64,000 bases of DNA from Brachycybe producta (Eukaryota; Arthropoda; Diplopoda; Playtdesmida; Andrognathidae): NCBI GenBank assembly GCA_036925085.1, contig JAUPFP010000001.1:10481754-10545753 (forward strand). Reading direction: 5' to 3'. The notes under the pieces are model-generated. The model was not told the DNA's origin, made no database searches, and saw only the letters and a program-made list of their open reading frames with translations. The translations under genes were made by a program, and so were the position numbers. This document shows, one piece after another, positions 1 to 64,000 of the stretch (positions within the stretch are counted from its first letter, which is position 1; every line of letters begins with the position of its first letter).

Positions 1-999
1 ACAGTTGACAGCAACATTAAAAACAAGAAACACCATGTGTAGGCCATTGAAACAGTTGCGTAATGTTTACTGCAGAAAGTGCATTTCATTGTGCAGTGCT
101 GCACTACTTGAAATTTAACTGCCTTTTTGTCAATCTAGAACCATACTTATCACAATGAGGTCAGTAAAAGCCTGAAGGTTGCCCCTCAAATGGATGATGG
201 TAGTACTGGCAAACAGCCTGGGGCATTCACATCAGGAAGGCAGTGAATAAGGCTCCTTGGTAATTACGGAGCTCCAGTAGCAGTTTTACAGAATGCATAG
301 AAATTATCTGGGCAATCGGTGGATTGTCCTGTTGAATGACAGTTTGTATTTTCTAAAAATGTAGAAAAAGGTGTCAGTGAAGAAAGTGGTAAATGGAGGC
401 CAATAACATTACTATGCATGGTTCCGTGCTCACAAACTACAATAAGTCATGCCTATTCCTTAGAAAAACAGCAAATTTGCAGGTTTACCAAACTCCCAAG
501 ATGCCAGTACACCTTATTTTATTAGGCATGGTCAGAGCAAACACAGCAAGTGACAATCAGCCACAACCCCATGCACTGGGACCACACAAATTCTCACTTT
601 GCCCAACAAAGAATGACAAGAGAAGAAAGATCAACAGATATTGATCTCAGTGAGTACACATGATAACACTTGCAGGTAAGTAATAAACCCCACAGGTGAA
701 AGTGACAGGAAAGAAAAGGTAGGAAATACAATAAAGAGAATTTAACACAAAACATAAATAAAGCAAAGGTAAAGAAACCATGAATTAGGAGTATCACTAC
801 TGTAGATATAAAAAATGCATGGCACCCATTAATATTATTACATATTAGCCTTCTATGATAATGATTGGAAAAGTAATCAGTGCTGCAGTTACTATGTATC
901 GGTGCTGAGTAAATGTGCAGTACACTGGCTGGCTTTGTAAAAGCCAGGATATGAGCATATCACATGGACCAAGCTTAAAAGAGAGTGGAGTGGATTTCA
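1..999. other. Gene-free stretch
   Basis: No coding region, RNA gene or clear repeat is seen. The short open frames on both strands have no recognisable motif and look like chance frames. Confidence 0.6.
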
Positions 1000-1165
1000 C
1001 CGTGGGTTGTCGTCATAGTTTGACGGTCATTTGACCGTCAACATTCGGGTTGGCCGGCACCACCTGCGACACATCGTACAAGAGGGCGGCTTTTGCTGCG
1101 ATCCAGTCCCCATTCGAAGTCTGGATACCGGTAAAACTCCCGGGTGTTTTATTGGGTCCAGCCAA

Positions 1166-1196
1166 GTTGTTACAATTGGTAGAGGTGCCGGGTAGC
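1166..1196 (+). other. Relic LTR end with primer-binding-site-like sequence
   Basis: The bases at 1177-1195 match the primer-binding site of the intact LTR element at 12715-12733 at 17 of 19 positions. As in that element, they follow a TTACA-type LTR end. This suggests the surrounding 1.0-1.2 kb is the decayed 5' end of a related LTR element whose Gag/protease remnants lie at 5.2-8.3 kb. The link is an inference from a short match; the LTR body is too decayed for me to align. Confidence 0.45.
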
Positions 1197-2131
1197 TTTA
1201 CCCAGCCATCTTGGATGGTCAAAAGACCATAAGAACTGTTAGACCGCTGCCGGACGGGGACTTTGTCCACAGTACAGTGGAGGGAACGGACTAAAGTCCG
1301 TGATACTGCTGTGGATTGAGTCAACCGTTGGTTGACGATGTTTCGAGGATTTTTTGGTCCGTGAATTCACCAGATTAGATGGTAGAGACCTGCTCTTACA
1401 GTTGGTGGCCGTTTCTGACCGTGTTTGCACGATGAAAATCGACCAGGACCCCGATTCCTCCATCGGGGAAACGGTGTAAGAAAGGCTAGAGTTGCGTTAC
1501 TGCACCATCAGCCATGGAAGACAGCTGGAGGGGCAGCGACCCGGTGAGGTTGCTGCCGGCAGTAACGGTCACGGTGGTTCCTCGGAGGAAGAGGCTGTAA
1601 AGGGTGTCCCTGCGGTCTGACCACCAAACAGACTGTCACGGTGCGAGTGCAACACGGGGCCATTGTCACCGGGGGAGCACCATAAGATGGTGATGAAGGG
1701 GTTGCGCATACCACAGCTGAGACAGGCATGCAGCCATGGGCCGGCACGCTAGCCTCCACCACCACCGGTCCAGTTGGATGTGGTGGTAGGCTCTTGATTG
1801 AGTTGGTGGAGTCTCAGTTGGCCACTCCACAGGGCACAATGACCTTTTTGGCATCAATGTCTGAAGAGCAACTTGCGGTTGCCCAGGTGATAATGTCCTG
1901 CGACTGCAGCGACAACTGTCCCAGGGGGTGCAACTGTGGTTCACACCATCTCTGGTACACCCTACTGGTATTGCAAATATAACTACGGCCCAACCGCCGA
2001 TAGGCTTAAGGCCACTTATACCATTTGGTGTATGACAGTCTTAACAAGAAGGGTCTTTGCAGTGAAGATAGACAAGAGCCTATAGGTTCCTACTTCTCCC
2101 CGGTACCACAACAACGTAGTATCTTTAGGTT

Positions 2132-2321
2132 AGCAGCTAGGGTTTGTGCACAAGGTTGTGATTAACAGGTCTGTGTTATCATAGTTCCAATGATCGGTTC
2201 GGGTGATTTAGACGTCGTTGTAAGGGAAGCAGTTAGGGTTTATGCACTAGGTTGTGATTAACAGGTCTGTGTTATCATAGTTCCAATGTTCGGTTTGGGT
2301 GATTTAGTCGTCATTGTAAGG
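2132..2321. repeat. 95-bp tandem duplication
   Basis: Two adjacent units (2132-2226 and 2227-2321), each beginning AGCAG(C/T)TAGGGTTT, differ at only a few bases. No coding function is apparent. Confidence 0.85.
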
Positions 2322-2418
2322 GAAAAGCTGAAAGGGGTGGTGGCCACTTACCTCACTAGGAGTTATCACTGTCACTGGCAGAGCTGTTGTCAGTAGTGGC
2401 ATCATCATGAGTAACAGG

Positions 2419-5100
2419 CTATTGGAAGACTGCTTCATTGGCGAACTCACGCATTGCCTTCAAGTGTTCAGCTTGAAAGAGGATAGCTGGATGGATTGGC
2501 CAACTAAGATCAGTTCTAGTGGACCACAAGATGAGTAGGTTGCGTGCTGCAGTGCGAATAAGAAGCATACAATGGAACAGGATGTGCTGTAGTGTCCTCC
2601 TCACCAAGTCCGCATGGGCAACAGCCGTCTGTAGTAGAACCGAAAACGGAGGTAGCGATTGAACGGACCGTGCCCGGTCATCAACAAGACTTTTTCCTGA
2701 AAAGATGTGGTGAGGATGGGAATGGTCCAGTTATGGAAGCAGCTCATGGACTTGACGGCCGGTATTAGAAAGGTTCCACAACGACTGCCACTCCCGGTGT
2801 TCCCTAGCTCGGACTGTTGCCTGGAAGCTCGATATTGCGCGACTGTGAACTGCCACTGTAAGTGACGTAGTCCACAGCATGTGTGCTGGATCCTAATGAC
2901 AACAGTTAGTGCAGATAATGAGTCAGAGCAGATCATTATGGTTGTCCCTCGCGGGGCACGCTCCCTGCCCATTTTAATTGCCATCCGGATTGCTAAGAGC
3001 TCAGCCTGAAACACAGTACATTCATCCGGTAGACGGCACCCCCATGAATGAAACTCGTGATTGCGGTTGGGAACTACAAATGCAGAGCCAACTTTATTGT
3101 CTCGTTTTGATCCATTGGTATAGATGCAGAAATCCACCTGTGTGCTTAATTCTGTAGTCCATTTCTCCACAGGGTATTCTTGCTGGAGTGCGGGGTGCAT
3201 GGTATTCTTGATGGTTAAGGGGGTGTCCAGCAGCTCAGCGGATGCCTGGCAATGTTTCCAAAGTACGTGACGGCCGTGTGCAAAGATGAACACAGGTGGG
3301 CAGCCAGAAAGCACCTGAAGTGCCCTTGTCGGTGCTGTACGAAATGCCTTAGTTATTGCCAAAAGAAAGGGCCTCTGGGTAGCATCCAGAAGACGAGTGA
3401 GTGTGAGGTTACTCCAGACTTCCGCCCCGTAAAGCAGCATAGGAAGAAGTGCATGCCGATACACCTCCCACAGCACTGCCGGAATCATCCCCGAGTCACG
3501 GCCACAAATAGCAAACAGGTGAGCAGCCATGCTTCCCACCCCCCCCTTGAAGACATCGGATGTGAAGAGACCAGTCAAAACGTGGGTCGATCATCACTCC
3601 AAGATACAGCATTGAAGCAGATGGTTTCATTACTTTTTCCCCCCATGTGAAGATAAGGTTGCTTAACCAGTCTACGTGCAGAATGGAAAAGAACAGTCTT
3701 GTCCACTGCATAAGACAGCTTGATGATGGCGGCCCACTCTGTACAACATGACTGAAAGTCACGGAACTTAGCTTCTAGACTTCGTACTGATCGATCACAC
3801 AGCAAACCAAGTGAGTCATCTGCAAAAGCCTGAACACAATCCTGGCAGATGACTCTTGATTCCATCAACACCAGCCACAACACTGGGCCCATGCAAGAAC
3901 CCTGAGGGCAACCAGTTGTTGCCTGATGCTGTACTGTCCCAGACTGCACCGAACGGCCAGATAGAAAAGATGAAATAAGGTGGAAGAGGTTCTCCGGGGC
4001 ATTGCACTGCACGCAATCCATCAAATATAGCAGGGTGCCAGGCACAGCTGAATGCATTGGAGATGTTCAATGCAACAGCAAGGGCATGATCACCTCTGGC
4101 CAATGTCTTTTGTCCATCGCACATAGCTTTCAATTGCAGCCACTGAACTGTGCCCCTGACAAAAACCAAACTGTTCAGGCGAGAGATGGTCGTGTTTCTC
4201 TAAAAGGTAGTTAAGTCGGTGAGCCACAAGTTTGTCTAATACCTTCCCCAGAACAGGTAGGAGGCAAATAGGGCGAACTCGATTCCCACTCTTTAGGTAG
4301 TTTTTGTGGCAGTTTCCACACACCAGGGAACACTTTTCGTAGCACTTATTTAACATCTGTAACCATTCTTCTCCAGCAGCCAAAAGGACATGTCGAAGTC
4401 AAGCAGGTGGAAAGCCATCACATCCTGGGGCTTTGTCAATAGCAAAGCTCAGGACGACATCACAGTTCTTTTGGTGAGAAGGGAATGTCAGGAGCATTTC
4501 CTGTGCAGTTTAGCCCTAGATCGAATTTCCTTTTGTTGGTGTCACTCTCGGGGTTATCCTGGGGAAAGTATTCATTGAGCAGAGCCACAGATGTTTCATC
4601 GGCATCTTTCGTCCATGTGCCATCCTCCAGCTTAATTGAAGTAGGAGTGGACAGGCTTTTACATTTCCCAGCCAATATTTTGTAGGAGATTCCAAAGGGA
4701 GATGTTGCTTTTTTTTGCCCACAATAGGCCTTCCAAGATGATAGTTTTGTATCAAGGACCAGTTGTTTGAAGTTCCTCCGTTCTAGACGAAAAGATTCTA
4801 GGAGATGCAGGCATCTAGCTGGGTCTTTCTCTTGTTGAAAAGACTTGTGGGCCTTCTGTACAGTACGGCGGGCATGTTGAAGGTCAGAATTCCACCATGC
4901 ACAGGATTGTATAAGGGCGGCTGGCATGTATGGCATAGAGGCACGGCATGCTTTGATGCACAAGTCCTGGAAATGAGTAGCTGAGCTACGTACATCAGAC
5001 AGATCGCCAATGGCTGAGGCTGCCCCACTAGAGGCAAAGCCGGTCTTGGACAACTCGTATGGGAGTCAGTTGCAGAGTTCCTCCGCCCGGTGGAACCCAC
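2419..5100 (-). pseudogene. Decayed I/R1-like LINE (RT and RNase H part of ORF2)
   Basis: Minus-strand fragments in different frames line up in the order of a non-LTR retrotransposon ORF2. The RT linker and N-terminal part is at 5053-4460 (WWN, PFGI, YFP motifs). RT fingers are at 4383-4090 (RPICLLPVLGKVLDK, LSPEQFGF). An ALNISNAF-type palm strand is at 4169-3816. The catalytic palm is at 4057-3575 (TTGCPQGSCMGPVLW, FADD box). A C-terminal region with an RNase H-like domain is at 3578-2601 (YTNGSKRDN, QAELLAIRMA, CSDSLSAL). An HILFHC-type C-terminal knuckle is at 2607-2419. At least four frame changes break the ORF, and no endonuclease domain was recognised. The RNase H after the RT points to the I/R1/Ingi side of the LINE tree; the exact clade is uncertain. 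It lies antisense within older Gag-element remnants. Confidence 0.85.
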
Positions 5101-5239
5101 AGATGCTGAGCTTCATTCTGAAACTTCATAGAACCGAAGTACAGTTCCGTGGATGCCTACACCGGCCATCACGTCAGAGGTTTCAGGCATTTGGGTTTAT
5201 CTACCCTGTCCACTCATTCATCCGTTATGATGGATAGGA

Positions 5240-5900
5240 GGATATGCCTTTCCTCCGACAGTTCAAAGCCAAACCTCGAGCTCAGCACTGGACAGATGAG
5301 GCCAGGTGCAGTTACTTGATGTATCTGCTCGACAATCCAGTGGAAGAATATTCTGCCAGTTTCGAACCAAGAATGAGGCTCATTCCTGTTACAAAGCGAT
5401 GAAGGGGCCTACTGAGTCACACCAGGCATTCTACTGGTGCTTTACCATGCTAGAAAAATGGTTTTTTTCTAGAGGATGAGTCTTGTCGACTCCTCCGCTT
5501 TAAGAAGAAACTGCAGCCGGCACAATGCGGGCATTTACCGCCAAGCAATGTCGGTTGAGGACGATATGCTTACGGCAGGGGAGTTGCCTGTACCGGAGAC
5601 GAAGACTATGATCAAGGTCTCCGGTGCTGTGGCACAGCCCATGGGCTTTGTTAGGTCTTCCACCAACCATCGAAATCGGACGGTGAAACTGCCACGACTG
5701 GAGAGAAGAACAGTAAAGACTGGATGGCAAAGCCAGGATGAAAATAAGTCTACAGCACTGTCTGGGTCCGGCCAAACGGCTGGAAGTGGTCCTACTTGTA
5801 GGCAACAAGGTCCTTGTTTAAGTGTAACCAGATGGGTCACCTTAAGGACTGTCCGAAGGCTACGGCCTAAGAACAGGTTGACCACATGACATCTGGCAAA
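5240..5900 (+). pseudogene. Decayed retroelement Gag remnant
   Basis: A plus-strand frame from about 5250 to 5400 reads like a capsid region (FLRQFKAK..., HWTDEA, LLDNPVEEY). A degenerate zinc-knuckle remnant (KCNQMGHLKDC) lies near 5813-5856; it has lost its first cysteine and one spacer residue relative to the usual CX2CX4HX4C. Stops and frame changes separate the pieces. It reads in the same direction as the protease remnant at 7.7 kb, so both probably come from one old LTR element. Confidence 0.6.
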
Positions 5901-6449
5901 AGCCAGGTGATGCAGTATCCGTCGGGTCTAGCACCTGTGGTACTGCACGGCCAAGAGTATCAAACCACCGTAAATGATGGTCAGATGTTCTATCTACCCA
6001 TGGCACTTGACGAAGGTTCGCCTTCGTTAAACCACCACTGGTCACTGCAGAACTGAGTTGCAGTAGACCTGGTTTGCTTGAGAACTGAACGTACCTTCAG
6101 GCAGTCTCCAAGTATGTGGGTATCCTGCTAAAAGCGGAGGTGCCTCTGTTGAGGTGTGCAGACCCGGAAATCACCAGATGGGTGTTTCCAAAGCCATGCC
6201 CTACATTGGAAGCCGCGATAGCAAAGCTAGATTGCTGGGTGGCACCTCTCGCAATATTCATAGGAGAGATCCGTTGACTGCGGGCATTGTGAGGGCTTCA
6301 GGCATTGGTGTGCACATGCTGTTGCCCAGGCCTGGTAGGTCTCCTGGCATTAGGACTGGAACCCAGACCCCAGAGCATCCGGTACAACTGTCCTTTGTGT
6401 TAGGTGCTCATGAAAATAATAAAACACCTAACATGAACACCTAAACATG

Positions 6450-7560
6450 GTCCCACCAAACAGAACTAAATAAAAACCCCAATTATATAAAAGTAATAAT
6501 TTTAAACTTGCACAAATGCAAGTATCCAAATATACAAAAATAAGAAAAAATATAAAAACAAGATAAAATTTTACAAAATAGGGGGATTAAAGATAAAGAT
6601 GTTTAAAGATCAAAAACAGGCTAAATAAGGACAAAAACAAAAAATAAGATAACTGAATAGCTGAAAAACACAAAATTACATGACTGGAAATAATGAAAAC
6701 ATAACAATGGTCAAAGGACAAATCAGAATAGGTCCCAAAATAACCAAAAAAACCATATATCACAAAGACAGAAAAACACAGTAATTAAGGAAAGAAAAAT
6801 GAAGATTATGATAGATTACAACACATTAGGAAAAAACAAAAACTTAATGGTCAAAAAAGGACAAAGTAAAGTAGGTCCCGAAAAGAAAATAGAATTGGGT
6901 CCTAAGTCTGAATTTTTCCGAAAAATGAAACAAAAAATAGAAGTTTGAAAAAGAAGTTTTAGACAGTGGGTTTCGAGATTTGTTTGGGAAAGGTTCAGTT
7001 TAGTTTTGGGTATCTGTTAAAAGGTGGTTTTTGGGAGTTTCGATTTTTCAAAGTTAGTTGTTTTTTTTGGGAAAGTTAGTTTTAGGAGTTAGTTAATTTT
7101 GGGGAAGTTTGTGTATGTTTTGGGGAAGTTTAGGTTTAGGAAGTTTGGTCTACATTTGTGAAGTTGGTGAAGTGCCTGGAGAAATTGTTTTTAGGAAGTG
7201 TTTTTTTTCAAGTTTTGGAGTGTGAAGTGCCTGGAGAGCCATTGTTGGAAGACAGGAAGGAACTAAAACAGAAAGACCACTTTAATCCATTTTTAAAATG
7301 GCCATACTAGTTGCACAGCTCTTACCCTTGTTTTATATATACCACTTATTACACACCTATTTTTATCAAAAAGAAAAACTTATCTATTTTAACCTAACCA
7401 TTTTGTACTCTAGAATATTTGATAAATAAAAATCCATTTTGTTAAAAAATATATTTTTTTGGTCCGATTTGTCATTGAAGCCTTCAGTGGCTTAAAGAAC
7501 CTGGTTTCATTCATATCTGTCCCTTAAAAAACAGAACAAAAAAGGGGAGGGTAACATTTG
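6450..7560. other. AT-rich stretch without genes
   Basis: The left half is A-rich and the right half T/G-rich on the plus strand. Weak local redundancy is present (recurrent GGAAGTTTRG). No ORF, RNA gene or transposon end is recognised. Confidence 0.5.
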
Positions 7561-7639
7561 CAGATGGGAAGACTGAAGACTACGTGAACTTCTGAGCCGT
7601 GCATACTTGTGTGGGGCCCCACGTGCTCTAGTGTCGATG

Positions 7640-8370
7640 AATGATCATCTGGTTGAGACAATCAACGACATCGGGGCCGACATATTGGTCATGAGCATGT
7701 CGGTGGCATGAGAGAATTCCCAGTGCAGGTTAGCCTCCACTCATGCCTTTGCAGCATAAGCGGGTACTCAATCGCGATAGAAGGAGTCATGTACATGGAC
7801 ATAGCAATCCACGGGAGGTCTATCAGAACCCATCTTCTGGTTGAGGGAGAAGAAGCCATCATAGGTGTTGACCTGACTTATCGGTTTGGGCTTCTGGTGG
7901 ATATCGTTAGCCTGAAGATTTACTTCCGGGAAGACATCTGGAAGGCACATCCAGATGCTCTTCGTGCCACACTGGCCAATCAGGCTTTGCAGGGTACTCC
8001 GCAAGAAGTACAGCAGTGTTGGCGAAGCTTCACGATAATGAGGAGCCTATGCCTCTCCTTCCTTTCGGGATACCGAAGAAATGCCTGCATATCCTGAACA
8101 GGTGGACGGTTGGGTCGACATTGTGTCGCCTGAACTCGCTGAGACCTGTTCTCCGATTAGGAGCGGAGATGTTTGTTCCCTGCAACTGTTGGAGAACATA
8201 TGGCTACCAGCTTATGCATGGAAGGTGCATTTCCTTGAGCCTGGTAGAGCATGCCGGCCCTGGACAGCTGCTTTTCATCGAGCCCCCATCGTAAAGCCCT
8301 GGGTGGTCGTGGTCTGTTGGCTGTGGCAGGAATTGCCGAAGCCACAAAAGCAGGCACTTACAATATATAC
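7640..8370 (+). pseudogene. Decayed retropepsin-like region
   Basis: The frame from about 7750 contains a hydrophobic pattern like the C-terminal half of a retroelement aspartic protease (AIIGVDLTYRFGLLVDI resembles the ILGxDfLxxfGxxvD motif). The frame changes near 8000-8080, and a second frame to about 8377 may be the linker toward RT. The catalytic D-S/T-G triad is not visible. Likely part of the same dead element as the Gag remnant at 5.2 kb. Confidence 0.45.
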
Positions 8371-8399
8371 GGCTTGAGAACGTCGCAGACGTACCCACT

Positions 8400-11190
8400 T
8401 TCCTGAAAACGGGAGGGTGTCGCGACAGCTCAAGCTGTGGAGGCAGCCATTGTGGTGGGACTGGATGGTACGTCTAAGTTGAGAGGGGGAGACCCCACTC
8501 AGGGAGATGGCCGGACAGGGGAGCTTCTAGCTAAGTTGAGAGGGGCGACCAGTAAAGGTCGTGTTGCAATCATAGAAGGAAGTTTGCCAGTAATTTTTGT
8601 GCAAAACATGTTTTTCACCGGCAGAAAAGCGAAAGAATCTAGATTACTGGATGCCTCGGTTTAAAGTAAGTCCCTATAGGGGTTTCTTCCTTTTCTGCCT
8701 GTGGCAGTTCTTTAAAACTGTAAATTGGTGAGTCAAGTGGTCATTGACCGCTTCCACACATGGTTTGTGGAGGCACTGCCGTTATTAAGATCACGGTGGT
8801 GCTACCACAAGAGGAACCACCACCCTAACCACGATGATCAACAGCCCGCGCACCATGGAACTTGGTGAAGACCAAGTTCCACGGAGTGTGGACAGTCAGA
8901 ATGTGATTTTGGACGGTTTTGACCGTGAAAGCATAGACTATGACCATAGTCCAGTGTTTAAGCGATCAGAAAGTGAGTTCGCATGGTGAGTCCGTGAAAA
9001 TCACTTCCCTAAAAAGGTTTTTGGCCAGTTCCGACCATAGGAAGGGCCGTGAACTCAGTTCTTACCGAGTTTCACGATGGGTCAACGGTTGTAACAAAAC
9101 TTCGCACAGTGAAATACGTGGAAGTCTTCCCATCATATTGAAACGAAATCTGACCATGGGTTTTCACAGGTAGCCACGGCAGAGAAAGAAGGAAAACACA
9201 ATGGGAGCAGCAGTTATTCAGCCTCCCTCAGTCCGTTGCATCCAGAAGATGCTGGACTGTTGGAGTCTAATCCTGGGTGATCCCTGACTCTAGGGCAGGC
9301 CATAGTGGACCTGGCCGATTGAGGACCTTTGGGTTCACTGTTGGCAGGAGACGCTATGGTGGCTCAGGCATTTCAAATGCCGTTGATATAACAGCCATCA
9401 ATGGGTGTCATCTGCCTTGCATTTCATCCACAATTTGGGAAAAACGTCACTCACAAACGAAAGCTGTATCATTTGCAACTAGGCAAAGAGTTAATTCAAC
9501 CTCACTTGGAGGCCAGGTCTAAGATGGAGCACATTGCAAAGCAGCCTGGTGTCAAGAAGAGTTTGGAGTTAGTTGGAGTTTTGGTGCTAGGAAAAAAAAC
9601 GTGACTCATCTACAACCTCAAGAGATTGGTGCTTTCAATGCCCAAGAAAAGACAATAAGGTGGACAGGCACTGCAATGTGTGTAAAATGACATATGAAAG
9701 GAACATTCCAAATATTTGTGCATCAATTGCTTCAACGTGCTGGAGTGAATATCCCATTTTTAGTGGCTGATGTGTTTCTTTTTAGAATTTGAGAAATGTT
9801 TCCATTCATTCAAGTGTTTATTTGCTTTTTATTTAAGACTTTTCAACAGTTTTCCTGTTCACATTAAAATTTTAAGCAGTTTCCCCATCCAAAAAAGTGA
9901 AAATATTGTATACTGAAATCAATAAAACTTGCATTTTATCGCATTTTTTTATTTAAAAATTAAAAGTAAAGAAAACTTAGTTAGCACCCAATATGACTAA
10001 TAACACCTTGTTTCATTTAGTTAGTTCCCTATATATTTTAGGATTTTTTTGAATGGATAAATATGCGGGGTAAAAATGTCCCCCAGGTTGGTACTCTAGT
10101 AACGAAAAGAAAGTAGGCATCAAAGGGTTAAATGTATCTCAGACGATCAGGGAACTTGAAAATGCTACAATAGACAGCAAATTCCAGTTACATTCACCGC
10201 TTTATTCGGAGTATGCCAAAAAAGTGTAAAGCTGTACTGGATAATCAATCACGGTGGCAATACACGTCGAGAAATCAATTCAAAGTTTTGAAAAGTGTCT
10301 TTAAAATTCAGATCGTTGTCCATTGTTATCGTTTGGACCACTTTCGCAAATTAAATTCTTGTTGTCTGGAGTGGAATTTTCAGAGCAAAAATTAGTTAAT
10401 TTGTTTAATTTTTGTAATTAGGCCTATAAATTTAACAAACACGTATAAAAGACCCGGTTCTTAAAGCTAATTGTAATAATCGTTTCGTTTTGTCGTGCAT
10501 GTATACGGACATACATAATAAAACTTTTAATGTACCTAAGTAGGATTAACTGTTTTTTTTTTTTTCTAAATCGCCATTGAAATGCAAAAAAATCACTTTT
10601 CAACCCGAAACACAGCACACCCTCCCTCCCCGTGGACCACCATTATACGCTTAAATAGTTTTTTTAAACGATATAGACCTCCAAAGAAACAAAGTATTTT
10701 AATTAACTACTGATAAATAAGTTGATAACTAATAATTATTAATAGTTAAAAAAAAAACGATCTATAAAAAACGTGGTTCCTACCATTGACACACCTTGCT
10801 TTCCGTCTTTTGTTCGCCTAATTCGGTCGTTTTCCATCCTATTCCAATAGAAGCCACAACCACTATCATCTAAACAGTATCGATTAAAAGAAAACATTCA
10901 AATTCAAAGAGGATTACAACGGATTTCAAATGAAATCAAACATCAAATTACCTCCACATAGACTGTGAAACGAAGAAGCTTAACGTCACACGTTAACTCC
11001 ATTTTTTCGAGTTCTTTGTTATTGACACTAGTGTTGGGCGATCCGTATCGATTTTTCGGAGTATCGATGTTTTCGGTCCGATTTTATCGATTTTTGTATC
11101 GATTTTCGTTTTCCTGATTTTCCTATGGATCGATTTATTTTGGTCAAAATCGATTCTTTCTATCCAATGAAAAAATGAATGAATGAATAT
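8400..11190. other. No confident gene
   Basis: Short frames at 8437-8664, 8940-9173 and 9277-9604 carry no motif I recognise and may be further decay of the Gag element. From 9700 on the DNA is AT-rich and featureless. Around 11029-11110 a GTGTTGGGCGATC-like stretch followed by repeated TATCGATTTT could be one end of a DNA transposon, but no partner end was found. Confidence 0.4.
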
Positions 11191-11221
11191 ATGGAAGCCC
11201 GTTTGGGACATTTCGCACAAT

Positions 11222-11575
11222 AATTTGCGTTCAATAATATTGCGTACGCGCTCAATAATATTGTGCACACGCACAATAATATTGCGCGCACACACACAAT
11301 AATATTGTGCACACACGCTCAATAATATTGCGTGCACACACACAATAATATTGTGCACACACCCTCAATAATATTGTGCACACACACACAATAATATTGC
11401 GCGCACGTTCAATATTATTGTGCACCCACGCTCAATAATATTGTGCACCCACACGCAATAATATTGTGTGCACACACGCAATAATATTGTGTGCACACAC
11501 ACAATAATATTGCGCGCACGTTCAATATTATTGTGCACACACGCTCAATAATATTGTGCACACACACACAATAAA
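11222..11575. repeat. Minisatellite of 21-23 bp units with a CAATAATATTG core
   Basis: About 15 units each begin CAATAATATTG (or CAATATTATTG) and end in an alternating purine-pyrimidine tail such as TGTGCACACACGCT. Units with TGTGCAC and CGCGCAC tails alternate, and a block ending in CAATATTATTG occurs twice about 110 bp apart, suggesting a higher-order repeat. Confidence 0.9.
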
Positions 11576-11811
11576 ATGTCCCAATTGGAGCACCAGTGAG
11601 AAAGAAGTAATCGTGCACAATACATTATTGGTCGAGAGAAATGGGGTGGGGTTTTCCTGCTAGAAAGACGCTGCCCAGAATGAGACACAAAATGTCCTCC
11701 TATTTTGACCGCTTTTCATAAAAGAGGGCGCTCATATATATAAAAACAATATTTAAATAAATTGTAGATTACAGCGCTCTTTATAATGTCGTTTTATGCA
11801 CAGTTATAAAT

Positions 11812-12710
11812 TGAAACGATACGTCCAGGAGCGATCCTGGCTCGTTTAGTTATTTTTGGATCGTTTGTTTATTTTTAGAGTGGCCTGGAACTTTGTCAAC
11901 CCTCTGTACTCACGTACAGAGGATTGACCCAGTTCCATCAGCTGATGACGATGCCAATATCCTGTCTTGGGTCTTGGGTCCCTTTTTCCTCCCAGTCCCA
12001 CCCCTTAATACAAAGAGATCGACTTGATAAGCCTCAGCATTGGGTCTATGGGGTGAAAACTTTCTTTTGTAATTTTGTTTTGATTACGATGAATCACTTG
12101 TCTATATTTTAGTGACCACTGGTCAATCATGTTGATTGGCCAGTTTGGTTTTTAAGTTTGATTTTGCCCAATCAGAGAATACTGAGAAAGTGTTCTCAGT
12201 ATCCTCTTTTTGGGTATAAATAACCATGTATTTTTGTGTAAAAAGAGACTTGAAGAAGCAGTCTTGAAAGCATTCTTTGGACACAGACATTATGCCCAAA
12301 TTTGCCTAGAGATGATGAGATGTAAATAAACTGGAAATTATAGTTAAAAAGTTGTTGAAGTTATTTTTATCTTTTAAAAACAAAACGAAGGACTTCAACA
12401 TTTTGTCATCTAGCACTGTCAACCCAGGTGTAAACCTGGCTCTCCAGTACTAGATGAGACTTCTGAAGACAGCACGATCAACCAGCTTTTTACGGGCGAA
12501 AGCCCGGGGAGTAGCAGACAACAAAAGATCCTTAAAACTGTAAAGGTTCTTGAAAGAGGAACTTGTGAGGAAACGTATGGGACTAATTTGTTCCCTTCCT
12601 CCCGAACCATAATAGAATTAGTGGCCTAGCCAACCACTTTCCGATCGCCCGAAAGAGCGCTACGATACTTTTTGATAATTCTATTAGGCCCCTGAATGTG
12701 GTTCGTTACA
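11812..12710 (+). repeat. 5' LTR of Gag-only element
   Basis: The LTR starts TGAAACGATACG and ends GTTCGTTACA. It contains three compact perfect inverted repeats: CCAGGA/TCCTGG near 11826, CCTCTGTAC/GTACAGAGG near 11900-11922, and an 11-12-bp arm pair around 12177-12204 just upstream of a TATAAA box. An AATAAA-type signal lies near 12325. Confidence 0.95.
12215..12220 (+). promoter_or_regulatory. Putative LTR TATA box
   Basis: TATAAA sits about 15 bp downstream of a perfect hairpin (arms ATACTGAGAA/TTCTCAGTAT) in the 5' LTR. The same arrangement recurs in the 3' LTR near 17056. Assignment is by motif and position only. Confidence 0.45.
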
Positions 12711-12714
12711 AATT

Positions 12715-12733
12715 TGGTGGAGGCGCCGGGTAG
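12715..12733 (+). promoter_or_regulatory. Primer-binding site of Gag-only element
   Basis: TGGTGGAGGCGCCGGGTAG starts 4 bp after the LTR end, as expected for a tRNA 3'-CCA complement. A second in-register TGG (12718) would fit a tRNA ending ...GCGCCTCCA. The primer tRNA is not identified with confidence. A relic copy lies at 1177-1195. Confidence 0.7.
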
Positions 12734-12811
12734 TTGAATACCTTGTTACTCCATAAGCTACAAAGATCGTGTTGAAAAGCACGCGGCATAGAGAAAACAT
12801 CGACATCAGAA

Positions 12812-14233
12812 ATGACCAGTCTACAGAAACTACTCAAGGACTTGAGGGATCTCGAGAGACTGAGGGAGGAAAGACGTCGAAAGAAGAAGACTGCCGCGTT
12901 GAAGAAGATCGTGAAGAGGCAACGTACTCAACTGGAGGAGGCCAAGGACGAAGCTAATGTACTTCCACCGACTCCTGTTGCTGTCAAGCCTGAGGTACAG
13001 TCCAACGATGGAAGCAAGACGCCAGAACACGCCGCCATTGCCGACATCATTGGGAAACTGTCTAAAGAGAAACAGGATGAGTTGGTTCGTCAGATTATGG
13101 GCGACGAACGGAGCAGAGCGGGCTCAATCAACACTGAATTGGAATCGATTGAACCCGGGCGAAAGCTCGGTCCGGATGAAACTACCAAATGGACACCGGA
13201 CCTGGGACCTACGCCATACTCTGAGAGAAATTCGTTACATCCTCTGCAGGGATTTTCGAAGTACGACGGTGATGACAACATCCTCCTCTACATAGAAGAA
13301 TTTGAAGACATCGCTACGGCGCACGACTGGAACTCCCTGCAGAGATGCAGGCACTTTGCAGGGCTCTTGAGGAAGCGTGCAATCAAATGGCTCGCACACT
13401 TCCGCTCTGCTTATGAGGGACAAGAAATTACGTGGACGGCCATGAAGGAGGGAATCATTGCTGAATTCCTCCTGCCTGACCAGAAGGTCCGCATGAGTCG
13501 AGAATTGGTGGAAAGGCGTCAGCAAGACCATGAAACTTTCAGAGTCTATGCTGAAAAATACGCCGAGATGTATCGAAGAATTCATCCACATGACGATGAA
13601 TCGTTGCTGATAGCTACGCTCCGAAAGAGTCTGCTACCAGCACTAAGAAAACATTTGTATGGAGCACCAAAAGATCATTACCATGAGTTTGTGTGCTTCA
13701 GTACTCAAACTGAAGGGGAACTGGTGGATGAGAGAGAGTTGGTTTACAAAACATCGGCTGGGACTACAACCAAAGCGGGCGTAAGCCAGCCGAATCAAGG
13801 AAGTCAACCAAAACAGCAGAGTCAACCTAGAACTTCAAGCGGACAAGACAAGATGTCGAACCCGCCTGAAAAGGCTGACCAGGAATCGAAACAGACAAAT
13901 GAGCATCAAAACAAGCAGAGGGCTCCTTGGCGAAATCAATACCAAGGGCCGCTCACCTGTTACCGATGTGGGGAGGCGGGCCACATTGCACGTGCTTGCC
14001 CGAATCCCGGAAAACCAAGGACTGAACAAAGGAGCGTTGCTGCGGCTACACCGACACCTGTAAACAGAGTCGACGAACCGTTGGCAACGACGGCGACGCA
14101 AGTTTCGAATACTGTCGAGGTTTACGAAACTCACATCCTGCCGTGTGGTATGAGACTGGTGCCTGTCGATATCAATGGAGTGACACACTATTTTCATGAG
14201 GAAAATCTAACAGAAGAGGCTTTAAACTGCTAA
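12812..14233 (+). CDS. Gag polyprotein of Gag-only LTR element
   Basis: This 473-codon ORF encodes a retrotransposon capsid/nucleocapsid protein. The first ~110 residues are charged and predicted coiled-coil (RDLERLREERRRKKK). Residues ~145-300 form a Ty3/gypsy-type capsid region (YIEEFEDIATAHDWNS, ...KYAEMYRRIHPHDDE). After a Gln/Ser-rich linker there is one CCHC knuckle beginning at residue 383 (CYRCGEAGHIARAC). It should assemble particles and bind RNA. The ORF is intact. Its last codons are GCT TTA AAC TGC TAA, and a -1 frameshift signal is embedded there. The ORF could begin at the ATG at 12812 or, less likely, slightly downstream. No protease domain follows in frame. Confidence 0.9.
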   Translation: MTSLQKLLKDLRDLERLREERRRKKKTAALKKIVKRQRTQLEEAKDEANVLPPTPVAVKPEVQSNDGSKTPEHAAIADIIGKLSKEKQDELVRQIMGDERSRAGSINTELESIEPGRKLGPDETTKWTPDLGPTPYSERNSLHPLQGFSKYDGDDNILLYIEEFEDIATAHDWNSLQRCRHFAGLLRKRAIKWLAHFRSAYEGQEITWTAMKEGIIAEFLLPDQKVRMSRELVERRQQDHETFRVYAEKYAEMYRRIHPHDDESLLIATLRKSLLPALRKHLYGAPKDHYHEFVCFSTQTEGELVDERELVYKTSAGTTTKAGVSQPNQGSQPKQQSQPRTSSGQDKMSNPPEKADQESKQTNEHQNKQRAPWRNQYQGPLTCYRCGEAGHIARACPNPGKPRTEQRSVAAATPTPVNRVDEPLATTATQVSNTVEVYETHILPCGMRLVPVDINGVTHYFHEENLTEEALNC

Positions 14234-14265
14234 GGGCGCCACTCAGCCCCAAAGTAGTGACGCCC
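14221..14265 (+). promoter_or_regulatory. Programmed -1 frameshift signal (slippery heptamer plus stem-loop)
   Basis: The heptamer TTTAAAC (14221-14227) is in correct phase with Gag (T TTA AAC), followed by TGC and the TAA stop. After a 6-nt spacer (14228-14233) a hairpin begins: GGGCGCCACT (14234-14243) pairs with AGTGACGCCC (14256-14265), 10 positions with one C-A mismatch and a 12-nt loop. The -1 frame is open across the site and runs straight into the second ORF. This is the canonical arrangement of retroviral -1 frameshifting. A loop-to-downstream pairing (CAGCC with GGCTG near 14330) could make a pseudoknot, but that is speculative. Confidence 0.85.
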
Positions 14266-15834
14266 GAAGTAGTTGTGAACAAGGAAGAAGAAAACGATGT
14301 TATTTTGGAGGGTCTTCGAAAGGTTCAGGCTGCTGATCAACAAGAGGAAGTTTCTGAGCAACCAAGGGTTATGTGCATCGAGGTTCGACAGGGAGGAAAC
14401 AAGGCGGAGTCCAAAGGTCTGTGTCAATGGAAACGACAGCCAGAGACGTCCGAAAAATCCACAGCCCTGTGCCAAGATGATCGACATACGGCGGAAGCAA
14501 CGATACTAAAGAGTTGGGGCACAGCAGAACAAGAAGAGTCAACAAAACGGACATCTGGAAGAGTTGCAGTTGGAATCCGAAGTCGAACCATCCAAGGGGA
14601 AGGTCAACTAAAGAAACCACTGCAAAGTGGGAAAGCCAAGATGGATTTCGAGGTTAAACCCATGGTGAAGAAAATGCAGGTTGAAGCGAAATTCGGAGTA
14701 ACTTCACCTGAAAAGGGTAACTTTGTGAGTGAAGGGTTTCAGACCATTTCCGGGAAAGGTCAGCAAACAGTGCCACTGCAAAGTGAGTTTACTATGGCAT
14801 CCAAAAGGGATATCGTACCAAAGCTCGGTAATGATCAGGTGATGGCGAAATTTGGAGTACCCATCCCTGTGGAAAATGATCAGGTGATGGCGAAATTTGG
14901 AGTACCCATCCCTGTGGAAAAAGATCAGGTGATGGCGAAATTTGGAGTACCCATCCCTGTGGAAAAAGATCAGGTGATGGCGAAATTTGGAGTACCCATC
15001 CCTGTGGAAAATGATCAGGTGATGGCGAAATTTGGAGTACCCATCCCTGTGGAACATGATCAGGTGATGGCGAAATTTGGAGTACCCATCCCTGTGGAGC
15101 AGGTGGCGGTGAAATCTGGAGTAACCACCCCTGTGAAAATTGGAAATGAGGTGACGGTGAAATTTGGAGTAACCGCCATTGAGAAAAAAGAGTTTCAAGA
15201 AGAAACTGTGGATCTTCGAAGGAGAGGACTAATCTCAGTCAGGATTGACCGAAATAATCCTCATGAAGATAAGAGTAAAGAAGGCCTAGCTGAAATCACT
15301 GTCGACAACCAATCCAGTGAAATTTCAGAAGAAACTTCAGTGAAAAAGGAAAGAGAGGAAACACATGGGATGGCCAAAAATGTCTCTAAGAAAGAGACAT
15401 CTACAGCTTCCCGTGTGCAAACACGTGTAGGACCTGCAATAGATGATAGAAAGCATCATTCAGGAGTGGGGAAAAAGAAATCCAGCGCTAAAACCATCTT
15501 AAAAGATGAATTAACGTCTGAATTGGATGTAGAAACGGCAAAAATTCAAATTTGCCGCTATACGGAGCGCCGCCTAGTGAGGAAAAAAGAGGAGAGAGAA
15601 TTTTCTAAGGAGAAAAGCTCCTCCCACTTCCGGCCGGAAATTGAAAGTGAGAGCCCCACAGGATCACGTGAGAAGACGACCGCCATTTTTGATGCCACTT
15701 CGAATCTTCATTCTGCGAAGAATAGACACGATCGTCGATTCTTTAAGAAAAAGAAAGTGACAACTTTTAATTTGGATCAATTCAAAAAGAGGATGGCCAA
15801 GTCTGCCGATAAAGGAGTATGCTGGAAGACCTGA
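14234..15834 (+). CDS. Second ORF of Gag-only element: charged repeat protein fused to Gag by -1 frameshift
   Basis: The frame is open from just after a stop near 14199 to 15834 and has no early ATG, which fits expression by frameshifting from Gag (about 530 residues). It occupies the place of pol but shows no enzyme motif. It is rich in Lys, Glu, Ser and Thr. Six consecutive 15-residue repeats lie at 14830-15099 (DQVMAKFGVPIPVE core), with degenerate copies on both sides (AKFGVTSPEK, VKSGVTTPVK, VKFGVTAIEK). The C-terminus is basic (KNRHDRRFFKKKK). The frame has been kept open over 1.6 kb, suggesting selection. Function unknown; an RNA- or chromatin-binding or tethering role is only a guess. 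Confidence 0.75.
14830..15099 (+). repeat. 45-bp coding tandem repeat, six copies
   Basis: Six head-to-tail 45-bp units begin at 14830, 14875, 14920, 14965, 15010 and 15055. They are nearly identical at the DNA level; the variation is mainly in the codon before DQV (N, N, K, K, N, H). Near-identity implies recent expansion, while flanking degenerate units imply an older seed. Confidence 0.95.
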
Positions 15835-16652
15835 ACATCTTGACGACGGAGGCAGAACCAGGAGCCAGGGACCAACAGGGCCATCTGGAACCGGATCATT
15901 AGAAGAGGACCAGGACCGACAACGGATCGACGTGGACCAGTTCCGACCCACGCCGAAGAAACCGGAGGAACGGGATGCAGCGAGGAAGCGTATCATTTCA
16001 TTTATTGATAAATATTTTTAATTTTCGTTTTCTTGAGGGTTAAAAAGGGTTTTTAACTTGGGTATTTTAGTCAAAATTGTGGTCAAAAAAGGGTTAATTT
16101 AATGAACAAAATTATTTCTCTTTTAAGCGTTTTTTTTATTATTTAGTCAGATCTGCCTTAAAGATTAAAGAGGGGGGTTTTTCTTTTAAAATTGTTGTCT
16201 CTGTGGGCAGAGATGTGATAGCTAAGTCACGATTGTGGGAAAGGGGTCATTGGTTTCTAAATACTTATTTTAAAGAGTTTTTATCTAACTTGTTGTTTTA
16301 TTTTTGGAGGAGTTTTCATTGTGTTATGAGAAATACTGAGATTAATTACAAATTTTGGGTGGAATATTCTAGTCGAATAAATTAAAATAGTAATTAAGTG
16401 AAACGGAAATTTAAGGGTTGGGGGTTTTTATGGGAAAATCCTCCTGTAATCAAGTCGGATGGAAACCTGTGATTTTTATTGTGATATTCTTATTTTCAGA
16501 TTCGAAAATCTTTATCGTGTCTTTTATATGCAAATTGTGATATTGTATTTTGTTTTTGGGAATTGTGCAACAACCTTTTGCGGTGGCTTATCGAGGTCCC
16601 CTAAGTTATTTGACGTAAGTTCAGGGTGAACTTCCATCTTAGTTGGGGGGGG
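15835..16652 (+). other. 3' untranslated interior of Gag-only element with polypurine tract
   Basis: There is no further ORF of note. It ends in a run of eight G (16645-16652) directly before the 3' LTR, which probably serves as the plus-strand primer (polypurine tract). Confidence 0.6.
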
Positions 16653-17551
16653 TGAAACGATACGTCCAGGAGCGATCCTGGCTCGTTTAGTTATTTTTGG
16701 ATCGTTTGTTTATTTTTAGAGTGGCCTGGAACTTTGTCAACCCTCTGTACTCACGTACAGAGGATTGACCCAGTTCCATCAGCTGATGACGATGCCAATA
16801 TCCTGTCTTGGGTCTTGGGTCCCTTTTTCCTCCCAGTCCCACCCCTTAATACAAAGAGATCGACTTGATAAGCCTCAGCATTGGGTCTATGGGGTGAAAA
16901 CTTTCTTTTGTAATTTTGTTTTGATTACGATGAATCACTTGTCTATATTTTAGTGACCACTGGTCAATCATGTTGATTGGCCAGTTTGGTTTTTAAGTTT
17001 GATTTTGCCCAATCAGAGAATACTGAGAAAGTGTTCTCAGTATCCTCTTTTTGGGTATAAATAACCATGTATTTTTGTGTAAAAAGAGACTTGAAGAAGC
17101 AGTCTTGAAAGCATTCTTTGGACACAGACATTATGCCCAAATTTGCCTAGAGATGATGAGATGTAAATAAACTGGAAATTATAGTTAAAAAGTTGTTGAA
17201 GTTATTTTTATCTTTTAAAAACAAAACGAAGGACTTCAACATTTTGTCATCTAGCACTGTCAACCCAGGTGTAAACCTGGCTCTCCAGTACTAGATGAGA
17301 CTTCTGAAGACAGCACGATCAACCAGCTTTTTACGGGCGAAAGCCCGGGGAGTAGCAGACAACAAAAGATCCTTAAAACTGTAAAGGTTCTTGAAAGAGG
17401 AACTTGTGAGGAAACGTATGGGACTAATTTGTTCCCTTCCTCCCGAACCATAATAGAATTAGTGGCCTAGCCAACCACTTTCCGATCGCCCGAAAGAGCG
17501 CTACGATACTTTTTGATAATTCTATTAGGCCCCTGAATGTGGTTCGTTACA
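16653..17551 (+). repeat. 3' LTR of Gag-only element
   Basis: Same 899-bp length as the 5' LTR and no difference noticed on reading. It is followed by the AAAT target duplication. Confidence 0.95.
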
Positions 17552-17801
17552 AAATGACATCGAAAATGTCGTTGTTTTAAAAGCTACCGAGTTTATTCAC
17601 TAAATTCAAGGTCAGGTTTATTTGTTTCTTATTATTATTTTTTTCTAGTTCTTTTTAAGGCCTAGATATAGCGTTTATTTGAAAATTTCTCCGAATGTAA
17701 GCGCTGCGATCGTTGTTGATGGGAAAACGGTTTTTTAACGTTTTTTCTCCCGGTTCGAAGTCACAATAATTAATAGAAAAATAATTTCACGTGCTAATCT
17801 T

Positions 17802-18384
17802 ATAAAAAGGAAACATCGTGAAGCCAGTAGATTAATGCACGTAATAATTATTTTGTTATTGTTCTGAGTTGTTTTTAACGGGAGTTCTTCAAATGTTTGG
17901 TTGACGGTTTTTTGATCTTAAGGGAATTAACATAAGAGTTAAAAAACGTAAGATTTAAAATGTTATTTAAAAATAGAAAGCCCTTTTAAAATTTAGTAGA
18001 AGGAATAATCCTGAAGGCAATAAACACGTGTAAGTACGTGCTAATTTTTCTGATTGCTCTAAATCATTTTTAATCAGAGTTCTCTTAACTTTTGTTGGAC
18101 GGTGTTTTAGTCCTATGGGACTTAACATGGAGTTAAAAAAACGTACGATTTTAAACGTAATTAACAAATAGAAGGACCTTTTCAAAATTTATAAAAAGGA
18201 AACATCGTGAAGCCAATACATGAATGTATGTGCTAATTATTTTGTTATTGTTCTAAATCGTTTTTAACGAGAGTTTTTCAAATGTTTGTGGGACGGTTTT
18301 TGGTCCAATGGGATTTAACATGGGGTTAAAAAAACGAACGACTTTGAACCTTGTTTAAAAATAGAAGGACCTTTTCAAAATTTA
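17802..18384. repeat. Three ~194-bp tandem repeats
   Basis: Units start near 17802, 17997 and 18191. Each contains ATAAAAAGGAAACATCGTG (or a diverged form), a GTTTTTAACGRGAGTT block and a closing GAAGGACCTTTTCAAAATTT. Unit 2 is the most diverged. This lies upstream of the transposase gene at 19.6 kb. Confidence 0.85.
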
Positions 18385-18554
18385 TATAAACCGAGCAATT
18401 AAAAAACAAAACTTTTTAGTGCATTTTGCACTTTACTGTATGTTAATTGAGCGATTGTGAGGCGATTTCTTGCAGTTTTAGTAACACCATATAGTAACAT
18501 TCATTTGTCTCATTGTCGTCTGCTCAAAACAAGAAGATGGACGTGGATCTACTA

Positions 18555-18657
18555 GGCTCTTAAGTGTTTTCTGGTTTTAAAGAAATTTGAGGTTTGAACT
18601 TGTAGTTCTCTATGCCTACTGTTGTTTCAAATACCATTAAAGGCAAGTTTATTATTA

Positions 18658-18727
<70 letters not shown>

Positions 18728-18870
18728 GTATTGCATTTCAGGGCTCCACAATTTCTTATAAAGTTTTTTAATTATAACTAAGTGTTTTCTGGTTTTACAG
18801 AAATTGTAGATTTGAACTTGTAGTTCTCTCTGCCTGTTGGTGTGTCAAAAAACCAGGCAAGTTTATTATT
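18555..18870. repeat. Exon-like repeat duplicated around a (TTA)n tract
   Basis: AGTGTTTTCTGGTTTTA...TTTGAACTTGTAGTTCTC...GGCAAGTTTATTA occurs at 18562-18655 and again at 18780-18870. A (TTA)n microsatellite (18651-18724) and a CAGGGCTCCACAAT segment lie between. The TTGARCTTGTAGTTCTC core also occurs three times upstream of the HECT gene (26.7, 26.9 and 27.5 kb). Another CAGGGCTCCACAAT copy lies at 19263, next to a second ATT/TTA tract. Confidence 0.75.
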
Positions 18871-19206
18871 TTTTATTATTTGTTACATGAAATAAAATAA
18901 AAACGTTATAATTTAAATTAGTTTAGTTTTTTATTTATTTGGTAATTATTAATTAACTATACTTAAATGTTTCCATTCTGACAAAACGAAACAAAATAAA
19001 ATATAACAAAAAACCACATTTTTGGCTACAACTTGCCTACTTGTCTCCAAATATAAGAAGTCTTTCATCACGAAAAATTGAAAAAATATTGTGACAACAC
19101 TTGTAATTTAGACTGAAAATATAAAATAATTTTAAATATATTATATTTTCAACGTATTTCGTATTTTCTCAAATTTTGTTTTGCAGTGTGCAAAGCAACT
19201 ATTATG

Positions 19207-19242
<36 letters not shown>

Positions 19243-19576
19243 AATAATAATTTATTGCATCTCAGGGCTCCACAATATCTCATAAAGTTTTGAAATTGAT
19301 AAGACACATTTAAAGTTGTTGAATTTTTTAAAAAAAATATTGATACACACGAAGATCAGGGTTTAAAGTCTAATGCAACCACAGAAAATGAGATTGATGT
19401 TGAATGATGATTGATGTCGAATGATGATTGATGTCGAGAGATGCCATAAAATCAGACATTTAGAGCATGCATTATTTGTGATTTTAATTGGCTAATTGTT
19501 TAATTTAAATTGTTGAACTGTCAATTCTTAATTTTAATCATAGGTACAAGTAAAGTGAACTTTTGGTCAACAAATT

Positions 19577-21031
19577 ATGGAATCGACATGGATGGATTTT
19601 TTTCGTAATATTACCATTGTACTGAATGATAGCCACGAACATGCTGTTAATTATGATAATGATTTTGCATGTCACATTGTAAGAGAACTATCTGTTGTAA
19701 ATAGAGCATTGTCCTCAGCTTGTATTGTGTTCAATTTTGATTGTACAAGTGAATTGAGGGAGTTAAATGTACTATCACAATCAACTAGATCCTTTATGTT
19801 AGAACTGCATAACTTAATTAATATTTTGCTAAACTTTTGGCGAAATAGACTTCGGACATCAAGAAGTTGCACAAATTTGGCATTGCTTGTTACTGAAAAT
19901 AATTCTAGTGTTTCTCGGGTTGAAAGATTAAGTCAATTGACATTCCTTGTTGATCATGGATTTTCGCAAGTTGAAATAGCCTATTTACTGTCAATTAACA
20001 GGCGCACTGTTTTTCGATTTTGCAGGCATCTTAATTTACACAGGTTCACACAAATTGGTGAAGCTGATCTTGAACATATTGTAAGACATTTTTTACAAAT
20101 GTCAGGAAATGTTGGATTGCGATTGGTAGTGGGATATTTGCATAATTTAGGAATTAGAGTGCCACGTAGACGGGTTGCACAATGTCTTAGAAATATTAAT
20201 CCACTGGCAGTTGCAAATCGTTGGCGATCATGTATTGCTCGCAGAACTTACAGTGTTCCAGGCCCCAATGCATTGTGGCACATGGATAGCCATCACTCAT
20301 TATTACGATGGCGGTTTGTTATACATGGTATGATTGATGGGTTTTCAAGAATGGCTATTTACTTGCATTGTGCTAATAACAATAGAGCTGATACTGTACT
20401 TGATTACTTTGTGTCAGCAATTCATGAATTTGGGTTGCCATCCAGAATTAGGGGTGATAAAGGTGGTGAAAACATAAGAGTTGCAGAATACATGCTACAA
20501 AACCGAGGACCAGGCCGAGCCAGCTTTATTGCTGGTCGTTCAGTACATAATCAAAGAATTGAGCGTTTCTGGAGGGATGTTTTTAGATGTTCACTGCAAC
20601 CATTTTACACGTTATTTTATGAGCTAGAAGAAAATGATCAGCTTGATCCATCTAATGAATGCCATTTGTTTTGCTTGCACTATGTATTTCTAAATCGAAT
20701 CCAAAATGCCATTGCTGAATTTTTGCGATCATGGAATAGACATCCAATGAGAACAGAAAGGAACTGGTCTCCTATGCAGATATGGATTAATGGACTCATT
20801 GATGTGAGAAATTCACATCAGACAGGTGTTCATGGTTATTTTCAAAACAGTAGAATAATTCATCCAGAGTGTAACATTTTTGAAAATGAAAATGCTATTG
20901 ATGTTCTTCCTCTTGTCTTTCAGGCAACAAATGAGGAAATGAGTTTACTTGAAAGTTTAAATCTTGATACTCATGTTCATATTTCTAGCACTCAGGCATA
21001 TCTGATGGCATTAAGCATATTCAGACATTGA
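19577..21031 (+). CDS. DDE integrase-like transposase (484 aa)
   Basis: An intact ORF from an ATG at 19577, downstream of a plausible 3' splice site (TTTTAATCATAG). Residues ~118-160 form a helix-turn-helix ([20 protein letters not shown]) and ~165-215 a second DNA-binding-like segment. Residues ~225-400 form an RNase H-fold integrase core with all three acids visible: D237 (LWHMDSHH), D294 (RGDKGGEN) and E329 (NQRIERFW), i.e. D-56-D-34-E. A C-terminal tail of ~85 residues is unassigned. The core looks like retroviral/IS3-type integrases rather than Tc1 or hAT transposases. Eukaryotic IS3-like (IS3EU) or Ginger-type transposons, or a domesticated derivative, are the best guesses. No gag, RT or protease adjoins it. 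Intact acids argue for recent activity. Confidence 0.8.
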
Positions 21032-21110
21032 AATGAAATGAATTTTTTTTATCTCTAAATGTTCACATAAGTTTAGTAATTAAGTTAGTAACTTGGTTGT
21101 TTTCATCTTT

Positions 21111-21480
21111 GAATTGGTGATGCACTGAAAAGTATGGACAGCTGTCACATTTATTTATTGCTGAATTCTGTTTTATTGTTAATTTAATTCAATTTTTCAG
21201 TTTGAATTGGTAATTCACTGAAAAACTTACATTCTTTTCAAATTTAGCATCTACAGAATGAATGCTATTTTAATGTTAATTTTGTTTGGTTGTCATGTTT
21301 GTATTAGTAATTCACTAAAATAATTCTAGACTACTGTTGCAATTAGCAAGAATTTAATGGAATTTTAAATGTGTTTTTTGTTTTTATATTTGAATGTGTA
21401 ACTCACTGCATAATCTTAATTTGTATAATCTTTACAGTTTCTAAATGTTTCTAACAAGCTAGTTTCTATCATTCAAATTA
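21111..21480 (+). repeat. ~90-bp repeat array downstream of the transposase gene
   Basis: Four diverged units start near 21111, 21204, 21301 and 21392. Each begins TTTGAATTGGTAATTCACTGAAAA or a variant, contains CTAGACT and TCACATTT blocks, and ends in an ATGTTAATTTTGTTT-like stretch. The array closes with TTCTAAATGTTTCT. The same array and closing motif follow the HECT gene at 32.8-33.5 kb. Confidence 0.75.
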
Positions 21481-21499
21481 TTTTTTATTTTTACATTAT

Positions 21500-22560
21500 C
21501 TGATAAAAATATTTAATTATTCATACTTGTATTTGTGGAAGTTGTTTTTCAAGTATTATACTGATTTTGGTTTGTTTCATCACTTCAATTTTTACTTCTA
21601 CTTGAATAAAACCATTAAATTTCTAAACTTCAATGTTTCTTTTTTGAAAACCAGTTTTAATATATAGTGTGACTGCAAAGTTGAAAGATTTAATTTTGGA
21701 CATAAATAAATGGGCCCCAAGTGTTTTGGGCCCTTAGGCTTCAGCTGACCTCAGATGTAGTGCTCTCTCCTGGCATACCTTTACTCACTAGTGTACTACA
21801 ACTGGACACCATCTAGCTGCCATCTATATACCTTTCCAAAAGTGCAGGTAGATAGCTTCACTTCACCCAACTCTTGACAGTCAAAAGTTGGGCTTTCACA
21901 TAATGTTTTCAAATAATATATTTCAGAATAAACATTTTGTACAATTACATAGAGAATAAATTAGGTTGTTAAATGTTTTTTTGCTTCAAAATATACCAAA
22001 ATATGTTTAAGGTGGGTTGTGAACTTTTAAGTGTCAGTGTATTTTCATTTTTGATATATATTTTTTTAAATAAACTTTTTTAAAAAATAAATTGCCTATT
22101 TGAAATTGGATTGTTTAATACTCAATTAAAAAGGTTATGTTGAAAGGCATCACAATTTTTTTAAAAACTAGTTATTGAGCTACCTTGATAGTTTCTAAAA
22201 CACAAATTTGTTTTGTTTTATTTGTTCTATTATCTAAGCTTTTTATTTTATAAAATACTTTGTAATTTTTTTGGTAAGAGCCAAAGAAAAATTATAGTCA
22301 AACAAGAAAATAAAGTCAGCTGTTATGTAAACCATCTTAATACCATGTTCATGTTAAATGATTTTGCAATCTTTTTTTTTCTTTTCCTCTAAAAAGGAGA
22401 AACAAGATGGACAGTACTCACTCAACTCACTCAACCCAACTCCATTGCTTTAATATATGCTTTCATATATCAAACAACCAATTTTCTTTCATTGTTACAT
22501 GTGTATGCAAATGTACATGCATGCACACAATGTTTATGTGCATGTATATGTGTGTATGTA
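21500..22560. other. AT-rich non-coding
   Basis: A probable 3' end of the transposase transcript (ATAAA-type signals near 21605) is followed by AT-rich DNA with no gene. A short palindrome (GGGCCCAAGTGTTTTGGGCCC) at 21711-21732 is of unknown meaning. Confidence 0.5.
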
Positions 22561-25030
22561 TATGCACATCTATACATGTGTAGGCACATGTGTGTATGTA
22601 TAGGCACATCTATACATGTGTAGGCACATGTGTACATGTGTAGGCACATGTGTACATGTGTAGGCACATGTGTACATGTGTAGGCACATGTGTACATGTG
22701 TAGGCACATGTGTACATGTGTAGGCACATGTGTACATGTGTAGGCACATGTGTACATGTGTAGGCACATGTGTAGGCACATGTGTACATGTGTAGGCACA
22801 TGTGTACATGTGTAGGCACATGTGTAGGCACATGTGTACATGTGTAGGCACATGTGTACATGTGTAGGCACATGTGTACATGTGTAGGCACATGTGTACA
22901 TGTGTAGGCACATGTGTACATGTGTAGGCACATGTGTACATGTGTAGGCACATGTGTACATGTGTAGGCACATGTGTACATGTGTAGGCACATGTGTACA
23001 TGTGTAGGCACATGTGTACATGTGTAGGCACATGTGTACATGTGTAGGCACATGTGTACATGTGTAGGCACATGTGTACATGTGTAGGCACATGTGTACA
23101 TGTGTAGGCACATGTGTACATGTGTAGGCACATGTGTACATGTGTAGGCACATGTGTACATGTGTAGGCACATGTGTACATGTGTAGGCACATGTGTACA
23201 TGTGTAGGCACATGTGTACATGTGTAGGCACATGTGTACATGTGTAGGCACATGTGTACATGTGTAGGCACATGTGTACATGTGTAGGCACATGTGTACA
23301 TGTGTAGGCACATGTGTACATGTGTAGGCACATGTGTACATGTGTAGGCACATGTGTACATGTGTAGGCACATGTGTACATGTGTAGGCACATGTGTACA
23401 TGTGTAGGCACATGTGTACATGTGTAGGCACATGTGTACATGTGTAGGCACATGTGTACATGTGTAGGCACATGTGTACATGTGTAGGCACATGTGTACA
23501 TGTGTAGGCACATGTGTACATGTGTAGGCACATGTGTACATGTGTAGGCACATGTGTACATGTGTAGGCACATGTGTACATGTGTAGGCACATGTGTATG
23601 TACATGTGTAGGCACATGTGTATGTACATGTGTAGGCACATGTGTACATGTGTAGGCACATGTGTATGTACATGTGTAGGCACATGTGTATGTACATGTG
23701 TAGGCACATGTGTATGTACATGTGTAGGCACATGTGTAGGCACATGTGTAGGTACATGTGTAGGCACATGTGTATGTACATGTGTAGGCACATGTGTATG
23801 TACATGTGTAGGCACATGTGTATGTACATGTGTATGTACATGTGTAGGCACATGTGTAGGCACATGTGTAGGCACATGTGTAGGCACATGTGTAGGCACA
23901 TGGGTAGGCACATGTGTAGGCACGTGGGTAGGCACATGGGTAGGCACGTGTGTATGCACATGGGTATGCACATGGGTAGGCACATGGGTAGGCACATGGG
24001 TAGGCACGTGTGTATGCACGTGTGTATGCACATGTGTAGGCACATGTGCACAGGGGTATGCACGTGTGCACATGTGTACATGCATGTATGCACATGTGTG
24101 CATGTGTACACATGTGTATGCACGTGTGTACACATGTGTATGCACATGCATGCAAGTGTGTGCATGTGTTTGCACATGTGTGCATGTGTTTGCACATGTG
24201 TGCACGTGTTTGCACAAGTATGCACGTGTGTGCATGTGTATGCACGTGTATGCATGTGTATGCACGTGTATGCATGTGTGTGGATGTGTATGCATGTGTG
24301 TGGATGTGTATGCATGTGTGTGCATGTGTGTGCATGTGTGCATGTGTATGCATGTGTGTGCATGTGTATGCATGTGTATGCATGTGTGTACATGTGTATG
24401 CATGTGTGTGCATGTGTGTGGATGTGTATGCATGTGTGTGCATGTGTATGCATGTGTACACATGTGTATGCACGTGTGTGCACGTGTATGCACGTGTGTG
24501 CACGTGTATGCACGTGTGTGCACGTGTATGCACGTGTGTGCACGTGTGTGCACGTGTGTGCACGTGTGTGCACGTGTGTGCACGTGTGTGCACGTGTATA
24601 CACGTGTGTGCACGTGTGTGCACGTGTGTGCACGTGTATACACGTGTGTGCACGTGTGTGCACGTGTATACACGTGTGTGCACGTGTGTGCACGTGTATA
24701 CACGTGTGTGCACGTGTGTGCACGTGTGTGCACGTGTGTGCACGTGTGTGCACGTGTGTGCATGTGTGTGCATGTGCACGCACATGTGTGCAAGTGCATG
24801 CACGTGTGTGCAAGTGTGTGCACATGTATGCACCTGTATGCAAGTGTGTGCACATGTATGCATGTGTGTGCATGTGTACACATGTATGCATGTGTGTGCA
24901 TGTGTACACATGTATGCACATGTACGCATGTCTACGCACATGTGTGCATGTGTTTGAACAAGTGCACATGTGTATGCACATGTGTGCATGTGTATGCATG
25001 TGTGTACATGTGTACACATGTGTGTTGACC
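22560..25030. repeat. 2.5-kb minisatellite of alternating CA/TG-type units
   Basis: From 22597 to about 23600 a 20-bp unit (TGTGTAGGCACATGTGTACA) repeats about 50 times almost perfectly. It then grades into shorter variants and (TGTGCACG)n-like DNA to about 25030. The sequence is largely alternating purine-pyrimidine, so Z-DNA or cruciform formation is possible. Because the units lack stops, several frames on both strands stay open for 500-850 codons; these are not genes. The array belongs to a larger repeated element whose unique flank is at 25031-25638. Confidence 0.9.
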
Positions 25031-25638
25031 ACACAAGTATGTATTCACTTACATGACATACTTACATGTGACGTGCATGTGTTATTCATGTGTAATAATA
25101 TAATGAGAATACATCACATGTATTCTAATATACAAAAATAATGACATAAAATAGAAAGGAACACCCCTCCTAAATAATAGAAACAGTCCCCCTTTTGAAT
25201 GCTACAACTGGAAAGAGAAAGAATCGATTTTTTTTAAAAATTACGATTTTGAAAAATTGAAATTTTATATATCAAATTCCAGTTTCATCGTCAGAATGTG
25301 TAGATCATTTTAGGTCTGATGACATTTTATTGTATGTAGTCCCGTTTTCGAGTTGTTCGACCCACCAAAAAGTATGACCAAAAACTCAATCTTTGTTTAA
25401 AAAATTCATAAATAAATAACCCCTGGGTAACATTTTTTAATTTTTTGTCAGGAGCATCATATTGACCCACGGAATCATAAAAATACTGCATGTCTTTATC
25501 TTATTCCGTTCTTGAGTTGCTCGACCCACAAAACTAGGGGTTCCGGACATACAGACTTACAGACAAACGGACACCCTTTTTTGCCCCTTTTCTTGCATGA
25601 TCCTGTATACCTCCGTTGCTATAAAGAGCAATGGAGGT
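25031..25638 (-). repeat. Unique flank of minisatellite element, copy 1
   Basis: Read on the minus strand, it begins with a perfect 30-base hairpin (25609-25638, arms CTCC.TTGCT/AGCAATGGAG). It continues for ~450 bp of unique DNA, then joins TATTAGAATACATGTGATG and the minisatellite. Copy 2 (27540-27988 plus 28491-28600) is the same sequence in the opposite orientation, interrupted by a Helitron. Confidence 0.8.
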
Positions 25639-26130
25639 CAATAAGCTTATTTGTACCCAACAAAGAAAAAGTTTAGACTATCATGTGGAGCAGACAACTG
25701 GAACTATATTTTTGACATTTACTGCTACCCATAATCTTGCTGGCAGTTCATCCAGCTACACACTATACACTTATATTTTGATATATTGCCCCTTTTTATA
25801 CACACTTTGCTAAGATGGTCTTTTAAAATTATAATTTAATTTATTTACAGTAACATTTTTCGACATGGCCAACAAAATCAAGAAACTACATATTTACATG
25901 TAATTTACTATTTTGTTCCTTATGGTGAAAATAAATGATTCCTGGAATGTATTGTGTCTATAAATTGGGGTATGAGTGCATACAAGTTACTGTCTGACTG
26001 CAGAAGCAGTTAACCTGCAGATTTTCTAGGCAATCTGCAGATTCACTGCATATGTAGATTGACAGTAACATATATACTGTGTGTTGTGGTATGCTTAATT
26101 TGATCATCTGGACCCAGCTTTAGAAAGTTA

Positions 26131-27130
26131 AGTTCCCACAAAATAAAAGTAGAGGAAAGAGCCGCCTACACAAACCACCTACACAAATCACAAAAAGTCA
26201 TAATTACCAGTAATCTGTTATTTTCAGACAGGGCTTCAGATTCAGCTAGTGGCTCTCTTTCCTAATTATTGATATTAGAGAATATTAAAAGAGTAAGTAT
26301 ATTTTAATTATTAGCAAATATATTTGTAGTTGTGTATAGTTTTAGTTCTGTAATTAATAAATAAATGTATCTTTTCGTTATAAACAATGCAGAATGAAAT
26401 TGATTGTGTTGAGCTTTAGTACTTACATTACTAATTTAGAGTTTTTTTCTTATCTTAACTGAAAATCAAGTTCCCACAAAAATGACATAAAAGCTGCCTA
26501 TCTTTTTATACGCTAAAAGTCAAAATTATGAGTAATCTACAGTATGTTATTTTCATTCAGTAACTGGATTTAATTAGCTAGTAGCTATCTTTACTACTTA
26601 TTGGTAGAAAATATTGAAAATGTAAGTATTTTAATTATTAGCAAATATATTTGTGGTTGTGTAGGGTTACAGTTCTGTAATTAAATAATAAGTATGTTTT
26701 CATTATTTTATAGGAGCAATTTTAGCCAAATTTGTACATTATTAACTACTGTTGATTGAGCTTGTAGTTCTCACACATTCAAAGGTAAGCTTGCACAGTA
26801 TCTTGATTTTTAGTTATATTTTGATACAATTTATATTATGAAAATTTAAATTATAATAGTTATAGTTCTGTAATTAAATAAGTGTATGTTTGCATTATTT
26901 TATAGGAGCAATTTTAGCGAAATTTGTACATTATTAACTATTGTTGATTGAGCTTGTAGTTCTCACACATTCAAAGGTAAGCTTGCACAGTATCTTGATT
27001 TTTAGTTATAATATTTTGATACAATTTATATTATTAAAATTTAAATTATAATAGTTACAGTTCTGTAATTAAATAATAAGTGTATGTTTTCATTATTTTA
27101 TAGGAGAAATTTTAGCCAAATTTATACATT
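26131..27130. repeat. Nested tandem repeats upstream of the HECT gene
   Basis: A ~340-bp unit starting AAGTTCCCACAAAA occurs at 26131 and 26469. A ~175-bp sub-unit then repeats at about 26700, 26890 and 27060. Each sub-unit contains TTTTATAGGAGCAATTTTAGC, then TTGAGCTTGTAGTTCTC, then ATTCAAAGGTAAGCTTGC, that is, an apparent 3' splice site, short exon and 5' splice site. They may be multiplied non-coding first exons of the transposon gene. Confidence 0.7.
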
Positions 27131-27149
27131 ATTATTATTTATATCCCAG

Positions 27150-27456
27150 ATCTGTGTGTATGTGTGAGGGAACTAACGATGTGTCGGAATTTATATAAAT
27201 TTAAATAAATGAACTGCTTTTTTTCTCAAGGTCAACTATATGTTGAATTCTACCCATCCAAGAACCCCATGATATTAAAGTGGAGAGGGGAAACGATTGG
27301 AAAATGTAGAGGGGAGGGAGAGAGGAATGTCGAGGGGAAAGTGGGAGGGGGTGACTGAAATTATAATGAAAGGAGTAAAAAAGGAACAAACGACCCACAT
27401 GCGCACAATTGCCTGTGAATTTTGCTCCCGTCATTTATGACGGGTTACCCCACTAG
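27150..27456 (+). mobile_element. Non-autonomous Helitron, copy a
   Basis: The 3' end has the Helitron signature: an 8-bp-arm hairpin (CCCGTCAT TT ATGACGGG), about 8 bases, then CTAG (27453-27456) followed by host T. The body contains TTTATATAAATTT and a TTGAATTCTACCCATCCAAG-type segment shared with the other copies. The copy is internally short. Its 5' end is placed only approximately. Confidence 0.75.
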
Positions 27457-27539
27457 TCATTAAATATTCTTGATTGAGCTTGTAGTTCTCACACATTCAA
27501 CAAGTTCAAAGGCAAGCTTACACATTATCTTGATTTTTG

Positions 27540-28600
27540 ACCTCCATTGCTCTTTAGAGCAATGGAGGTATATAGGATCATGCAAGAAAAGGGGCAAAAA
27601 AGGATGTCTGTGTGTGTGTCCGGAACTACGATATTGTGGGTCGAACAAGTCAAGAACGGAATCATAGACATGCAGTATTTTTTATTTGATTCCGTGGGTC
27701 AATATGATGATCCTGACAAATAATTAGAAAATTCTACCAAGGGGTTACTTTTTTTATGAATTTTTTAGAAACAAATTTTGAGTTTTTGGTCTAAAATGAT
27801 GTACACATTCTGATGGTAAAACTGGAAAACAATTGAAATTTTAGAGCGATTTGATATGTAAAATTTCGATTTTTAAAAACGTAATTTTTTTAAAAAAAAT
27901 TGATGCCTTTCTAGTTGTAGCATTTGAAAGGGGGACTTTTCTGTCATTTAGGAAGTGTTCCTTTCTATGTTCTGTTATTATTTTTGTACTAGTGGGGTAA
28001 CTGGTCATAAATGATGGCCGTAATATTCACCGGCAATTATGACCAGCATTAGAATTTCTTTTCCTCCACCCTTTTATGACGTCAGACCAAGTAACAAACC
28101 AATGAGAAATTGATGACGTTCATAAAAGGGCTGAGCAAAAGAAATTCTAATGCTGGGCACAATTGCCTGTGATAAACAGTAGTTTAATTTTGCTATTTCG
28201 CTAATTTTGCTAATTTTATATTTGAAAGAAAAAATGAGTTTTTCATTTTTTCTGGTGTGCGCATGTGCGTGGTTTTTTTATTCCTTTCATTTCAATTTCA
28301 GTCACCCCTCTCACTTTTTCCTCCTCCACGTTTCTCTCTCTCCCCTTCTACACTTTCCAACCTTTTACCCTCTCCAATTTAATATCATGGGGTTCATTTA
28401 TTCATTTAAATTTATATAATTTCTGATGTGCTTCAAGGTTTTTGCTTTTGTTTGTACAGCGTTAATCACACACACACACACACACACACATATTAGAATA
28501 CATGTGATGCATTTTCATTTTAAACCATATTATTACAAATGAGTGACGCATGCACATCACATGTAACTATGTCATGTACGTGAGTACACACGTGTGTTCA
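27540..28600 (+). repeat. Unique flank of minisatellite element, copy 2 (split by Helitron)
   Basis: 27540-27988 corresponds to the reverse complement of about 25640-25135, starting with the same hairpin. It resumes at 28491 with TATTAGAATACATGTGATG and leads into the 30-bp minisatellite at 28.6 kb. The 502-bp gap is Helitron copy b. Confidence 0.8.
27989..28490 (-). mobile_element. Non-autonomous Helitron, copy b, with paralogous empty site
   Basis: Bounded on the plus strand by A (27988) and T (28491). The uninterrupted homologue at 25.13-25.15 kb shows the joined host sequence, so both ends are exact. In Helitron orientation it starts in a (TG)n tract (28471-28490) and ends CTAG. A hairpin just inside the 3' end is partly decayed here. 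The internal inverted repeat TAGAATTTCTTTT/AAAAGAAATTCTA forms a second large hairpin. Confidence 0.88.
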
Positions 28601-29490
28601 TCTATATACACATGCACACACATGTGTACATGTGCATACACATGCGCACAAGTGTGTACATGTGCATACACATGCGCACAAGTGTGTACATGTGCATACA
28701 CATGCGCACAAGTGCGTACATGTGCATACACATGCACACAAGTGCGTACATGTGCATACACATGCACACAAGTGCGTACATGTGCATACACATGTGCACA
28801 AGTGCGTACATGTGCGTACACATGCACACAAGTGCGTACATGTGTATACACATGCGCACAAGTGCATACATGTGCGTAGACATGCACACAAGTGCGTACA
28901 TGTGCATAGACATGTGCACAAGTGCATACATGTGTGCACACATGCGTACACTTGCACACAAGTGCGTACATGCGCACAAGTGCATACATGTGTATACATG
29001 TGCACAACTGCATACATATGTGTATACATGTGCACAACTGCATACATGTGTGTATACATGTGCATAACTGCGTACATTTGTGTACACATGCGAACACGTG
29101 TGTACATGTGCGTACACATGCATGCACGTGCGTAAACATGCGTACACATGTGCAAACATGCGCACAAGTGCATACATTTGTGTACACATGTGCACAACTG
29201 CATACATGTGCGTACACATGCTCACAAGTGCATACATGTGCATATACATGTGCACAAGTGCATACATGTGTGCACAAGTGTGTACATGTGTGTATACATG
29301 TGCGCTCAAGTGCATACATGTGTGTATACATGTGTGCACAAGTGCGTACATGTGTGTATACATGTGTGCACAAGTGCATACATTTGTGTACACATGCCCA
29401 CAAGTGCATACACATGCTCACAAGTGCATACACATGTGCACAAGTGCATACATGTGTGTACACATGTGAACACGTTCATACATATGTGTA
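28590..29490. repeat. 30-bp minisatellite of alternating purine-pyrimidine DNA
   Basis: Units of 30 bp (TGTGTACATGTGCATACACA core plus TGCGCACAAG) repeat about 30 times with drift. Long open frames in five frames are artefacts of repeat composition. The unique flank at 28491-28590 matches that of the 22.5-25 kb array. Confidence 0.9.
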
Positions 29491-29499
29491 CACAAATGA

Positions 29500-30000
29500 A
29501 CAGTTTCTCAAGGTCAAAAATACATTGCACTCTCCCCATCCAAGAACCCCATGATATTAAATTGGAGAGGGCAAAAGGTTGGAAAGAGTAGGGGAGAAAT
29601 GTGGAGGGGAAAAAAGGGGAAGGGGAAACTGAAATTGAAATGAAAGGAGTAAAAAAAGAACAAACGACGTGCATGTGCACACCAGTGAAAATAAAAAGCT
29701 CATTTTTTCTTTCAAATATAAAAAAGGGGACGGGATAATAGTAGCAAAATTAAACTAGAATTTATCACAGGCAATTGTGTCCAGCATTAGATTTTCTTTT
29801 GCTCTGCCCTTTTATGAACATAATCAATTTCTAATTGATTTGTTACTTAGTCTGATGTCACATGCTCTTCCCTTTTCAGTTTTTAATTGCTTTGTTACTT
29901 AGTCTGATGTCATAAAAGGGCGGAGGAAAAGAAATTCTAATACTGGGCACAATTGTCTGTGAATTTGGCTTCTGTCATTTATGATGGGTCACCCCACTGG
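29500..30000 (+). mobile_element. Non-autonomous Helitron, copy c
   Basis: The same family as copies a and b, with the 3' end on the right: hairpin remnant TGTCATTTATGATGGG, then CTGG (29997-30000) followed by T. It abuts the minisatellite on its 5' side. With copy b it forms an inverted pair around the array. Confidence 0.75.
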
Positions 30001-30441
30001 TTTATTAATAAATGCCACTAGTTTCATATTGACAAAAAATAAAATTTGACACTAAACAATTTGAAAATATTTTTCAAAATTATTTAAAAATGACAACAGT
30101 TGAGAATGCTGGGGCTGTTAGCGTTCAAATATTTGTTGAGCTGAAAATAATCTGCAAAAGATCTCTAAGAATATACTCAATTTATTGCAGATTTTTACCA
30201 ATTTACTACATTAATTATAATCATATTTACTGGTTATTCAGTCACCTCCTATTTCAAGGCTCATAAGATTAATTAACACCACTTCAAACCTACACTAGTT
30301 AATGTAGATTTTGAGTACACAACTTTTTTTATTTTAAGGAGAAATAAAGTATAACAAATTGATTGTAGAAAACCATAAAAAGTGACTGACCAAGACAACT
30401 AAGTTTGATTTTTTTTAAAACTAGAATAAAAAGGCATTTCA

Positions 30442-32770
30442 ATGATGTCATCTAGGAGGGTTGCAGCCATAAATGCAAAAAATGGATGCCGAAAGGTAAT
30501 ATTAAAAAACTTTACACCTGCATACACACATTTATAGATGCTCATCACTTTACAATTTAAAATTTTTCAACTTTAGCGTGGTGCAATAACAATGTACATT
30601 CAGTAATCAAACTGATATTTCCAACTTGCAGTGGATTCATCAGAATGTAACCCCATAGTAAAATGATGATATATAAATATGTGTATCCATATGCATATTG
30701 TGTATATTACAGTTATGTGACATACTTTTTTTATAGATGCTGGTACTGCCATCAACCATGGGAGAATTGCTTGCTTCAGCATCCACATCTTTAGAAATGA
30801 ATGCATCTTATGTTGAGCTTGAAAATGGCCATGAAATTGATAGCATTGGAGTGATTAGAGATGGTGATGTACTTCGTTTTTATGATAGCAAGCCCAATAT
30901 AAATATGTATCCAACTAGTTCAGAAGAACATTCTATTGGCAATGTATTGAACCATTCTCGCATTCATCAAGCAAGCAATGAGCTCAGTCAGTTGTTTTCA
31001 CCATATAGAGTATCAGCTAGTTCAAACTCCTCAAGGAGAAAGTTTGGTCACAGTAATAAATCCTTAACATCTATGCACTCCATAAAAAATACTTCTAAAG
31101 TTTACACAAAACGATTAGTATGTGTGCACCCATTTGCAGAAAATGAAAAGGAACTGCACTTGAGTTCTGAAAACATAATTCTAGATGGTCAAATTTCTTT
31201 TTCATTAGACTACTCTGTAGATCAAATTAATGACTTAATAGTTAAATTAATACAACAAGTAGATAAAACTTTTTGTATTGGTGACTTCAGGTATGTGCGA
31301 TGTGACCGCAAAAAAATAACATTAGTTCATGTTACTGATGGTTATACATGGGATGCAGAAAAAGTGGTTGCCCTTGCAGGAAGAGGTGCTATATACATAC
31401 AAGCAACAAAAAAAATGAAAACTGTTGAAACAAGTCTTCCACAAGTTGAAAATGAAGGGGTGCAAGACAACTGTGTCATAGCTTTAAGCACTTCAGATGA
31501 TGAAAATGACTTTGATCTTAATATTGCCTTGCAAGAGAGTTTTAATATGCAACCAGATAACTGTAATGAACATGAAGAAAATGTCATTACACAAGAAAAT
31601 TTTGAAGAACCAGAGTATGTAGATCAGTTGCATGAAAACACTGACAATATAATTGAATGTTCAGGTATGTGTGATATGAGAGATATTCTAAAGTCACATT
31701 TATCAAAGATAAAAAAAATTAGTCATGTAGGAAGGTTGATTATTCGAAGAAAATTTGCTTTCAGTGATGCATGTGATTTATATCTAGATGATTCTCATCT
31801 TGCAACAAGTGAAATTAAAGTAACATTTTGTGGTGAGGAAGCTGTCGATGCAGGAGGCCCACGGCGCGAGTTTTTCACTATTATATTGCAAGAAATACAA
31901 AATTCACTTTTTTATGGGGATCTGGGAAAAAAAGTTCCTATACACAGCATATCACATCTTGCTGCAAGGCATTTTTTTGTTGCTGGTATTTTAATCGCAC
32001 AAAGCCTTTTATTGGATCAAATTTGGTTGTCATTCTTTTCACCAGTAATCTTAGATTATGCAGTTTCAGGGATCAATGACTTAAGTATATCACCAGACAA
32101 TATTCCTGATGATAATATTCGAAACATGGTTCAAGAACTTGAGGCATGTAATACAGATGATCAGTTGCAATCTGTTGCATTCAAATTGATTGATGAAATC
32201 TGTGCATGTGGATTCACAAAACCTTTAAACCAGTTGAAAATGACAGATAAAAGTGATTTAATTAACAGTTTAGGCTTGCAAAATTGTATAATTAACTGCA
32301 AAGCAGAAATTGATCAGTTGTTAGATGGAATGAGGGTTCTTGGCTTTTGTGACCTTTTAAAGACACATTGCTGTCTTGCAAACTTTTTTAAAAAAAGTGA
32401 TAATCCACTTAATCCAGATATTTTATTTCAATTATTTTCACCCACATGGTCTGAGGAAGGCAGTAACCAAAGAGAAATGGAAGAGCAAGCCTTGACATTT
32501 TTTTATCGATTTATTTGTAAGTGTTACCAAGGAGATGTCCACAATTTACAAATAGGTGATATTCTGCAATTTGTAACGGGATCAAAAATAATTCCAATTG
32601 GTGGATTTACATCAAATTTATTTATAAACTTTGACGTTAACCTAGAACTACCTGTTGCCTCAACATGTGCATTAACACTAACAATGCCTGTTAAGCATGC
32701 TTCTTTTGAAAAGTTCAAAGAAAGGATGGAACTGTCATTTGCTGGGCATGGTGGCTTTGGCACAATTTAG
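30442..32770 (+). CDS. KHA/ubiquitin-like plus HECT-type E3 ligase (two exons, 695 aa)
   Basis: Exon 1 (30442-30495, 18 codons from ATG) ends AAAG|GTAATA. Exon 2 begins at 30737 after TTTTTTTATAG and keeps the frame. The exon 1 plus early exon 2 region (residues ~1-75) reads like a KCTD9-type KHA beta-grasp domain (NGCRK...LPSTMGELLASAS...EIDSIGVIRDGDVL). The middle is acidic and unassigned. The C-terminal ~320 residues are HECT-like: EAVDAGGPRREFF at the N-lobe, ILQFVTGSKIIP, then the catalytic-cysteine motif LPVASTC (Cys 34 residues before the end) and a GFG C-terminus. It should form a thioester with ubiquitin. G2E3-like HECT proteins are similar. Repeats before and after the gene match those around the transposase gene at 19.6 kb, so it is probably transposon-borne. 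The ORF is intact. Confidence 0.82.
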
Positions 32771-32839
32771 ATTAAAACTCTTATTGTAAATGTATTTGAA
32801 ATTTACAAGGCACTGCAAATTGCTGTCATGTATTGTAGC

Positions 32840-33500
32840 AACTACATATTTAACATTCATTTGATTTTCTTGTTTTCATGTTTGATTTTGTTATACTGCT
32901 GTCACATTAATGATTACTGAATACCCATTTCATGTAAATTTCATTAGGATGTTTTTCTGTTTGAGTTGGTAATTCTCTAAAAACAATCTAGACTGTTATC
33001 ACTCTTATTAATTAATAAATGCCACTTTTATTGGTGATTTTATTTGAAATAGTTATTCACAGAAGAAAATGTGGATTACTGTCACATTTAGTAATTACTG
33101 AATGTTCTTTTTCATGATAATTGTGTTTGAATGTTTTTGTTTGAATATGTGATACACTTAAAAACAATGTAGACTGCTCTCACATTTAAGAACTACTGAA
33201 TGTTATTCTATTAACTTTGTTTTTTTGTTTGAATTAGTAATTCACTGACAAAGTATATTGCAGTAATTTTGTGAATGACATGTTAATTTTGTTTAGTTAT
33301 TTCATGTTTATATTGGTAATCAGCTGAAAGACTAGATTGCTTTGACATTTAGCAACTATAATATTAATTGGTTAATTTTTTCCATGTTTTAATTGGTAAT
33401 TCACTAAATAATAATGTACACTTTTGACATGTTTAGCCAGTGTTCAATGCATTACATTGATTTGTAAATGTTTCCTTTTCTAAATGTTTCTTACATGCTT
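32840..33500 (+). repeat. ~90-bp repeat array downstream of the HECT gene
   Basis: About six diverged units (near 32880, 32960, 33140, 33228, 33307 and 33390) of the same family as 21111-21480. They show TTTGAATTRGTAATTCACT, GTAGACTGCTCTCACATTTA and ACTACTGAATGTTAT blocks and a closing TTCTAAATGTTTCT. Confidence 0.75.
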
Positions 33501-34240
33501 ATTGTAATCAATCTACTTTATAACTATGTCAAATGCATCCAAAGTGTTACATAAAGTTGCAATTTTATTGCTGTAAGTTACATTTGTTTTTAATGTTTGT
33601 TCACTTCATGGTTTGGATTTTTTCTTCTCAAATAAAACATTAATTTGCACAAAATGACTTATATAAAATGTGAAAATCATTTTAATTGTTAAATGTAGTA
33701 CAGCCTCACTTTCAGTTCCTGTCTAATACTGTGTACACACATTTGTTAAATGAATTCAAATTAAATGTGTAGGTGAATTATACAGAATCCAGTTAAGGAC
33801 ATGAACCAAATAAAAATTAACTTTATTATTATTTTAAAATGAAATACTAAAATAGTTTATATATTATATTTAAGTATTAACTCAATATTTTCAGATTATT
33901 AACTGAATAAATTGAATTCAACATATTGTTTGTTTGCCCTTCACAGGGCTCTGTAGAACACTATTATTTAAATGCATTTAAATTATCAGATGTGTACTAG
34001 GTATTAGTAAGTAGCTGATACTGTAGCTATTTTCATAGGAGAAATAGCTGAACTTGTCATTACTTTTCTAAAGCAATAAAAGTTGCAATTTCTTTCCAAA
34101 ATGCATTATGTAGTTTAATTTACAAAACAAGAGAATCAAAGAACCCTATGAACCTCCATTGCTTTTAGTCTAAGAGCCAGCAACATGCCAATTTAACCTA
34201 AAATATATAGAAGGGTGGAATACATAAAAATTTAGAGTGG
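33500..34240. other. AT-rich intergenic stretch
   Basis: No gene seen. An AACCTCCATTGCTTTTAG segment near 34149 resembles the arm of the minisatellite-element hairpin. Confidence 0.45.
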
Positions 34241-34314
34241 GGTCACTAAGAACAGCTGGTCTGGCAGCCATGGCATCATTTCACATTGTTGTTGTGTACT
34301 CACATGAACAACAT

Positions 34315-34670
34315 CAAACATACATATGCCCATATGTATACACATACACACATGCATATACACATGTACACATGTGCACAGTGCACACATGCATATGCAC
34401 ATGTACACATGTGCACACATGTGTATGCACTAGTACATATGCATGCACATTTACACAGCACATATCAACATACACATGTGCACATTTATATTCATATGCA
34501 CACATGCACACATGTAAATGCATATGCACACATACACACACATTTACATGCATATACACATGTGTACACATATACAGACACATATGCAAGTGGATGCACA
34601 TTAATCAGGTGTGCACTTATTTGCATGCAGATAAACACATGTGTGCATGTACCCATTATGACATGAGATA
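34315..34670. repeat. Short alternating CA/TG array
   Basis: An imperfect CACATGTACACATGCATATG-like array of about 350 bp, similar in composition to the two larger minisatellites. The adjoining CCTCCATTGCT segment suggests a third, degenerate copy of the same element. Confidence 0.7.
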
Positions 34671-35089
34671 TGTACGCATGGTATTGAAATGAGAATAAAT
34701 CTGGCCAACCACAAAGCAAACCACAGCTCATTACTTTTTGGTGCAAATGGTAAGAGATGCATGCATGTATACATTTTTGCTAGAATTTTAATGCTGACAA
34801 AGTTAAAAGGCCATCTTACCAGTGTATACTGGGTTTCAGAGGAGTACATAACTGGCATAAATCAATAAAAATATCTCAATTGTTAAAATAGTTTTTAAAA
34901 TACAATTGCTCACAACAAAAACAATACAAAAATGACTAAAATATTTATTTTTAAGTAAAACAACTTAAGCAAGAAAATATAATTATCAAATTTAACCTTA
35001 AGATGATGAATATTAACAACAATGTCTTAACATATCTTGATTAGTATATTTAAATACTTTATATAAAGTACTATTAATTTTCCCTTAAA

Positions 35090-35530
35090 AATATCAATTA
35101 GCAACTGCCTAATAAATAAAAAAATGGTAAGCAAATGTCTTAAAGCTAAAGATTAACAAAAACATTGAAGACTGTTACATAAACAAACAAAAAATTGTTT
35201 TATATTTTACTTTAGAAAAAAATATACATTGTCATGAACAAACATACAATACAGTTCAAAACATGGAAGTACAACCTCAAACATATTATGAACTGTTGTA
35301 TTTAGCCTATGTAAAAATTATATTAACCTAATATCAATTAGCAACTGCATACTAAATAAAACAAAATGGTAAGCAAATGTCTTAAAACTAAAGATTAACA
35401 AAACAAGGAAGACTGTTACATAACAAACCAAATATTGTTTCATGTTTTACTTTAGACAAAAAATATGTTGTCATAAACAAACATACAATACAGTTCAAAA
35501 CATGGAGGTACAACCTCAAACATATTAAGT
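35090..35530. repeat. ~240-bp tandem duplication in the 3' flank of the RNF14-like gene
   Basis: ATATCAATTAGCAACTGC starts units at about 35090 and 35331. The two copies differ by scattered substitutions and small gaps. The second unit runs nearly to the stop codon of the minus-strand gene. Confidence 0.85.
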
Positions 35531-35545
35531 ACTGTTGTATTTATT

Positions 35546-36013
35546 CTATCCTATTCTAAAAGCCATGTAACGGTACTCATCCCCATGGCGATATCGTAGC
35601 AAGATGTTACGATCAGCAACATGTCCATAATCAAAGTCATCTTCATATGGAAGCCCTGCATACGCAAGTCCTGCATTTCCTTGCTCTCTATCAAATCCAT
35701 CTTCTCGGCCATAGTGAAGAAGCCCAGCACACCCTGACTTTGCATCTGAATTATAATGAGAGTACGGATTCTCTTTTGGTAATTTTTCATTGCACAGCCA
35801 GCACCACTTAGTGCTGCAGTTCCAGCAGTCTATTTTATTGCAGCCACCAGTTTTTTCTGTATTTGCCTTGCAGGCTGGGCATGATTTTGAATTTTTTTCT
35901 AACCAGCGTGCTGTTTCAGCTTCTGTAGAAATTTCCTGGCATGTGTGCCCAAAGCTACTTGGAAGCAAGCAGTTTTTGCAGAATGTGAGCTGACAAACAT
36001 TACAGATGATTAC
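35546..36013 (-). CDS. RNF14-like: RNF14-like E3 ligase, last coding exon (IBR end and RING2)
   Basis: Minus-strand exon starting after TTTTTCATAG at 36014 and ending with TAG at 35546. It encodes the second half of the IBR zinc domain (ICNVCQLTFCKNC) and RING2 (CPACKANTEK, GGCNKIDC, WCWLC). The cysteine of GGC is the expected RBR catalytic residue that accepts ubiquitin from E2. WLEKNSKSCP and NPYSHY match RNF14 closely. The IBR-to-RING2 linker is much shorter than in vertebrate RNF14. Residues after RING2 (Asp/Tyr-rich tail) are unassigned. Splicing to the next exon upstream is phase 0. Confidence 0.87.
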   Translation of the reverse strand, partial: VIICNVCQLTFCKNCLLPSSFGHTCQEISTEAETARWLEKNSKSCPACKANTEKTGGCNKIDCWNCSTKWCWLCNEKLPKENPYSHYNSDAKSGCAGLLHYGREDGFDREQGNAGLAYAGLPYEDDFDYGHVADRNILLRYRHGDEYRYMAFRIG

Positions 36014-36154
36014 CTATGAAAAATGGAAACAATGATTAAAAATTAAAAGTGCATTGAGTATTAAGCCAAAAAAGCAAAAAATAAAAGCATGTGATTAACA
36101 CAAATACCATATCAGTTTCCAAATATAAAATAAATTTTATTGAAAATTACTAAC

Positions 36155-36678
36155 TGTTGTTGAGCTGTCAGCAGCCAGTGGTAAACCGCAAGTTTGCCTG
36201 GGACACTTGATGATTGAATTCGCTTTTAAAACAGTTAAATAGTTGCAGTACACTTCGAGTCCAATTAGTTGAATAATTAAGTTGGTCTCAATTGGATGAT
36301 GGCAAGTATCCATAGGGCAGAATAACTCATCATTAGCATCAATTTTTATTTCAATGCAGCGTTTTATGCAGCTCCGACAAAGTATGCTCTCGCATTCTAC
36401 ACACTCATAGCATTGAGTGCCATGCTTTTCTTCAAAACATATGAGGCACTGTACATGTTTATGAGAGAGCAGACTTTGGACATGCCTATAATTATGACTA
36501 ATAATTTCTGATAGACGCTCTTGAATCAATGAGTCTTCCATTTTGACTCTTTTATCTTTTTTTGATTTTTGCCATCTAGCACGCTGCTTCCTTCTGTTTT
36601 GTAATACTTTATTTGAAACCATTATAGCAGAGCAATCTTTGTCTGTTTGTATCCCTGAATGTGGTCCTGCAGCAGTCA
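36155..36678 (-). CDS. RNF14-like: RNF14-like E3 ligase, exon with RING1 and start of IBR
   Basis: Exon bounded by a 3' splice site (CTACAATTAG) and a GTTAGT donor at 36154; the intron to the last exon is 141 bp. It encodes a basic linker (RRKQRARWQKSKK), RING1 (CLICFEEKHG...CVECESILCRSC...CPMDTC) and the first IBR ligands (CPRQTCGLPL). RING1 binds E2-ubiquitin in RBR ligases. The first codon is split with the previous exon (G|TG). Confidence 0.87.
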
Positions 36679-36743
36679 CTAATTGTAGAAAACACTATGA
36701 AAACACACTAATAATTTACATGCATACATAATAAAAAACAAAC

Positions 36744-36897
36744 CAGGTGGTCCAGGAGTTGCTAAGGTCAAGTCAATTTCTGTGATTTTAAATTGCATTA
36801 AAAACTCTGTTTTAATGAAGTGGATCCAATTTTGCAACACACAGTTGCCAACATTTTTTTTCCATATAGTATCCAGTTGAATACACAGCCCAGTTAA
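36744..36897 (-). CDS. RNF14-like: RNF14-like E3 ligase, exon with C-terminal part of RWD domain
   Basis: Exon between AAAAACTAG (36898) and the donor CCACCTG|GTTTGT. It encodes LTGLCIQLDTIWKKNVG and an NWIHFIK segment, the last helices of an RWD domain as in RNF14. It continues in phase 0 from the exon at 56715-56794, across the intron that contains the 19.6-kb retroelement. Confidence 0.82.
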
Positions 36898-37073
36898 CTA
36901 GTTTTTTAAAAATGTATATATTAAATTAGATACATAATAAGTCCTAACAAAATGAAACATTATTGAGAGCTAACTAATAAAAAAACTGAATGAAGCCATG
37001 TAATTATTAAAACAGGACTATAAATATTAATGTTAAATATTTCAATAAATCCATTAAGAATTTACTCCTAATG

Positions 37074-39407
37074 TGTTAGGTGTTGAAAAAATAAGTAAAG
37101 CAACACCTAACAATAATTTGAAAGAGGGGCAGAAATTAGTAAAAGAGAAAATTAAAATAAAGTAAAAAGAGAAAGAGGCGGAGCTAGAAAGAGAAACGAT
37201 GAAAGAGAAGTAAAAAAGAGAAGAAAAAATGAGGAAATAAAAAATGGCGGGAAAGTAGTAGTAAAAGAGGGGGTGGATAAAGTATGAATGAATCACACCC
37301 ACACACACACACTCATAGTAAACAGAGGCAAAAAAGGGAGAGGCTGAAAAAAGTAAAAGAAACCCACCCACCCATAAGAGAATGACGAAGCAAGAAGAAA
37401 GTCAAAGAAAGGGGGGAAACAAAAAAGAAACCCACCCACACAAGTAAAAAGTAATAAAAAGTTTTTAAAGAAAACAAGAGAGGGGGGAAATAGAAAGACT
37501 AAACCCACCCACACACACTTTAGAAGGGTGAGCCCAAATAAGTGTACCATGTTAAATAAAAACTTTTTTACAAAATTAAATGTAATTAAAGAATGAAAAG
37601 AGTGGAAAACATACTATAAAGTGTAATAGATAGATAGATGAAGTGGTTAATTAACCTGATATAATCTGATTACCTAGTGGAGTGTAAAATAAGAGAAAAG
37701 TAAAGTTGAACAATGAAAAAGTTTAAATGTGACACTTAAAGAAGAAAAACATATGGTTTATACTTCATACTCACACGGTAGAAGACCACCTGTTTTACAA
37801 ATAATTATGACGTCATTATAGAAAAAAAATAAAAAGAAAGAAGGGATGGAAAAAGTGTAACAAGATACTTTTTACCATACACTCTCTTCAATATGCAAAA
37901 CAGCAAAGTAATAAAAAGTTTAAAAGAAAAAGTAAAGCACATAACAGGTTCTCAACACATTAAGAAAAGGGCCGTTAATAATATATAGAGTATATTGAAG
38001 ACTATAGAGAGGAAACTTATGAATGAGTATAATGAAATGAATGGAACAATATGTGAAGTCAAACATAACCCAAAAGAGGTACCGACAAGTAGCGAAAGAG
38101 TTGTATGATGTTAGGGTTCTCAACAGAGTAGGGGTAAAAGGGCCAAAATCGTATTTAAATAGAAATACATTTCGGAGGGCCTAGAAAACCAAATAAAGGA
38201 ACATTGGGAATGTTAGTCATTCAAATGAAATGTTATGAGTTGCCGAAAACTAAAACTTTCGATGAAAAGTTAAAAGGTTAACTATACTAATTCATAGAAA
38301 ATGACGGTTAGTGAAAATAACAGTATGTATCGACGATCGTAAAAAAAATTTATAAAAAATCCAAATTGTAATTTTACGACCGGATGCATATTAGGCAGAT
38401 GTTCGTAGAAGAAGATCAAAAGCCAGTTGACCGATTGGTTATTTTAATTTTAGAAAATTAATTCTAACCAATCAGAATACTTAAAATTCATTTCTGACTA
38501 AACAAGATGCGATGAACATCGTATTCTAGAGAGAGTCCTACATTGGAGTTCTAGAAGAGAGGACATATGTTATAGATTTAGTAAAAAGAAAGAAGAAAGA
38601 ACTTAGAAGAAATTTAGAGGATGAGACTTAGAAGAAATTTAAAGAATAGGACTTAGAATTATTTTGAATTGAGTTTGTGAAGTCATTTGGACTTAGAATT
38701 ATTTTGAATTGAGTTTGTGAAGTCATTTGGACTTAGAATTATTTTGAATTGAGTTTGTGAAGTCATTTGGATTTAGAATTATTTTGAATTGAGTTTGTGA
38801 AGTCATTTAGACTTAGAATTATTTTGAATTGAGTTTGTGAAGTCATTTGGACTTAGAATTATTTTGAATTGAGTTTGTGAAGTCATTTAGACTTAGAATT
38901 ATTTTGAATTGAGTTTGTGAAGTCATTTGGACTTAGAATTATTTTGAATTGAGTTTGTGAAGTCATTTAGACTTAGAATTATTTTGAATTGAGTTTGTGA
39001 AGTCATTTAGACTTAGAATTATTTTGAATTGAGTTTGTGAAGTCATTTGGACTTAGAATTATTTTGAATTGAGTTTGTGAAGTGTTTTGAGAAATAAACC
39101 TAGGAGTTGGTTTTTCATGTAATTTGGATTTTGAGTCTGAGACCAGGAAAGTGTTTTCACGAAGCTATAATTCTCCGAAGACAACAAGAAGCCATCTAAG
39201 GTAAGGTTAACAACTCTTGTTATCTTTATTAGGCCCAGTCCAAGAAAATTAAAAAATTACTACCACTCACTGATAAACTACAAAACCCATTCCCTACATA
39301 AGCCTTCATTGGCTGGGAGGGTCGAACCCTAAACCCAATAGGTACTATTTGGCTGAAAGGGGAATCACAGAACACCACTGTGATAGCCGTGAAAACGGAA
39401 ACTTACA
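37074..39407 (+). repeat. 5' LTR (2,334 bp) of env-bearing element
   Basis: Begins TGTTAGGTGTTG and ends AACTTACA. It contains 11 copies of a 40-bp repeat (38651-39090). Apart from repeat copy number I noticed only isolated substitutions from the 3' LTR, for example position 37198 (g) versus 54416 (a). The short frames inside are not genes. Confidence 0.95.
38651..39090 (+). repeat. 40-bp tandem array in 5' LTR (11 copies)
   Basis: Units begin ACTTAGAATTATTTTGAATT, contain GAGTTTGTGAAGTCATTT and end GG or AG. G/A variation at the ends of units gives each LTR a readable pattern. Confidence 0.95.
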
Positions 39408-39412
39408 AAAAG

Positions 39413-39430
39413 TGGCGCAGTCGACAGGAT
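39413..39430 (+). promoter_or_regulatory. Primer-binding site of env-bearing element
   Basis: TGGCGCAGTCGACAGGAT starts 5 bp after the LTR end. Its complement is a plausible tRNA 3' end (ATCCTGTCGACTGCGCCA) and resembles tRNA-Ser, which several insect errantiviruses are known to use. The same complement recurs, in part, in the 3' tail at 53.8-54.0 kb. Confidence 0.8.
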
Positions 39431-41184
39431 TAGTTAAAAAATCGGTTGGGTGGTTGAATTGTTTTATTAGAAAGTTTTGTGGCAAAGCAATTGGAACATT
39501 AGTTGGGGTTTTGGGATGGCAATTTGATTTTTAGAGTGTATTTTATTGAAGTGTATTGTCTTTTTCCTATTATTTGGTTGGGCTAAATTTGGATAAATAA
39601 AATTAGTTTAAGTTCAATTGGGTTGGATTGATTTTTTTTTTTTATTTGTTTGGTGTTTAAATAATTCATTAGTTGCTTTGGTTAACAGTTGGGTTATTTT
39701 AAAGAAGTTCAGTTGAGACAATTGAGTTGTTTTGAAGCTTATATGGTCAAAGTTAATTGAAGTTATTAGATTATGTTGATTGGGATCTAAAAAGTGAATA
39801 CATGAAAAAAATTTTTTTGGATTACAGAATAAATTGTGCATGCTTACCTTGTTTTAAAATTGATGAACAAAGAGGTTAAAGAAATGAGTATTGAGTGATA
39901 GACAGAGTTGGATTAATTTATGAAGTAAAACTGAGAATAATTTGCATGTTCTAGGGAGAATTGATTTTTAGAAAGCTGATTGAGATATTTTATGAATTTT
40001 AATTGTAATTTTTTTAGGGGTGAATTGGAATTGAGATTAACATGAGAAAATTAATTGAAGTTTGAGAAAAGTTAATTGATTTGCTTCATTAAGTGTGGAA
40101 TATCTTATTTGTTAATGTGTGAATTGGCTAATTCAGAAAAAAAAAAAAAAAAAAAAAAAAATTTTTTGGTTTGGATTAATTAGGGTTAATTGAGGAATTC
40201 AACTGATTACTTATTTTGGAATTAATTATATCAAATAACATTTGTGGCTAAAAGATACTAGAAGATCTTTCACAACTTAAATGGGATTATTTTCAAAATT
40301 TTGAAAATTATTTGTATCTTAATGAGTTTTGAATTTTTGTGTTTAGTATTTAATCTTTATTAAAATTGTAGAACCCTGCAAAATATTATTTTCTTGGGTT
40401 ACTATAGTAGAATTATTGTTTGCAACTAAAACCTTTTTATTTTATGTATCTAAGACTGTTTTGTTTCATTTTTACCAAAATTGTCGAGGTTTGTCTAGTA
40501 CAAGAATTGGACTGGACAAACATAGAAATAGCAATCGAAGAGATTGCTTATTTCTTTGTTGCTTTATGGGCAATTAAAGCATTCTGGGGTTAAATAAAAA
40601 TACTTACTGGTGAACAAAGAAATGAGCTGGAAATTGTTAGTGTATTGTTGCATAAAGTTAACTGACTTGTTCTGGTTTAGAGGATTTGATTGGGAGGAGG
40701 TAGATATTACTGCTAGAGACCTCATTTATCTTTGTGTTCATCTTATCATGGTTAAAATACTTTGGGGTTAGAAGATAATGAAATTTGCAAGTCAATTAAT
40801 GGTTTAATGAAAAAAAAAAAAAAAATTTCTGGAAGATTCTTAGGTTTACCCATATTGTTGTTGTGAGTGGATATGTTGAGTACATTATTATTGATTTTGA
40901 TCAAGATTTTTGGGGGTCCTAAAAGATATTAAGTGGCCTATTAAGTGCATGATTAAATTAAGTCATATTGCCTGAGTTGTTTTGTTTCAATTGTTTTGCA
41001 AATTGTTTTTGTATTGTACTTGTTTTTAAGATTTGCTCCCAACACACATACGCACGCTCCCATACAAAATTGCATACATAATTGCGCATAAAGTAATTAA
41101 TTGATTAATTAGGTAATCGATTAATGGGCCTTATTAGAGTGTTTGGGGGGATGAAAGAATCGTAATAATGCTCTTTTCCAGGTT
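39431..41184 (+). other. Long 5' leader of env-bearing element
   Basis: There is no convincing ORF in 1.75 kb. Two long A tracts lie at about 40136 and 40810. It ends in a good 3' splice site (CTCTTTTCCAG, 41180), suggesting that the accessory ORFs are reached by splicing. Confidence 0.6.
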
Positions 41185-41616
41185 ATGGCCGAAGCACCAG
41201 AAGACCGTGAACTGAACAATTTTAAACCAGTGTGCAGAGTTTCCCCTAGAATTATAACAGAAGAAGAGTACCGAGAGCGACGAGAAAGATTCATCGACGA
41301 GGCAGAATTAGCGTATCACTTACTCTTGGCTAACCTAAGACCGTTGGCGGGTTACCAGTCGGTACGATTTAGCTTGCCGTCTCCGGTGAGCCCAACACCG
41401 AGTTCAATACCAAGTCCAATACCAAGTCCGATACCAAGTCCGGTACATTTTTTGGAGAGTGGAGTGGCACAATTTTATCTTCACGGAACTCCAATCTTTA
41501 ACGTGAGATCGGATCTTGCTGGTTTCATCGCACCTCCTTCGTCTCCCGTGGAAAGAGAACCACCGGAGCCACAGGACGAACGATTGGCAGACGACGGATT
41601 GCCATATCACGTTTAA
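41185..41616 (+). CDS. Accessory ORF 1: Pro/Ser-rich protein (143 aa)
   Basis: ATG lies 5 bp after an apparent splice acceptor. The N-terminal half is charged (EEEYRERRERFIDEAE). The middle contains repeated PSPI units (residues ~72-90). The C-terminal part is acidic with PPSSPVEREPPEP. No family recognised and no CPx4C motif. It is the first gene of the accessory cluster, in the same orientation as gag. Confidence 0.65.
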   Translation: MAEAPEDRELNNFKPVCRVSPRIITEEEYRERRERFIDEAELAYHLLLANLRPLAGYQSVRFSLPSPVSPTPSSIPSPIPSPIPSPVHFLESGVAQFYLHGTPIFNVRSDLAGFIAPPSSPVEREPPEPQDERLADDGLPYHV

Positions 41617-41652
41617 AGGTGATTATATATGTAAGGTTAAGAAAATTTGTTT

Positions 41653-41892
41653 ATGGATGAGTGCATGTTGCAGGACATTTGCATATTACCCTGGTGCCCA
41701 TTAAGACCAGAGTGTAATATCATTGACTTGAGTGACATTGATGTTATTTTTGTATGTACTACACATTTGAGAACATTTGAGGGTGCCGAATATAATATTT
41801 GGATGAATGCTAAAGAATTAATTGTTTCCGTCCACGATTTATGGCAGATATTAGATGGATATTCCACTGATTTTGTAGGATTTGAAATATGA
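41653..41892 (+). CDS. Accessory ORF 2: small CPx4C/CxxH protein, type A (79 aa)
   Basis: Carries LPWCPLRPEC near the start and VCTTH ~15 residues later, i.e. CP-x4-C...C-x2-H, a likely single zinc site. An amphipathic leucine-rich tail follows (WLxxxxLL-type in its relatives). Closely related to the ORFs at 42968 and 43654. Its TGA stop overlaps the next ATG (ATGA, 41889-41892), suggesting coupled translation. No known family recognised. Confidence 0.75.
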   Translation: MDECMLQDICILPWCPLRPECNIIDLSDIDVIFVCTTHLRTFEGAEYNIWMNAKELIVSVHDLWQILDGYSTDFVGFEI

Positions 41893-42179
41893 GTTTTGTG
41901 GATGAATACGAGGTATCCTCAACCAATGATTTTGTATGCCCTTATAGTAATATTTGTTTCAGAGCTCCAGATTTCTCAGACAATTCATATATGTGGAAGT
42001 GTATGAGCCACAATTACCTGTTTGATATTAGAGATTACCCATTTGTTGCACTAGGAAGACCTGGATCAAACAATGTAGAAGCAAGTATAGAATATAGTGA
42101 ATTTTGTGAATATATTGGACAATTTATCATACATCCAAATCTGGTTGAAATCAAAAACTTTTTCAATAGCAGGAATTGA
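41889..42179 (+). CDS. Accessory ORF 3: CPx4C/CxxH protein, type B (96 aa)
   Basis: Motif CPYSNIC ... WKCMSH, followed by a DIRDYPFVALGR segment shared with the ORF at 43924 (KRNYPEIAFGR). Starts inside the stop of the preceding ORF. Putative zinc-binding microprotein; function unknown. Confidence 0.72.
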   Translation: MSFVDEYEVSSTNDFVCPYSNICFRAPDFSDNSYMWKCMSHNYLFDIRDYPFVALGRPGSNNVEASIEYSEFCEYIGQFIIHPNLVEIKNFFNSRN

Positions 42180-42194
42180 GAAGAAGTAAAGATT

Positions 42195-42400
42195 ATGTGT
42201 AGAAAAAAAAAAAATCTTTAGTAAGTATAACTTGTCCATTTAGTTTAAATTGTGTTTTTATTATAAAGAAAAGAGATAATTTGGTGAAGTGTGTTTGTCA
42301 TCTTAATCATTTTCAAACTGAATACATTCAAAGTAATCGTGACTTGAAAGATAAGTTGGAAATTTTATCAGTAAAAAAGCATGAACTTAGAAGACACTAG
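42195..42400 (+). pseudogene. Accessory ORF 4: CPx4C/CxxH fragment broken at an A12 run
   Basis: The frame with TCPFSLNC ... KCVCH (about 42203-42400) has no ATG. The only suitable ATG (42195) is separated from it by a frame change at a run of 12 A (42203-42214). Either the gene is broken, or polymerase or ribosome slippage on the A run expresses it. It overlaps the next ORF by 20 bases. Confidence 0.6.
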
Positions 42401-42590
42401 TAGGAACATACCACAGTGCCCAATAGGTCCTTATTGCATTGTAAGATTTTTTCGAGAAAGTGGTCGAGTTAAGTGTTTTGTACATGATACCTGGTATCAG
42501 ACAGAAAAAATCCCAGAGAAAATTATAATTAAAGAGACAAGTAATTTGAAGTTGAAGGTAATAAAGGAAGAGGAAAAGAAAGAAAGTTAA
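42381..42590 (+). CDS. Accessory ORF 5: CPx4C/CxxH protein (69 aa)
   Basis: QCPIGPYC ... VKCFVH followed by a Lys/Glu-rich tail. Very similar to the first motif of the next ORF (QCPIGPDC ... IECLTH), so it may be a truncated duplicate of that gene. Confidence 0.72.
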   Translation: MNLEDTSRNIPQCPIGPYCIVRFFRESGRVKCFVHDTWYQTEKIPEKIIIKETSNLKLKVIKEEEKKES

Positions 42591-42600
42591 GATATTTAGT

Positions 42601-42960
42601 ATGAGTGAGGATTATCAAACGAATAGGTTACAGTGCCCCATAGGACCAGATTGTATTACTAAGTTTCATCGATCTATAGGACGGATTGAATGCCTCACCC
42701 ATAAATTCTGGTATTTACCTGCAGATTACGTATACAGGTGTGCTAATCAAGGTTATTTCCCGATACAAGCTGTTGTTGATTGTACTGATCAAGACACTGA
42801 GGAAGACATTCGAAGAATAATTATAAGTAGATGGGAATCGTGTCCTTATGCTAGGAATTGTGCCTTTGTAGCCATCACACAAAACGAAGCTCCAAGGGAA
42901 TTCCAGTGCATTATACACGGAACAGTAATTAATACTCTTTTTAACGTAATCCATATGTAA
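42601..42960 (+). CDS. Accessory ORF 6: double CPx4C/CxxH protein, type C (119 aa)
   Basis: Two motifs: QCPIGPDC ... IECLTH near residues 11-34 and SCPYARNC ... FQCIIH near residues 80-106, joined by a ~45-residue linker. Same layout as the ORF at 43252. Putative two-zinc protein, unknown function; starts 10 bp after the previous stop. Confidence 0.75.
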   Translation: MSEDYQTNRLQCPIGPDCITKFHRSIGRIECLTHKFWYLPADYVYRCANQGYFPIQAVVDCTDQDTEEDIRRIIISRWESCPYARNCAFVAITQNEAPREFQCIIHGTVINTLFNVIHM

Positions 42961-42967
42961 AGAGGGT

Positions 42968-43192
42968 ATGGACTTAAATGTATTACCATGGTGTCCTATA
43001 AGACTTAATTGTGTAATAATTGATAGAAGAAACATAGATAACACATATGCTTGCCTTACACACCAAAGAATTTTTCAGATAGAAGAATACGAAAATTGGC
43101 TTCAAGTTAGAACATTATTGACAACACTAGGTGAACTATTGCAAGATATATATAGCTTTTTCATAAGAATAGAAGAAGAAGAAAGTGTATAA
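42968..43192 (+). CDS. Accessory ORF 7: CPx4C/CxxH protein, type A (74 aa)
   Basis: LPWCPIRLNC ... YACLTHQR, then FQIEEYENWLQVRTLL and an acidic end. Clear paralogue of the ORFs at 41653 and 43654. Confidence 0.75.
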   Translation: MDLNVLPWCPIRLNCVIIDRRNIDNTYACLTHQRIFQIEEYENWLQVRTLLTTLGELLQDIYSFFIRIEEEESV

Positions 43193-43251
43193 AGAATTCC
43201 AGTTATAGACAGAAAATATTATGGTTTATTAATGAGTGATATTTAAAGGGT

Positions 43252-43611
43252 ATGGATTTAAGCATACAAAGGAAAAGGGAACGAGATGCCAATAGATGTC
43301 CTTTTGGGAAAAGTTGTAGTATAGTACACGAAGATTTTCAAGAATTTGTAACATGCGAAGTCCACAACGTAAATTTTGCATTTCCTGAGTATCTATACAT
43401 GTGTGGTATAAATCCTAATGTAAACAGAGTAATTTTTGAGACTAAGTGTAAAAGTCCCTTAGAAGAACTTCAGTTATTAACAGATAGAATTGGTAATCAT
43501 TGTCCATTGCATGACGAATGCTTTTTTGTCTTAATTTCACCAAAAACTTGGCCTAAACAGTATCAATGTGCAGTTCATCAAAAGATATTTAATGAACATT
43601 TGGGAGTATAA
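43252..43611 (+). CDS. Accessory ORF 8: double CPx4C/CxxH protein, type C (119 aa)
   Basis: RCPFGKSC ... VTCEVH and HCPLHDEC ... YQCAVH. Exactly the same length and motif layout as the ORF at 42601 but strongly diverged in between, so the duplication is old and the cysteine/histidine pattern has been maintained. Confidence 0.75.
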   Translation: MDLSIQRKRERDANRCPFGKSCSIVHEDFQEFVTCEVHNVNFAFPEYLYMCGINPNVNRVIFETKCKSPLEELQLLTDRIGNHCPLHDECFFVLISPKTWPKQYQCAVHQKIFNEHLGV

Positions 43612-43653
43612 AAGATAAAGGAAAAAAGCGTGTTTGTTTGAATTCTTAATAAA

Positions 43654-43890
43654 ATGAGTGTTGATTTAGAATTATTACCATGGTGTCCCTTAAGGTTTAG
43701 TTGTGATATTATTGATTTAACAGAAATAGAGAACATTTATGTGTGTCTCACACATCATAGAGCTTTTCAAGTAGAAGAATATGAACTTTGGCTTCGTGTT
43801 AAACAGTTGTTAACCTCATTAAATGAATTATTGCATGAATTAGATGAATATTCCATAGAGTCAGAAATAGATATTGACCGATTTAGATAA
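43654..43890 (+). CDS. Accessory ORF 9: CPx4C/CxxH protein, type A (78 aa)
   Basis: LPWCPLRFSC ... YVCLTHHR, FQVEEYELWLRVKQLL, then a Leu/Glu-rich helix-like tail. Third type A paralogue. Confidence 0.75.
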   Translation: MSVDLELLPWCPLRFSCDIIDLTEIENIYVCLTHHRAFQVEEYELWLRVKQLLTSLNELLHELDEYSIESEIDIDRFR

Positions 43891-43923
43891 AGAAGTTTTA
43901 TTGTCAGAAAATAATTTAGAATA

Positions 43924-44223
43924 ATGAGCGAGAATTTTAGTGATCAAGATAAGGTTTATAGGTGTCCTGAACTAAAAAATTGTTTCTAAACACAGTGTCA
44001 CCATCATAGACAAGATTATAGGTGGAAGTGTGTTACACATTATAGGCATTTTGATAAAAGAAATTACCCAGAGATAGCATTTGGGAGAGTTGCATGTTCA
44101 TATGAAAAAGCAGTTAGAGAATTGATAGATTTTAATGAGTATTTGTCCCGCTTAGGTCACCCCGCAAAAACACAGGAAAGAATAGATTTTTTCGTACAAA
44201 GAGACTTAGAAGGGGAAGATTAA
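43924..44223 (+). pseudogene. Accessory ORF 10: type B CPx4C/CxxH gene with internal stop
   Basis: Begins with ATG and RCPELKNC; an in-frame TAA follows at 43987-43989. Beyond it the same frame stays open to 44223 with WKCVTH and KRNYPEIAFGR, homologous to the ORF at 41889. Probably a recent inactivating mutation. Confidence 0.7.
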
Positions 44224-44254
44224 AGATTAAAATTAAAAGTTGTTTGGAAATTAG

Positions 44255-45466
44255 ATGGAAGAAGACAAAATGGCTTCCAATGATGGAGAAGTCGGTAACT
44301 CCAATGGTGGTGCAGAAGGTAACGCAAATACGAATCTTAACATGCATCACACAGGGTTAATACCATATTTTTCTGGGGATGAAAAAGGACCATCCGCCAA
44401 AGAGTTTTTTGAGCAAATAGAAGGTGTAGCTAATTTAGCAAGATGGACAGAAGAGTTCCAGATCATTCTGATAAAATCCAAGTGCAGAGGTCCTGCTGCG
44501 GAATTTTTCAGAGATCATCCAAGCATTAGACAGATAAACTCAATTGAAGAGTTAAAAGCGTTGATGATACAAAGATTCGAGCCAATCGAACCTAAGTTGG
44601 TATCAATGCAGAAGTTTTTAGAAGAAAAACAGAGCAACACGGAAAGCGCTATTGAGTATATTTCCAGAGTAAAGACCAGAGGAAGAGCCTTCACCGAGGA
44701 AAATCCCAGTGCCGACCAGATAGCAGTCAGAGATGGGATGATACAAAATCAAATCATCAAAGGATTGCATCCAAGAATAAAAAGATTTGTACTTTCACGG
44801 AATCCTGCTGATTTGAACGAAACAATCAGAATCATTCTAGCGGAAGAAGAAAATGAGAAGTTGGTTCATGCGAAATATGGAATAAATGTGCTAGAGACGA
44901 TTACTGAAGAAAAGGAGATGCTGAAGAAATTTGAAGAGAAATTAAAGCAATTGGATGCTCAGAGAACAAAAGACATTGCAGTATTGGACCAGAAGTTTCA
45001 AGAAAAAATAAAGGCTCAAGAGAATGCCAAGAAAGAGGAAGGAAGTAATCAAAGGATGGATAAACGAAATGTTGAATGTTTCAGATGTCACAAGAGAGGA
45101 CATTATGCTAATGAGTGTTGGTCAAAACCAACAATTCCACAGCAATGGAGAAATCCGAGTTACCCACAACCAAATTGGAATCAGCCACAAGCTTTTCAGC
45201 CTAATGGTAGAGCTCCTAATTTTGGAAATACACAGAGAAATGTGCAGATTGAAAGGCAGAGAGGCCAAGGATGTTATAATTGTGGGAAGATGGGTCATTA
45301 TGCAAAGGATTGTAGAATGAAACAAGTCCAAAGACAAAGTGAACCCATAGTATGTTTTAAATGTGGAAAGCAAGGTCATTTTGCAAATGTTTGTAGATTA
45401 GGAGCAAGACAGAACCCAGGGAATCAGGTTCGAAGAAATCAAGCAAATGGTAGGACGGAAAACTAG
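44255..45466 (+). CDS. gag: Gag of env-bearing element (403 aa)
   Basis: Capsid-type region at residues ~35-215 (FLEEKQSNTESAIEYISRVK, IIKGLHPRIKRFVL), a coiled-coil Glu/Lys stretch, then three CCHC zinc knuckles near residues 275, 340 and 368 (CFRCHKRGHYANEC, CYNCGKMGHYAKDC, CFKCGKQGHFANVC). Three knuckles is more than the usual one or two of Ty3/gypsy Gag. Pol is in the -1 frame, open from 45454, so the 13-bp Gag/pol overlap must contain the shift site. The overlap ends GGAAAACTAG, which is not a perfect slippery heptamer. Confidence 0.9.
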   Translation: MEEDKMASNDGEVGNSNGGAEGNANTNLNMHHTGLIPYFSGDEKGPSAKEFFEQIEGVANLARWTEEFQIILIKSKCRGPAAEFFRDHPSIRQINSIEELKALMIQRFEPIEPKLVSMQKFLEEKQSNTESAIEYISRVKTRGRAFTEENPSADQIAVRDGMIQNQIIKGLHPRIKRFVLSRNPADLNETIRIILAEEENEKLVHAKYGINVLETITEEKEMLKKFEEKLKQLDAQRTKDIAVLDQKFQEKIKAQENAKKEEGSNQRMDKRNVECFRCHKRGHYANECWSKPTIPQQWRNPSYPQPNWNQPQAFQPNGRAPNFGNTQRNVQIERQRGQGCYNCGKMGHYAKDCRMKQVQRQSEPIVCFKCGKQGHFANVCRLGARQNPGNQVRRNQANGRTEN

Positions 45467-48400
45467 AAACTCCTTCAAAGAATAGAACGCGTCAATGGGG
45501 GAGAATGTATGAAAACCGCGTCACATTAAACATTCTGAATGACACAACATGTCCTATCTTTTTAGCTCAGTCGAAAAACAATCTGATAAAGATTCTATAT
45601 GACACAGGAGCAGGAATATCGATAATTTCCAAATCCTTATTTGAAAAGATAAAAGGACGGAAATCACGAGATATAAAGCCTATCACTGATCAAGCTAAGG
45701 TTATAATTACCACAGCGAATGGTACACCGTTTCGTACAAAGGGATTATATGAAATACCCGTACGTATTACAGCAGAGAAAGTGGAAAAGGTTCCTTTATA
45801 CGTGAGTGCAGAAGATTTGCCAAAGAAATATCAGATGATTTTCGGCATAGATGTGATAAAGCAGTTAGGATTAACATATGAACCCTTGCTTGATGTAATT
45901 GGTTATAATGGGATGAAAATTAAGACAAGAAGTTTAGAGAAAAATGAAATGATTAATATGTTGCAGAAAAAGGGAGATAAAGAATGGATATTAGAAGTAG
46001 TAAGTAAAACGGAGACAGAGAATCAGAATCAATTAAGAAAATTTTTGGAGAAAAATGATGATATATTTGCATGTTCACTTAAAGAACTGAAACCGACACC
46101 TGTTGTTGAACAAGAAATCCACATGGTGGATCAAGTTCCAGTTTTTATACGACCATACAAGTTGCCACAGAAATCAGAAGTAGTTATGAAAGAGAAAATT
46201 GATGAGTTATTAGATGCAGGAATAATTAGACCATCGTTAAGTCCTTACTCAGCACCGTGCATGCTTATAGGAAAACCAGATGGGAGTCAAAGATTAGTTG
46301 TTGATTATCGAGCATTGAATTTAAAGGTTGTTAGTGATAAATATCCATTACCAGAGCTTTTAGGAGTAAGTAATCAATTAGGAGAAGCTGTTTATTTTTC
46401 TACTTTAGACATGGCAAGTGGTTTTTACCAGATTCCCATAACAGAAGAAGATAAAGCAAAAACAGGTTTTAGTACACCTTTTGGACACTATGAATTCAAC
46501 AGATGTCCAATGGGACTAAAAACATCTCCAAGTGTATATCAGAGACTTATGGATAATGTATTAGGTGATTTGAAAGGGAAAATTTGTTTTGTTTACATGG
46601 ATGATATTATTGTATACAGTAAAACTATAGAGGAACATTATGAAAGGTTAAATTTAGTGTTTGAGCGACTTAGAAATGCAAACTTAAAAGCAAAACCAAC
46701 AAAATGTTTGTTCCTACAGAAGGAAATAAACTATCTAGGACATACATTTACACAAGGGAAATTCCAACCAGGTGGAAAGAAAGTAGAAGCAGTAGAAAAT
46801 TTTCCGAGACCAACAAGTGTCAAGAAAATACAAAGTTTTGTGGGATTAGTAAACTTTTATAGAAAATTTATTCCAAATTGTGCAAGTTTAGCAGGTCCAT
46901 TAACAAAGTTGTTAAGTAAAGATACTCCATTTCTTTGGACAAAAGACTGTGAAGAATCTTTTCAGAAGTTAAAAGGATGTTTGATTACATATCCAGTTTT
47001 GATAATGCCAAATTTTGAAAGACCATTCTATTTGACTACTGATGCAAGTAATGAAGCAATCGGGGCAATCCTCGAACAAAAGATTGACGGTCAATTACAC
47101 CCAATATCTTATGCGAGTAGGAAGCTCACCAAATCAGAACAAAATTATTCTACGACATGGAAAGAGGCATTAGCATGTGTTTATGGTGTAAATTATTTTC
47201 GATATTACTTGATGGGAAGAAAGTTTACTCTTATCACAGATCATCAACCGTTAAAATACTTGATGACTATGAAAAAAGATAAAGCTATGTTAACTAGATG
47301 GGCATTACAGTTACAACAATATGATTTTGAGGTTTTATATAGAAAAGGTAAAGAGAATACTAATGCAGATGCTTTGAGTCGAAATCCTGTAGAAAGCAAA
47401 GAATTAAATGTGTTAAATGAACAAGAAACTTGGGAAGAACATGAGGTTGCTAAAGATCAAGAAAATTGCGAAGAATTGAAATCTTTCATGGAATGTTTAT
47501 ATGGTTGTCCAGTAGATAAAAAGGTAAAAGAAAAAGTTGATAAGTTGGGTTTAGAATTAAATACAAAAGGTTGGTTAGTAAAAAGATCCGAAAATAAATT
47601 AAGAACTGTAGTCCCTTTGAGTAAAAGAAATTATGTGTTGAAAATGTGTCATGATAATATTACAGCAGGTCATTTTGGTATTGAAAAAACAACAAGCAAA
47701 GTTGCAGACAGATTTTATTGGGAAACTTTAAAGAAAGATGTGAAACAATATTGTGAAGCTTGTGTATAGTGTAATCAGAAAAAGATTCCACATGGGAAAA
47801 GTCCATTATGTAAGTTCCCAGCACCATCCAAACCATTTGAAAGAATTGGAATGGATATACTAGGTCCTTTACCTACTACACAGAATGGAAATAAATACAT
47901 TGTAGTTATTTGTGATTATCTAACAAGATACCCAGAAGCATTTGCTATTCCAGATCAGAAAGCTGAAACCATTGCAAATTTGTTAGTAAGAGAAATTATT
48001 TCACGGTATGGTAGTCCCCAGACTCTAATAACAGACAGAGGTGCAAACTTTATGTCTGAACTTATGAAAAGTCTGTGTGAGACATTCGGAATTAAAAAGA
48101 TTTTTACGTCAGCATATCACCCGCAAACAGATGGTTTAGTTGAGAGATTCAACAGGACACTAACAACAATGTTATCACATTATGTTGATAGTTCACAAAG
48201 AAATTGGGATGAGGAACTTCCATTAGTATTGATGGCATATCGTAGTGCGATGCATTCAAGCACTAAGGAGACACCTTATTTTTTATTGTTTGGACAGGAT
48301 ATGAATTTACCATTTGATTTAATAGGAGATGAACCTCAGCCAGTGTACAACACTGAAGACTATGGAAAGGTAGTGGCAAATAGGATGCAGAAGATACATG

Positions 48401-49317
48401 ATATAGCAAAAGAGAGTTTAGAAAAATCAGCAGAAAATCAAATTAGATATCAAGGAAAGAAAAGAAAAAATAAAGGAATACAAGTAGGTGAAAAAGTATA
48501 TTTGAATGTACCACAAGTAGCACAAGGTAAAACGAAAAAATTAGCGAAGTTGAACAAAGGTCCTTATCGAGTCATTAGACAAACGTCACCTGTTAATTTT
48601 GAGATAAAGCACATGTATAGACACAAAGATGTACAAATAGTTCATGAAGAGAGATTAAGAGTAGTAAAAGGAAAAAATCCATGGGAAAAGATTGAGGACT
48701 GTACAGAAAAGGTGAAAGAACCTAAAGAACAAAGCAGAAAAGGCAAAAGGCCTAGTGAATCGAGTAATTCAAGTTCAGATGAAGATGATGAAGACAATGC
48801 AGATAAAATTGATTATTGTTGTGAAAAGGTACCTACAGTAAATACTAAGACACCTAAGGGAATTATTCGGAACACAGAAGCCGTACCCAGTACTAGTGGT
48901 TATAATTTACGAAGTAAAGGTTCCATACAGTTTGCTACGCCATTACCAGTAAGAACAAGAAGAATTACACCTAGGACAGAAGTATTACCTAGACTACCAG
49001 ATCCACCTAGAGTTGAACCAGGCGAATCTGAAGATGAAGGAGATTTGAGTTTAGCAAGGTTACGTAAAAAGTTGCAAGAGATATTGAATAAAGGAAATTC
49101 TAGGGATACCCAAGAGGAAGATAGACATCCTCCAAGTATTTCGGAATCCCAAGAAATTAGTGCATCAGAAGAAGAAATTCAGAGTGAACAGGATTCTATA
49201 GTTGAAGAAGATACTAGAAAAACTGGTCAAGAAGAGCCAGAAGATAATGTAGCAGGACAATTGTTAGACAAGATGTTTAAATTAGTAAGTGTGATAGAAA
49301 GAATGAGTAAGAAATAA
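45454..49317 (+). CDS. pol: Pol of env-bearing element, with one in-frame TAG
   Basis: Numbered from the ATG at 45505. Aspartic protease with DTGAG at 33-37; reverse transcriptase with YMDD at 364-367; RNase H starting TTDASNEAIGAIL near 512; integrase zinc finger (H, H, then C-x-x-C) near 723-756; integrase core with D784, D844 and E880 (D-59-D-35-E); then a long acidic, serine-rich tail to 49317. A TAG at 47767-47769 (codon 755) falls inside the last CxxC of the integrase zinc finger and divides the ORF; both sides remain in one frame and otherwise intact. All catalytic residues are present. Domain order (integrase last) places it with Ty3/gypsy (Metaviridae). Confidence 0.93.
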
Positions 49318-49549
49318 TTCGGTTAAGGTAGTCATTGAAAGGAAAATGATGAAAAAGTTATGATAAATAATAGAGATTTTGAGAAAAAATGTTTGAGTTT
49401 AGATTAGCGGACAAAGTATTGATATTGTTAATGAATTGTTAGACAACATGACATTGAGTTAGCTTATCTATATTTAACGACTAATGAGTAAAAATGAATG
49501 GTTTATTGAATTAATGAAGATAAAAAGATGACAGAGAAATAAGAATAAT

Positions 49550-49792
49550 TAAAGCATTAATGTTAGACGACGGACTGTCTGGAATAATGAAAGAAGAAAA
49601 TTAGGAATTATTAAAGCATTAATGTTGGACAATGGACTGTCCGGAATTAAGAGAAATAGAAATAAGAGTGATTAAAGCATTAGTGTTGGACGACGGACTG
49701 TCCGGAAATAAGTAAAAGAAAATAAGAATAATTAAAACATTAATGTTGGACGACGGACTGTCCGGAATTATGAAAAGGAAAATTAAGAATGA
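49550..49792 (+). repeat. Four ~60-bp repeats between pol and env
   Basis: Units near 49551, 49611, 49671 and 49731 contain ATTAAAGCATTAATGTTGGAC followed by GGACTGTCCGG. The GGAC..GTCC arms could give each RNA unit a small hairpin. Upstream of the env splice acceptor; role unknown. Confidence 0.8.
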
Positions 49793-50197
49793 TTGAAACA
49801 GTAATGATAAAAAAATAGTGAGTGTTGAGAAAATAAGTATATTTTGAAAAGAGAGTATAGAAATAAAATTGAATCAAAGAAGTTCTCATTAAAGATCTAA
49901 GCTAGGAAAATAATTGTTGTAAAGCAACAAAGGCTAGTAAAGATTGACAGATTATGCTAAAGAAGAATTTAATAGAAATAGTAGAAGCTTAGGGGGCAGG
50001 AGACCCACTACTAATGAATATAGGAAGAAGAGATTAATGAAATTGAAATATTGTTTGTAGGAATTGAGATTTTGTTTTAAAGAGTTTGAAATTGTTGTTT
50101 AAAGATGTTGAGGAAATTGATTAACTATTTGTTATAAGTGTATAATGATTTGGTTTTAGGAGATGAGAAGTTTGTTTATTTCAGATAAAAGGAAGAA

Positions 50198-52891
50198 ATG
50201 GCGTTCGATAAGATGATTGGAATTTTGCTGTTGTGGACGATAGCAGTCACGGGACAGGAATATTACGACATCGAAATTTGTAATTGGAAGAAAGGTGAAA
50301 AGGTTTGCAAAGAAGCGGTTATAAACAGTCCGGAACCGTATTCGGATAAAATGTGCCCGCAAAATGGTTGCAGAGAATGTATGGTTAAATGGGTTACAAA
50401 ATTAATAAGTAAAGAGGGAAAAAGCGAATCAGCTGTAGAATTTCAAGTTAAGCAAACAGAAGAAACAAATGGTAACAGTGAAATGTATAAGTGCCAAAAT
50501 AGAGGAATGCCATGTAGTTGTGCTAAAAATGATACTTGTTCAGGAACAGAACAATATTGCAAAAGCACAAGAAAATGCGCAAGTAAGAAGACAGAATGTC
50601 ATTGCGAAATAGTTCGAGCAAATACAAGATTAATACATGTGAACAAAAAGGGTATTGAATCAGAAGGATTTGAAATAATATCTTATAGAGAATGTTACTT
50701 CAACACATCTGAGTTAAAATATGGAAGGAAAAGAAAACGTATTGGGCGAAATTTATTGGGAATGGATACGTTCAAAATTGAGGAAGGGGTAAACTTCATC
50801 AAATTTAATGATCCCGTCATAACAGTAAGTGCAGAAGGCACAGTTATAATTAGAAAAGACGGAGTAGAAAGAAGTTTACATGTGGGAAAAAAGAAACAGG
50901 TTATTATAAATCCTGAATTTGGTATGGAATCTGGTACCCTTCATATCATCTTCATTTCCACAGAAGGTCATATGATGGAAGGAAAGTTCCATATTGAAGG
51001 TAAAGATATATGTCACAGATTAAAATGTGTTTTATGTTATGAGTTTGTCTATAATATTCAATGTATGCCAACATATCTAACATATGCTATAATCATATTA
51101 TTGATGTTAATGACTAGTATTGTTGTTTTATATATCAAAGCAGTGTTGAAATCATTATGGAATTTATTATCTTGGTTTATTATGTGTTCATTGTTTATAT
51201 ATCGTATTGGTAAAAAGTGTTTAAAGGTATCTATGGTTATTGGTGTCGCTAGTGGTCGATCCGTAAAAAATAAAGTCAAAAAGGTTAAAGATAAGTATGA
51301 TGATTTGGAAACAGGTACTTTATCAAGAAATAGTATCCTGAGTCCAACAGTCATTACTATAATAATTTTGATAGGATTTTTATTAAGTTTGGTTTCAAGT
51401 GCACAAGCGAAATGCACAGAACATAAAATGATAAAATCACAAATTACTGAATGTCAAGAAACGAATCAGGGACAAAAATGTTCCCTAGCCACATCAATAC
51501 AGGTAACTTTAACCAATTTAGAGTATACTGCATGTTTATGGCTAACTGATCATCAAGAAAACTATGTTGCAAGTGTTGAAATAAGATTTGAAAGTGTAAA
51601 TTGTGAATGGCGAACGGAAAGATTATACTATACATTTCCAACCGAGCTATTCACTTTAAATCAAATTGCATGTCCTCAAAATAAGTATTGTGGATGGGGA
51701 GATCATTGTCACCCAGATTACAAATTTGAATTGTTAACTAAAGAAGCTTTAGATTGGCCAGGAGTAACAGATTGTTTTCCAGGTGATTCTGGAACTTCAT
51801 GTTTTATTGCCAGTAGACAACCATGTCATCATTTCCGATGGTATTTGAAACCTGATTATAAAAATGTATTTGAAGTAAGAAAAATTTCTAGTATGAAGTG
51901 TCACCCTAAAATAATATTGACTATTAAGAATAATGATACTGAGACAAAATATGCAATCCGGTCGGCAAAAGAAGTGCCCGATCAAATATATGTTGAAGTA
52001 GTTGGAGTTTTTGATCAAGCAACTGATATTATTTCCAAGCATTTGATAATCAAACATGGGAATGGGTCAGAAGCTTATTTAGATACAGCTGCAGAATTCT
52101 CAAGACCCTATAGAGGCCAAATTGGGGATGTACAAGCTGGTGAAGCCATATCAAAGGATTTTTTATTTGATAAAAGAATGGTAGAATGTAGTTTCTTTGA
52201 GTCACGAATGACTTGTACGAAACAACAATCATATCTAGAATTAATGATGCAAAGTAAAAGGAATCTAATACCTATGGCATTAACGAATCATAAAGTGTTT
52301 GTTGACAAAGAAGGCCGATTGAAATCTTCTTTAATTGTATCTAGCCCAGCAGTAGTACATTTAATAGTAGAAAACTATCAGGTCATATTAAGTACAGTTC
52401 GAGTGTGTCCCCGTATATTAAGAATAGTAGCTCATCAGGGGTGTTATTCTTGCTCAATATTAGCAGTAGTGCAAATTGAAGCAATTAGCACATGTTTTCC
52501 AGGAACAGTAACAATTACCTTTGAAGACATACCTATGAGTACCAGAGCTCTCACTCTCACTACTAGTGCCAAAATATATGATATACAGATACAGATTAGT
52601 AAAAAATGTATTTCCGATAAAGTGTGTTTACAATCGCGAGTTGGAGTGTCGTGCGAGAAATTTGAAGGATGCTTCGAAGAACCACAGTTGAATCTTCAAA
52701 GAACTTTCGATGCTCGTGTTACATCTGTTGGAGGATATTCTCCAGGCGACGAATTTACGTTCTCATCAATCTTTCCAAACTTTTTGGGAAGCTTGGGATC
52801 TATGTTCTACGCTCCGTTCATGATCGGACTAAGTATATTAGGATCATGTTTTGTGTTTTCATGTGTGCTCAGCATGATGCGAATGAGATAA
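50198..52891 (+). CDS. env: Envelope-like Gn/Gc glycoprotein, phlebovirus-like (897 aa)
   Basis: The ATG is preceded by acceptor-like tracts (TTTGGTTTTAG at 50160, TTTATTTCAG at 50184), fitting a spliced env mRNA. Residues 1-20 are a signal peptide. A cysteine-rich ectodomain with an RKRKR basic patch (~177-181) follows, then a membrane segment at ~294-315 and a second at ~319-335. Next come a cytosolic loop and a hydrophobic segment (383-404, ending SSAQA) that looks like an internal signal peptide before a second cysteine-rich ectodomain. The latter has the cysteine spacing of phlebovirus Gc, a class II fusion protein, around residues 492-550 (CGWGDHC, PGVTDC, CHHFRW). A C-terminal membrane anchor lies at ~866-893. 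The two-subunit layout differs from gypsy-type env. The ORF is intact. Confidence 0.78.
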   Translation: MAFDKMIGILLLWTIAVTGQEYYDIEICNWKKGEKVCKEAVINSPEPYSDKMCPQNGCRECMVKWVTKLISKEGKSESAVEFQVKQTEETNGNSEMYKCQNRGMPCSCAKNDTCSGTEQYCKSTRKCASKKTECHCEIVRANTRLIHVNKKGIESEGFEIISYRECYFNTSELKYGRKRKRIGRNLLGMDTFKIEEGVNFIKFNDPVITVSAEGTVIIRKDGVERSLHVGKKKQVIINPEFGMESGTLHIIFISTEGHMMEGKFHIEGKDICHRLKCVLCYEFVYNIQCMPTYLTYAIIILLMLMTSIVVLYIKAVLKSLWNLLSWFIMCSLFIYRIGKKCLKVSMVIGVASGRSVKNKVKKVKDKYDDLETGTLSRNSILSPTVITIIILIGFLLSLVSSAQAKCTEHKMIKSQITECQETNQGQKCSLATSIQVTLTNLEYTACLWLTDHQENYVASVEIRFESVNCEWRTERLYYTFPTELFTLNQIACPQNKYCGWGDHCHPDYKFELLTKEALDWPGVTDCFPGDSGTSCFIASRQPCHHFRWYLKPDYKNVFEVRKISSMKCHPKIILTIKNNDTETKYAIRSAKEVPDQIYVEVVGVFDQATDIISKHLIIKHGNGSEAYLDTAAEFSRPYRGQIGDVQAGEAISKDFLFDKRMVECSFFESRMTCTKQQSYLELMMQSKRNLIPMALTNHKVFVDKEGRLKSSLIVSSPAVVHLIVENYQVILSTVRVCPRILRIVAHQGCYSCSILAVVQIEAISTCFPGTVTITFEDIPMSTRALTLTTSAKIYDIQIQISKKCISDKVCLQSRVGVSCEKFEGCFEEPQLNLQRTFDARVTSVGGYSPGDEFTFSSIFPNFLGSLGSMFYAPFMIGLSILGSCFVFSCVLSMMRMR

Positions 52892-53444
52892 CTGTACTCA
52901 TCTTTCACTATGAAACAACAGTGAAAGGGAGAAGACTATTTTCTCAATATTGCATCTATAATATACATCGAGAAGAATTATCTACAACAACGATACTGTA
53001 GAAGTTGTGACATTTTACCAGGTGATAAAATCTGTGAAAATGTACCAAAAAAGACTTCTAAAACAGTTTAAAGAAAGACATCAAAGAAAAGATCAGCCCA
53101 TGACATCACACAAAAAGATGAACATGGATGATTTCTAAACATCATAAAGGTTGGAAAGAAGGAAAAAATTCAAGACATCAGAGATGAAAAGAATCAAGAC
53201 ATCAATGAAGAGAGAATTCAAGACTTCTGAGAATAATTAAGAGAAGACAGCAGATGGACAGCGTGGAAGACCACATGAATCCATATGATTAAAGGCATCA
53301 CGAAGATATGAAGATGACCAAGTGTGATGGCACGAAAGACTGAATTTCTGAACTTATTTGTGAGTAGAGACTTAATGGAAATAGTGTGTTTTTAGATGTG
53401 AAATTTAAGGTGTTATTAGGTTAGATTTGATGGTTAGGATGTAA

Positions 53445-53680
53445 CATTTTTGAGAGTGAAGAGTGAAGGGAAAACATAGAATAATTTGAAAATAGAATTG
53501 GTACAGTAGAAAAATGAAGAAATTAATGTCCAATGAAGAGTGAAGGGAAAACATAGAATAATTTGAAAATAGAATTGGTACAGTAGAAAAATGAAGAAAT
53601 TAATGTCCAATGAAGAGTGAAGAGAAAACAGAATAATTTGAAAATAGAATTGGTACAGTAAAGAAACAAAGATGAAATTG
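53445..53680 (+). repeat. Three ~77-bp tandem repeats after env
   Basis: Units start GAAGAGTGAAGGGAAAACAT near 53457, 53534 and 53611; the third has a small deletion. Each contains AGAATTGGTACAGTA. Confidence 0.85.
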
Positions 53681-53764
53681 ATGTCGAAGGAAACAAGAAA
53701 ATATGTGAACTTTATATATAGAACATAGAATGATGTTGCTTATAAACTAGTATTATATTAGTAG

Positions 53765-54028
53765 TATCCTGATTATCTAACAAAAACAGGGCTTATTTTA
53801 ATATTACTTATATATTATTGGAGATATCCTGTCGACTATATAATTGTATCGACTGTGTATCCGGTCGACCATATAACCAAGCAGAAATTATGCTAATACC
53901 TATGTAACGGTTGGCTAATGAAGTAGTATCCTGTTGACAAAGCAAAAGTAAAGTGAAGAGAAAATAGGAAACATGATGTAAAAGGGTATATCCTGTCGAC
54001 AAAATAATGGAAGATAATCCTGTCGGCT
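53765..54028 (+). promoter_or_regulatory. Cluster of primer-binding-site-complementary motifs
   Basis: ATCCTGTCGACT occurs at 53826-53837, with close variants at 53859-53870 (ATCCGGTCGACC), 53928-53938 (ATCCTGTTGAC), 53990-54000 (ATCCTGTCGAC) and 54017-54028 (ATCCTGTCGGCT), plus a weaker one at 53765. This is the reverse complement of the element's own primer-binding site (39413-39430), i.e. it mimics the 3' end of the tRNA primer. It could allow pairing between the 3' and 5' ends of the genomic RNA. Confidence 0.7.
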
Positions 54029-54279
54029 AAAGGAATACTAAACAAAAAACAGCAATGATGACAGAATCATATTGGTGAGACGTAAAGTCTTAATGATCCA
54101 ATGAAAATTGATTCGGAAGAAATTCCCTTGCATAAAATATCACAAAGATGATAGCAAGAAAATCTGAGCTGACTTAGAAATCATACAAGATATGATTATA
54201 CACACTTAATAAACATAAAGTTAATTAAAGGGATTGAAAGGGATTTTGTATTGACATTGATAAAGAGAAGTAACATTTT

Positions 54280-54291
54280 AGGGGGTAGGGA
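54280..54291 (+). promoter_or_regulatory. Polypurine tract of env-bearing element
   Basis: AGGGGGTAGGGA lies immediately upstream of the 3' LTR, the usual site of plus-strand priming. Confidence 0.8.
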
Positions 54292-56665
54292 TGTTAGGTG
54301 TTGAAAAAATAAGTAAAGCAACACCTAACAATAATTTGAAAGAGGGGCAGAAATTAGTAAAAGAGAAAATTAAAATAAAGTAAAAAGAGAAAGAGGCGGA
54401 GCTAGAAAGAGAAACAATGAAAGAGAAGTAAAAAAGAGAAGAAAAAATGAGGAAATAAAAAATGGCGGGAAAGTAGTAGTAAAAGAGGGGGTGGATAAAG
54501 TATGAATGAATCACACCCACACACACACACTCATAGTAAACAGAGGCAAAAAAGGGAGAGGCTGAAAAAAGTAAAAGAAACCCACCCACCCATAAGAGAA
54601 TGACGAAGCAAGAAGAAAGTCAAAGAAAGGGGGGAAACAAAAAAGAAACCCACCCACACAAGTAAAAAGTAATAAAAAGTTTTTAAAGAAAACAAGAGAG
54701 GGGGGAAATAGAAAGACTAAACCCACCCACACACACTTTAGAAGGGTGAGCCCAAATAAGTGTACCATGTTAAATAAAAACTTTTTTACAAAATTAAATG
54801 TAATTAAAGAATGAAAAGAGTGGAAAACATACTATAAAGTGTAATAGATAGATAGATGAAGTGGTTAATTAACCTGATATAATCTGATTACCTAGTGGAG
54901 TGTAAAATAAGAGAAAAGTAAAGTTGAACAATGAAAAAGTTTAAATGTGACACTTAAAGAAGAAAAACATATGGTTTATACTTCATACTCACACGGTAGA
55001 AGACCACCTGTTTTACAAATAATTATGACGTCATTATAGAAAAAAAATAAAAAGAAAGAAGGGATGGAAAAAGTGTAACAAGATACTTTTTACCATACAC
55101 TCTCTTCAATATGCAAAACAGCAAAGTAATAAAAAGTTTAAAAGAAAAAGTAAAGCACATAACAGGTTCTCAACACATTAAGAAAAGGGCCGTTAATAAT
55201 ATATAGAGTATATTGAAGACTATAGAGAGGAAACTTATGAATGAGTATAATGAAATGAATGGAACAATATGTGAAGTCAAACATAACCCAAAAGAGGTAC
55301 CGACAAGTAGCGAAAGAGTTGTATGATGTTAGGGTTCTCAACAGAGTAGGGGTAAAAGGGCCAAAATCGTATTTAAATAGAAATACATTTCGGAGGGCCT
55401 AGAAAACCAAATAAAGGAACATTGGGAATGTTAGTCATTCAAATGAAATGTTATGAGTTGCCGAAAACTAAAACTTTCGATGAAAAGTTAAAAGGTTAAC
55501 TATACTAATTCATAGAAAATGACGGTTAGTGAAAATAACAGTATGTATCGACGATCGTAAAAAAAATTTATAAAAAATCCAAATTGTAATTTTACGACCG
55601 GATGCATATTAGGCAGATGTTCGTAGAAGAAGATCAAAAGCCAGTTGACCGATTGGTTATTTTAATTTTAGAAAATTAATTCTAACCAATCAGAATACTT
55701 AAAATTCATTTCTGACTAAACAAGATGCGATGAACATCGTATTCTAGAGAGAGTCCTACATTGGAGTTCTAGAAGAGAGGACATATGTTATAGATTTAGT
55801 AAAAAGAAAGAAGAAAGAACTTAGAAGAAATTTAGAGGATGAGACTTAGAAGAAATTTAAAGAATAGGACTTAGAATTATTTTGAATTGAGTTTGTGAAG
55901 TCATTTGGACTTAGAATTATTTTGAATTGAGTTTGTGAAGTCATTTGGACTTAGAATTATTTTGAATTGAGTTTGTGAAGTCATTTGGACTTAGAATTAT
56001 TTTGAATTGAGTTTGTGAAGTCATTTGGATTTAGAATTATTTTGAATTGAGTTTGTGAAGTCATTTAGACTTAGAATTATTTTGAATTGAGTTTGTGAAG
56101 TCATTTGGACTTAGAATTATTTTGAATTGAGTTTGTGAAGTCATTTAGACTTAGAATTATTTTGAATTGAGTTTGTGAAGTCATTTGGACTTAGAATTAT
56201 TTTGAATTGAGTTTGTGAAGTCATTTAGACTTAGAATTATTTTGAATTGAGTTTGTGAAGTCATTTAGACTTAGAATTATTTTGAATTGAGTTTGTGAAG
56301 TCATTTGGACTTAGAATTATTTTGAATTGAGTTTGTGAAGTGTTTTGAGAAATAAACCTAGGAGTTGGTTTTTCATGTAATTTGGATTTTGAGTCTGAGA
56401 CCAGGAAAGTGTTTTCACGAAGCTATAATTCTCCGAAGACAACAAGAAGCCATCTAAGGTAAGGTTAACAACTCTTGTTATCTTTATTAGGCCCAGTCCA
56501 AGAAAATTAAAAAATTACTACCACTCACTGATAAACTACAAAACCCATTCCCTACATAAGCCTTCATTGGCTGGGAGGGTCGAACCCTAAACCCAATAGG
56601 TACTATTTGGCTGAAAGGGGAATCACAGAACACCACTGTGATAGCCGTGAAAACGGAAACTTACA
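54292..56665 (+). repeat. 3' LTR (2,374 bp) of env-bearing element
   Basis: Matches the 5' LTR but with 12 instead of 11 copies of the 40-bp repeat (55869-56348), which accounts for the entire 40-bp length difference. Followed by the AATG target duplication. Confidence 0.95.
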
Positions 56666-56714
56666 AATGTATACAATAATCATTGTAAACAGTACAAAGG
56701 TGAAAAGAACTTAC

Positions 56715-56794
56715 CACATATTTTCCAAGCCATTTGCAGGAAACTTTAAATGAAGGTTTTGAATGCTGTGGGTAATCATTTGGCAAGAAACACA
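56715..56794 (-). CDS. RNF14-like: RNF14-like E3 ligase, exon with central RWD motif
   Basis: An 80-bp exon between TAATTTTAG and GTAAGT. It encodes CFLPNDYPQHSKPSF and CKWLGKYV, matching the YPxxxPP..L..kWL core of RWD domains. The first codon is split with the previous exon; it ends in phase 0. The downstream intron carries the 19.6-kb retroelement. Confidence 0.82.
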
Positions 56795-57487
56795 CTAAAA
56801 TTAGTGGTGGCAAATGGCGAATTTTTTTTCCTATTAAAAAAAATTAAAATAATTTTTAAATTGTAGATTGGGTCTTTGTACATTACTATGTAAATAACTA
56901 ATTTCACATAATAGGATTTTCCCAAATCAAACCAATTTAGCCTACAATGTGCTACAAAACTTCCAATAATAGATTTAAGTATTACTATACATTGTTGCAT
57001 TAATTGAAAAAGTTGGAAAACATTAGGATTGTCTCCTTGTTCTTTACTGTGACACAATAAATAATTTATATCTATATAACTGAATTGTAATTTTTCCAAA
57101 GTGCACAAAAATATACTTATAGGTCACTTATCTCTTCTTTTTAAAATGTAAATAAGTATGAGAAAATTGATAAAGCATATTAATATTTTTAATTTTATTT
57201 TTAATAAATGACAAAACAATGTTCAGATAAAAATAATTTAGATTTCCCCCAATTAATGAACCCACCACTTGAATAAATAAATTAAATCCTGGAAATTGAT
57301 TTTTGAAAAATAATTCAAAATTTATTTTAAAAGCCTATTTTAGTTTAACTTAGCTACAATTCCACATGTGCAACAATTGATTTTACCATCTGGTTTCCTT
57401 CTAGAAAATTAAAACCCTAAAATGGATAATGTCTATTCCAACACAATCTTCCACATGCATTCAATGATATAAAAATGTCACACAAAC

Positions 57488-57667
57488 CATTTAACAAATC
57501 TATGTTGTTTTCCCCTTTAATTGCAACACGACTAGTGAAAGGTATGACTACGTGAAGAATGACTATTGAAGTTTCATTCAAATAAGTCACTTCAGTAGGA
57601 AATTCTTCTTGTAGATGAGTGATTTCTTCTAAATGAACTGTGTTCATTTCAACGAGAATGATTATAC
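57488..57667 (-). CDS. RNF14-like: RNF14-like E3 ligase, probable first coding exon
   Basis: The exon follows TTTTTTATAG and ends AATG|GTTTGT in phase 1, which fits the next exon. Translation probably starts at the ATG at 57647-57645 (MNTVHLEEITHLQEEFP), the start of an RWD domain. With this start the five coding segments (160, 80, 154, 524 and 468 nt) total 1,386 nt, exactly 462 codons including stop, close to human RNF14 (~474 aa). The upstream part (to 57667) would be 5' UTR. The donor choice is inferred from phase; other donors are possible. Confidence 0.65.
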
Positions 57668-57984
57668 CTATAAAAAATAAGTCAATAAATAATAAAACAT
57701 AGCAGCTTAGTGTTAAATACTAAACAATGGTTATTTACTTTATTATAAAATATAAAGCCCACATTTTATGTTGCAAACATGACCATGCCTAGCATATGGC
57801 AAATGACATTAAATAATGAGTTTCATTGTCAGGTTTAATTTATCATCATATAAAGCAATATTGTTTCCCATATGCCAATTGTACAAAAAATAATGGGCCA
57901 ATTTTGATCATTTAATGTTTTCAAAAAGACAATTCCACAACTTTGAATGTCTTATGAATTTTAAAAGTTTATGAGCCCTGAAAT

Positions 57985-57985
57985 G

Positions 57986-58045
<60 letters not shown>

Positions 58046-58558
58046 CCCTGTATGTGTAACGCTGTGCAAACAAGGACAAAAATGCATAAGCACATCAGAA
58101 TTTATATAAATTTAAATGAACCGCTTTTTTTAAGGTCAACTATATGTTGCACAATTTCCATCCAAGAACCCCCTGATATTAAATTTGAGAGGGGAACTGG
58201 TTGGAAAGTGTGGAGGGGAGAGAGAAATGTGGAGGAGAAAAAAGGGGGAGGGGAAACTGAAATTGAAATGAATGAAGTAAAAAAAGGAACAAACAACAAA
58301 AGGGGAGGGGATAATAGTAGCAATATTAAACTAGAATTTATCAGAGGCAATTGTGCCCAGCATTAGAATTTCTTTTGCTCCGCCTTTTTACGAACGTAAT
58401 CAATTTCTAATTGGTTTGTTACTTGGTCTGATGTCACATGCTCCGCCCTTTTCATTTTCTAATTGGTTTGTTACTTGGTCTGAGGTCATAAAAGGGCGGA
58501 GGAAAAGAAATTCCTGTGAATTTTGCTCCCGTCATTTATGACGGGATAACCCCACTAG
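57985..58558 (+). mobile_element. Non-autonomous Helitron, copy d, with (TA)n at its 5' side
   Basis: The 3' end is textbook: hairpin CCCGTCAT TT ATGACGGG, then ATAACCCC, ACTAG (CTAG at 58555-58558) and host T. The 5' side is a (TA)~26 tract (about 57990-58041). It lies upstream of the first recognised RNF14-like exon. Confidence 0.8.
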
Positions 58559-58569
58559 TTTTTATATAA

Positions 58570-59985
58570 TTTGTGATGTGTCAAAATTATTTGCACGCTC
58601 ATATGATGAACCTATTGCAATGGAAAGTTCATGTTTAGGGTGATTGCATGCAACATCATGCATAATATACATGTATTAACAGTATTATTGGCGCCCCTAA
58701 GTAGGTTTGCGCCGCACTTACATAATAAAATCCATAATGCTGTGGTATACCGGCCAGTAGTTGAACTGACATATTTCGTGCATTTTTTAATTTTACTGAT
58801 GATTCGACTATGTATTGCAAAGCAAAAATATGATTGCAATTAGTCGAACAAATGAAGCAAAAATGGATATGGAAAGTCAGGGAAATTGATTGTTTAAAAT
58901 GAGAAAGTGTCGTAAATTTGAAAGAAGGTGTGGAGCTTGATTTTAAGGATATTTTGTGTCAAATGAGGATCACCTGAGTCACTTTGTGAGGTACCCGACA
59001 TGCCATACAAAAATGTCATAATAAAAGAGAAAAAGACACAATTGTTGACGCTTTCAAACAACACTTTTAGGTGCGAAATGGTTATTAAAAAAAAAAGGTT
59101 TTAACTTTTCCTTTTTAAGTTGATTTTATGTTAGTGAGTTTCAGTTGTCAACAATTGTACAAATTTCTTTTTTCGGGTGTTAACAACACTGAAGTTGATG
59201 GAAAATAAGGAAGAAAATAAGAGGATGAGGGTGTGTTAAATTGGAATGTGTGTACAATTTAGTGCTTTAAAAAAGATGAAATGGGGGTAAGAATGACCAT
59301 TGAGAAAGCACGTCTTCTGATTATTATTGGTGTGATGACACTTTTAAGATGTGGTATATGGGGTATAATTTCTATTTTTGTGGGGAGAGAAGGGGGTTGA
59401 ATGATGTCCCGTTTTTATTTGGTCAATAACCACTGTTAAGTTGTTTTTACTAGGTTTTGTTTTGGTCCACTGGACTAACCAATAAATGTACTGTTATTTT
59501 ATTTCCAAACTATTGATTTCAATTAGTACAGAAAAATGTTCTTTTCTTCTTAAAATTAATTAATTGTGGTTGTTAATCAATAAATTGTCTATACAGTTTA
59601 AACACACAAAGATTTTTAAAATACGAAAGTAAAGTTTCTCAACAATAATTTCTCTATTTTTATGTAAGGTGGGATGTTAACTTTTCAAAGAAAATTCAGA
59701 TTTGGTTTACAGTTTGCAGTGCATTAAGTGTTAATTACTGTATCTTTAACAAATAAACTTTTTGTGACAATTTAAAACCGAAATTATGCTTTTTTTTTGG
59801 TAAAAAAGAACTTAAATACAATGGTAAGTATGGTAATTCAAAGTTAGTGCTAAAATGGATCAATTTTTACATGAAACTTCCTATCAAAAGTTCATACATT
59901 TTAGCACAAGCTTTGACTTAGCCAATCATTAAGAGTACGACCCATAATGCTAGTTTGTATGGCCTGGCGCCTTATTGTGCACCTT
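58570..59985. other. No gene recognised
   Basis: AT-rich DNA with short chance frames only; no RNA gene or transposon ends recognised. Confidence 0.45.
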
Positions 59986-59989
59986 TATC

Positions 59990-60162
59990 TTGGCGGCGCA
60001 TTAGAATTTCTTTTGCTCAGCTGTTTTATGAACGTCATCAATTTCTAATTGGTTTGTTACTTGGTCTGACGTCATAAAAGGGCCGAGGAAAAGAAATTCT
60101 AAGGCAGGACACAATTGCCTGTGAATTTGGCTCCCGTCATTTATGACGGCTTACCCCACTAG
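59990..60162 (+). mobile_element. Truncated Helitron, copy e
   Basis: Keeps only the 3' ~170 bp: the internal inverted repeat (ATTAGAATTTCTTTTGC / AAAAGAAATTCTAA), the terminal hairpin (CCGTCAT TT ATGACGG) and CTAG (60159-60162) followed by T. Confidence 0.78.
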
Positions 60163-60169
60163 TTCATAA

Positions 60170-62005
60170 TAATGAAAAAGATGTGTGCTTCTGGTTCAAT
60201 GTCCTCTCGATCTTCTTGTCTTTTTTGCTACTTCTGATCGACTCATACCTTAAGAATGCAACATCACGTTACATTGTAATTGCATCATCATCATCATCTG
60301 AGCCATCTCTTATCTAGTGAATTCCACTTTTATAGTTTCACCTTGATAAAACCTATAATTTGACATCTGCATATAGAGCCATCTGTAACCATATCAAGTG
60401 TATGGCACTTTAACAAAAAACATATTATGCAATAAAACATCACAAAAATCACACACATTTAACAAATTAGCCCTCAAGTGTTCTTCAAAAAGAACAAAAC
60501 CGTTTCGCCTTGTCATTATAATACATTCATGATATTTTTCTTGTATTTTTTTTTCAAAAGAGACTTTTGGATGGGCGTTTGCGGGGCGTTTGCGTTTGCG
60601 TTCAGTAAGCAATTCAGTGACGTCCCACAGGTCCACAGTCCCCAAACAAGAACACATATGGGCCACCTTTTTAAAAATATTTACATGTAGTTTAAATCTT
60701 TTATGACGTCAGTAACCGTTTTTATCAAACTTTTTTTTGTTTAAAATATAATTTTTTTTATCTCTGTACTTATGTATGACTAAGTTTTTGTTTGTTTTTG
60801 CATTTCGTGATTTTTTTTCAAATATGAAGCAGCAATATCAGTCACTCTTACAAATCTGAACGGAAATTCGCTTTTTGTATATTTTTTTTGTCTAAAATAA
60901 CCTCAAAAGAATTGGTGACCATAATGATGCAAATAATAAAAAAACAAGACTATTGGGTTTTTCATAGAAAAAATGATGACATAATTAAATAATAAATACT
61001 AATAACATAGGTGACGAATGTGTCTCTCTCATTTATTATAATTCTGTCTGCAATTCTGTGCCTGGGTCTACCAGAATTATGACTGTAGTGACTGCACTCA
61101 CATAATAGGTCCTCTCTAAAGGCCTAATTTTTGTAGGACATGACCAAAATCCATGTTTAAAAGTGGGTTCTCTCTGTGCTAAGTACAGAGAGAACGTACA
61201 GTACATCATAATAAAAAATAAAAGAGACAAAAAACAAGAATAGTAGGTGAATATGGTTAAAAGTATTTTCATGATGATATTATCTTTTAAAAGAAACTTT
61301 TTATGACAAATGTCAGAAGAAAAAAACGGTGAAATTTGATCATTTTTTTTTTAAAAAGTTTATTTTTAAATTTTACTAAAATATTATTTATCATCATGAA
61401 AATCCTTTTAGTATCAATTTCTACTAATCTAGCTTCTAAGAAACCTAATTTTTTTTTAGATGTTGCTTTTAAGATGTTTTATGAACAGCTGATTTTCGAA
61501 ATCTGATTACATATATTCTGTTTTAGAAGAAAAATTAAGAGAAAAAACAGTAGAAAATGTTTTAGAAACTATAATTGTAACTCAGTTAAATTAAGGATGT
61601 TTTAATTTTGATATATATTTCAAAATAAACTTTTAATAGACAAAAATTAGAATATTATCATCCGCTTAATGTTGGGTAATTAATTTTCAGACTACTGACT
61701 TTTAAAAAGATGTCAAAATGAAAATTACCCATAAGGGATTGAGCTGCCCTTCTAGTTTTTAAGACACTTTGAAAAGTCTGTCTTAATTTTGGTTCTGAAT
61801 CGAGGAACATATTTTTACACTTTTAATACAATGTTTACAAAAGTTTAAACTCACTGAATAAAGTTTGCACGACTGATATTATGATTTTATGATTTTCCAT
61901 CATTTGTTTAATTTTGTATCAGGTGATTGTATTATGGTAACATCTTGATATGTTTAATTTGATTGAGAGAAGACAGACTGTCCATGGACCTTGTTTATTT
62001 ATTTA
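60170..62005. other. No gene recognised
   Basis: AT-rich; contains a (CAT)n tract near 60287. No coding region stands out. Confidence 0.45.
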
Positions 62006-62008
62006 TTA

Positions 62009-62542
62009 CTAGTGGGGTAACCCGTCATAAATGGCGGGAGCAAAATTCACAGGCAATTGTGTCCTGCCTTAGAATTTCTTTTCCTCCGCCCTTTTATGCC
62101 GTCCGACCAAGTAACAAACCCAATTAGAAATTGATGACGTTCATAAAAGGGCTGAGCAAAAGAAATTCTAATGCTGGGCACAATTGCCCGTGATAAACTG
62201 TAGTTTAATTTTGCTACTATTAGCCCCTCCCCTTTTTATATTTGAAAGAGAAAATTAGCTTTTCATTTTCTCTGGTGTGCGCATGTGCGTCGGTTGTTCC
62301 TTTTTTACTCCTTTCATTTCAATTTCAGTCACCCCCTCCCAGTTTTTCCCCCTCCACGTTTCTCTCTCTCTCCCACCATCTACACTTTCCAACCTTTTCC
62401 CCTCTCCAATTTAATATCATGTAGTTCTTGGATGGGAAGAGTTCCACATATAGTTGACCTTGAGAAAAAAAGTGGTTCATTTATTCAAATTTATATAAAT
62501 TCCGACGTGCTTCAAGGGTTTTGTACAGTGTACCCCACAAGT

Positions 62543-62613
<71 letters not shown>

Positions 62614-62618
62614 TATAT

Positions 62619-62653
<35 letters not shown>

Positions 62654-62670
62654 TATATATATATATATAT

Positions 62671-62709
<39 letters not shown>

Positions 62710-62719
62710 TATATATATA

Positions 62720-62758
<39 letters not shown>

Positions 62759-62779
62759 ATATATATATATATATATATA

Positions 62780-62862
<83 letters not shown>

Positions 62863-62870
62863 ACACATAT
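62009..62870 (-). mobile_element. Non-autonomous Helitron, copy f, with long (TA)n tract
   Basis: The 3' end is on the left (CTAG at 62009-62012, host A/T junction, hairpin CCCGTCATAAATGGCGGG with one change). The body matches copy b closely (GGTGTGCGCATGTGCGT, then pyrimidine-rich DNA). The other side runs into 62548-62860, (TA)n broken by GAGATA and GATATA. The exact 5' end is not determined. Confidence 0.78.
62548..62860. repeat. (TA)n microsatellite
   Basis: About 310 bp of TA with irregular TGAGATA or TGATA interruptions. The frames inside encode only Tyr/Ile runs and are not genes. Confidence 0.95.
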
Positions 62871-63501
62871 TATTATGCAGTTTTGGTTCACTTGAGATTT
62901 TCCCAATGTGTGATGACTGACTGTCAAAACAAAAAAAAACCCGTCTGTCACCACCACCACCAAACGGTCCAAACCCTTTATTTTTTTTAAGAATATCAAT
63001 GGCGACAGGGGGGGTTATATTTTTAGTTGGAGTTCGGCTCCAAAACATTGTGTTTGTATATTTTCTGAATTTTTTTTATATAGATATATTATATATATAT
63101 ATTTATTATAAGATTCGCGGCAATGACAAACCAATATAATAAGTCATAATATACAATACAGCTGTGCTTTTTGCTATAGTAACACTTAACGTCAACCACC
63201 AGGAAGCAGCTTAAACTTTGCCTTCAATCTTACGTTTGACTATACAATGATGTATAGGCCTATAGCAGATGATGAACCACACCCGGGTCTCTCCCCCCTC
63301 TAATCGTCGCTCCCCTTCCTTTTTCCCCTTAAAAAAGTCTCTTCTTCGTCTTCTCCTCATCCTCCCCCGTTTTACTCATAATGTCTGTCCCACCTCATTC
63401 TGTCGTAAAAAAAGAGAATGAATCTATATAGTATTTTTTGTGTGAATGAAAACGTAATCTTGTGTTGTAGAAATGGAATGGAAGAAACATAGGTTGGGGG
63501 T

Positions 63502-64000
63502 CACTACAGCTACCAAGGCTCACAAGCGCTACTAAGGGGAGAACCGCTACTTGGGTCACTACAGCTACCAAAAAAATTAATAGACCTTTTGTTCATCAAA
63601 AGGGTCACTACAGCTACCAAAAAATAGGGGGACAAAATATAGACCTTTTTTATCACTTTCTCGTCACTACAGCTAAAAAAAATAACCCTTTCCCCCTAAC
63701 CTAACCGAACCTTACATAATGAAACCTTACCGAACCTTAACGATCTTAACCAAACCTAACCTAACCGATCCTAACCGATCCTAACCAAACCTAACCGATC
63801 CTAACCAAACCTAACTGAACCTAACCGATCCTAACCAAACCTAACCGAACCTTACCGATCCATTCCTAACCAAACCTAACCGAAACTTACCGAACATAAT
63901 GAAACCTAATCGAACATAATGAAACCTAACTGAACCGAATGTAATCTAAACTAAACGTATTGATAAATAAAAAGGCCTATATTTTTTGGTAGCTGTAGTG
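63502..64000. repeat. Repeats of CACTACAGCTACC with inverted copy at window end and CCTAACC-rich core
   Basis: CACTACAGCTA(CC) occurs directly at 63502, 63557, 63606 and 63664, and inverted at 63987-64000. The stretch after 63606 (CAAAAAATA...AGACCTTTTT) is mirrored by the sequence before 63987, so 63606-64000 looks like an inverted-repeat (MITE-like) element. Between lies an irregular ~10-bp array of CCTAACCGAT/CCTAACCAAA units (63695-63940). Confidence 0.7.

Follow-up and report, generated by a model that had tools for sequence, protein, structure and literature searches.

Zinc-finger-like microproteins encoded ahead of gag in a Ty3/gypsy element: a conserved accessory island with a possible role against host silencing

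LTR retrotransposons of the MDG1 group of Drosophila (412, mdg1 and Stalker2) carry two ORFs of ~70-110 aa before gag, for which low nonsynonymous/synonymous rates are cited; sORF1 is predicted to contain a helix-turn-helix and sORF2 to be transmembrane (PMC11952523). Cer1 of C. elegans is an LTR element encoding an extra nuclear protein, CERV, which is spliced from gag-shared exons plus a further exon and has a C4 loop that is perhaps zinc-binding; the available part of that report describes no tandem small ORFs before gag (PMC10309623). The very large, gypsy-like Burro element of planarians has captured a BCL2-like domain and also BIR, which are read as possibly meddling with host systems, and most of its domains lie within one giant polyprotein (PMC6431247). 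Atlas virus, from the hookworm, is retrovirus-like and has an envelope related to phlebovirus-type Gn-Gc glycoproteins (PMC9094657). On the host side, Asterix/GTSF1 is a small protein with a CPx4-type finger that binds Piwi and works in silencing, and its loss hits LTR elements hardest (PMC9539491).

The locus described here, in a 64-kb stretch of DNA (the window), shares with the MDG1 group the position and size of its ORFs, but has up to nine of them instead of two, and they encode Cys/His proteins without a transmembrane segment in an element that also has an env. In the DNA, the cluster ORFs stand apart from gag, opening at start codons of their own on its 5' side. The accessible portions of the reports on Burro and on the nematode Atlas virus describe no CPx4C..Cx2H cluster and no such cluster, respectively. 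Even though the MDG1 sORFs qualify the preliminary description's view that such a cluster upstream of gag has no precedent (PMC11952523), we found no report of a comparable microprotein cluster in retroelements in the open-licence PMC literature.

The cluster is carried by a 19.6-kb LTR element of the Ty3/gypsy type, whose LTRs are near-identical and which, in the window copy, has a phlebovirus-like env. The host is probably an arthropod, its genome giving 33 Chitin_bind_4 matches where 14 control genomes gave none. The element's parts outside the cluster are as follows.

37074..39406, plus strand: 5' LTR (TGTTAGG...ACA); BLAST spans 37074-39409, with the border placed at 39406 on the strength of the ACA end and the target duplication AATGT
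39198..39205, plus strand: donor-like site, a candidate from a pattern scan ([AC]AGGT[AG]AG), the sole match in 37074-54300
44255..45466, plus strand: gag, 403 aa, with CCHC zinc knuckles; open in 15/16 copies
45505..47769, plus strand: pol part 1, with protease, RT, RNase H and integrase zinc domain
47851..49317, plus strand: pol part 2, with integrase core and C-terminal domain
50198..52891, plus strand: env, 897 aa, Phlebovirus G2 fusion glycoprotein-like (E 1.5e-29)
54292..56664, plus strand: 3' LTR, from BLAST, its end inferred from the ACA end and the AATGT duplication

Ty3/gypsy LTR retroelements (Metaviridae) make a short target-site duplication of 4-6 bp. The element has the LTRs, the gag, the pol order protease-RT-RNase H-integrase and the duplication length of this family, AATGT being read from the flanks on both sides. 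A primer-binding-like site (TGGCGCAGTCG) directly follows the 5' LTR, which contains a 40-bp tandem array, and the two LTRs differ by one mismatch and one gap of 40 nt, that is, one repeat unit. This is a young, retrovirus-like element of an endogenous-retrovirus-like Ty3/gypsy lineage, whose env is known from the window copy alone. It is not an errantivirus of the Drosophila type, where env derives from a baculovirus (PMC12440569), as its own env matches Phlebovirus G2. A four-fold structured repeat sits between pol and env.

The motif CP-x4-C-x12-15-C-x2-H occurs eleven times in the six frames of the window, always on the plus strand and within 41695-44040, with none outside that interval; 2000 first-order Markov sequences simulated from the base-pair statistics of this region averaged 0.001 occurrences, and none had more than 1. 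Between its second and third ligands the motif thus spans 12-15 residues, and not the 13-18 first reported. The motif ORFs and the gene heading them are these.

41185..41616, plus strand: ORF1, 143 aa, Ser/Pro-rich, acidic, motif-free; open in 13/16 copies (strict test)
41653..41892, plus strand: A1, CPx4C..Cx2H microprotein, 79 aa; open in 16/16 copies
41889..42179, plus strand: B1, 96 aa, its start overlapping the A1 stop (ATGA); open in 13/16 copies
42195..42402, plus strand: D1, single-motif, interrupted in the window copy, motif at 42233-42301; open in 11/16 copies
42381..42590, plus strand: D2, single-motif microprotein, 69 aa, resembling the first finger of C; open in 16/16 copies
42601..42960, plus strand: C1, double-motif protein, 119 aa; open in 16/16 copies
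42968..43192, plus strand: A2, 74 aa; open in 13/16 copies
43252..43611, plus strand: C2, double-motif protein, 119 aa; open in 16/16 copies
43654..43890, plus strand: A3, 78 aa; open in 16/16 copies
43924..44223, plus strand: B2, interrupted in the window copy; open in 13/16 copies

The nine ORFs and eleven same-strand motif copies of the preliminary description are therefore present, except that only seven of the nine ORFs are intact in the window copy: D1 meets a stop after 8 codons, its motif lying in another frame past an A-run, and B2 is cut short in frame by a stop at codon 22, within the motif. The ORFs are spaced by -74 to +59 nt, and the 4-nt A/B overlap (ATGA) is found in two families. 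Just 5' of the ORF1 ATG lies a plausible acceptor, CTCTTTTCCAG, which failed a strict acceptor scan.

Pairwise profile comparison supports the relatedness of types A, B and C and the single forms, as had been supposed: the D set matches the first finger of C (E 6e-12), A and B match its second finger (E 7e-5 and 5e-5, respectively), and A matches B (E 0.0045). Judged by their sequences, they form one superfamily, a new family of microproteins of 50-120 aa in four types, with a single finger in A, B and D and a double one in C; the paralogues arose by tandem duplication and are packed almost gap-free ahead of gag. The A and B proteins are acidic (pI 4.1-5.1 in 10/10 tested, a fused A-B protein of family L069 counted once), whereas the D proteins are basic (pI 8.5-9.8, 4/4). 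None of the microproteins checked begins with Met-Gly, the N-myristoylation start, and their hydropathy mean over 19 residues peaks at 1.18; with neither that start nor a transmembrane helix, they are not proteins of the MDG1 sORF2/FAST-like kind.

Apart from related clusters in the same genome, the search for homologues brought no convincing match. The microproteins retrieved nothing at E 1 from 5.8 billion proteins, their best matches in Pfam and PHROGs had E values of at least 0.015 and those in the PDB by sequence of at least 0.1 (D proteins left out), and no relative of gag, the A proteins or env was confirmed in IMG/VR. The 5.8-billion collection is probably poor in animal proteins, since it yielded no GTSF1, not even at E 10 for the GTSF1-like pair discussed below, and absence from it is weak evidence.

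Across 22 aligned proteins from four families, the Cys/His ligands, the proline of the CP and the start Met are invariant, and nothing else is. Because the ligands and that proline alone, beside the start Met, have been kept, this pattern fits a zinc site, and the microproteins are predicted probably to bind zinc. In the AlphaFold2 model of A3 (pLDDT 79.7), a beta-hairpin, which falls between the two ligand pairs, is followed by a third strand and a 38-residue helix; structure comparison of two models (pLDDT 63.6 and 79.7) gave no convincing fold match. The zinc knuckle of retroviral and gypsy gag proteins is CX2CX4HX4C, and the microproteins, with a pattern of their own (CPx4Cx12-15Cx2H) and no zinc-knuckle match in profile searches, are not of that type. 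CHHC fingers are found in GTSF1, U11-48K and tRNA methyltransferases. Their pattern is also a different one (CPx4Hx9Hx3C; PMC9539491), and the hhalign matches to them (E 0.05-0.08) do not align at the finger. These comparisons bear on the idea that the microproteins are particle or assembly factors, either nucleocapsid-like helpers or partners of env. The cluster adjoins gag in every cluster family read, and the CCHC knuckles of gag show that the element uses small zinc domains; however, the ligand pattern and spacing are unlike those of the knuckle, and a family with a related gag and no cluster (L072) keeps long open gag frames, of 364-384 aa in several matches, so that we consider such a role quite unlikely.

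Three divergent families of the same genome, L069, L070 and L071, carry the same gene types directly 5' of gag, in much the same order. Among 126 gag loci, the cluster is present at 41, a GTSF1-like ORF at 26, both at none and neither at 59; of the two loci with neither that were read, L073 is near the window family in gag (78%). The cluster is thus amplified and retroelement-borne, as had been proposed, and not a single capture. The two broken ORFs of the window copy could be taken as a sign that a host gene was captured a single time and that the cluster is what remains of it as it decays, but the ORFs are open in most copies and constrained across families, no host homologue was found (in a collection perhaps poor in animal proteins), and the three families refute this idea, to which we give practically no credence.

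By pairwise codon likelihood, omega = 1 was rejected for 36/36 accessory pairs, which are non-independent and have saturated distances, making the omega values themselves unreliable. The dN/dS check suggested beforehand thus came out non-neutral. The dN (NG86) is 0.38-0.92 within accessory types, about 2-5 times the 0.13-0.33 of gag when the same pair of families is compared; YN00 estimates were obtained for 3/42 pairs, with dN near dS in two of the three. Within the window family, the pooled pN/pS is 0.63 (p 0.036 with D1 left out; p 0.06 once the two copies that diverge most are removed), gag and ORF1 (pN/pS 0.24) are under stronger constraint, and A2, A3, B2 and C1 are near 1 on few changes, with A2 and A3 above it. 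The proposed selection on a zinc-binding fold is therefore backed by the rejected neutrality and the invariant ligands, whereas purifying selection within the family is only weakly indicated. From these rates, the microproteins appear constrained but fast-evolving, as expected of proteins facing host factors. The same data bear on whether the ORFs, short and dense as they are, with overlapping stops and starts, are regulatory upstream ORFs throttling the translation of gag, their peptides being irrelevant: Cys/His residues invariant over four families and omega <1 make this very improbable.

The microproteins might instead regulate the RNA of their own element, through export, splicing or transactivation, with the basic D types binding RNA and the acidic A and B types as co-factors. 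CERV of Cer1, Rev and Tat are regulators of this sort. The cluster lies past the sole donor-like site of the LTR and before gag, the D types are basic, and the repeat between pol and env could serve as the RNA target; moreover, RNA export by CERV depends on its Cys loop, for which a C4 zinc finger has been suggested (PMC10309623), and MDG1 sORF1, in the same slot, is subnuclear (PMC11952523). However, evolution faster than that of gag and acidic A and B proteins are unexpected for RNA binders, and up to nine paralogues are more than one would expect an export factor to require, which leaves this alternative on the unlikely side.

In two sister families, L074 and L075, the slot before gag holds one ORF instead of the cluster. 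GTSF1/Asterix is characterized by CHHC fingers and a Piwi-binding aromatic tail. The L074 ORF matches mouse GTSF1 (PDB 6x46) with a phmmer E of 1.3e-5 over two stretches, which include the finger and an EDWDK tail; it has one clear finger, with spacing x10, and the L075 ORF has a Cys at the second ligand position. With a profile built from both sequences the match is weaker (E 0.0071), and the Pfam CHHC model reported nothing on these ORFs at E 1. No report of a retroelement-borne GTSF1 was found in the open-licence PMC literature. The Cys at the second ligand of L075, and the word DWD shared by the 'Y' ORFs of L069 and L070, had hinted that the microproteins descend from the GTSF1-like ORF. 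Profile comparison gave no homology of the GTSF1-like ORFs either with the microproteins or with the 'Y' ORFs, so the shared slot is the sole link between them.

The L070 cluster contains a further gene between C1 and A', at 1340-1810 of that locus, which falls in the Bcl-2 family by sequence: it matches PF00452 with E 1.9e-5 over profile positions 3-100 of 100, even though below the gathering score (25.6 vs 31.4 bits), and Bcl-2/Bcl-xL in the PDB with a best E of 0.0023. Bcl-2-like matches are found at eight cluster loci, by reading of coordinates. The arm of defence that is countered could thus be apoptosis or RNA sensing and not piRNA silencing; however, the clusters of the window, L069 and L071 showed no Bcl-2-like ORF, and small-RNA silencing is what the GTSF1-like ORF of the same slot suggests, so that we regard this as improbable.

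The reading we favour, at a rough probability of 0.45, is that the cluster is a conserved accessory island encoding probably zinc-binding microproteins, whose most likely role would be to blunt host defence, chiefly piRNA silencing. The gene anatomy is secure, including the conservation, order, selection and slot of the genes, and so are the GTSF1-like gene of sister elements and the Bcl-2-like gene of one family's cluster. RNA would start in the 5' LTR, splicing might join the LTR donor to the acceptor ahead of ORF1, and the ORFs would be translated serially, by termination-reinitiation or leaky scanning; some ten ORFs in series ahead of gag are a translation problem in itself. Through the finger and the C-terminal helix, the microproteins may bind each other or host proteins, and this binding would blunt the defence; its likeliest target would be the small-RNA (piRNA) silencing aimed at gypsy elements. 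Acidic A and B proteins fit protein partners better than RNA. Against this reading, the basic D proteins fit nucleic-acid binding equally, 59/126 gag loci carry neither gene set, and, since GTSF1 serves silencing, the GTSF1-like ORF of the sister elements would need to act as a decoy. More tentatively, the slot between leader and gag may be an exchangeable anti-silencing island, filled either by a decoy-like captured GTSF1/Asterix or by home-grown zinc-microproteins, with Bcl-2 in one case. If so, animal retroelements would encode proteins dedicated to counteracting the piRNA pathway, much as viruses encode suppressors of RNA silencing, and this slot, where a protein family without known relatives has been retained and multiplied across deep divergence and where sister elements keep a gene related to a core protein of the Piwi pathway, would be a place for testing whether they carry such genes; the proteins, being small, should be easy to study.

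The motif ORFs belong to a complete LTR element:

37074-56664, complete LTR element, within the window

This insertion is young, since its two LTRs are near-identical (a single mismatch and a single gap over 2376 aligned columns, the gap being a 40-nt repeat unit) and AATGT stands on both flanks; the LTRs start with TGTTAGG and end with ACA. Both carry a tandem array of a 40-bp unit (38649-39083, about 11 copies; 55867-56341, about 12 copies), whose copy number is the chief difference between them. Between the LTRs come, in order, a primer-site-like TGGCGCAGTCG, the leader, an ORF of 143 aa, and the motif cluster; then follow gag, which carries zinc knuckles, pol, present here as two ORFs, and a Phlebovirus G2-type env. 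Between pol and env lie four direct repeats of about 60 nt (49536-49806), each with a hairpin-like core of the GGAC...GTCC type (RNA fold z -3.9). They are possibly an RNA export or packaging element; no Rfam match was obtained within the element, these repeats included.

Scanning the 64 kb in all six frames for CP-x4-C-x11-20-C-x2-H gave 11 matches, all on the + strand and all within 41695-44040, as the preliminary description had it, against a mean of 0.001 in 2000 simulated first-order Markov sequences. The gap between the two ligand pairs, previously put at about 13-18 residues, measures 12-15. The nine consecutive ORFs described there stand in part: seven are open in the window copy, and two are broken, D1 (42195; a stop after 8 codons, with the motif in another frame) and B2 (43924; a stop at codon 22). 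Successive ORFs are separated by -74 to +59 nt; the B start lies inside the A stop (ATGA) both in the window family and in the divergent family L070. With the pattern applied, a single donor-like site was detected (39198, in the LTR). Counting from the motif-free ORF1, gag is the eleventh ORF; we infer serial translation.

The genome (295 Mb, 442 contigs), probably that of an arthropod by its 33 Chitin_bind_4 matches against zero in 14 control genomes, provided sixteen full copies of 41185-44250, the window copy included. A1, D2, C1, C2, and A3 are open in all sixteen, gag in 15, B1, A2, B2, and ORF1 in 13, and D1 in 11. Counting each variable site one time and leaving out D1, the pooled accessory ORFs gave a pN/pS of 0.63 (53 nonsynonymous and 27 synonymous changes, p 0.036), compared with 0.31 in gag and 0.24 in ORF1; without the two most diverged copies, the pooled value is 0.54 (p 0.06). 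Taken singly, A2, A3, B2, and C1 lie near or above 1 (0.84-1.28), on 9 to 18 changes each. Six A3-like stretches (77-81% DNA identity) are also spread over 1.7 Mb of contig C1 (G000:C1:8041604-9742532), with no gag close downstream among the gag matches listed; they may be remnants, or this part of the element may have spread separately.

Protein queries with A3 and C1 led to further genomic loci, many 30-50% identical, including three divergent families whose gene orders run from within the ORF where each stretch starts:

L069, stretch read: B, fused A-B, D, C1, non-motif ORF Y, C2, gag
L070, stretch read: A, B, D, short C1, Bcl-2-like ORF, A', Y, C2, gag
L071, stretch read: end of B-like ORF, A, D, C1, another ORF, C2, gag

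The fused A-B ORF of L069 adds to the evidence that both types are translated into protein. M1 and the C, P, C, C, and H of the motif are conserved without exception in 22 proteins of the four families; in one of them, L070 C2, the first pair stands one residue closer. As judged by profile comparison, the motif types are one superfamily: the D set matches the first finger of C (E 6e-12), the second finger of C matches A (7e-5) and B (5e-5), and A matches B (0.0045). The Y ORFs (L069:1637-2071, L070:2060-2341) have in common the word ERDWDLQ, which recalls the tail of GTSF1; profile comparison gave no support for kinship with the GTSF1-like ORFs treated below.

Between families, within-type dN is 0.38-0.92, with dS 0.8-2.9 or saturated, and gag dN is 0.13-0.33 (NG86); with the family pair held constant, dN of the accessory ORFs exceeds that of gag about two- to fivefold. 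YN00 gave values for 3 of 42 pairs (dN/dS 0.66/1.49, 0.45/0.52, and 0.77/0.76). In pairwise codon-likelihood fits (2 delta lnL > 3.84; pairs share sequences), omega = 1 was rejected in all pairs of A (21), B (6), C1 (3), C2 (6), and gag (6), with medians of 0.03-0.06 that are not to be taken literally, since many distances are saturated. The earlier suggestion of selection is supported, L069-L071 keeping the cluster. This establishes a conserved, duplicated, and constrained accessory cluster of a gypsy lineage.

A gag search, in which the best 150 of 662 candidates were scored, also reached elements of other build. No cluster stands upstream of gag in the stretches read at L072 and L073, the gag of the latter being 78% identical to the window gag. 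In the sister families L074 and L075, one ORF (153 and 138 aa, respectively) directly precedes gag. At E <=10, the L074 ORF matches a single PDB entry, mouse GTSF1 (6x46, E 1.3e-5); the alignment falls into two stretches and takes in the finger and an EDWDK-like tail. A two-sequence profile of both ORFs matches GTSF1 at E 0.0071; the Pfam CHHC family was not reported for them at E 1. Merging rows within 1.5 kb and counting clusters up to 5 kb and GTSF1-like ORFs up to 1.5 kb upstream, the 126 gag loci among the matches listed comprise 41 with the cluster, 26 with a GTSF1-like ORF, none with both, and 59 with neither. Conversely, of 56 cluster loci 41 have gag downstream, as do 26 of the 39 GTSF1-like loci; the lists are repeat-rich, and these numbers likewise hold among the matches listed. 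In sister families, the cluster slot is filled by a GTSF1-like gene.

GTSF1 is reported to bind Piwi and tRNA and to serve the silencing of LTR elements (PMC9539491), and gypsy elements are described as piRNA targets in insects (PMC13172572). We infer a role in counter-defence for the cluster. In the main rival reading, the microproteins would regulate RNA of the element itself; CERV, the extra protein of Cer1 from C. elegans (PMC10309623), and the subnuclear sORF1, a small pre-gag ORF of the Drosophila element 412 (PMC11952523), could serve as models by analogy. The microproteins probably bind zinc. All 10 A and B proteins tested have an acidic pI (4.1-5.1), all four D types a basic one (8.5-9.8), and the C types vary; no Met-Gly start or hydrophobic stretch of transmembrane strength was found in those tested. 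The A3 model (pLDDT 79.7) predicts a beta-hairpin, a third strand, and a 38-residue helix, that of C1 is weaker (63.6), and fold comparison of both gave no standout match.

The Bcl-2-like ORF of L070 (1340-1810) matches PF00452 at E 1.9e-5, under the gathering score, and PDB Bcl-2/Bcl-xL at E 0.0023. A genome search with it (best 150 of 161 candidates) gave matches spread across many contigs, a large number of which share the same or nearly the same score (about 53% to the query) and have 169-aa open frames; by coordinate reading, eight of the loci among the matches listed were recognised inside clusters. From sequence, this gene is apparently multi-copy and perhaps mobile.

Elsewhere in the window, a 677-aa ORF (30737-32770) begins with a KHA match and ends with a HECT match, apparently an unusual pairing. 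A second Ty3-type gag ORF is followed by a 525-aa ORF with no Pfam match at 0.01 (12812-15834 together), and a 484-aa ORF (19577-21031) matches the rva_4 integrase core at E 8e-83.
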